Source: a virus. Taken from it: 34,268 nucleotides of DNA. The position numbers and the translations under genes are program-made. The notes under the pieces were generated by a model. The model ran no database searches and was not told the origin of the DNA. It saw only the letters and a program-made list of their open reading frames with translations. Shown piece by piece: positions 1 to 34,268 of this stretch; position 1 is the first letter of the stretch; each line of letters starts with the position of its first letter. Where the stretch lies: the IMG/VR virus record IMGVR_UViG_3300012920_010945, positions 1-34,268 of that record. One strand, written 5' to 3'.

Positions 1-41
1 TGTGATGGTAAATTTTTACTATGCAGTTAGTAAATTTTTAC

Positions 42-70
42 TTGCCAAGATCTATATCCTATGCTATTCT
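42..70 (+). promoter_or_regulatory. Sigma70-type promoter of the glycan operon
   Basis: A -35 box TTGCCA (42-47), an exact 17-base spacer and a -10 box TATTCT (65-70) preceded by TGC (an extended -10). Only six bases separate the -10 box from the ATG at 77, so transcription would start at or next to the start codon. The geometry repeats at several other genes here, which supports the call. Confidence 0.6.
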
Positions 71-76
71 TTAAAA

Positions 77-370
77 ATGCCATTGAAATTTATTCAAGTT
101 CCCAGTATAATCGTCGAGGATATCGAAAAGGGTAAACTTATACCTAACGATATACTTACTTATACTTATTTAATTAAGGCAACAAACAAAGCGGGTGGAA
201 AATTTTTATTAAAAACAGAGTCGGAGATGGCTGATGAGATTATAGTCAATGATAGACCTATATCAACAAGTAAGGTCGCAAAGTCCCTCAGGAGATTACG
301 GGATGCTGGACATATAGAAAGAAAATATTCATCAAGATCTTCCAAGACAATCATACTGACAAAAGTATAA
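77..370 (+). CDS. Small winged-helix-like DNA-binding protein
   Basis: A 97-residue protein. I start it at the ATG at 77, not at the in-frame ATG at position 2, because a well-formed promoter (42-70) lies inside the longer version and ends just before 77. The middle and C-terminal part resembles a winged helix: a helical stretch around IPNDILTYTYLI, a recognition-helix-like segment ISTSKVAKSLRRLRDAGHIE (about residues 64-83) and a short basic beta-wing ending in KTIILTKV. Such folds occur in plasmid and phage replication initiators and in transcription regulators. As first gene of the glycan operon it may regulate that operon. Its stop shares one base with the next start. The exact role is unknown. 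Confidence 0.6.
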   Translation: MPLKFIQVPSIIVEDIEKGKLIPNDILTYTYLIKATNKAGGKFLLKTESEMADEIIVNDRPISTSKVAKSLRRLRDAGHIERKYSSRSSKTIILTKV

Positions 371-1065
371 TGAAAGCTTCAATAATAACTTCAGTCTACA
401 AAGGTGAAAAATATATAAATCATTTTTTGAATGATATTACAAAACAAACAATTTTCAATGAATGCGAACTTGTTATAATTAACGCGGCTTCCCCAGAAAA
501 CGAAGAGCAATACATAAATCCTTTTTTAGAAAAATATAAAAATATAAAATATCTTAGACTTCAATCTGACCCAGGAATTTATGCAGTATGGAACCTTGCG
601 ATAGAAAACTCGACAGCTCCATATATCACTAACGCAAACCTAGACGATAGTAAGTCGCATTGGTGCATAGAAGAGCAAGCTTTTGTTCTCAACCAAAACC
701 CAGATATAGACCTAGTTTACGGAGAAACCCTAGAAACATTTAAGGAGCTAGAGACATTTAACAAAAACTCGGCAACCCAGATCTTTCCGTGTCTAGATTT
801 TTCTCTTGAAAATTTACTAAAAGTAAACTCGCCACACTCCTCACCCATGTGGAGAAGAACTATGCATGATAAATATGGGCACTTCAACCCAACATATAAA
901 TACTGCGGAGATTACGAGATGTGGTTAAGAGCAGCAAGACAGGGATCTATATTTAAAAAAATCAATTCAAAGCTATCATTATATTATAGAAATGACGATG
1001 GACTTAGTACAAAAAAATCAAACTTAAGCGCAGCCTTAAAAGAAATAGAAAGAATAAAATCATGA
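370..1065 (+). CDS. Glycosyltransferase family 2
   Basis: A 231-residue GT-A fold transferase. The N-terminus MKASIITSVYKGEKYI is the usual GT2 nucleotide-binding strand and loop, the middle holds the metal-binding motif NLDD (residues 90-93), and a later GDYEMWLRAA segment matches the acceptor/catalytic-base region of GT2 enzymes. It should transfer one sugar from an activated nucleotide sugar in the cytoplasm. No membrane segment is visible. Its start overlaps the previous stop by one base and its end overlaps the next gene by four (ATGA), so it is translationally coupled in the glycan operon. Donor and acceptor cannot be told from sequence. Confidence 0.85.
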   Translation: MKASIITSVYKGEKYINHFLNDITKQTIFNECELVIINAASPENEEQYINPFLEKYKNIKYLRLQSDPGIYAVWNLAIENSTAPYITNANLDDSKSHWCIEEQAFVLNQNPDIDLVYGETLETFKELETFNKNSATQIFPCLDFSLENLLKVNSPHSSPMWRRTMHDKYGHFNPTYKYCGDYEMWLRAARQGSIFKKINSKLSLYYRNDDGLSTKKSNLSAALKEIERIKS

Positions 1066-1805
1066 GACTACTATGGCAGCAAATTCCCTCAACAATAATT
1101 ACAGAAATATTCTGCAATAGCGATTATGACGGAATAGTATTTGACCTAGAACACGGAACCTTTAATAACGAGACCCTATACTCCTGTATTCAGGTTTGTG
1201 ACCTATGCAAAAAGAAAAGTTTCATTAGAGTTTCTCATTTAGATAAACAAGTTATAAGAATGTCTCTGGATGCCAATTGTTCGGGAGTCATACTTTCAAC
1301 TGTCGAAAGTGTCGAGCAAGCTTCTGAGTTTAAAGATTACTGCGTGTACCCCTTTAGACGCAAAAAGGAATCATTCTCCGCTGACGATAGGGGCGTTATA
1401 AGAAGAAAACATATATGCGAAACAGGCGGGAAAAGAGGACAAGGCTTAGTTAGAGAGAATAACTGGGGAAAGGATAGCTTATCATTCAGAAAACCCATAC
1501 TTATACCCCAAATAGAAACAGTGCAAGGCTCCCAAAAATTAAGAGATATAGCAGGCCTAGATTTCGATTACTACCTAATAGGCCCGTATGATCTTTCCGC
1601 AAGTCTAGGTAGAGCGGGAGACCTTGAGAGCCAAGACTTCATAAAAGAAGTAGAGCATATAAAAAACATAGTTGGAGACAAAATAGGAATACATATTCCA
1701 TCTAACTTAGAAGAAGAGTACTCAAAATATAAAGACTGGAAGTTTGTAGCCCTAGGAATGGACACAATCTTCCTAAGCGACCAAGTTAATAAATCATATG
1801 ATTAA
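1062..1805 (+). CDS. HpcH/HpaI-family aldolase
   Basis: A 247-residue TIM-barrel protein of the class II pyruvate aldolase family (HpcH/HpaI, 2-dehydro-3-deoxyglucarate or -rhamnonate aldolases). Visible family motifs are FDLEHG (residues 27-32), a metal-ligand segment PQIETVQG and the GPYDLSASLG loop. These enzymes reversibly join or split pyruvate and an aldehyde with a divalent metal. It lies among nonulosonic-acid genes, whose sugars are 3-deoxy-2-keto acids, so it may make or cleave a related keto acid; that is inference. Length fits the family. The N-terminus is compact, starting MRLLWQQ, and overlaps the upstream gene by four bases. Confidence 0.8.
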   Translation: MRLLWQQIPSTIITEIFCNSDYDGIVFDLEHGTFNNETLYSCIQVCDLCKKKSFIRVSHLDKQVIRMSLDANCSGVILSTVESVEQASEFKDYCVYPFRRKKESFSADDRGVIRRKHICETGGKRGQGLVRENNWGKDSLSFRKPILIPQIETVQGSQKLRDIAGLDFDYYLIGPYDLSASLGRAGDLESQDFIKEVEHIKNIVGDKIGIHIPSNLEEEYSKYKDWKFVALGMDTIFLSDQVNKSYD

Positions 1806-1829
1806 GCACACTCAATAAAGCATTAAATC

Positions 1830-2558
1830 ATGGTTAATTATATTAAAAAATTTAAAGAATCCAAGGACGACATGGTCATGGAGGAACATCTTAAATCGGT
1901 ATACAAAAGAGTACCCAACCTAACAAGACTTATAGATATAGGAGCAAATTACGGAACACATACAAAGGGAATGCTAGAAGTAGATTCCTGCATTAACCTT
2001 CTCTCAATAGAAGCGAATCCTAAAATTTTTGAAAAATGCTTAAGTCAACTTTCCGACGAAAGGCTTCAGGTTATTAATGCAGCAGTAACACCAAGCTCAT
2101 TAAAAGAGCTTAAACAAGTAAGCTTCAAAGTTAAAGATGAACTGCACGGCAGAAGCGGTATTGAGGGTCTTCACATCTGGAAACATATAACCCCAGAGAT
2201 AAATTTCAATACTATCACGGTTCCAGCGATTAACTTTGACGATCTATTACTAGACAACCTTACAGAAGGAGTGGACTTTATTAAGATGGACGTAGAAGGC
2301 GCGGAATACTCCCTAATATTAGAATCTGAAATTTTATTTTCAAATACGAAGTATAGACCTATCCTAGTTTTAGAAAATTCTATTTTTGGATTAAAGCTCG
2401 CAAATAAAACATTCAAAGACTTAATAGACTTCATCGAAAGAAACAATCTATCCCTACTAGATTTTAATTATAACAAGATAAAAACAGAAAAAGATTTATA
2501 CAACTACCATATGGTATGGATCTGTCCTAATGAAAAAATAAAAGATCTTATACAATGA
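1830..2558 (+). CDS. FkbM-family methyltransferase
   Basis: A 242-residue SAM-dependent methyltransferase. Motif I is IDIGANYGTHTKG (about residues 35-47), SIEANP (59-64) is the acidic ribose-binding strand, and FIKMDVEGAE (150-159) is the FkbM family signature. Members usually O-methylate sugars or lipid-linked glycans. In this operon it probably caps or modifies a viral glycan. There is no Shine-Dalgarno upstream; the 24-base gap begins with TAAGCACACTCAAT, which recurs almost identically near 33243. The end overlaps the next start by four bases. Confidence 0.85.
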   Translation: MVNYIKKFKESKDDMVMEEHLKSVYKRVPNLTRLIDIGANYGTHTKGMLEVDSCINLLSIEANPKIFEKCLSQLSDERLQVINAAVTPSSLKELKQVSFKVKDELHGRSGIEGLHIWKHITPEINFNTITVPAINFDDLLLDNLTEGVDFIKMDVEGAEYSLILESEILFSNTKYRPILVLENSIFGLKLANKTFKDLIDFIERNNLSLLDFNYNKIKTEKDLYNYHMVWICPNEKIKDLIQ

Positions 2559-3235
2559 ATTTATTTATTCCAATCAAAGAAAAGTCTCAAAGGGTTCCTG
2601 AAAAAAATTTCAGAAAACTGCCCAACGGGGAATCTTTGTGGGAACACACAATCAAAAAATTTAATGAATTCTCTATATATATTGATACAGATAGCGAAGA
2701 AATTTTAGAAAAAAGCAAACAATACAATCACGTCAAAGCATACGAAAGAAGCTCTAGGTTAATAGGGCACGACGTCTCTGTATGTGATTTAATTAGAGAC
2801 TGTATATCAAGAAATAATTTAGGAGATTCGTCTACCCATCTAGGTCAAATACATGTAACATCACCACTCCTAAAGCCAGAAACTTTAAAAAACGCTTTTT
2901 CTTATATCAAAAAATATAATTCTGTAGTTTCTTGCAATAAGCTTCAGACTAGATTATGGCGAAAAGAAAATTATGGATATGCACCAATTAACCATAATCC
3001 CGTAAAATTAGAACAAACTCAGGACTTACCAGAGTTATACGAAGAGAATAGCGCATTTTATATATTCAAGTGTAGCAATTTTTTTCACACAAACCTAAGG
3101 ATCGGCAGTAACCCTTTTTTTTATCCAGTAAGTCACCCAGAAAATATAGATATTGATACCGAAGAAGACTGGGGAATAGCAATGAGTTACATAACCGATA
3201 AAAATAAAACAAGTTCCAATGACAAGCCAAGCTGA
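2555..3235 (+). CDS. Divergent CMP-nonulosonate cytidylyltransferase (NeuA-like)
   Basis: A 226-residue nucleotidyltransferase of the acylneuraminate cytidylyltransferase fold. The nucleotide-binding loop is a variant, IPIKEKSQRVPEKNFR (residues 5-20), instead of the usual ARGGSKG form, followed by ITVTSPLL-like HVTSPLL and a C-terminal IDIDTEEDW that matches the metal-binding end of the family. It should activate a nonulosonic or deoxy-keto sugar with CTP. It is the first of three such genes in this operon (also 4617 and 7005), each with a different loop, suggesting different substrates. It overlaps the next gene by 17 bases. Confidence 0.75.
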   Translation: MNLFIPIKEKSQRVPEKNFRKLPNGESLWEHTIKKFNEFSIYIDTDSEEILEKSKQYNHVKAYERSSRLIGHDVSVCDLIRDCISRNNLGDSSTHLGQIHVTSPLLKPETLKNAFSYIKKYNSVVSCNKLQTRLWRKENYGYAPINHNPVKLEQTQDLPELYEENSAFYIFKCSNFFHTNLRIGSNPFFYPVSHPENIDIDTEEDWGIAMSYITDKNKTSSNDKPS

Positions 3236-3860
3236 TGACAAAAATCACACGCTATTAATTCTGGCTAATGGACCTTCTGTTTCAGATATTGATTTACATA
3301 AATTATTTCGCGAATACAGCAACATATGCGTTCTAAACGCTGCCATCTACCACTTAAAGGAGTTCCCAAGTCCGCCTAAATTTTGTTTCATAAATGACTC
3401 TTCTTTATGCAAAAAAACAATAATTCAAGAATTAATTCAAAACGAAAAATTAACAAAAATAATAGCCACCGCAAATTGCTGCAAAGAAGGAGTTAAAGTC
3501 AAAATGGGTAAAGGAGGATACACCGATATACTCTCTTGCTGTATTAAATATTTCTGCAAAAAAGATTTTAAAAAAATAGCAATATTCGGTTTAGACTTTA
3601 ATTATGATTCAACTCAAAATAAAGAACTTGAAGCAGGCGTAAAAACAAACGACAACAGTAAGCATTATACAATAAACAACAAGCCTTTATATAACAACTC
3701 TGATTGGGTTTTCCCAAATCTTTCGATGAAAATAAAATCCATGAAATTGGCAAAAAATCACGCAGATAAAAATAACGTAGAAATACATAACGCAACAAAG
3801 AACAGCTCGTGCGACATTTTTAATCTAAAATACTCCGAATACTCAGAATACTATAAATAA
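3219..3860 (+). CDS. DUF115/GT42-like protein, possible sialyltransferase
   Basis: A 213-residue protein. Its N-terminus LLILANGPSVSDIDLHKL (about residues 12-29) resembles the donor-binding start of family GT42 bacterial sialyltransferases (GNGPSL...) and of DUF115/MptE-like proteins, and KIAIFGLDFNYD in the middle resembles their second motif. A role in transferring a CMP-activated sugar fits the surrounding NeuA/NeuB genes but is inference. The 17-base overlap with the upstream gene is forced, since no later Met lies before the conserved motif. A second member of this group is at 6239. Confidence 0.55.
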   Translation: MTSQADDKNHTLLILANGPSVSDIDLHKLFREYSNICVLNAAIYHLKEFPSPPKFCFINDSSLCKKTIIQELIQNEKLTKIIATANCCKEGVKVKMGKGGYTDILSCCIKYFCKKDFKKIAIFGLDFNYDSTQNKELEAGVKTNDNSKHYTINNKPLYNNSDWVFPNLSMKIKSMKLAKNHADKNNVEIHNATKNSSCDIFNLKYSEYSEYYK

Positions 3861-3867
3861 ATATTAA

Positions 3868-4620
3868 ATGAAAATACTAGCAGAAGAAATAGAAGATTTG
3901 AAATTTTATTACAAAAAAGAAAACTCTGATTATACTAAATTTATAAAAGGTAAAACAATAGCTATAGTTGGACCATCCCAATCCATGATAAACTCAAACC
4001 TTGGTACAGAGATAGACAGTTTTGATTATGTAACCAGATTCAATTCTGCTATTTTTAATTTTAAAACAATAAAACTTTTATCAAAAGACATAGGATCCAG
4101 GACAGACATCTCATACCTAGCAAATCATATTATACTAGACTGGAAGAAAGACACTACAAAAGAAGTGGTAGACAACAATATTCGATTTTTAGTAGCGGCA
4201 GAACCAAGCGGCAATAAAGATTTTGAGCAAGCCAATACATATCTAGAACAAAAACTACTCGACCTAAAAATCAAAACAAGCAATTCCCATAAAACATCTT
4301 CCTTCTTAAAAAATCATTTATCTGTTAAAGACAGAAGAATTGCAAGAGTTGGTTTTATATCTATAGTAGACTTATTGTTACGCGGGGCAAAACATATTTC
4401 GATTTATGGTATGACTTTTTATCATGGAGGAGGCAATATACTAAGAAAAGATGCAATATATGACATTGATCCTGAAAGTAATCATCTTGGAATTAAGAAA
4501 AATACTCATGACTCTAGGCTTGAATTAGATCTTTTTAAAAAAATTTACAACCTTTATGATAGTTATATAACTATAGATAAAGAGCTTTTAAAATTAATGA
4601 ATATTCAATCACCCAAATGA
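3868..4620 (+). CDS. GT29-type sialyltransferase-like protein
   Basis: A 250-residue protein with the layout of family GT29, the sialyltransferases best known from the animal Golgi. Sialylmotif L is visible as AIVGPSQSM followed by EIDSFDYVTRFN (about residues 32-59), motif S as RVGFISIVDLLLRGAKHIS and IYGMTFYH (160-186), and motif VS as HDSRLE (214-219, the H-x4-E pattern that includes the catalytic His). Unlike animal enzymes it has no N-terminal membrane anchor, so it is cytosolic. It would transfer the CMP-sugars made by neighbouring NeuA-like enzymes. Preceded by a seven-base gap; overlaps the next gene by four bases. Confidence 0.7.
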   Translation: MKILAEEIEDLKFYYKKENSDYTKFIKGKTIAIVGPSQSMINSNLGTEIDSFDYVTRFNSAIFNFKTIKLLSKDIGSRTDISYLANHIILDWKKDTTKEVVDNNIRFLVAAEPSGNKDFEQANTYLEQKLLDLKIKTSNSHKTSSFLKNHLSVKDRRIARVGFISIVDLLLRGAKHISIYGMTFYHGGGNILRKDAIYDIDPESNHLGIKKNTHDSRLELDLFKKIYNLYDSYITIDKELLKLMNIQSPK

Positions 4621-5339
4621 AAGATCTTAATATATGTGCCCTATCTACCGCGAGAGCAGGAAGCAAGAGCGTTAAGGATAAAAATATTCTAGACTTAAAA
4701 GGCGTTCCATTATTTGCCCACCCAATCAAAAAAGCAAACAACTCAAAATACATTTCCTCAGTTTTCTGTTCTTCTGATCACCCCGAAATACTAAACAGTG
4801 GAGATAAATATCAATACACTCCAATCACTAGACCCGAAGAGCTATGCGGAGATAATTCTCCTCATCAAAGCGCTATAATACACGGACTACAAGAAATAGA
4901 AAAAAAGAAAGGAAAACTAGACTATATAGTTATTCTATTAGGTAATTCAATTGGCGCCGAACCCGAAGACATAGATTCAGCCATAGAGTCAATAGGTACT
5001 GCAGATAGTATCGTAAGCGTAAATGAGATGAATATGTTCAATCCATCTAGGGCTTGGGTAATAAAAAACAACCATTGCGAGACTTACATTCCGCAAAACG
5101 AGCTTTTTAAAAAATCCTCAGGTTTAACTAATGATAAAAACGCCTTTGGCGATATTTATTTCTTTAATGGAAATTTTTTCATCACAAAGAGAGATGCAGT
5201 CTTTAAAAAAGGAAACGCCCCATTCACTTGGCTAGGAAAAACAATCAAGCCTTATATACAAAAAAATGTTTTCATGGAAATCGACGCGGAGTGGCAAAGA
5301 GATTATATTTTAAAATGCAAAAAACCATTTACCAATTGA
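4617..5339 (+). CDS. NeuA-like cytidylyltransferase, second copy
   Basis: A 240-residue protein of the CMP-sialate synthase fold. The CTP-binding loop reads ALSTARAGSKSVKDKNI (about residues 7-23), the family pattern with small substitutions; ITRPEELCGD and a C-terminal FMEIDAEWQRDYI (metal ligands) also fit. Where typical NeuA has a QPTSPLR segment, this protein has LLGNSIGAEPEDID, so the substrate pocket probably differs. It should make a CMP- or CDP-activated sugar. The start overlaps the sialyltransferase-like gene by four bases, so enzyme and user are coupled in translation. Confidence 0.78.
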   Translation: MKDLNICALSTARAGSKSVKDKNILDLKGVPLFAHPIKKANNSKYISSVFCSSDHPEILNSGDKYQYTPITRPEELCGDNSPHQSAIIHGLQEIEKKKGKLDYIVILLGNSIGAEPEDIDSAIESIGTADSIVSVNEMNMFNPSRAWVIKNNHCETYIPQNELFKKSSGLTNDKNAFGDIYFFNGNFFITKRDAVFKKGNAPFTWLGKTIKPYIQKNVFMEIDAEWQRDYILKCKKPFTN

Positions 5340-5363
5340 AAGAAACCCACCTAAACATATAAT
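5336..5363 (+). promoter_or_regulatory. Internal sigma70-type promoter in the glycan operon
   Basis: TTGAAA (5336-5341), a 16-base spacer and a perfect TATAAT (5358-5363), nine bases before the ATG at 5373. It lies in one of the few real gaps of the operon and follows the same short-leader layout as the other promoters, so it probably gives a second entry point for the downstream glycan genes. Confidence 0.5.
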
Positions 5364-5372
5364 CAGACGTAA

Positions 5373-6242
5373 ATGAAATTCGATCTTTTTATAAATTTTG
5401 CAATAAGCGAACTTAAAATGCTCAAATTTATAGAACACTTCTTTAGAGGGGATCCAGAGTCGATGGATCACAGGACTCACGAACAGTATTACTGCCTTAA
5501 CAAAAATATAAACAACAAATATATAAATAAGATTTTAATCCCTACATTTTCCGAGAAAAGTTTTCGCCTTTTAAGCAAAGCTTGTCAAGTTGAAAATTGG
5601 AAAGAAAAAATAGAATTCTTAGACTTAAAAACCTCAAACGATATACTGATCCCCGAGAACGGGACCTTCTGGAATTTTTCTGAAATATCCAAAACCTACC
5701 TAAATAACGGAGGGGAAAACATATTAATCATATCAAATTCAGACATAGAATTTAATGAATCACTAAAAATATCAGAAATATTTAATTTTGATAATACAGC
5801 CATATGTCTCTCAGCCTGGAATGTTGAAAATTTTAGCTCAACCTTTATACACCCAAAACCTTTTCAAGAAGCTTGTTCTTCACAGGATTGTTGGATCTTC
5901 AAACCTACAAAAAAAATTAAAAACATCAAGGTGCCTATCGGAACTCATCTATGCGAAAGCAGGATAGCCAATAACCTTGAACGCATTGGCTTAAAAACCG
6001 TAAACCCAAGCTACTCAATTATAACAAAACACATACACCGAAATCACCAACCAAAAGCAACTCACAATAGATTTCTTCCGACTTTTGAAAAAGCAGTGCA
6101 AGAAAACCCAGAAACTATATCCAGAATACTCGACAATACCTCCTTAGTTCCGCCAGTCTGTATAAGTTTAACACAAGAATATAATTCTTGCTTTAGATCG
6201 GGTCACCACGGAATTAGAGGACACTCTTTTAGTCTAAAATGA
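5373..6242 (+). CDS. Putative glycosyltransferase of the 'NSDI / SQDxWIFK' type
   Basis: A 289-residue protein. I recognise a set of motifs found together in a group of poorly studied transferases: IISNSDIEF (about 119-127, with an acidic pair in the place of DxD), CLSAWN (145-150), SSQDCWIFKP (169-178), an ESRIANNLERIGLKTVNPS stretch (195-213) and a paired-His segment KHIHRNH (219-225). The first motif likely binds the nucleotide-sugar metal. The function is inferred from motif layout and position among glycan genes; the donor is unknown. It has its own promoter-like sequence and overlaps the next gene by four bases. Confidence 0.6.
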   Translation: MKFDLFINFAISELKMLKFIEHFFRGDPESMDHRTHEQYYCLNKNINNKYINKILIPTFSEKSFRLLSKACQVENWKEKIEFLDLKTSNDILIPENGTFWNFSEISKTYLNNGGENILIISNSDIEFNESLKISEIFNFDNTAICLSAWNVENFSSTFIHPKPFQEACSSQDCWIFKPTKKIKNIKVPIGTHLCESRIANNLERIGLKTVNPSYSIITKHIHRNHQPKATHNRFLPTFEKAVQENPETISRILDNTSLVPPVCISLTQEYNSCFRSGHHGIRGHSFSLK

Positions 6243-6991
6243 ATAAAGATAAATTTATAGTAATATGCAATGGCCCATCACTGGCTGGTTTCGACTTTGA
6301 GCAATTAAAAGATTATACATCAATAGGTCTTAATGCAGCTTACAGGAGGTTTGAAGAAATTGGATTTTCTCCAACATACTACTGCTCTGCAGATGAAAGG
6401 GTAGGTTTTTTTCATGCAGATCAATATGCAAAAATCGCAGACACAAATCCTAATGTCGAAAAATTTTTCTTATTACCAAATGCATGCGCTAAGTTTTGCC
6501 AGTCTTCAATAAATCCATCAGAGAGTCAAAACAAACTCGTAGAATTATTACTATATAATGATAAATCTAATATAGGTCTAAATAAAATTCAAAAAACATG
6601 GGTAGGACCAACTCCATTTAGTACAGGCTATATAGCTAGCCTAATAGGAATAAGCTTAGGGTTTAAGGAATTAATATTATTAGGGGCTGATTGCAACTAC
6701 ACAGAGTTCATTAAAGAATCCAAGAAGAGTGATACTGGAGAAGGTCATGCAGGCATTAAATTAGAAATAGAAAAAACTCCAGAAAGCAATCCAAATTATT
6801 GGTTTAACGATTACCAACAAAAAGGAGATCAATACCATGTACCCAACGGGAAAACAGTCCACATGAAAGGCTGGTTATTCCTATCAGAATTTGCTTCTTA
6901 TAATAACATTAAAATTACGAATTGCAGCGAAATATCTCAAATCCCATTTTTTGAAAAAGCTTCATTCAGCGAAGCAGTCTCTCAAGAATAA
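6239..6991 (+). CDS. DUF115/GT42-like protein, second copy
   Basis: A 250-residue protein starting FIVICNGPSLAGFDFEQL (residues 6-23), the same donor-loop type as the protein at 3219. A central segment STGYIASLIGISLGFKELIL leading to LGADCNY is close to the GT42 pattern in which a Ser/Thr-Gly helix precedes the (G/A)(I/L)D-Y strand. A later YHVPNG...MKGW region contains His residues that could be catalytic. It is a candidate sialyltransferase of bacterial type; an MptE-like pyrophosphokinase is the alternative. No membrane segment. It is followed after 13 bases by a NeuA-like gene. Confidence 0.55.
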   Translation: MNKDKFIVICNGPSLAGFDFEQLKDYTSIGLNAAYRRFEEIGFSPTYYCSADERVGFFHADQYAKIADTNPNVEKFFLLPNACAKFCQSSINPSESQNKLVELLLYNDKSNIGLNKIQKTWVGPTPFSTGYIASLIGISLGFKELILLGADCNYTEFIKESKKSDTGEGHAGIKLEIEKTPESNPNYWFNDYQQKGDQYHVPNGKTVHMKGWLFLSEFASYNNIKITNCSEISQIPFFEKASFSEAVSQE

Positions 6992-7004
6992 AAAGAGGGA
7001 TAAA

Positions 7005-7664
7005 ATGAAAACGGTCTCGATTATATTGGCTAGAGGCGGAAGCAAAGGCGTTCCCAAAAAAAACATTAAAGAACTAAATGGATCACCCTTAATTAGTTAC
7101 ACAATCGAGGCTTCACTAAATTCAAACGTAGACGAAACATGGGTAAGCACAGACTGCGTAGAGGTCAGAGATGTAGCGCTAGACTGTGGTGCAAGTGTCA
7201 TAAAAAGGCCTCCAGAGTTTTCAACTTGTAACTCTAAAAACGAAGATGCGTTATTACACTTTGCACAAAATACAGAATTTGATTTACTGGTATCCATCCA
7301 ACCCACCTCCCCACTATTATTAACAGAAGATATCGACGGAGGACTAAGCTTGATAGGCAAAGATTGCGATTCTGTTTTTAGCGCAACAAAAGAGCATTGG
7401 ATACCAAGATGGACATCAGAAAACCAGCCGCTCGATTGGGATATATATAACCGCCCAATGAGACAAGATATGCCAGAGACCTACATAGAGAATGGAGCCT
7501 TTTGGATAACCTCAAAGAAACAACTTTTAAAATCAAAACTTAGATACAGTGGTAAAATAAAACCATACTGTATGCCAGTAAAAAGAAGCTTCCAGATAGA
7601 TACTCTTGAAGATTTTGATTTAATAGATACAATCATGCGTGAAGAGTACTTATGTTATAGGTGA
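7005..7664 (+). CDS. neuA: CMP-nonulosonate cytidylyltransferase (NeuA type)
   Basis: A 219-residue enzyme, the most canonical of the three cytidylyltransferases. The CTP loop is SIILARGGSKGVPKKNI (residues 4-20), followed by STDC, RPPEFS, SIQPTSPLL and a C-terminal FQIDTLEDFDL with the metal-binding acids. It activates a nonulosonic acid with CTP. I start it at 7005 because AGAGGGA (6994-7000) is a real Shine-Dalgarno at good distance, one of only two clear ones in the window; the reading frame is open further upstream, but that part overlaps the previous gene. The 3' end overlaps neuB by 26 bases. Confidence 0.88.
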   Translation: MKTVSIILARGGSKGVPKKNIKELNGSPLISYTIEASLNSNVDETWVSTDCVEVRDVALDCGASVIKRPPEFSTCNSKNEDALLHFAQNTEFDLLVSIQPTSPLLLTEDIDGGLSLIGKDCDSVFSATKEHWIPRWTSENQPLDWDIYNRPMRQDMPETYIENGAFWITSKKQLLKSKLRYSGKIKPYCMPVKRSFQIDTLEDFDLIDTIMREEYLCYR

Positions 7665-8475
7665 AATCGGCATAAACCACAATGGTTGTCTCGGGAATGT
7701 AGAAAAATTAGTCAAAACTGCAGCTCTAGCAGGTTTTAACGCAGTTAAATTTCAAAAAAGAAATCCAGAAATTTGCGTACCAAAAAAACAAAGAAACAAA
7801 ATAAAGCAAACTCCATGGGGAGAAATGTCTTATTTAGAATATAAGCATAGAATAGAATTCAATAAAAACGACTATAATGAGATTGACAAGATATGCAGGT
7901 CTAACAATATAGAATGGAGCGCAAGCCCATGGGATATAGATAGCGCAGCTTTTTTAACTCAATACAAGCTTCCTTGGATTAAAATAGCATCCGCTTCATT
8001 AACAAACATTCCCCTACTAGAGTACTGCTCTTCTTTATATAAAAATATTATAATGTCTACAGGAATGAGTACAGAAGAGGAAATAGACAAAGCTTACGAA
8101 ATACTTTCTAAAAAAAATAACAACATAACCGTACTACATTGCAACAGTGAATACCCAACTCCCCCCGAAAATGTAAACCTAAATTACATCACTAGATTAA
8201 AACAGAAATTTCCTAATAGTAAAATTGGCTACAGCGGACATGAATACGGATTAACTACAAGTATCTGCGCGGTTGCGCTTGGCGCAGAATATATAGAGAG
8301 GCATATTACTTTAGACAAAACCATGTGGGGTTCAGATCAAATGGTAAGTATAGAGCCGCACGGAATGTTTAAACTAGTAAGAGGAATAAGAGAAATTGAA
8401 ATGGCAACAGGAAATACGATTAAAAAATTTACAAAAAAAGAAAAAGAAAAAAGAGAAACATTATCAAAAACATGA
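7639..8475 (+). CDS. neuB: Nonulosonic acid synthase (NeuB type) without SAF domain
   Basis: A 278-residue TIM-barrel enzyme that condenses PEP with a hexose derivative such as ManNAc to give a nine-carbon nonulosonic acid. Motifs: VIGEIGINHNG at the N-terminus, KFQKR (38-42), SASPWD, KIASASLTN, MSTGMS, LHCNSEYP, KIGYSGHE and ERHITLDKTMWGSDQ with the metal-binding His. It starts at a GTG at 7639, inside neuA, with no better start nearby. Standard NeuB proteins are about 340-350 residues and end in an antifreeze-like SAF domain; this one ends in a Lys-rich helix after the barrel, so the SAF domain is absent. Confidence 0.88.
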   Translation: MKSTYVIGEIGINHNGCLGNVEKLVKTAALAGFNAVKFQKRNPEICVPKKQRNKIKQTPWGEMSYLEYKHRIEFNKNDYNEIDKICRSNNIEWSASPWDIDSAAFLTQYKLPWIKIASASLTNIPLLEYCSSLYKNIIMSTGMSTEEEIDKAYEILSKKNNNITVLHCNSEYPTPPENVNLNYITRLKQKFPNSKIGYSGHEYGLTTSICAVALGAEYIERHITLDKTMWGSDQMVSIEPHGMFKLVRGIREIEMATGNTIKKFTKKEKEKRETLSKT

Positions 8476-9575
8476 AAAACGTTATAGTAACAGGAGTTAC
8501 AGGTCAAGACGGAAGTCACATGGTAGACTACCTTCTTAAAAACACAAACTTTAACATACTAGGTTCAGCAAGAAGACTAAGTGTAAAAAATCATGAAAAC
8601 ATATTGCACCTACAAAACGAAGCAAGGTTTAACCTAATAGATATAGACCTAAATGATGCACACAGTATAAGGGACTGCATCATAGACTATCAGCCAGATT
8701 TTTTCATCAATTTTGCAGCACAATCCTTCGTAGCAGGGAGCTGGAAGTACCCCATACAAACATGGGAAACAGACTCAAATTCTGTACTTCATATGTTAGA
8801 ATCAATCAGAAGGTTTTCGCCTCACACAAGATTTTACAATGCAGGTTCCTCTGAAGAATTTGGAGACGTAATCTATTCACCTCAAGACGAAAACCACCCT
8901 CTTAGACCCCAAAGCCCTTATGGAGCAGCAAAATGCGCAGCGAGACATATAGTCAGAGTATATAGAGAGTCCTACGGCTTGTTTGCAATTCAAGGCTGGC
9001 TATTCAATCATGAAGGAACAAGAAGAGGTTTAGATTTTGTAACAAGAAAAATATCCAATGGAATAGCACAACTAAAGCATGCGCTAACAATTGACGAATC
9101 CCTAAAATACAGCTCACCAAAACCCCAACTTCCTGTATTAAAACTCGGAAACCTAGACGCACAAAGAGACTGGAGTGATGCAGAAGATTTCATGGAAGGC
9201 GTATGGCTAATGTTAAACAACAAAGAACCTAAGGAATACGTACTAGCAAGCGGAAAAATGCAAACAGTTAGAGATTTTATTAAAACCTCATTAAAACATG
9301 CAAACATTCCATACAAAATAACGGGAGAGAAAGACTTTGAAAAGTTTACAACTGAAGACGGAAGGGTGATAATTGAAATTGACCCAGCTTTCTACAGACC
9401 TGCGGAAGTCCACGAGCTTTGCGGGGATCCAAGCCTAGCAGAAAAAGAACTCCTATGGGAGCGAAAAACAAATTTTGATAAATTAGTTAAAAAAATGGTT
9501 GATAATGACATAAAAAAACTATCCCCAGGCCTTAACTTATCTACAAAAAGCGGACAACAACTATTAAAAAATTGA
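8472..9575 (+). CDS. gmd: GDP-mannose 4,6-dehydratase
   Basis: A 367-residue extended short-chain dehydrogenase. It has the NAD(P)-binding GVTGQDGSH (8-16), FAAQSFV, NAGSSEEFG, the catalytic SPYGAAK (Y-x3-K), LFNHEGTRRGLDFVTRKI and LGNLDAQRDWSDAEDF, all characteristic of Gmd. It turns GDP-mannose into GDP-4-keto-6-deoxymannose, the precursor of GDP-fucose, GDP-rhamnose, GDP-perosamine and GDP-colitose. It overlaps neuB by four bases and the fucose synthase gene by four, so the two-step pathway is co-translated. The host must supply GDP-mannose, as no pyrophosphorylase gene is seen here. Confidence 0.95.
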   Translation: MKNVIVTGVTGQDGSHMVDYLLKNTNFNILGSARRLSVKNHENILHLQNEARFNLIDIDLNDAHSIRDCIIDYQPDFFINFAAQSFVAGSWKYPIQTWETDSNSVLHMLESIRRFSPHTRFYNAGSSEEFGDVIYSPQDENHPLRPQSPYGAAKCAARHIVRVYRESYGLFAIQGWLFNHEGTRRGLDFVTRKISNGIAQLKHALTIDESLKYSSPKPQLPVLKLGNLDAQRDWSDAEDFMEGVWLMLNNKEPKEYVLASGKMQTVRDFIKTSLKHANIPYKITGEKDFEKFTTEDGRVIIEIDPAFYRPAEVHELCGDPSLAEKELLWERKTNFDKLVKKMVDNDIKKLSPGLNLSTKSGQQLLKN

Positions 9576-10558
9576 AAAAATCAAATTCCATATATATAGC
9601 AGGGCACAATGGAATGGTAGGAAAATCCCTACACAAACAGCTTATAACATCTGGATATAAAAATATAATAACAGCAAACAGAGACTGCCTAGACCTAACG
9701 AACCAAAAACAAACTAACGATTTTTTTTTAAAAAATAAACCCAACTTTGTAGTTATATGCGCCGCTAAGGTAGGAGGTATTTTAGCCAACAACACCTACA
9801 GAGGAGAATTTCTATACAATAATTTACAAATTGCAACAAATATAATACAAGCCTCACATAATAACAATGTAAAAAAACTTATATTTCTGGGTTCGTCTTG
9901 CATATATCCCAAAGAATGTGAACAACCCATAAAAGAAGAATATTTACTAACCTCTTCGCTAGAGCATACAAACGAACCCTATGCTATAGCAAAAATTGCT
10001 GGATTAAAAATGTGCGAGAGCTACTACCATCAGTATGGCGACAATTTCTACTCAGTAATGCCGTGCAACCTTTTTGGAGAGAATGATAACTTTGACTTAA
10101 AAACTTCCCATGTGCTTCCAGCATTAATAAGAAAAGCTCATGAAGCTAAAATAAATGACAAAAAATTTATTGAAGTATGGGGTACAGGAAAACCACTTAG
10201 AGAATTTCTCCATACCTATGATTTAGCAAAAGCTCTTGAAATGTGCATAAACTCAATTAATGCAAAAGATATATACAGTCAAGGAATAAGCCATCTTAAC
10301 ATCGGATCAGATGATGAAGTTTCAATTAGAGAATTAACAGAAATAATATGTAAAGTTGTAGGCTTTAAAGGTGAAATAAAATTTGATAGCACTAAACCAG
10401 ACGGAACCATGAGAAAAAAGATGGACAATTCAAGAATTAAAAAACTAAATTTTAAACAGACACTATCTTTAGAAGAAGGTTTAAGAAAAGTATATAATAC
10501 AGAAAAACAAAACTGGAACAAAAAAACAACAAATCTATGGAAAGTATCAATGCACTAA
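9572..10558 (+). CDS. fcl: GDP-L-fucose synthase
   Basis: A 328-residue epimerase/reductase of the Fcl/WcaG family. Motifs: YIAGHNGMVG for nucleotide binding, AAKVGGILANN, the catalytic SSCIYP, YAIAKIAGLKMCE (Y-x3-K) and PCNLFGENDNFD. It converts GDP-4-keto-6-deoxymannose from the adjacent Gmd to GDP-L-fucose. I use the TTG at 9572 as start because it places the nucleotide-binding strand at the correct distance and overlaps the gmd stop by four bases. Gmd plus Fcl is a known pair in some giant viruses and large phages. The 3' end overlaps the next gene by 22 bases. Confidence 0.92.
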   Translation: MKKSNSIYIAGHNGMVGKSLHKQLITSGYKNIITANRDCLDLTNQKQTNDFFLKNKPNFVVICAAKVGGILANNTYRGEFLYNNLQIATNIIQASHNNNVKKLIFLGSSCIYPKECEQPIKEEYLLTSSLEHTNEPYAIAKIAGLKMCESYYHQYGDNFYSVMPCNLFGENDNFDLKTSHVLPALIRKAHEAKINDKKFIEVWGTGKPLREFLHTYDLAKALEMCINSINAKDIYSQGISHLNIGSDDEVSIRELTEIICKVVGFKGEIKFDSTKPDGTMRKKMDNSRIKKLNFKQTLSLEEGLRKVYNTEKQNWNKKTTNLWKVSMH

Positions 10559-10854
10559 AAACATTCTGCTTTGACCTAGACGATACTTTATGCAAAACAA
10601 ATGGGTGCGATTACATTAACTCTCAACCATACAAAGATAGAATCAGTTTAGTAAACAAACTTTACGATCAAGGGCATACTATTTTTATAGATTCAGCAAG
10701 AGGAAGCGGTACAGGAATATATTGGACATCAAAAACAAAAGAACAACTAGACTCATGGGGGCTTAAGTACCACAGACTAAGATGCGGACACAAGTTTGCG
10801 GCAGATATATATGTAGACGACAAAGGCTTCAATAGCGAAAACTATTTTAAATAA
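10537..10854 (+). CDS. Small HAD-superfamily phosphatase-like protein
   Basis: A 105-residue HAD protein. Motif I is FDLDDTLC (D13-x-D15-x-T17, nucleophile and acid/base), motif II is the Ser in IDSARGSGTG (about 51-60), and YVDDKGFN (92-99) supplies motif IV acids. It has no cap domain, as in small sugar-phosphatases (KdsC-like or capsule-linked HAD proteins). As last gene of the glycan operon it may remove a phosphate from a sugar intermediate. The substrate is unknown. The likely start is the ATG at 10537, inside the fucose synthase gene. Confidence 0.7.
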   Translation: MESINALKTFCFDLDDTLCKTNGCDYINSQPYKDRISLVNKLYDQGHTIFIDSARGSGTGIYWTSKTKEQLDSWGLKYHRLRCGHKFAADIYVDDKGFNSENYFK

Positions 10855-10863
10855 GTGTATACT
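10855..10863 (+). promoter_or_regulatory. GTG-TATACT -10-like element
   Basis: GTGTATACT lies directly after the HAD stop codon and seven bases before the ATG at 10871. No good -35 box is found at 17 bases (GCGAAA). It matches the GTGTAnnnT form seen before several other genes in the window, so I treat it as a probable -10 element. Confidence 0.35.
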
Positions 10864-10870
10864 ATCAACT

Positions 10871-12121
10871 ATGATACTACCCACAATAACACTAATATGT
10901 GCTTTAAGTATATCCGCAACAGCTGCCTATTTTAGTATTATAGGCTTGGCAACAATGTTTCCAGGATCAAAGGAAGCGATAATATTGATGGGGGCAGTTC
11001 TTGAGGTAGGAAAAATTATAGCAGCGATATGGCTACATACAAACTGGAAAACCCTATCAAAATTAATTAAATTTTATTTGTGTTTTTCTGTATTAGTTTT
11101 AATGTTAATTACAAGCATGGGTATATTCGGTTTCTTAAGCAAATCTTATATAGTTCATGAGGCAGAATCAGACAAAGAATTAGCTCAAATAGCTCAAGTA
11201 GACAATCAAATACTTAGAGAAAAAGAATTAATAAAAAAATATGAAGAATCCATAAAAGAATCAGAGCAAAAACAAAACTCAGCATCACAAACAAAGGTTA
11301 ACTTCATAGAAATAGAAGAAGCAAGAATAGGCAAGATTAGTGAGATATCCAAACAAAGCATAAACACAGAAAACGAAAACATTGAAAGATGGAGAGAAAG
11401 AATGCAAGTAATGGACGAAGCTATGGCACTAGTAAAATCCAAAACAGGACTATTTTCAAACACAAAAAAGAAAGTTGAAGAGCTTGAAGAGGTTCAGCTA
11501 GAAGAAAGGGAAGATTTAAAATCAAAAATATCTTCAGCTGAATCAAGAATACAGTCCATACAAGAAGAAATGCAAAAAAACATAAAAGACATTCAGTCCA
11601 AAATAGAAGACTTTCAAAACGCGGTAATAAAAAGCGCAAGCGAAAACAATGCATCAAACAACATTCAATTACTAATAAACGACTCTCAAGATAAAATTGA
11701 TACGCTTGAACTTCAAAAATTCGAAATGGAAAAAAAGGTTAGCGCATTAGAAGTCGAGGTAGGTCCAGTAAAATACATAGTTGAACTTTTTGGAGATCTA
11801 GGAAAGGAAGATATAGGATTAGGAACAGCCGTAAGACTAGTTATATTAGCATTAATTTTTGTATTCGATCCACTAGCTGTCATTCTTGTAGTGATTTCAG
11901 TAGGATACTTTACTGAAAAAAAGAAAACAACAAAAACAAAACCAAAAGAAACTGAAGAGGCTTTACCAATAAAAGAGAAAATCATCATACAACAAACGAA
12001 CGATGAACAAGTTTCTTCTTTATCTGACGAAATTTCAAAAATAAAACAAGACATAGAGGATTCAAAAAAAATAATTCCACCAAAAGTAACAGATAAATCA
12101 AACATAAACTGGTCAAAATAA
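10871..12121 (+). CDS. Membrane protein with long coiled coil
   Basis: A 416-residue protein. Three hydrophobic helices occupy about residues 4-30, 35-57 and 65-90. A long, highly charged heptad-rich region (about 95-300) rich in Glu, Lys, Gln and Ser follows, then one more hydrophobic stretch (about 320-347) and a charged tail. Proteins of this layout, annotated only as coil-containing, occur in marine T4-like phages; function unknown. The coil may span or scaffold beneath the inner membrane. The gene stands alone between the glycan and replication modules with its own -10-like element and is followed directly by the next promoter. Confidence 0.75.
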   Translation: MILPTITLICALSISATAAYFSIIGLATMFPGSKEAIILMGAVLEVGKIIAAIWLHTNWKTLSKLIKFYLCFSVLVLMLITSMGIFGFLSKSYIVHEAESDKELAQIAQVDNQILREKELIKKYEESIKESEQKQNSASQTKVNFIEIEEARIGKISEISKQSINTENENIERWRERMQVMDEAMALVKSKTGLFSNTKKKVEELEEVQLEEREDLKSKISSAESRIQSIQEEMQKNIKDIQSKIEDFQNAVIKSASENNASNNIQLLINDSQDKIDTLELQKFEMEKKVSALEVEVGPVKYIVELFGDLGKEDIGLGTAVRLVILALIFVFDPLAVILVVISVGYFTEKKKTTKTKPKETEEALPIKEKIIIQQTNDEQVSSLSDEISKIKQDIEDSKKIIPPKVTDKSNINWSK

Positions 12122-12123
12122 CC

Positions 12124-12152
12124 TTGACTTTTTACTTATACTGTGCTAGCAT
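12124..12152 (+). promoter_or_regulatory. Sigma70-type promoter before the recombination genes
   Basis: TTGACT (12124-12129), an exact 17-base spacer and TAGCAT (12147-12152) with an upstream TGTGC. The ATG at 12159 is six bases downstream, so the transcript should start at or beside the start codon. It begins three bases after the previous stop. Confidence 0.65.
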
Positions 12153-12158
12153 TACTCA

Positions 12159-12494
12159 ATGCCAAAAATAAATAAAAGAGAAATAATAACAAGACTCTTA
12201 ATTATACCCAAAACCCAGAAAAGACCTTTTTGGGCAAGAGAAATGAAAATGCTCAATAATCTTATGGAAAAATTTCCAGAAGTAGGTTTTTGGCAAAAGT
12301 TTAAATTTCAAAAACAATATGATTCTTTAGCTTATTTTATAAGTCCTTATGGACAAGAGTATTTAAAGAAAAAATACAACGAATACAACTATAAAATACC
12401 AAAAAAACCTAAAGTTAAATTAGGAAAAAAGGTAGGAGATGATAAAATCATCAACAAGAAAAATAAAACAATAAAAGATTTTTTTAATGAGTAA
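12159..12494 (+). CDS. Small basic protein of unknown function
   Basis: A 111-residue, strongly basic protein, with a Trp/Phe-rich central helical region (PFWAREMKMLNNLMEKFPEV then FWQKFKF, about residues 23-50) and a Lys-rich C-terminal tail ending KTIKDFFNE. No signal peptide or membrane segment. It is the first gene behind a good promoter and overlaps the recombinase gene by eight bases, so it is probably a replication or recombination accessory protein. I do not recognise a family. Confidence 0.65.
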   Translation: MPKINKREIITRLLIIPKTQKRPFWAREMKMLNNLMEKFPEVGFWQKFKFQKQYDSLAYFISPYGQEYLKKKYNEYNYKIPKKPKVKLGKKVGDDKIINKKNKTIKDFFNE

Positions 12495-13581
12495 CACAGT
12501 AGAACAAATAGAAGTTTTTCTTAATGACAAGGATAATAAAAAATTTCACTTTAATCATTATGAAGAGTTAAATTATAAAATTCCAAGCGGTAGTTTAAAT
12601 TTAGACCTTGCGCTAGACGGAGGTCTTCCAGCAGGGGTTCATAGATTTACAGGCATCAACGAAGGAGGCAAAACGAGCTGTGCCTTAATGTTTGCGAAGA
12701 ACTTCCAAGACCATTTTGGAAAAGATGCTATGGTTGTATACATAAGAAGCGAAGGTAGGCTTGGTCCAGATACTTTAAAAAGATCAGGAATAGACACTTC
12801 AAAAGAAAGGTTTTTTGTATTTGACTGCAACGTATTTGAAAAGGTTTTTGAATTAATAAGAATGCTAGTAAACGATAATAAAGAAGATAAAAAGTTTTTC
12901 TTTATAGTTGATAGTGTAGACGCTCTTTGTAGAGAAAATGACTATGATAAACCCTTTGCAGATAGTGAACAAGTAGCAGGAGGAGCTTTAATTACGTCAG
13001 TTTTTCTAAAGAAGATGGTGCTCCCAATAATGAAGTCAAACCATGTAATGATTCTGACTTCTCAGGTAAGGGTTGAGGTTGCAGCAAACCCTTATGCCTC
13101 AAGAGGAGGTCCAAAAACTAAACAGGCAGGAGGAAACGCAGTTAAACACTACGCAAACTACATTTTTGAATTCGAAGAAAGGTTTACAAATGATATAATG
13201 TGGGAAAATGCATCAGCTTCTAGAATTGAAGACAAAGGCAACCCCATTGGTCACATTTGTAAAATAAAATTCAGAAAAAGCGTAAATGAAAAAACAGGAG
13301 CAACAGTCAGATACCCAATAAGATACGGAATGACAGAAGGTAAAAGCATATGGATAGAGCGAGAAATTATTGACATGCTAAGATTATGGGGATTTATTGA
13401 GCAAAAAGGTTCTTGGATAAACTTTGACGAAGAAGTTATAGAATCTGCATCAAAGTCAAAGGTAGATTGTCCAGAAAAGATACAAGGAGAGCAAAAGCTA
13501 GTAACCTTGATAGAGGAAGACGAAAAATTAAAAAACTTCTTACTTAGCTACATAAGAAAAGAATTTTTAAAGTTTCAATGA
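12487..13581 (+). CDS. uvsX: RecA/UvsX-like recombinase
   Basis: A 364-residue RecA-fold ATPase. The core begins KIPSGSLNLDLALDGGLPAG, then an unusual Walker A GINEGGKTS (residues 56-64, with GG where RecA has SG), an acidic switch at SEG (88-90) and Walker B FFFIVDSVDA (137-146). A DNA-binding-loop segment SRGGPKTKQAGGNAVKHYAN follows, with a short C-terminus. It should form filaments on single-stranded DNA for strand exchange and recombination-dependent replication, as UvsX does in T4. Neighbours (nuclease, helicase, primase) support this. It overlaps the small basic gene by eight bases and the nuclease gene by four. Confidence 0.88.
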   Translation: MSNTVEQIEVFLNDKDNKKFHFNHYEELNYKIPSGSLNLDLALDGGLPAGVHRFTGINEGGKTSCALMFAKNFQDHFGKDAMVVYIRSEGRLGPDTLKRSGIDTSKERFFVFDCNVFEKVFELIRMLVNDNKEDKKFFFIVDSVDALCRENDYDKPFADSEQVAGGALITSVFLKKMVLPIMKSNHVMILTSQVRVEVAANPYASRGGPKTKQAGGNAVKHYANYIFEFEERFTNDIMWENASASRIEDKGNPIGHICKIKFRKSVNEKTGATVRYPIRYGMTEGKSIWIEREIIDMLRLWGFIEQKGSWINFDEEVIESASKSKVDCPEKIQGEQKLVTLIEEDEKLKNFLLSYIRKEFLKFQ

Positions 13582-13991
13582 AGTTCAAAACCTTAATAGG
13601 GGGAACTAGATCAATACCTAATGCTAAAAAATTTTTAGTAGACTGGCAGGGTAAAAGCAGAAGCAAGATACAATTTCAAGTAAAAGCTTTCTTAAGTAAT
13701 TACTGGCAAAATAAAATTGTATTTGAAGAATTCCCAATGGCAGGAACAAAACTTTCCTTTGACTTGTATAACGCTAATGATAAAATTGCAGTAGAGGTTC
13801 AAGGACAGCAGCATACAAAATATACTCCTTTTTTTCACGGAAAATATAAAATAAACTATATAGATCAACTCAGAAGAGATAAACAAAAGCTAGATTTTTG
13901 CGAATTAAATTCCATTAAACTGGTAGAAGTGTATTATAATGATACAATAAACAAAGAACTATTTATAAAACAAGGAATAGTTTTATTATAA
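13578..13991 (+). CDS. PD-(D/E)XK nuclease-like protein
   Basis: A 137-residue protein with the core of a small restriction-like nuclease (DUF559/Vsr-like fold). After KIVFEEFPMAGTKLSFDLYN the catalytic Asp would be D62, and AVEVQGQQH (71-79) gives E73 and Q75 where the family has E-x-K/Q. IDQLRRDKQKLDFCELNSI and KLVEVYY complete the fold. Likely an endonuclease in recombination or in Holliday-junction or host DNA cleavage; the substrate is unknown. It is coupled to the recombinase by a four-base overlap. Confidence 0.68.
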   Translation: MKFKTLIGGTRSIPNAKKFLVDWQGKSRSKIQFQVKAFLSNYWQNKIVFEEFPMAGTKLSFDLYNANDKIAVEVQGQQHTKYTPFFHGKYKINYIDQLRRDKQKLDFCELNSIKLVEVYYNDTINKELFIKQGIVLL

Positions 13992-14001
13992 TAACACAAA
14001 A

Positions 14002-14277
14002 ATGAACGAAGAAGAACCCAGTTACAATCCCGAAAACAATATGCAAGATTTTACAATTCCAGCAACCTTCTTGCAGAGATTATATGACTTTACAGGCTCA
14101 TCAGAGAACGACAGGGGTTTTTGCTTAGCCTATGTCAATCAAGGAGGCCAAGTAATGATTATGCAAAAAGCAGAAACGCAAATTATTGATCTAGGACTAA
14201 GAAAAGGTCTTGAAAAATTCCTAATCGACATGGAAGAATCGGAAGGAAGAATGGACATTAACGGCAATGATGAATAA
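14002..14277 (+). CDS. Small acidic protein of unknown function
   Basis: A 91-residue acidic protein without membrane segments. It begins MNEEEPSYNPENN, has a compact middle (IPATFLQRLYDFTGSSEND, then a beta-like stretch GFCLAYVNQGGQVMIMQKAE) and a helical C-terminus with an acidic end. A TATAAT at 13987-13992 lies nine bases before the ATG, but no -35 box is evident. It sits between recombinase/nuclease and helicase, where T4-like phages often encode small replication accessory or single-strand-binding factors; this one is not recognisable. Confidence 0.65.
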   Translation: MNEEEPSYNPENNMQDFTIPATFLQRLYDFTGSSENDRGFCLAYVNQGGQVMIMQKAETQIIDLGLRKGLEKFLIDMEESEGRMDINGNDE

Positions 14278-14282
14278 ATAGT

Positions 14283-14311
14283 TTGACTTAGTAGAATAAT
14301 TATGGTATAGT
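14283..14311 (+). promoter_or_regulatory. Sigma70-type promoter of the helicase operon
   Basis: TTGACT (14283-14288), an exact 17-base spacer and TATAGT (14306-14311). The ATG at 14324 follows after 12 bases, leaving a leader of about five bases with no Shine-Dalgarno. It probably drives helicase through UDP-galactopyranose mutase (14324-20340), since no other gap occurs in that stretch. Confidence 0.7.
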
Positions 14312-14323
14312 CTTATATTAACC

Positions 14324-15850
14324 ATGATTTATTCGCACGAATTAGAACAACATTTATTATCAGGACTCATAAAGCATCAAGAAGCTTTTTTTGAAATATC
14401 AAATCTAATCAACGAAAATGACTTCAGGGCAGATTCATCAGAGGTCAACAAAACTATTTTTAAAATCTTAAAGCAGGCTATAGAGTCAGGTGAAACTGTA
14501 GATGATGTTTTAATTTCTCAAAGAGTAAAAGAGTTAAACATTTCTTTCGATGGAGGCATAAACGTTTTTGACTATCTCAAGTCTTTATCAATGAGAATGG
14601 TATCAAAAGACAGCATACTACAGGTAGCAAAAGATCTAAAGAAGATTTCAATAAGAAATGATATCCTTGACTCAGCAACAGAAGTTGCATCAAAAATGAA
14701 AAAGCTAAAATCGTCTTCCTCTTTTGATGAAATAATAGAAATAGCAGACGGAACATTTAACAAAAACATATGCGGAGTATTCTCTCGACAGAATAATCCT
14801 GAAAACATTTTTGAAGAAATGGAAGACCTCATAGAAGAAAGAGGCAACAACCCTCAGACGGAATTTGGAATGATGGGACCACATGAATCGATTAATAAAA
14901 TCTACGGATCCTTGCTTAGGCCAGGAAATATTACTGTTATAGTTTCTCGGTCAGGGGTAGGAAAAACTACATTTTGCCTAGATTATTGCACCAAAGTTTC
15001 TCTCAAATATAATAATGTGCCAGTGCTGCATTTTGATAACGGAGAAATGAGCAAAGAAGAGTTATTAATGAGGCAGTGCGCTTCTCTAGCAGGAGTGCCC
15101 ATGCATTATCTAGAAACAGGAAACTGGAGAAGGAACGAAGATTTTGTAAAAAAAGTTAGAGCAGTATGGCCTCAAATTAAGAATATGAAACTTTATTATT
15201 ATAACGTTGCGGGGCTTTCCGTAGATCAAATGATCAATATAATGAGAAGATTTTATTACTCAACTGTAGGAAGAGGTAACAAAATGATTTTTAGCTTTGA
15301 TTACATTAAAACAACTTCAGAAAAAAACTCCCAAAATCTATCTCACTGGCAACTAGTTGGAGATATGGTAACAAAATTTAAAAATTTTATTCAAGAAGAA
15401 ATAGTTGTAGACGGTAAACCTGTAATAGGAATGTTAACAAGCGTTCAAAGTAATAGACTAGGAATAACAAACAACAGAAGCTCAGACAGTGTTGTAGACG
15501 ACGAAAGCATTGTATCCCTTTCAGACCAAATCACTCAATTTAGCTCTCACTTATTCTCACTAAGGAAAAAGACAATCGATGAGCTGGCGGAAGACCCAGA
15601 AGGATTCGGAACACATAAACTAATTTGCTTCAAAAATAGATTCCTAGGAGAAAATGCAGAAAGAGCTCTTAACGATGTAGAAATGCCAGATGGATCTAAG
15701 AAAAAGAATTATATTAACTTAGAGGTAGATAACTTTAATATTACAGATAAAGGAGACCTACAAGACATGGTAGACTATCAAAACTTTAACAACGTACAAG
15801 CTCTAGAAGATGGCGGAGATGAAATTGCTGACCTTTTTAACAATACATGA
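14324..15850 (+). CDS. dnaB: Replicative DNA helicase (DnaB / T4 gp41 type)
   Basis: A 508-residue hexameric-helicase protein. Residues 1-100 resemble the DnaB N-terminal helical domain (SHELEQHLLSGLIKHQEAFF; DFRADSSEVNKTIF). The RecA-type ATPase domain has Walker A SRSGVGKTTF (208-217), LHFDNGEMSKEELLMRQ (H1a-like, 235-251) and Walker B IFSFDYIK (322-329), followed by a SVQSNR segment where the family has its sensor. The C-terminal 50 residues are acidic and may bind partners. It unwinds the fork 5' to 3' and works with the primase that follows with a four-base overlap. Confidence 0.92.
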   Translation: MIYSHELEQHLLSGLIKHQEAFFEISNLINENDFRADSSEVNKTIFKILKQAIESGETVDDVLISQRVKELNISFDGGINVFDYLKSLSMRMVSKDSILQVAKDLKKISIRNDILDSATEVASKMKKLKSSSSFDEIIEIADGTFNKNICGVFSRQNNPENIFEEMEDLIEERGNNPQTEFGMMGPHESINKIYGSLLRPGNITVIVSRSGVGKTTFCLDYCTKVSLKYNNVPVLHFDNGEMSKEELLMRQCASLAGVPMHYLETGNWRRNEDFVKKVRAVWPQIKNMKLYYYNVAGLSVDQMINIMRRFYYSTVGRGNKMIFSFDYIKTTSEKNSQNLSHWQLVGDMVTKFKNFIQEEIVVDGKPVIGMLTSVQSNRLGITNNRSSDSVVDDESIVSLSDQITQFSSHLFSLRKKTIDELAEDPEGFGTHKLICFKNRFLGENAERALNDVEMPDGSKKKNYINLEVDNFNITDKGDLQDMVDYQNFNNVQALEDGGDEIADLFNNT

Positions 15851-16884
15851 ACAGTCAGGATATAGAGTCCGTACTCACAGAATTAGGGTATGTCTTAGAT
15901 GACAGAGGAGACTACTGGCAAACCAATGCAGTATACAGAGGAGGGGATAACAGAACTGCAGTCCAAATATATAAAGATACAGGAGTATGGAAAGACTACG
16001 TTCAGGAGACTGGGTTCCTGCCGCTACAAGCTTTAATTGAAAAAAGCTGCGAAGACCTAAGCAAGAAGGACTTAGATAATATATTAAAAAATTTTAACTC
16101 AATAACTCCAGCGACCACACAAGCAAAACAACAAAAATATACCACAGAAGAAATATACAATGAAGAAGAACTAGAAAAACTTTTACCACATTTTCAGTTT
16201 TACAACGAAAGAGGAATTAGTGATGAAGTTTTAAAAAAAACTAAAGGGGGCTTATCAACTCAAGGGCAGATGTACCAGAGGTTTGTTTTTCCAATTTATA
16301 ATGAATACGGGCACATTACTGGATTTGCAGGGAGAGACATGATCAACAAAGAAGGAAGGCCAAAATGGAAACATATAGGAAAAAAAACAAAGTGGGCATA
16401 CCCATATAATCACCCAAATTTTTCAAGAGAGAAATGGCAAAACAAACCTATAATTTTAGTAGAAAGCATAGGTGACTTTTTAGCTATAGAAGAAAATTTA
16501 AAAGAAAATTGCCTTGTAACATTTGGCCTAGATATATCACCTTCGTTAATAAATACCTTAGTAGAAATTAACCCTGAGAAAATATTCATTTCACTAAACA
16601 ATGACGCAACTTCAAAAGAAAACAGAGGATTGCATAGTTCTATTAAAAACTATCTTAAATTACTATCTTTTTTTGATCCAGATAAAATAAAAATTTGCAT
16701 ACCAATAAAGAATGACTTTGGCGAAATGAACAAACAAGACTTTAATGAATGGAAGAGCAAGAAAGAAACAATTAACAACAAAGATCAAAAAGAAGATATT
16801 AAAAAACTAGCAGAAAAACTTACTTCGGAGAATAAAATATCAAAGAACCTTTCTAAAAAAATAAAGTTAATACATGACAGATAA
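15847..16884 (+). CDS. Toprim DNA primase, T4 gp61-like
   Basis: A 345-residue primase. The N-terminal 60 residues (WQTNAVYRGGDNRTAVQIY, GVWKDYVQETG) occupy the place of the zinc domain but contain none of its Cys/His ligands. The toprim core has a hinge strand ILVESIGDFLAIEE (Glu and Asp as in VEGxxD), then ISLNNDATSKENRG, where the usual D-x-D reads N-N-D, and a C-terminal KQDFNEW that fits K-DxN. It makes RNA primers on the lagging strand together with the helicase. Length is close to T4 gp61. It overlaps the next gene by 11 bases. Confidence 0.82.
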   Translation: MNSQDIESVLTELGYVLDDRGDYWQTNAVYRGGDNRTAVQIYKDTGVWKDYVQETGFLPLQALIEKSCEDLSKKDLDNILKNFNSITPATTQAKQQKYTTEEIYNEEELEKLLPHFQFYNERGISDEVLKKTKGGLSTQGQMYQRFVFPIYNEYGHITGFAGRDMINKEGRPKWKHIGKKTKWAYPYNHPNFSREKWQNKPIILVESIGDFLAIEENLKENCLVTFGLDISPSLINTLVEINPEKIFISLNNDATSKENRGLHSSIKNYLKLLSFFDPDKIKICIPIKNDFGEMNKQDFNEWKSKKETINNKDQKEDIKKLAEKLTSENKISKNLSKKIKLIHDR

Positions 16885-17902
16885 AAGAAAACCGCTTTCA
16901 GCAAGTAAAATTAAAACATTTCAGTCATGTTCTTGGTTGTATTGGTGCAAATATCATCTGAAATTACCAGAAGACTCAAATGATGGAGCGAGCAGAGGTA
17001 CAATTTGCCATTTAATCTTTGAATGTCTAGGCAACCCTAGACACAAACACCATTACAATAAAATCATAAAAGGAGGTTCTGCTTGGAAAAGTAAAAGCGT
17101 AAAAAGATTAGTACTATATCATGCAAAAAAATTAGGAGTATACGATTTAGAAAATTTAAACTCAATAAATGACATGATTTTAAACGGCCTCAGGTATGAC
17201 TTCTTTGGTAAAGACGAAGGAAGACCAACAAAAGCTATATCAGAAAAATCTTTTGACATAGATATAGACGAAGAGGACAAAAAATACTCAATTAGAGGAT
17301 TCATTGATAAATTATTTCTATATAAGAAAAAAGGCCTAGCAATAATAAGAGACTTTAAGACAAGCAAGAAAGTTTTCAGCGGAAAAGATAAAACAGACAA
17401 CCTTCAAGATCTGATGTACAGTCTTGCTGTAAAGAAAATTTACCCAGAATTTTTATCAAGACAATCAGAATTTTTATTTTTAAAATTTGACCTTGAAAAA
17501 GATCTTTTAGGCAAAAGTGGAGAAGGGGTTATAAAAATGGATCCTGTATCTGATGACGAACTAGAAGGTTTTGAGTATTTCTTAACAGAAATTCAAAAAC
17601 TGATTGATGATTTCTCTGTAGAAGATGCTCACGAAAACCTAGCAGCAAAACAAGACTACCCAAAAGATGGTAGTTTCAGTGGACCGTTATCATGCGGCTT
17701 CGCAAAACACCCCAACCAACTCAAAAAAGACGGAACTAAAATGTGGCACTGCCCGCACAAGTTTGAATACCAATATTGGACATTAAAGAATAAAAACGGA
17801 GAGACTATAAAAAGTTCTTTAAGAAACGACTTAATTGCTGATGAAAAATCTGGAGAATCAATATCAGAAGAGTATTATAAAGGCTGCCCACACTGGAAAT
17901 AA
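16874..17902 (+). CDS. PD-(D/E)XK exonuclease, RecB/Cas4-like
   Basis: A 342-residue nuclease of the PDDEXK_1 (RecB/Cas4/AddB C-domain) group. Signs are SASKIKTFQSCSWLYWCKYH at the N-terminus, RGTICHLIFECL with the His, GFIDKLFLYKKKGLAIIRDFKTSKK with the catalytic D...D-x-K (about residues 140-165), and QDLMYSLAVKKIYP (the Q-x3-Y motif). The C-terminus has spaced Cys residues (SCGF, HCPHKF, GCPHWK) which, with N-terminal Cys, could bind an iron-sulphur cluster or zinc. It probably processes DNA ends for the UvsX-like recombinase. Its stop shares one base with the next start. Confidence 0.82.
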   Translation: MTDKRKPLSASKIKTFQSCSWLYWCKYHLKLPEDSNDGASRGTICHLIFECLGNPRHKHHYNKIIKGGSAWKSKSVKRLVLYHAKKLGVYDLENLNSINDMILNGLRYDFFGKDEGRPTKAISEKSFDIDIDEEDKKYSIRGFIDKLFLYKKKGLAIIRDFKTSKKVFSGKDKTDNLQDLMYSLAVKKIYPEFLSRQSEFLFLKFDLEKDLLGKSGEGVIKMDPVSDDELEGFEYFLTEIQKLIDDFSVEDAHENLAAKQDYPKDGSFSGPLSCGFAKHPNQLKKDGTKMWHCPHKFEYQYWTLKNKNGETIKSSLRNDLIADEKSGESISEEYYKGCPHWK

Positions 17903-18642
17903 TGATTCAAAAAAAATGTTTTTTCTCTGTTTTAACTAAAAGCTTTATAGAAGGCTTTAAGGTCTTTTCTTCTTCTCTGATTAGACACAATCCATGGATA
18001 AATAAAACCCAGAACGACATGGTTATTGTATCTGTAGATCTTTCAGAGGAAGATAAAAAAGAGTGCGAAAAATATTATAAATATATCAAATGGATAGAGC
18101 CAGAAAAACTCCCATCAAACTTTGATGAAGATAAACTTAAAATAGGAAAATGCGCATTGTATAAACTGCAAGCATTCTCTTTATATGAATATGATTTAGT
18201 AATCTCTATTGACGTGGGAGATATGGTGGTAATAAAACCTATTCCTGAAATTTTTGCATTCAATACTTCCATAGGAATGGTGCAAGGATGGACAAGAGAT
18301 CACGGGTGGCACGATACTAAAAAATTAGGAGGAACATTCAATGGCGGACTAGTAATACTGAATAGAGAACTAAGAAACCCATATATATATGAAAAGTTAA
18401 TAAACTCTAGATGCACCCCTTATTTTGATCAACAAATTTTAAACGACCAATTCAGGGGAAAAATATCTAAACTACCAATTTCTTTAAATTTCTCAAAAAG
18501 ATTAATAGAATGTCAAGACGTTGATATTAACGATGCTCAAATAATACATTATGTAGGAGAAAAACCGTGGCAAGACTACGAAAAAAAAGAATTATATAAA
18601 AACATAGAAAAATTCTGGATAAATGAAAAGCAAAACTTATAA
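17902..18642 (+). CDS. GT8-like glycosyltransferase
   Basis: A 246-residue GT-A transferase. Features of family GT8 (glycogenin/LgtC type): LYKLQAFSLYEYDLVISIDVGDMVV around residues 87-111, where the metal-binding acids are D104 and D107; GGTFNGGLVILNRELR, the GxFNxGxxxxN segment; YFDQQILND (the DQ motif); and IIHYVGEKPW near the end (the H-x2-G-x2-KPW motif). It would transfer Gal or Glc with retention. It is co-transcribed with the replisome, not with the main glycan operon, and begins a second sugar module. Confidence 0.85.
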   Translation: MIQKKCFFSVLTKSFIEGFKVFSSSLIRHNPWINKTQNDMVIVSVDLSEEDKKECEKYYKYIKWIEPEKLPSNFDEDKLKIGKCALYKLQAFSLYEYDLVISIDVGDMVVIKPIPEIFAFNTSIGMVQGWTRDHGWHDTKKLGGTFNGGLVILNRELRNPYIYEKLINSRCTPYFDQQILNDQFRGKISKLPISLNFSKRLIECQDVDINDAQIIHYVGEKPWQDYEKKELYKNIEKFWINEKQNL

Positions 18643-19339
18643 AAATATTTTTTTAGTAACAACCCAAAATGGCAGAGAAGAAATCGTTTATGATTTTATG
18701 CAGTCAAAAGCTATGCAGCAAGCTATCAAACAGGAAGATTTAATACTCTTATGCTTTGCAGATGCAGAAAAAACCAAAACAAAAAGAACTGACTACGGAC
18801 ATAACGTAAGAGAACTTTTTTTAGATTGTCCAGAAAAATATGCCCAACTAAGCCTCAAGACTCTTAAATCTATACAATATTGCTGTAAAAACTTTAAGTT
18901 TGAAAGATTACATAAATGCGATGACAATAAAATGATTAACGAAGAAGTTTATGATATAAATTATAACAAATACGATTTTCAAGGCTGCTGTAAACACCAA
19001 ATTCCTCGACAGCATGATAGGTATATAAATAAAAACAAACACAAATGCATAAAACTTCCAACACATTTTTTAAAACTCGGCCTAGATCAGTGCGAGAAAA
19101 GAACTTTTGATAGGTGGTCAAAAAAAAGAGGAATATGGGTAGACCTATGGCATTATGACAACGAAGTATGGTATAGCAATTGGAAACCCTACTCTATTTC
19201 TTATAATTTTGCACAAATTTTATCAAAAGCAGATAAGTATGAATTTTTATATAGAAAATATTTAGCAGGATGCGAAGACCACATGATAGGAAAAGTGTAC
19301 AAAGATTTACAACTTTATTTTAATTTAACAGCAGAATGA
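18623..19339 (+). CDS. GT31-like glycosyltransferase
   Basis: A 238-residue protein with the order of motifs of family GT31 (beta-1,3-galactosyl- and GlcNAc-transferases of eukaryotes): NVRELFLDCPEKYAQLSLKTL (near D-x-Y-x-NLT-x-KTL, about residues 54-74), RLHKCDDNKM (95-104, in the place of the DDD metal motif), KPYSISYNFAQILS (in place of YPxYxxGxGYVLS) and AGCEDHMIGKVY (the EDVYVG-type motif). It lacks the membrane anchor of Golgi enzymes. Similarity is by motif only. It overlaps both neighbours. Confidence 0.55.
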   Translation: MKSKTYKNIFLVTTQNGREEIVYDFMQSKAMQQAIKQEDLILLCFADAEKTKTKRTDYGHNVRELFLDCPEKYAQLSLKTLKSIQYCCKNFKFERLHKCDDNKMINEEVYDINYNKYDFQGCCKHQIPRQHDRYINKNKHKCIKLPTHFLKLGLDQCEKRTFDRWSKKRGIWVDLWHYDNEVWYSNWKPYSISYNFAQILSKADKYEFLYRKYLAGCEDHMIGKVYKDLQLYFNLTAE

Positions 19340-20340
19340 AAATCAACATTATAGGATGTGGACTCTCAGGAGTAACAGCAGCAATCAAGCTTAAAGAAAA
19401 AGGGCATGATGTAGAAATATTTGAAACGCGAGATCATATTGCAGGAAATTGCTACGATCATAAAGTAGACGGAGTAACAGTTCATGAATACGGGTCACAC
19501 ATATTCCACACTAGCAACGAAAAGGTATGGGAATTTCTTAATAGATATACAAAATTTAACGACTATAGTCATAAAGTTAGAGCAAACACAAAAGAAGGGA
19601 GGCTATCAATTCCTTTTAGCAAGAAAACTGCAGAACAGTTAGGAAGAGATTTAGACCCAGAAGAGATTAAGGATCTTCTTTTTAAAGAATATTCAGAACG
19701 TCACTGGGGCATACCTTGGGAGGAGTTGCCAAAATCAATTTCTGGACGGGTGCCCAACAAGAGAGATAACTATGATGATAGATATTTTACCGATAAATAT
19801 CAAGGCATACCAGAACAAGGTTATACAAAAATGTTTGAAGCGATGCTCGAAGGAATTAAAGTAAACCTAGGGGTAGATCCAGACGCATGGAAAAATTTAA
19901 AAGGCGACTTAATGATATGGACAGGAAGAATATCGCAGTACTTTGATATGTGCTACGGACACCTTCCCTATAGATCATTAAGGTTTGAGCATACCAAAAC
20001 AAAAAGAGATCCAAATGAATTTTCTTACGAGCTAGGTGCAGTCATCAATGAGTGTAACACTCAACCCTTCAATAGAACTATGGATAGTGCTGCATATTTA
20101 GATGAACGCCCAGAATATACTATACTAACAAGAGACTACCCAGAAGAGTACGTTAAAGGTAAAAATGAACCTATTTATCCAAAAACATTTGGAGAAGGTC
20201 CAGAACTTTACCAAAAATATAGAGAATTATCAAAAACAAAAAAAGACGTCATATTTCTCGGCAGGTTAGCGACTTACAAATACCTTGATATGCACCAAGC
20301 AGTGGGAGCAGCCTTAAGAGTTATTAACAAAATAAATTAA
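19336..20340 (+). CDS. glf: UDP-galactopyranose mutase
   Basis: A 334-residue FAD enzyme that interconverts UDP-galactopyranose and UDP-galactofuranose. The N-terminus has the dinucleotide fold IIGCGLSGVTAA (about 4-15) with an FET(R) acidic strand end and the flavin segment HIAGNCYDH. YGSHIFHTSNEKVW (about 53-66) and the C-terminal RLATYKYLDMHQAVGAAL are signature stretches of Glf. Slightly shorter than the bacterial norm (about 370). It provides galactofuranose donors for viral glycans, perhaps used by the preceding two transferases. It overlaps the previous gene by four bases. Confidence 0.93.
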   Translation: MKINIIGCGLSGVTAAIKLKEKGHDVEIFETRDHIAGNCYDHKVDGVTVHEYGSHIFHTSNEKVWEFLNRYTKFNDYSHKVRANTKEGRLSIPFSKKTAEQLGRDLDPEEIKDLLFKEYSERHWGIPWEELPKSISGRVPNKRDNYDDRYFTDKYQGIPEQGYTKMFEAMLEGIKVNLGVDPDAWKNLKGDLMIWTGRISQYFDMCYGHLPYRSLRFEHTKTKRDPNEFSYELGAVINECNTQPFNRTMDSAAYLDERPEYTILTRDYPEEYVKGKNEPIYPKTFGEGPELYQKYRELSKTKKDVIFLGRLATYKYLDMHQAVGAALRVINKIN

Positions 20341-20343
20341 GTC

Positions 20344-20372
20344 TTGCAGTACACTCAAATCGATGCTATAAT
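20344..20372 (+). promoter_or_regulatory. Sigma70-type promoter of nrdA
   Basis: TTGCAG (20344-20349), an exact 17-base spacer and a perfect TATAAT (20367-20372). Unlike the other promoters it leaves a leader of roughly 55 bases before the ATG at 20435. The -10 box is inside an inverted repeat (20365-20386). Confidence 0.75.
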
Positions 20373-20386
20373 AACTAAATTATAGC
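20365..20386. repeat. Inverted repeat over the nrdA -10 box (candidate operator)
   Basis: GCTATAAT (20365-20372) and ATTATAGC (20379-20386) are perfect reverse complements separated by AACTAA. The left arm contains the whole -10 box, and the right arm covers the expected transcription start. A dimeric repressor binding here would block the polymerase. As RNA the right arm could pair only if transcription started upstream, so a DNA operator is more likely. It does not look like an NrdR box. Confidence 0.5.
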
Positions 20387-20434
20387 AATTCTTAAATATT
20401 TTAAAACTACAAAAACAGCGGTGTATCCCAAAGC

Positions 20435-22870
20435 ATGGAAGACATAAAAGTCAAAAAAAGAAACGGAAGATTAGAAGATTTTAACGTCCAAAAAATTAAC
20501 GCTAGTGCAGAGCGAGCCTGCGAAGGTATAGGAGAAGTTTCAGCAAGCGAAATAGTGCTCGACGCACAACTTCAACTATTCAATAAAATTACGACGCAAG
20601 AGATTGACGGAGCTCTTATATTTTCAGCAAGACAGAAGATAGAAAAAGAGCCGAACTATTCATATGCTGCAGCAAGATTATTATTAAACAACCTATACAA
20701 GGAAGTATTCAGAGAAGGGGTTGACTCTGATATGTTCAGCCTTCAGTATAAAAAAGCATTTGTCCAGAATATAAAAAAGCTCGTCAAGTCAGAAAAGATC
20801 AACCCAGAACTTCTTAAGTTTGATCTTGCCTACTTAGCAGAGAACCTTAATTTAGATAGAGATAAAAAATTTAAATACCTAGGAGCTCAGATACTTTACG
20901 ATAGATACCTAATTAGAGAAGACAATAAAGTAATGGAGTCACCACAAGCCTTCTGGATGAGGGTTGCAATGGGTTTATCAATCAACGAAAAAGATAAAAA
21001 TAAAAAGGCTGTAGAGTTCTATAATCTAATTAGCGAGATGAAGTATACCCCTTCAACACCAACATTATTTAATAGCGGCACAACTCACTCACAATTAAGC
21101 TCTTGTTACTTAAATACTTTTGATGACAGTATAGACGGAATCTTTGATGGAGCATGGCAAGAAGCAAGAAAGTCAAAATATGCTGGAGGTTTAGGTCTAG
21201 ACGTAACTCCTTTTAGGTCAACAGGTTCCTACATTAAAGGAACAAATGGAATTTCAAGCGGTCTAGTCCCTTGGTTAAAAATTTATAATGATCTTCTCGT
21301 GGCAGTAAACCAAGGAGGTAAGCGTCCAGGAGCTGGATGTGCTTATCTTGAACCATGGCACTTAGATTATGAAGAATTCCTTAACCTAAGAAAAAACACG
21401 GGAGACGACAGGTTAAGGTGTCACGATATGAATACGGCATCATGGATACCAGATGAATTCATGAGGAGAGTTCAAAGCAATGAAGACTGGTACTTCTTTG
21501 ACCCAAGAGACGCAGACCTTCATGATCGCTTTGGTATAGAATTTGACATAAAATATAATGAGCTAATCGAGATGGCAGAAAACGGAGAGGTCAAAAATTG
21601 GAGAAAAACTTCAGCAAAAGACCTTTGGAAAAAAATGCTAAAAGTTCTTTTTGAGACGTCCCACCCTTGGAATACATTCAAAGATCCTTGTAATATTAGA
21701 TATACAAATCAGCATGAAGGAACGGTTCATAGCAGTAATCTATGCACAGAAATTACCCTACATACAAAGGCCTCTAAATACAACAAAGGAGAAAAAACTG
21801 AAGTAGGAGAAACGGCTGTATGTAATCTTGGATCAGTAAATCTGCTAAATCATTTTGACGAAGAATCTAACTCAGTAAACTTTAAGGAGCTAGAAAAAAC
21901 AATACATACAGCATTAAGAATACTCGATAATGTTATAGACCTAAACTTCTACCCAACAAAAGAAGCCGAAAATTCAAATTTAAAAAATAGACCAGTAGGT
22001 CTAGGCATGATGGCTCTGCACGATGTTTTACATAAAATGAACATCAAAATTGACAGCAAAGAAGCTGTTGAGTTTAGCGACAAACTATTTGAGTTTTACT
22101 CAATGCATGCAATTTACTCAAGCTCGATACTTGCAACAGAAAGAGGTAAATATGAAACTTACAAAGGTTCTTTATGGAGTAAAAACATATTCCCAATTGA
22201 TTCTTACAATAATCTAATGCTATACAGAGATAAACAAAAAAATTCTAAAACAGGACAAGGGCAAACACTAGAAGAGTGGGGTAGAGTTAGACAGCATGTA
22301 GCTGAATTTGGTATGCGAAACTCAAATGTAATGGCAATTGCGCCAACAGCAACCATAGGATACATAAACGGCGTCGAGCAAAGCATCGAGCCAAATTTTT
22401 CCGTTCTTTTTGTATATGAAAATAAAAGCGGAAACTTTTTTATAACCAACGAACATTTTGTTAAAGATATGAAAGAAAGAGGTTTATGGAATGTTGAAAT
22501 AGCTAACCTAGTAAAACAGGCAGACGGAGATCTTTCTCTTCTTAACGGCTCAATACCAGAAGATCTAAAAGAAAAATATAAAACCGCTTTTGACAGAGAC
22601 ATGTTTACGCTAATCGATGCAAATAGTGCGAGGCAAAAATGGATGGATCAATCCTTGAGCTTCAATTTGTACAACAAATCAACTTCATTAAAATATCTTA
22701 ATGACATCTACATGCACTGCTGGGAACAAGGCTTAAAAACAACATATTATTTAAGAAATAGAGCAGCAACAAAAGTTGAAAAATCAACCTCAGAAGAAAC
22801 TTCAGAACAACCTTCAGCATGCAGTATTGAAGCAATGAAGAATGGAGAGGTGTGTGAAAGCTGCCAGTAA
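20435..22870 (+). CDS. nrdA: Class I ribonucleotide reductase, large subunit
   Basis: An 811-residue alpha subunit that reduces ribonucleoside diphosphates. Residues 1-90 form an ATP-cone (VKKRNGRLEDFNVQKI), so it keeps allosteric activity control. Catalytic residues: C224 in SSCYLNTFD and C463 in AVCNLGSVNL (redox pair), N435, C437 and E439 in NLCTE, Y771-Y772 in TTYYLRNRAAT for radical transfer, and the C-terminal CESC (807-810) that accepts electrons from a redoxin. All key residues are present. It partners with the NrdB at 24224, although two genes lie between. It has its own promoter and a candidate operator. Confidence 0.96.
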   Translation: MEDIKVKKRNGRLEDFNVQKINASAERACEGIGEVSASEIVLDAQLQLFNKITTQEIDGALIFSARQKIEKEPNYSYAAARLLLNNLYKEVFREGVDSDMFSLQYKKAFVQNIKKLVKSEKINPELLKFDLAYLAENLNLDRDKKFKYLGAQILYDRYLIREDNKVMESPQAFWMRVAMGLSINEKDKNKKAVEFYNLISEMKYTPSTPTLFNSGTTHSQLSSCYLNTFDDSIDGIFDGAWQEARKSKYAGGLGLDVTPFRSTGSYIKGTNGISSGLVPWLKIYNDLLVAVNQGGKRPGAGCAYLEPWHLDYEEFLNLRKNTGDDRLRCHDMNTASWIPDEFMRRVQSNEDWYFFDPRDADLHDRFGIEFDIKYNELIEMAENGEVKNWRKTSAKDLWKKMLKVLFETSHPWNTFKDPCNIRYTNQHEGTVHSSNLCTEITLHTKASKYNKGEKTEVGETAVCNLGSVNLLNHFDEESNSVNFKELEKTIHTALRILDNVIDLNFYPTKEAENSNLKNRPVGLGMMALHDVLHKMNIKIDSKEAVEFSDKLFEFYSMHAIYSSSILATERGKYETYKGSLWSKNIFPIDSYNNLMLYRDKQKNSKTGQGQTLEEWGRVRQHVAEFGMRNSNVMAIAPTATIGYINGVEQSIEPNFSVLFVYENKSGNFFITNEHFVKDMKERGLWNVEIANLVKQADGDLSLLNGSIPEDLKEKYKTAFDRDMFTLIDANSARQKWMDQSLSFNLYNKSTSLKYLNDIYMHCWEQGLKTTYYLRNRAATKVEKSTSEETSEQPSACSIEAMKNGEVCESCQ

Positions 22871-23129
22871 TACAATCTTAAATAGATTCAAAGAAGGAAT
22901 AATAAGAGCATCTCTTATAAGAAAGGAGATGATCCTAATAAGGTTTGACCCAGAAGAGTATTCTGACATTAAAAAAATTAATCAACTAAAAGATTTTTAT
23001 ATCAAAACAATAAAAGATTTAATTTATAATGGCAAAGAGTATATAAGTCTTTCTGTCGACGAAGAAGAAATGATCAGAGTTGCAATAGACTTAGATAAAT
23101 ATGAATCTATACTAAGAAGAATAAATTAG
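22842..23129 (+). CDS. Small protein of unknown function
   Basis: A 95-residue protein with no recognisable family. It is alpha/beta in look: NTILNRFKEGIIRASLIRKE, MILIRFDPEEY, a helix IKKINQLKDFYIKTIKDLI, a strand EYISLSVDEEEMIRVAIDL and a C-terminal helix. The start used is the ATG at 22842, 29 bases inside nrdA; GTG at 22854 or ATG at 22929 are alternatives. It is probably co-transcribed with nrdA and ends before the -10-like element of the next gene. Confidence 0.6.
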   Translation: MERCVKAASNTILNRFKEGIIRASLIRKEMILIRFDPEEYSDIKKINQLKDFYIKTIKDLIYNGKEYISLSVDEEEMIRVAIDLDKYESILRRIN

Positions 23130-23130
23130 T

Positions 23131-23137
23131 GTATAAT
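23131..23137 (+). promoter_or_regulatory. GTATAAT -10 element before the LamG gene
   Basis: A perfect TATAAT (23132-23137) preceded by GTG, just past the upstream stop and eight bases before the ATG at 23146. The -35 position is weak (ATACTA). It fits the short-leader promoter pattern of the window. Confidence 0.45.
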
Positions 23138-23145
23138 ATATTGCG

Positions 23146-24174
23146 ATGAACTTACAGGAATTAAACAATCTCATTCACTCTGCAACAAAAGAAGAACTGC
23201 AGACAAACCTAAGCGCATGGAAATCTGAAATTAATACAATACTTTTAACAGGAACAGAAGCCGACGAACATTATTTTATTAATCATACAGGCAGAGAATT
23301 ATTTAGAAAATTATACAATTTTGATTTAGAGTCAGAGATCAAAGATGAATACTATTCAGGATTTAGACCTCAAAGAAAAAGCAAATTAAATGCTTTAGAC
23401 ATCACAATAAGGGCGCACCTTGACGCAACAGTAAGCAACTCTATCTCAGAGTCTTCTGGAAGCGTTAGCGAATGGAGAGATATTAGCGGAAACAATTTTC
23501 ATGCATCAACCTCAACGGCTAGCAACATGCCAACCACGAATTCTAGAACCCTTAACGGATTAAATGTTATAGACTTCGATGGAACAGACAATTGTCTTAC
23601 ATTTTCAAGTACAGATGTAGTTTCGCTAGGCTATACAACTGCATTTATCGTATACAAATCAGACGCAGCAAACAACGACTACATTCTTGGCTCAGGAAAC
23701 AAAGAGGGCAGCAGATCTAGATTTTACCTGCGGTCAGACTCATCTATCATAGGTTCATGGGACGGCGGACAAAATGACAAAATTAATTTTTTAAGCAAAA
23801 CCGACACAAACGAAAGAATTTCTATGCAAGAAACTGTACTAGGGACAACAGAAGGAAACCTTGGAACATTTTTATATAGAGATGGAGTTTTCCAAAATTC
23901 CAAGCCAGACGTGGCATATATTCACGAGATAAGTTCAACGCAACCAAACAATGAAGACATGGTAAAGCTACAGCTAGGTTGCAGGGAAGGCAACGTAAAT
24001 AAGCACGAAGGATATATTGCAGAAGTTTTATTCCTTAATAACGGAGGAGAACAGCTTGCTCAAGATACTCGCGAAAATATAGAAGCCTACTTAGCTCACA
24101 AGTGGGGGTTAACATCAAAGTTAGATGGCGCACACCCATATAAGAACAGCTTATATAAAACTTTTAATTCTTAA
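23146..24174 (+). CDS. LamG/concanavalin-like jelly-roll protein, probable virion protein
   Basis: A 342-residue protein. Residues 1-85 are helical and charged. From about 86 there is a beta-sandwich of the LamG/ConA type: HLDATVSNSI, VSEWRDISGNNFHAS, LNGLNVIDFDGTDNCLTF, TAFIVYKSD, RSRFYLRSDS and FLYRDGVFQN. It ends in IAEVLFLNN and IEAYLAHKWGLTSKLDGAHP, a C-terminal signature common in glycan-binding proteins of aquatic bacteria and their phages. There is no signal peptide, so it is more likely a tail-fibre or capsid-decoration protein that binds surface glycans than a secreted host protein. Oddly placed between the two reductase genes. Confidence 0.75.
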   Translation: MNLQELNNLIHSATKEELQTNLSAWKSEINTILLTGTEADEHYFINHTGRELFRKLYNFDLESEIKDEYYSGFRPQRKSKLNALDITIRAHLDATVSNSISESSGSVSEWRDISGNNFHASTSTASNMPTTNSRTLNGLNVIDFDGTDNCLTFSSTDVVSLGYTTAFIVYKSDAANNDYILGSGNKEGSRSRFYLRSDSSIIGSWDGGQNDKINFLSKTDTNERISMQETVLGTTEGNLGTFLYRDGVFQNSKPDVAYIHEISSTQPNNEDMVKLQLGCREGNVNKHEGYIAEVLFLNNGGEQLAQDTRENIEAYLAHKWGLTSKLDGAHPYKNSLYKTFNS

Positions 24175-24182
24175 TTTTTTTC

Positions 24183-24211
24183 TTGCAAATGGTCTTAATG
24201 TGTGATAATAT
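24183..24211 (+). promoter_or_regulatory. Sigma70-type promoter of nrdB
   Basis: TTGCAA (24183-24188), a 17-base spacer containing TGTG and TAATAT (24206-24211), twelve bases before the ATG at 24224. GATAAT two bases upstream is an alternative -10 with a 15-base spacer. The leader would be about five bases. Confidence 0.6.
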
Positions 24212-24223
24212 CGTTATATAAAT

Positions 24224-25237
24224 ATGAGCGATAAAACAGGAGAACTATTAACAAAAAATATAGCTGGAGTAAATAGAATTTTACCCCATAAGCACAAGTA
24301 TGCTTGGGATTTATTTATTAAAAGTTGCGCAAATAATTGGATGCCAACAGAAATCTCAATGCAAAACGACATTAAACAATGGAAAAACAATGAAATCACG
24401 GAAGACGAAAAACTGCTCGTCAAAAGATGCCTCGGATTCTTTGCTGGAAGCGAGTCTTTGGTTGGGAATAACCTTCTGCTTTCTGCTTTCAGATATATTA
24501 CGGACGCTGAATGCCGTCAGTACATTCTTCGTCAGGCTTTTGAAGAGAGTCTTCACAATCTCACGGTAGTATATATATGCGATAGCCTCGATCTAGACAT
24601 AAACGAAGTATTTACTGCATATGAGACAATCCCAAGCATAAAAGCAAAAGACGACTTCTTAATGGAGATCACTAATGATATTAGTAGACAAGATTTCGAC
24701 CCCCACACAAAGGAAGGCAAGCAAGAAATCCTTAGAAACTTTTTAACTTATTGGATTGTATGTGAAGGAACTTTTTTCTTCAGTGGATTTGCAATGTTGC
24801 TTGCACTAGGAAGGCAAAATAAACTTCAAGGAGTGTCAGACCAAATTAAATATACATTAAGAGATGAAAGCTCTCATATTGCATTCGGAACTTACTTGAT
24901 CAACACTCTTATAGAGCAAAACCCTTCAATTTGGACAAAAAAAATACAAGAAGAGTTTGTTGAGCACATAAAAAAAGCCGTAGACCTAGAAATTGCATAC
25001 GCAAGAGACGTTCTTCCAACTGGAATTTTAGGACTTAATGCGGACATGTTTATAGAATACATGCATTACATAGGGAATAGAAGGCTAGAAGCAATTGGGC
25101 TAGATTATCGCTTCCCCAGCGACACAAACCCTTTTCCTTGGCTAGGAGAAGTGGTAGACGTACAAGCAATGGGTAATTTTTTCGAAAGAAGGGTTAGAGA
25201 ATATCAACAAAGCGGAACACTTGAAGACGACTTTTAA
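24224..25237 (+). CDS. nrdB: Ribonucleotide reductase small subunit lacking the radical tyrosine (class Ic-like)
   Basis: A 337-residue ferritin-like beta subunit that makes the radical used by NrdA. Metal ligands by motif: E77 (GSESLVGNN), E108 and H111 (EESLH), E181 (CEGTFFF), E215 and H218 (DESSH). In standard class Ia proteins the first ligand is Asp and Tyr stands four residues after the first His; here these are Glu77 and Val115 (HNLTVVYIC). Glu plus a non-Tyr residue is the pattern of class Ic subunits such as that of Chlamydia trachomatis, which use a Mn/Fe centre in place of a tyrosyl radical. The C-terminus ends in EDDF, presumably docking to NrdA. Confidence 0.94.
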   Translation: MSDKTGELLTKNIAGVNRILPHKHKYAWDLFIKSCANNWMPTEISMQNDIKQWKNNEITEDEKLLVKRCLGFFAGSESLVGNNLLLSAFRYITDAECRQYILRQAFEESLHNLTVVYICDSLDLDINEVFTAYETIPSIKAKDDFLMEITNDISRQDFDPHTKEGKQEILRNFLTYWIVCEGTFFFSGFAMLLALGRQNKLQGVSDQIKYTLRDESSHIAFGTYLINTLIEQNPSIWTKKIQEEFVEHIKKAVDLEIAYARDVLPTGILGLNADMFIEYMHYIGNRRLEAIGLDYRFPSDTNPFPWLGEVVDVQAMGNFFERRVREYQQSGTLEDDF

Positions 25238-25655
25238 AAAAGCAGCAGGCGTAGTCCTCTATTCCAAAGGATCAGTTCTTTTATGCAAAAGAATAAAAAA
25301 ACATAAAGGAAAAGACGTGCCATATGGGGGTTATTGGTGTCCTTTTGCAGGTATTATAGAAAAAGGAGAGGACGCAAGAGACGCAGCAGTTAGAGAATTA
25401 AAAGAAGAATCGGGAGTATCTGCACATAAAGACGACTTAAATTATTTAGATAGTTTTTCTAATCCAGATAGGTTTTTTCAACTTTATATTCTTGAGTTAG
25501 AGCATTTTCCAAAAATTACATTAGACTTTGAACACACAGACATGGGTTATTTCGTAGTAGAACACCTAGAAAGTCTACCTTCAGATTATAAATTAGACGA
25601 AGATTTAATAAAATCTCTACAGAAATACGAAAAAAGTATTTCCAAAAAAAAATAG
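25221..25655 (+). CDS. Nudix hydrolase
   Basis: A 144-residue Nudix protein. The Nudix box is complete: G-x5-E-x7-RELKEESGV, starting at GIIEKGED (about residue 44). The N-terminal AAGVVLYSKGSVLLCKR is the usual first strand of the fold. It hydrolyses a nucleoside diphosphate derivative; with the reductase next door, clearing damaged or unwanted nucleotides (MutT- or pyrophosphatase-like) is plausible, and a nucleotide-sugar substrate is the alternative. The start is a TTG at 25221, overlapping the nrdB end by 17 bases; no other start precedes the fold. Confidence 0.88.
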   Translation: MKTTFKKAAGVVLYSKGSVLLCKRIKKHKGKDVPYGGYWCPFAGIIEKGEDARDAAVRELKEESGVSAHKDDLNYLDSFSNPDRFFQLYILELEHFPKITLDFEHTDMGYFVVEHLESLPSDYKLDEDLIKSLQKYEKSISKKK

Positions 25656-25657
25656 AA

Positions 25658-25680
25658 ATTGTATTCAAAGAAGATACAAT
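25658..25680. repeat. Inverted repeat between Nudix and beta-barrel genes
   Basis: ATTGTAT (25658-25664) and ATACAAT (25674-25680) are perfect reverse complements around a nine-base loop, two bases past the Nudix stop. There is no T-run after it, so it is a poor intrinsic terminator. The right arm contains TACAAT, a possible -10 box 13 bases before the ATG at 25693, so it could be an operator-promoter combination; the matching -35 box is not clear. Confidence 0.4.
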
Positions 25681-25692
25681 CCAACTTTAATT

Positions 25693-26358
25693 ATGAAAAC
25701 TAAACTAGTATCATTAATTGTAGCCCTATTGGGACTGAATATTAACGTCGCTTCGGCATCCAGTATTAATGGAAGTGCAGGAGCAGAGTTTTCCTCTGAG
25801 TATCATCGAAGAGGAGCGGTTGTATCTCAAGACGCCATTCAAGCGCGTGTGGGAGCAAGCACAGACTTGGGAGGGCTAGATGTATCGTTAGATTTCTTTT
25901 CCAATCAAGGCACTGAAAGCGGAGCAACAAACTCTAATGAAATTACTGTAAGCGCAGGAGGTTCTCTTTTTGAGGATAAAATGTCAGCTTACATTGGTGT
26001 TTATAACACCGATATGAGTAATTCTGACTCAGTCCTAGAAGGTTTCGTCGAACTTGGAGTAAATGCTCCATTAAATCCAACTGTTAGAGCCTTTAGAGGT
26101 ACATCCAATAACCTTAACACCTTTGAAGGTGAGCTCAGTCATAGTTTTGACTTAAAGGTTTTAGATCTAGGGCTTTCGGCAGTTCTTGGAAATACAGAAA
26201 CCTCTCAAACAGCAGACTCGACATATTCGCTTTTGACAGCAACCGCTTCAAAAAGTGTCGCAGAAAATTTCAGTATTTACGCAGACCTCTCGTTGTCTGA
26301 TACCAACTCCAGAGATTCGGAGTGGTTTTGGGGAGCAGGAGTAAGCGTGAAGTTCTAA
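25693..26358 (+). CDS. Outer-membrane beta-barrel (porin-like) protein
   Basis: A 221-residue exported protein. The signal peptide is clear: MKTKLVSLIVALLGLNINVASA (1-22), with cleavage near ASA/SS. The mature part alternates polar and hydrophobic residues in about ten strands, and the C-terminus is VSVKF, whose final Phe is the usual signal for outer-membrane insertion. The SSEYHRRGAVVSQDAIQARVG start resembles TorF/Gcw_chp-type putative porins. It implies a Gram-negative host. It may replace a host porin, block superinfection or aid uptake. Codon use is richer in G+C than in the neighbours, suggesting high expression or recent gain. Confidence 0.75.
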   Translation: MKTKLVSLIVALLGLNINVASASSINGSAGAEFSSEYHRRGAVVSQDAIQARVGASTDLGGLDVSLDFFSNQGTESGATNSNEITVSAGGSLFEDKMSAYIGVYNTDMSNSDSVLEGFVELGVNAPLNPTVRAFRGTSNNLNTFEGELSHSFDLKVLDLGLSAVLGNTETSQTADSTYSLLTATASKSVAENFSIYADLSLSDTNSRDSEWFWGAGVSVKF

Positions 26359-26376
26359 AAAACCTAAATTAATATT

Positions 26377-26616
26377 ATGGACAAAGTAGTAACAACAATT
26401 AAGGCCTCCATCGGCGGTCTATTCGCAGTGTTAACGTCAGTCGTCGGACTTCTTGTGCTTGCACAGGTTGTATTCGGCGAAGCAGCAGGGATGAATGTCA
26501 TCGGAAATCTGCAAAACATCGTTAACGGATTCGTTGGTGAAGGCGCAAGCCTTGCAGGACTGATCACTCTTTTATTGATCGTAGGCCTACTCCAAAAGCA
26601 ATCGACTGATAAGTAA
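26377..26616 (+). CDS. Small two-helix membrane protein
   Basis: A 79-residue protein with a first hydrophobic helix at about 12-34 (IGGLFAVLTSVVGLLVLAQV), a short amphipathic middle (MNVIGNLQNIVNGFV) and a second helix at about 55-73 (SLAGLITLLLIVGLL), ending QKQSTDK. No signal peptide. It is the last gene before a strong intrinsic terminator and is visibly G+C-richer than most genes here, which suggests heavy expression. Possibilities are a holin-like protein, a virion or host-membrane component, or a partner of the beta-barrel upstream. I do not recognise the family. Confidence 0.7.
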   Translation: MDKVVTTIKASIGGLFAVLTSVVGLLVLAQVVFGEAAGMNVIGNLQNIVNGFVGEGASLAGLITLLLIVGLLQKQSTDK

Positions 26617-26640
26617 GATTTACCTTACAATCAACAACTT

Positions 26641-26667
26641 AGCCGCACCGAAAGGTGCGGCTTTTTT
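26641..26667 (+). terminator. Strong intrinsic terminator
   Basis: AGCCGCACC (26641-26649) and GGTGCGGCT (26654-26662) form a nine-base-pair, mostly G:C stem closed by a GAAA tetraloop, followed by six T. It is the only clear rho-independent terminator in the window and ends the transcript of the beta-barrel and small membrane genes. Confidence 0.9.
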
Positions 26668-26670
26668 GTG

Positions 26671-26678
26671 TATATAAT
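26671..26678 (+). promoter_or_regulatory. TATATAAT -10-like element after the terminator
   Basis: TATAAT (26673-26678) preceded by TGTGTA stands between the terminator and the ATG at 26682. Only three bases separate it from the ATG, so if this is the true -10 box, transcription would begin just inside the codon. A slightly shifted box (TATATA, 26671-26676) would make the mRNA start at the ATG. No -35 box is clear because the terminator stem occupies that place. Confidence 0.35.
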
Positions 26679-26681
26679 AAT

Positions 26682-28985
26682 ATGCCTAGCAAAAAGTGGT
26701 ACGAAAAACATAACGCTCAATTAGACGCGCAGAGAGAACGCTATACAAGGGTATACATGCAGGAGCCAGATCGGCATGCATACCACCCAGGCGATTTGCA
26801 TTTTTTAGCCACCAGAGAAGCTTACGACCTTCTAGTAGATGCAGGCATTGGTGCGATTTCGGCCGTATTAAATGACAGATATACAGCTTCAATATTAAAC
26901 GTTAAAGAAATAGCTTCATATAGATCAGATACAGGGCTTGAAGGCTGGAATCATATCCATTCAAACACGCAGGACATTCTCCACAATGCTGGAGAAAAGG
27001 GAGGAATAATGGACTTAGGATATGGAGTAAAGATTCAATCTGAGGGAGGTTTAGTTTTAGGAGCTGCCGAAATAACAGATACGCAGTTCGGATCTGATTT
27101 TTATTTATTAAAATGGAAAAATCAAAACAACGAAGATGAGGAGTTCCCAATATATCAAATTACAAACAACCAGATAAACGAACTATCAAATACAGGATTT
27201 TTACAACAAATAATTGACGAAAATCAACAATGGTCAACACAGGAAGAAAACCATTTTAAAAACATAAACAAAACTCTTCAAAAACTCAAACCAGTAAACT
27301 CTATGTCGTTCCAGTTTAAAGATGTCCATCCAGTTATCTATCGATCTGGACCCGCAGGGTATGAAGAAAGAGATCAAAACCCTGCAGGCTTCATACAAGA
27401 AACAGTTAATTATAAAACAGTTCCAAGCATTCTTCCGAATAATACAGGCCCCGCGACACTACAGGCTGCGTTTGCATATAAAATGGGGCCAAACATAACA
27501 GTTCCCCGAGAATCAAGACCCTCTTACCTCGTAAAAGAAGAAAATATAGACACGAACTCTCTCCCAATATCAAACTTAAACAACATAACATCATATACTC
27601 GAAGCGAACTGGTACTAGAGAGTGATTACCATAAGGAACAAATTGAAAGACAAACAGACAAAGATTACTATCTTGCAGACTTCCCTTATTATCCTCCGCA
27701 GCTCGCAGAAAAAGGTGCGAATGCAAACGAAACAATTATGAGAGCCGTTGCACGCGAAGGAGAAAGGCTGGCATACCCCAAAATAGATATAACACAAGTG
27801 AGAGATTTTAAATTACTTGTATCTACCCCTTATGCGAACAATTTATTTGATCCGAACAATGCTCCAGATATAAACGGTTGCGACCCCAAACGTTACGATC
27901 ATTTATTATTTGGAGGTAAATTGTCAAATCTCGAAGAACAATTGGACTCAGATGCAGTTAAATTAATAGACTTATTAACTTTAAGTTTTAACGAGGCAAG
28001 AAGATCTAATCTTGAAATGACAAGAAAGTTGCAAAATTTTGTTAGACACGGACCTTCGGAAAGACTATTAGGAGGAGAAGAAGGGCTTGAAGAAATGCAA
28101 GATCAAACAGGCGTCGAAACCGACAGTCAAGTTGATTCATATGACGCCCAAAACGAAGCAGCGTCCGAAGATCTTCAAGGACAAGACGGACTTAAAGGAA
28201 CCGAAGAAAACCCAATGGGGGAGGCCGAAGGAAATATAGATATAGAAATACAAACTTTTATTGACACATTAAGCGCTGTACCCTCGTATGTGTTTGATTC
28301 AAAAATAACCGATGACACAGATGAAGCCACAGGATATTACCTTATACTAGAACCTTTTGGACAAACAAAAGCTTTTGAAGATCGCTTTGAAGAAGGATTA
28401 ACCTCTTATGATTTTAGCCTAAATGAGGATGGAAGCATTAAGGGATTTATACATTTTTTTCCAGTAAGTTACACCAACTCAATGAATTCTGCATCAAAGG
28501 AATGCTCCTCTTTTGAAGCATACGATCACGCTAACCCAATAATATGTGTGGATAAATTGATACCGCAGCCGAAAGACAATGACTGTCCACCTTGCCCACC
28601 CGTTTGGAGCCCTGTTCTAGGATCTTGCATAAATGACAGTTGCGATGGTAAGTTTTGGGATGACGATGGTAACCGTATTCCTTGCGGGAATAAACTTAAC
28701 CCATTGCAGGCAAAATATGACCTACCACCAGTGTTAACCGTTTCGAATGCTTGCAACCAAGCCTCCCTATCGGAACTTGAACATCACTTTGTCCCTAACG
28801 CAAAAGAACAACAAAAAATCTATAAGGAAATGAAAAGTTTAGCCGAATTTCCAGAGATAGAATTTCCTGATTTTTTTAAAGTTCATAATAACTACAACAT
28901 GGGAAATATTTTTCCCATGCCTGCGGGACATCCAATTTATGACAGCTATACTCCAACAGATCCCGAATCAGGAGATCCAGTTTAA
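26682..28985 (+). CDS. Large protein of unknown function, probable virion component
   Basis: A 767-residue protein without signal peptide or membrane segments. I use the ATG at 26682; a GTG at 26655 lies within the terminator. About residues 1-260 are mixed alpha/beta, followed by Pro/Asn/Tyr-rich stretches. An acidic low-complexity linker (EDLQGQDGLKGTEENPMGEA region, about residues 470-520) separates a C-terminal part with a Cys-rich cluster (DNDCPPCPPVWSP, SCINDSCDG, IPCGNK; about 635-675) that could bind metal. Size, lack of enzyme motifs and placement after a terminator suggest a structural or tail-associated protein. No family recognised. Confidence 0.75.
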   Translation: MPSKKWYEKHNAQLDAQRERYTRVYMQEPDRHAYHPGDLHFLATREAYDLLVDAGIGAISAVLNDRYTASILNVKEIASYRSDTGLEGWNHIHSNTQDILHNAGEKGGIMDLGYGVKIQSEGGLVLGAAEITDTQFGSDFYLLKWKNQNNEDEEFPIYQITNNQINELSNTGFLQQIIDENQQWSTQEENHFKNINKTLQKLKPVNSMSFQFKDVHPVIYRSGPAGYEERDQNPAGFIQETVNYKTVPSILPNNTGPATLQAAFAYKMGPNITVPRESRPSYLVKEENIDTNSLPISNLNNITSYTRSELVLESDYHKEQIERQTDKDYYLADFPYYPPQLAEKGANANETIMRAVAREGERLAYPKIDITQVRDFKLLVSTPYANNLFDPNNAPDINGCDPKRYDHLLFGGKLSNLEEQLDSDAVKLIDLLTLSFNEARRSNLEMTRKLQNFVRHGPSERLLGGEEGLEEMQDQTGVETDSQVDSYDAQNEAASEDLQGQDGLKGTEENPMGEAEGNIDIEIQTFIDTLSAVPSYVFDSKITDDTDEATGYYLILEPFGQTKAFEDRFEEGLTSYDFSLNEDGSIKGFIHFFPVSYTNSMNSASKECSSFEAYDHANPIICVDKLIPQPKDNDCPPCPPVWSPVLGSCINDSCDGKFWDDDGNRIPCGNKLNPLQAKYDLPPVLTVSNACNQASLSELEHHFVPNAKEQQKIYKEMKSLAEFPEIEFPDFFKVHNNYNMGNIFPMPAGHPIYDSYTPTDPESGDPV

Positions 28986-28996
28986 TGAATTTCGTC

Positions 28997-29025
28997 TTGA
29001 CAAATAGGTTAAATAAGTGTAAAAT
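28997..29025 (+). promoter_or_regulatory. Sigma70-type promoter of the DUF1549/DUF1553 gene
   Basis: A consensus TTGACA (28997-29002), an exact 17-base spacer ending GTG and TAAAAT (29020-29025), eight bases before the ATG at 29034. The mRNA should start at or one base before the ATG. The match in sequence and geometry to the promoters of the replication genes ties this gene to the virus's own expression programme. Confidence 0.75.
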
Positions 29026-29033
29026 TAAAACAA

Positions 29034-31088
29034 ATGAAATATATACTACTGCTATTACTATCTTCTTTTTGCGTATATGGATCAAGTAAGCTTTATTTTA
29101 ATGATGGAAAAAGCTTGGAGGCAGAAATCGTAGAAGCAAACGAGACTCATGTCACAATCAAAAGAGCAAAAGACTTACAGCTTTTCAGGTTTAAACTAAC
29201 TCTTTTAACAAAAGATACGCAAAAACAAGTAGAACTTTACCATTCGAGAGACAGGTACAGTTCTATTCCTTCCGTAAAAACTCCTATAGATCAAAGAACA
29301 TTAAACTCTTATGTAAACTATATAGACACATTAATAGAAAACAATTTACGAAACAAAAGACTTCAAAAAACAAGAGAAGCTAATGATAATGTATACGTAA
29401 GAAGACTATACCTCACAGTTATAGGCAGAATTCCAACGCAAGCAGAGCTTTTAGAATTTTCAAACGACAGAAGTTCAGATAAAAAAGATAAGTTAATACA
29501 AAAACTTTTAAATTCTCAAGGCTATATCAACCATCAGATGAATTGGTGGAGCGACATGCTAAGAATAAAAGACAGAGTCAATGGAACAAATATTAATGTT
29601 GGAGCAGTTTACAGAAAATGGCTAAGAGAGTCCTTGCAACAAAAAAAGCCTTATGATCAAATAGTTAGAGAGCTTGTAGGAAGCACAGGAAGACTTTTTG
29701 AAACTAACGAAGGGGCAGCAGTAAGCTACTATCTAAGAGACAGAGGAATGCAGGCAGACAATTTATCTCATACCGTAAGAATATTTCTAGGCACTCAGCT
29801 GCAATGCGCAATGTGCCATAATCACCCCTTTGATAGGTGGACTCAAAAGGAATTCTATCAAATGACTGCATTTACAGAAGGCATAGGCAATGTTAGAATT
29901 AATGACGCTAATAGAAAAATCGGTCAACTTAGCAGGGAGATAAATAACGACGGAGACGAGAGATCAGGAACCTTTAACAACTGGAGAAATCAAGTTAGAG
30001 ACTCATTAATTTTTGGACTCGATAATGAGGGAGAAGGTAAGATGAAATTGCCTATAGAATACGAAGAAAGCGACGCAAGTCCAGGAGATATAGTTATGGC
30101 TAAGGCAATCTTTACCCCCAAACCAATACTTGACCATGAAAAAGGAGATACAAAAAGTCGCACAGTTTTTGCAGAATGGATAACAAGCAAAGACAACCCA
30201 CGCTTTACAACCATGATTGCAAACAGAATATGGAAACATGTTTTTGGCGCAGGGCTTATAGAACCCATTGACACAATGATGGATGACACATTAGCAAGCA
30301 ACCAAGAACTAATGAAATACTTAGAAAGGCTAATGGTAAGCGTTAACTATGACTTAAGAGAATATAAAAGAATACTTCTTAATACAAAATTATTTCAAAG
30401 ACAAAGCAAAAAAGAGGACTATAAAAGCCTAGAAGAGTACGCTTTTGAAGGACCAATACTCAGAAGAATGACTGGAGAACAGTTGTGGGACTCCCTAGTA
30501 ACGCTAGTATACAACGATATAGATGAGCCAAATAGACTCTATCTTCACAACCAACCAGATTACTCAGCTATATTCAATAGATATAATGAAAAAAATGCAA
30601 CAGATATTTATCAAGACTTTAAAGCTCTTGCAGACAAATACCCAAAAGAAAGAAACTTCTTAAAAATGGTTATGCAAGAAGAAGGATCAACTCAAGAAGT
30701 TAAAAAAGTAAAAGATAATCGTTTAGTGAGAAGCAGCTATCTTCAATATCCTGCTCCAGGAGGACACTTGATTAGACAGTTTGGAGGCAGCGACAAAGAA
30801 CAAATAGACAACAGCAATTTTGAAGCCAACACCCCTCAAGTATTAAATCTACTTAATGGTTTTGTAGAATCAAACATCCTAAATAAGAAAGATGCAGATT
30901 TTATTCAGCAGATGACAGAAGAAAAAGTAAAACAAAAGAGAATAGAAAGCGTTTTCTTATCAATTTTAGGCAGAAAGCCTACAGGAATTGAGTCACAAGC
31001 ACTCAAGAATATTATAGACAAAGAAGATGGCTTTAAGCACGTCTCATGGATATTATTAAATAGTCACGAATTTATCTTCATACAATAA
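29034..31088 (+). CDS. Exported DUF1549/DUF1553 protein with CxxCH motif
   Basis: A 684-residue protein of the PSCyt2/PSD1 group that is abundant in Planctomycetota and Verrucomicrobiota. Residues 1-16 are a Sec signal peptide. Residues 18-70 (FNDGKSLEAEIVEANETHVT) look like the SLA1-homology (SHD1) domain of those phyla. DUF1549 runs from about 90 to 285 (YVRRLYLTVIGRIPT; LGTQLQCAMCHNHPFDRW with C258-x2-C261-H262, a c-type haem-like motif). DUF1553 runs from about 350 to the end (NRIWKHVFGAGL; RRMTGEQLWDSL; LLNSHEFIFIQ). The usual N-terminal PSCyt1 domain is absent. Function of the family is unsettled. Its usual operon partner, DUF1501, is one gene away. Confidence 0.9.
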   Translation: MKYILLLLLSSFCVYGSSKLYFNDGKSLEAEIVEANETHVTIKRAKDLQLFRFKLTLLTKDTQKQVELYHSRDRYSSIPSVKTPIDQRTLNSYVNYIDTLIENNLRNKRLQKTREANDNVYVRRLYLTVIGRIPTQAELLEFSNDRSSDKKDKLIQKLLNSQGYINHQMNWWSDMLRIKDRVNGTNINVGAVYRKWLRESLQQKKPYDQIVRELVGSTGRLFETNEGAAVSYYLRDRGMQADNLSHTVRIFLGTQLQCAMCHNHPFDRWTQKEFYQMTAFTEGIGNVRINDANRKIGQLSREINNDGDERSGTFNNWRNQVRDSLIFGLDNEGEGKMKLPIEYEESDASPGDIVMAKAIFTPKPILDHEKGDTKSRTVFAEWITSKDNPRFTTMIANRIWKHVFGAGLIEPIDTMMDDTLASNQELMKYLERLMVSVNYDLREYKRILLNTKLFQRQSKKEDYKSLEEYAFEGPILRRMTGEQLWDSLVTLVYNDIDEPNRLYLHNQPDYSAIFNRYNEKNATDIYQDFKALADKYPKERNFLKMVMQEEGSTQEVKKVKDNRLVRSSYLQYPAPGGHLIRQFGGSDKEQIDNSNFEANTPQVLNLLNGFVESNILNKKDADFIQQMTEEKVKQKRIESVFLSILGRKPTGIESQALKNIIDKEDGFKHVSWILLNSHEFIFIQ

Positions 31089-31114
31089 CTTTTACAAGAA
31101 AAAATCAACTATAG

Positions 31115-31124
31115 TGTGTATCAT
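31115..31124 (+). promoter_or_regulatory. TGTGTATCAT -10-like element
   Basis: TATCAT (31119-31124) with GTG directly upstream, five bases before the ATG at 31130. There is no clear -35 box at 17 bases (TTTACA at 31091 is 22 bases away). It belongs to the GTGTAnnnT series in this window. Confidence 0.35.
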
Positions 31125-31129
31125 ATAAC

Positions 31130-31975
31130 ATGAAAGAACTAGACTTTTCAGATCAAATTAAATATATGGAGTGCTATGCCTGCTCTTTAGAAGGAACCGA
31201 AGAGGAGATATCTGAAGAGTCTTGGGCATCAGAAAAAAACAAAGGCAAGAAACTCAATAAGCCATTCAGAACATCTGGTGGGCCGAAAAAGTTTTCAGTC
31301 TATGTTAAAAACGATAAAGGTAACGTTGTCAAGGTTAACTTCGGAGATCCAAATATGGAAATCAAAAGGGATGACCCTAATAGAAGAAAAAACTTTAGAG
31401 CAAGGCATAACTGCGATAGTCCAGGACCTAAGTGGAAAGCAAAGTATTGGAGCTGCAGAATGTGGAGCGGCAGAAGTGTCAATAAAATTACAAAAGGCGG
31501 AGATATGTCAGAACAAGACATCTTAACTTTTCTAGATGAGTCAGAAGCAGAACTTACAGAGCAGCAAAAAAAATTACCGCCAGCTTTACAAAAAAAGATA
31601 CTAAATAAAAAATCTAAGGATAAAAAAGGCTCAAATAAAGAAAAGTCGACAGACGAAAAGTCAGAAGCCAAGCAAGGCTTATGGGACAACATCAGAAAAA
31701 AGAAGAAAAGAATGGGTAAAAACTATCGTCCCGCACAACCTGGAGACAAAGATCGCCCAGACGCAAAGTCTTGGAAGAAGGCCCAAAAGAAAAAAGAAGA
31801 CTCTAAAGCTGCAGAAGAAGAATTTAAGCCACATAAAATGTATGACAAAAGTGGAAAAGCATACATGGCAAAAACAAAAGAAGATCATTTAAAAATGAAA
31901 AAAATGGGATACACACATGAAGATCCCAAGATGAAATCCGAAAGCGGATATAAAAAGAAAAAGAAAGGATACTAA
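31130..31975 (+). CDS. Lys-rich phage protein with ARHNC...YWSC motif
   Basis: A 281-residue, highly charged protein. Around residues 86-112 it carries RARHNCDSPGPKWKAKYWSC, a Cys-containing motif that I know from structural-module proteins of marine T4-like phages, where it is possibly metal-binding. The rest is low complexity: acidic near 20-35 and 130-150, then Lys-rich (KKILNKKSKDKKGSNKEKS; KAQKKKEDSKAAEEEFK), with an ending that repeats Lys/Met/Tyr-Gly units. It has no signal peptide, so it is cytoplasmic or packaged, perhaps DNA-binding. It lies between the two exported DUF genes, linking that pair to the viral genome. Confidence 0.7.
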   Translation: MKELDFSDQIKYMECYACSLEGTEEEISEESWASEKNKGKKLNKPFRTSGGPKKFSVYVKNDKGNVVKVNFGDPNMEIKRDDPNRRKNFRARHNCDSPGPKWKAKYWSCRMWSGRSVNKITKGGDMSEQDILTFLDESEAELTEQQKKLPPALQKKILNKKSKDKKGSNKEKSTDEKSEAKQGLWDNIRKKKKRMGKNYRPAQPGDKDRPDAKSWKKAQKKKEDSKAAEEEFKPHKMYDKSGKAYMAKTKEDHLKMKKMGYTHEDPKMKSESGYKKKKKGY

Positions 31976-31976
31976 A

Positions 31977-33245
31977 ATGAATGAGTTAAGCAGAAGAAAC
32001 TTTATGGCAGGAGTCGCTAAGAGCTGCCTAGGGGTAACAGCAATTGTCCACGGTTCGGAACTTTTTGCAATCAGCCCAACCAAGCGTCCACCAACAGCAA
32101 AAAGCGTAATCTTTTTGTACATGAATGGAGGAATGACACACCTAGACACCTTTGATCCTAAACCAGAAAACAAAGATGTTATGGGTGAGACAACCGCTAT
32201 AAATACTTCTGCAGATGGAATTCAACTTGGCCATTGGCTGCCAAAAACAGCCCAGCAGATGCACAGTGCATCGTTGATTCGCTCACTTAATACAAACCAA
32301 GGAGCACACGAACAAGCTAGATACTTATTGCATACAAGCTATCAAAAAAGAGGAACAATTATTCATCCAACTCTTGGTAGCTGGATAACAAAGCTCAGAG
32401 GGCCAATGAATAAAAGCCTTCCAGCTAACGTAAAAATCAACGGAGGTAGCGACGTCCTTGGAGCTGGATACTTCGAAAGCAAATATGGACCTCTACCACT
32501 AGGTAATCCTAATGCAGGAATACAAAATGTAAAAAAAGCAGGATATGTAGATCAAGACTTTTACAACGAAAGGCTTTCTATTTCTCAAAAATTTAACTCA
32601 AGCTTCATGAATAGCTTTCCTCAAAAACAAGTCAGGGCGTATACAGATTTGTACGATGATGCGGTCAAGCTTATGAGAAGTAAAGACCTCGAGTCCTTTG
32701 ATCTATCAAAAGAACCTCAAGAACTTAGAGATCAATATGGAGATAACAACTTCGGACAAGGATGCCTACTGGCACGGAGGCTCGTAGAAAACAACGTTCG
32801 ATTTGTTGAAGTTGTATATGGAGGCTGGGACATGCATAACGATGTTTTTGGCAACATGGAAGAAAAAGGTACAGTTCTAGACAACGGACTATCTACCCTG
32901 CTCATGGATCTAGAAAGAAGAGGATTATTAAAAGAAACTATGGTTGTAGTAGCCAGTGAATTCGGAAGAACTCCAGAAGTTAAAGCTGGCAGAGTCGGAA
33001 GAGACCACCACCCATCCTCATTCAGCGCTCTTCTTGCAGGAGGAGGAATTAAAGAAGGTTATGTTCACGGAAAGTCAGACAAAAGAGCTCACTACGTTGA
33101 AGAAAACGGAGTGGGTATGGACGACCTAAATGCTACAATTGCTTGGGCAATGGGCATAGACATTCATAAAATTACTTATTCTCCAAGCGGAAGACCTTTT
33201 AAGATCGCTAGGGACGGAGAGCCAATCATAGATATACTAAGTTAA
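31977..33245 (+). CDS. Tat-exported DUF1501 protein
   Basis: A 422-residue protein of the DUF1501 family (alkaline-phosphatase/sulfatase-like superfamily). The N-terminus LSRRNFMAGVAKSCLG (4-19) is a twin-arginine signal. Family features are FLYMNGGMTHLDTFDPKP (about 44-61), GGWDMHND (about 277-284), VASEFGRTPEV and GRDHHPSSFSALLAGGG, which together hold candidate metal-binding Asp and His residues. A Shine-Dalgarno AAGGA (31965-31969) is seven bases before the ATG, one of only two clear ones. In bacteria the gene is typically adjacent to a DUF1549/DUF1553 gene, as here apart from one insertion. It acts in the periplasm; the substrate is unknown. Confidence 0.9.
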   Translation: MNELSRRNFMAGVAKSCLGVTAIVHGSELFAISPTKRPPTAKSVIFLYMNGGMTHLDTFDPKPENKDVMGETTAINTSADGIQLGHWLPKTAQQMHSASLIRSLNTNQGAHEQARYLLHTSYQKRGTIIHPTLGSWITKLRGPMNKSLPANVKINGGSDVLGAGYFESKYGPLPLGNPNAGIQNVKKAGYVDQDFYNERLSISQKFNSSFMNSFPQKQVRAYTDLYDDAVKLMRSKDLESFDLSKEPQELRDQYGDNNFGQGCLLARRLVENNVRFVEVVYGGWDMHNDVFGNMEEKGTVLDNGLSTLLMDLERRGLLKETMVVVASEFGRTPEVKAGRVGRDHHPSSFSALLAGGGIKEGYVHGKSDKRAHYVEENGVGMDDLNATIAWAMGIDIHKITYSPSGRPFKIARDGEPIIDILS

Positions 33246-33272
33246 GCACATTCAATTGCGAAAAAATATTAA

Positions 33273-33590
33273 ATGAATCTTATTATAGAGGCAGACCTTT
33301 CGGAGCCGCCTAGCGAAATATCATGCTTCAGAGACGTTACTCTTTATGGAAAAACCTTCATCTTTGATGATGTGCTTGTTCAGTGTCAAAATGGCACTAG
33401 AAGCATTTACTGGGAGTGGCTAAAAATGCACGGAGCCCACGACTTCGTGTCACAATTAATAAGAGAAGACGAAAGAGTTACTGGTTTTAAAATTGCAACA
33501 ATGAACGGAAATTATATAATAGATAGAATTTGCTGCGAAAATTTACCAAAAATAATAACAACCCTCAATAAGTTTCAAAAATACTTATAA
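33273..33590 (+). CDS. Small protein of unknown function
   Basis: A 105-residue protein that I do not recognise. It begins MNLIIEADLSEPPSEIS, continues in a beta-rich stretch (DVTLYGKTFIFDDVLVQCQNG), then a helix with HGAHDFVSQLIRED and a last strand-helix pair (GFKIATMNGNYIIDR). No membrane segment or signal peptide. It starts at an ATG without Shine-Dalgarno, 27 bases after the DUF1501 stop; that gap starts with TAAGCACATTCAAT, nearly the same as the gap at 1803-1816. Confidence 0.6.
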   Translation: MNLIIEADLSEPPSEISCFRDVTLYGKTFIFDDVLVQCQNGTRSIYWEWLKMHGAHDFVSQLIREDERVTGFKIATMNGNYIIDRICCENLPKIITTLNKFQKYL

Positions 33591-33598
33591 AATATATT

Positions 33599-33685
33599 AT
33601 GTGTACTCCATGGACATTAAAACAAATAGCAATTATTTTAGCAATTGCTGCATTGTTACCAATTTTAGATAAATTAATTTTTTAA
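33599..33685 (+). CDS. 28-residue single-helix membrane peptide
   Basis: A tiny open frame in the 113-base gap between two small genes. It starts MCTPWTLKQ and continues with a hydrophobic helix IAIILAIAALLPIL, ending DKLIF. It could be a membrane peptide. A TATAAA at 33586 lies seven bases before the ATG, in line with other short-leader promoters here, but without a -35 box. The hydrophobic block is clean, yet a length of 28 residues in A+T-rich DNA keeps confidence low. Confidence 0.35.
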   Translation: MCTPWTLKQIAIILAIAALLPILDKLIF

Positions 33686-33691
33686 AAAGGT

Positions 33692-33711
33692 GTATCCATA
33701 TATATGGATAC
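33692..33711. repeat. Perfect 20-base palindrome over a start codon
   Basis: GTATCCATAT (33692-33701) is followed at once by its exact reverse complement ATATGGATAC (33702-33711), and the ATG of the cupin-like gene at 33704 lies inside the right arm. It could be an operator over the transcription start or, in an mRNA read from upstream, a hairpin burying the start codon. Confidence 0.6.
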
Positions 33712-34048
33712 CCCTTTAATTAAAACTGGACATTTTTTCAATACAACTCCCAACAACTACAAAGATTGGGTGGTAGGCCCGTTCGTAAAAGAAGAAGAAT
33801 TTTGCACAAAAAATTTTGAACTTAAATTCCAAAGAGGTGAACAGGGAATTATAAGAAAACCAAAGAAAGTTCTTAATCAAAACGTTCACACACTAGCAAT
33901 AGCAGTGTATGGATATATAAGGATGAATTTTGCTAACGAAGACATATACCTAAAGAAAGAGGGGGACTATATATACTGGTCCCCAGACGCTCCACATGAA
34001 TTCGAGTTCCTAGAAGATACATTAATAATAACATTAAGGTGGAAATGA
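33704..34048 (+). CDS. Small cupin-like protein
   Basis: A 114-residue protein that looks like a single-domain cupin: HTLAIAVYGYIRMNFANEDIYLKKEGDYIYWSPDAPHEFEFLEDTLIITLRW (about residues 63-113) contains the G-D-x-x-x-x-(P)-x-x-x-H pattern of the second cupin motif (GDYIYWSPDAPHEF) with one conserved His. Its role could be sugar binding or isomerisation, or sensing. The end overlaps the next gene by four bases (ATGA), linking it to a glycosyltransferase-like gene. Its start codon lies in a 20-base palindrome. Confidence 0.65.
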   Translation: MDTPLIKTGHFFNTTPNNYKDWVVGPFVKEEEFCTKNFELKFQRGEQGIIRKPKKVLNQNVHTLAIAVYGYIRMNFANEDIYLKKEGDYIYWSPDAPHEFEFLEDTLIITLRWK

Positions 34049-34268
34049 AAAAAGCTTGCTTTATAATAGTTAATTTTGGCGAAGCTCCTCCATGGAAAAA
34101 TTTATTTTTAAATTCTTGTGGAAATAATCCAGATTATGATTGGTTTATATATACAGATAAACCAAACAGCTGGCATAAGGGTGACTTTAATGTACCATCA
34201 AACATATGGATTAAAAAAATTGAAATTGAGGAATTTGAAGAAAAATTTAAATCAACAACAGGATTTAA
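34045..34268 (+). CDS. DUF6625-like glycosyltransferase, truncated by the window end
   Basis: The first 74 codons of a protein that runs off the window. It begins KKACFIIVNFGEAPPWKNLF, followed by LNSCGNNPDYDWFIYTD (about residues 22-38), a start typical of DUF6625-type putative glycosyltransferases in polysaccharide clusters. It overlaps the cupin-like gene by four bases. The rest is not in view, so the donor site and length are unknown. It suggests that another glycan module begins here. Confidence 0.65.
   Translation, partial: MKKACFIIVNFGEAPPWKNLFLNSCGNNPDYDWFIYTDKPNSWHKGDFNVPSNIWIKKIEIEEFEEKFKSTTGF

Follow-up and report, generated by a model that had tools for sequence, protein, structure and literature searches.

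PSCyt2/PSD1 and DUF1501, a putatively exported and host-derived gene pair in uncultured phages

PSCyt2/PSD1 (DUF1549/DUF1553) and DUF1501 genes form a strongly conserved pair, with predicted export signals, in the genomes of a large family of uncultured phages; until now the pair was known from bacteria only, Planctomycetota and Verrucomicrobiota among them. Both protein families are already known, although to our knowledge a biochemical function has been assigned to neither; what is new is the pair as host-derived auxiliary genes in phages. Trees, flanking genes, GC3 and dN/dS point to a cellular origin and stable residence in viruses. With less than even confidence, we favour reading the pair as a functional viral module derived from PVC bacteria that would consist of an exported heme protein and an exported metalloenzyme, with modification of envelope or extracellular glycans as its likeliest role.

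The sequence analysed, hereafter the window, is the whole of IMG/VR virus record IMGVR_UViG_3300012920_010945 (positions 1 to 34,268; 34,268 bases), a genome fragment of which the relevant features are collected in Table 1. The first-pass annotation had recognised both families, a Sec leader on one protein and a Tat leader on the other, as well as CxxCH, SEFGRTP and GRDHHP motifs, all of which are recovered by Pfam matches, a hydrophobic leader, SRRNF and the motif positions listed, export itself being predicted.

Table 1. Features of the locus in the window, with the clade C loci that have DUF1501 and no PSCyt2 upstream
Feature	Position	Strand	Basis or remark
Viral replication and nucleotide block	12487..25655	+	upstream of pair, plus-strand genes
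Promoter-like TTGACA-17-TAAAAT	28997..29025	+	8 nt before PSCyt2/PSD1 ATG
PSCyt2/PSD1 protein, 684 aa	29034..31088	+	Pfam; AF2 model
CAMCH motif for predicted heme c attachment, residues 258-262	29805..29819	+	alignment
Intervening viral protein, phrog_7595/DUF5754-like	31130..31975	+	RARHNC..YWSC; phrog_7595 match 3.4e-11
DUF1501 protein, 422 aa, alkaline-phosphatase/sulfatase fold	31977..33245	+	Pfam; Foldseek; hhalign
Twin arginine of Tat signal, SRRNF at N-terminus	31992..31997	+	RR motif
His111, in place of sulfatase formylglycine cysteine	32307..32309	+	aligned to Cys of CSPAR
D285-x-H287, putative metal ligands	32829..32837	+	invariant in 174/174
SEFGRTP, residues 327-333	32955..32975	+	E328 aligned to D of sulfatase DNG motif
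GRDHHP, residues 341-346	32997..33014	+	H344 in 174/174, D343 in 99/99 viral
Clade C loci without PSCyt2 upstream	L102-L104, L106, L108-L111, L119, L124, L126, L128, L129, L131, L133		

The replication and nucleotide block encodes a UvsX-like recombinase, DnaB helicase, primase, a PD-(D/E)XK exonuclease, a NUDIX protein and both the large and the small subunit of a class I, aerobic ribonucleotide reductase (RNR). The phage-type protein with an ARHNC...YWSC motif that had been noted between the two genes is indeed present; among relatives its gene lies between the pair, after the pair, elsewhere or is absent, and the protein is no invariable part of the pair. A T4-like Gp23 major capsid protein was matched in 1 of 29 records and was not found in the window, a fragment. 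Just 5' of the pair, positions 26655-28985 encode a 776-aa protein without any family match; relatives often have in its place a TSP3-repeat protein that bears a leader (e.g. L003:5449-7359). Positions 370-10558 hold a glycan cluster with a GT2 glycosyltransferase, two cytidylyltransferases, a GT29 sialyltransferase-like protein, NeuB, a GDP-mannose dehydratase-like protein, an FkbM methyltransferase and an HpcH/HpaI aldolase, which looks like viral nonulosonic acid synthesis. A UDP-galactopyranose mutase is encoded at 19336-20340.

Scanning viral contigs with the window DUF1501 returned 28 loci. Among IMG/VR contigs a mixed-alignment scan gave 508 stretches related to DUF1501, the top 80 being retained, and 112 stretches are related to PSCyt2/PSD1, counts that may take in some mislabelled bacterial contigs. 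The proposed search for the same cluster elsewhere was fruitful: among 95 loci examined, the window included, 74 have a PSCyt2/PSD1 gene that precedes DUF1501 in the same orientation, with a gap of at most 150 nt in 57; DUF1501 lies at the locus edge in six, and fifteen others have no PSCyt2 upstream. Exactly one PSCyt2 was found in 53 of 73 whole records, no PSCyt2-bearing record having more than this single copy, and five PVC bacterial genomes contain 37-148 DUF1501 matches each. A second DUF1501 copy adjoins the pair in L148, L151, L152, L154, L100 and L143 and forms a viral clade of its own, except for the L143 copy, which falls elsewhere in the tree. The pair of a 205-kb relative (G004, L189-L199), the genes of which were named by clustering with window proteins and reading of sequences, lies on one strand and is flanked by nudix, exonuclease, primase and DnaB genes and, at its opposite end, by genes for a DnaE-type polymerase and Clp. 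This genome also has an open frame of 5,462 aa near 20 kb and further giant frames of 3,418, 2,343 and 1,832 aa. In other genomes the pair has been relocated, often still near RNR, dUTPase-like, primase or DnaE genes.

Assembly artefacts or mislabelled bacterial contigs might be suspected, as IMG/VR contigs are uncultivated and some short ones lack hallmark genes, but such an origin is scarcely credible given that the pair has viral flanks in many independent assemblies, that a terminase was found on 38 of the 73 whole records searched, and that GC3 is viral and the clades virus-only. On terminase, flanks, GC3 and virus-only clades a mislabelled bacterial contig or chimera was ruled out, and the join of host and viral DNA near 29 kb that had been considered for the window need not be invoked, since in relatives the pair is flanked by viral genes at either end.

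The first-pass annotation had further proposed that PSCyt2/PSD1 is driven by a TTGACA-17-TAAAAT promoter of the kind serving viral replication genes. The site exists and ranks best of 42 sigma-70-like matches in positions 20001-34268, where 39.5 in total are expected by chance, but its -35 box is not common to most viral genes, and a consensus TTGACA promoter before all viral pairs was rejected as not general. Its -10 part falls in AGTGTAAAAT, a viral AGTGTAWAAT-like element, and it is this element alone that recurs, in clades A and C. As WGTGTAW (AGTGTAAAAT in the window) it is 10-14 fold enriched within the 40 nt that precede start codons of clade A and C genomes, and no such enrichment was seen in clades B or D. 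The element precedes the PSCyt2/PSD1 and phrog_7595 genes in the window and DUF1501 in the 205-kb relative, and since it stands before genes of the pair, viral transcription of the pair is likely. It possibly represents a viral promoter class of its own.

The DUF1501 tree (86 rows) contains viral-only groups A+C (20 rows, support 99, the window inside), D (13 rows) and B, plus the group of second copies, and its starred branches require no fewer than four changes between cells and viruses. The A+C, D and B groups return in the PSCyt2/PSD1 tree, with three changes of which two are forced, and this equality of groups in both trees fits joint inheritance of the two genes. The nearest cellular DUF1501 proteins, mostly of Verrucomicrobiota, are about 50% identical to that of the window, and those nearest to clade B about 55%. 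The pair was in all likelihood captured from PVC bacteria several independent times. It has the GC3 of its present genomes, with medians of 0.26-0.27 for viral pair genes versus 0.70-0.72 for cellular ones, and with 0.29 and 0.33 for the window pair versus 0.28-0.33 for other viral genes. At a synonymous divergence of about 1 dN/dS ratios are rough, the low amino-acid change being plain nonetheless: six close viral pairs gave 0.014-0.078 for DUF1501 and 0.042-0.098 for PSCyt2/PSD1, and the window compared with its nearest relative gave 0.014 for DUF1501, 0.015 for nrdB and 0.027 for nrdA. These values indicate strong purifying selection on both genes, with DUF1501 constrained like viral nrdB. 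The trees that the annotation called for thus place the genes in virus-only clades and not inside a host genome, and its suggestion of a viral function is strongly supported by viral flanks on both sides, conservation of the pair in dozens of contigs, virus-only clades and purifying selection.

With tblastn, neither DUF1501 (queries from clades A, B and D) nor the window PSCyt2/PSD1 found a relative in isolated phages, and because DnaB is only about 22-25% identical to those of isolate phages, no cultured relative suggests a host. The hosts would presumably be PVC bacteria, so that the pair marks out a large group of uncultivated phages that probably infect them.

PSCyt2/PSD1 consists of an N-terminal hydrophobic Sec-like leader, an SH3-like (SHD1-like) domain, PSCyt2 (PF07583, E 1.2e-43, 150 bits versus a curated cut-off of 29.8) and PSD1 (PF07587, E 9.8e-33, 114 bits versus 28.5). 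C258, A259, C261 and H262 are invariant in an alignment of 36 viral and cellular rows and CxxCH is kept in 71 of 71 viral proteins, through which PSCyt2/PSD1 would bind heme c. Its AF2 model (pLDDT 85) has no significant fold match in the PDB, small SH3/SHD1-like and phycobilisome-linker-like resemblances only, that to SHD1 2hbp concerning just the small domain; a sequence search for solved homologues found none. Clade B proteins carry an extra PSCyt1, giving a PSCyt1-PSCyt2-PSD1 architecture, and in many clade B phages a 4Fe-4S ferredoxin gene lies directly 3' of DUF1501 (L020:11200-11583 and relatives). PSD1 of clade C contains an insert, CPIKPGR...FCCESC (L105:3685-5979, L117:3228-5567), with a weak TRASH/YHS metal-binding likeness (E 0.005-0.04).

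DUF1501 matches its family over the full length (PF07394, E 1.6e-109, 367 bits, profile positions 1-389 of 390), and the twin arginine is present in 96 of 98 full-length viral proteins, which suggests Tat export for DUF1501 as the leader of PSCyt2/PSD1 suggests Sec export. Foldseek relates its model (pLDDT 80, pTM 0.81) to sulfatases, LtaS and alkaline phosphatases (E down to 2.6e-07, probability 1.00, TM about 0.4); 201 PDB matches have E <= 0.001, and among the 50 PDB matches listed all are sulfatases or sulfamidases, LtaS/LtaP or alkaline phosphatases. A profile comparison by hhalign with four sulfatases from PVC loci (E 2.6e-05, probability 74.8) puts GAHEQARYLLHTS, from residue 109 of DUF1501, opposite sulfatase QSCSPARASVMTG. 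Fold match and profile alignment together place DUF1501 in the alkaline phosphatase superfamily. His111, D285, H287, F329, G330, R331 and H344 are invariant in 174 DUF1501 proteins, His111 in 99 of 99 viral and 75 of 75 cellular ones. The Cys/Ser nucleophile of the sulfatase C-x-P-S/A-R motif is missing, and since an invariant His111 replaces the formylglycine cysteine, DUF1501 is no ordinary, formylglycine-type sulfatase and plain sulfatase activity is unlikely. His111 may be either nucleophile or metal ligand.

The most likely product of the pair is an exported module of heme protein and metalloenzyme that works in the host periplasm. During infection the phage would produce PSCyt2/PSD1, exported by Sec and acquiring heme c at CxxCH by host-dependent maturation, together with DUF1501, an alkaline-phosphatase/sulfatase superfamily member exported by Tat. 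Both would act jointly in the periplasm or at the surface of the host, which would operate dozens of such pairs there as paralogues. The chemistry might concern a phosphoryl or sulfuryl ester, with His standing unusually where the nucleophile is expected and the redox partner helping. Envelope or extracellular glycan as substrate is our leading guess, a link by neighbourhood only, because cellular PSCyt genes often lie beside sulfatases and carry carbohydrate-binding modules (PMC5615132) and because the window has a nonulosonate/glycosyltransferase cluster. Of the roles offered by the first-pass annotation, envelope remodelling agrees with fold and export signals alike, and feeding on polysaccharide may be no more than a conjecture. 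One may guess that the phage benefits by blocking superinfection, by progeny not being trapped or by a sustained nutrient supply.

Little less probable than glycan modification is a metabolic or redox role. The pair would then keep a host periplasmic pathway running as host expression collapses (electron transfer, or release of phosphate, sulfate or sugar from oligosaccharides) and leave the envelope unaltered. Its location among replication and nucleotide-metabolism genes (RNR, dUTPase-like, DnaE), the ferredoxin of clade B, the weak TRASH/YHS-like insert of clade C and the redox role suggested for PSCyt2/PSD1 (PMC2754498) agree with this, but no transporter or catabolic gene was recognised adjoining the pair, and the partner is lost in part of clade C. 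There, fifteen loci lack PSCyt2 upstream, and those of their contigs that were searched whole (up to 206 kb) contain none; therefore the redox partner is dispensable in these phages, which tells against the favoured reading too, and its loss suggests that DUF1501 is the essential half or uses a host partner. Neighbours of DUF1501 at these loci are e.g. dUTPase-like, nrdB, DnaE/Clp or exonuclease genes.

The tens of paralogous DUF1501 genes in bacteria of PVC type, together with the conserved residues and export signals kept in viral proteins, could also indicate a decoy, in which the viral pair would vie with the host's own paralogues for partners or sites of assembly and exclude superinfection by replacing host surface complexes that serve as receptors or in defence. 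We consider this unlikely, since the invariant putative active site and very strong selection argue for catalysis over mimicry and a receptor role is known for neither protein. Less probable still is a tail- or capsid-associated enzyme for adsorption or entry: a TSP3-repeat protein adjoins the pair in some clade A genomes, but the proteins have Sec- and Tat-type leaders and no fusion to structural domains, and the pair has genes of replication and nucleotide metabolism, not tail genes, as its neighbours, which weakens the adsorption role initially suggested.

The pair suggests that the phages carrying it re-engineer the host envelope or its chemistry during infection, and that host surface or periplasmic chemistry is a repeated viral target. 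Selection as strong as on RNR implies that the pair pays off within the span of a single infection. PVC genomes hold both families by the dozen and viruses usually keep one pair, which makes the viral copies compact versions for biochemistry. A bolder proposal, which we regard as rather doubtful, is a near-core module of wide distribution, taken up several times independently, in which PVC phages depend on an exported pair of cytochrome and AP-superfamily protein that reprograms envelope or periplasm through a His-based active site with chemistry undescribed in phages or cells.

As the first-pass annotation supposed, the pair seems undescribed as a viral function: no paper on DUF1501 or PSCyt in viruses was found in the literature covered, with most subscription journals and preprints outside it. 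One DUF1501 protein has been deposited from an uncultured Caudovirales phage contig (A0A6J5M742, UniProt/BFVD); it bears the domain name only, no description of a pair or function having been found with it, and is 14% identical in the fold alignment. DUF1800-DUF1501 operon pairs of Proteobacteria, transferred together with chitin synthase genes (PMC5122149), likewise combine a DUF1501 with twin-arginine leader and a partner, but are bacterial and have DUF1800 where the phages have PSCyt2/PSD1. With the alkaline phosphatase/sulfatase superfamily DUF1501 shares the fold and the spacing of the H111..T120 and E328-F-G motifs, and differs in His for formylglycine Cys/Ser and in a sequence identity of just 8-14%. 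Closest are the pairs of Planctomycetota and Verrucomicrobiota, which have the same families, gene order, CxxCH, twin-arginine and SEFGRTP/GRDH motifs, and the PSCyt1-PSCyt2-PSD1 architecture also seen in viral clade B, whereas the viral pairs lie in phage genomes, usually singly instead of by tens, have low GC3, form clades of their own at no more than about 50-55% identity and, in clades A and C, have a viral promoter element.
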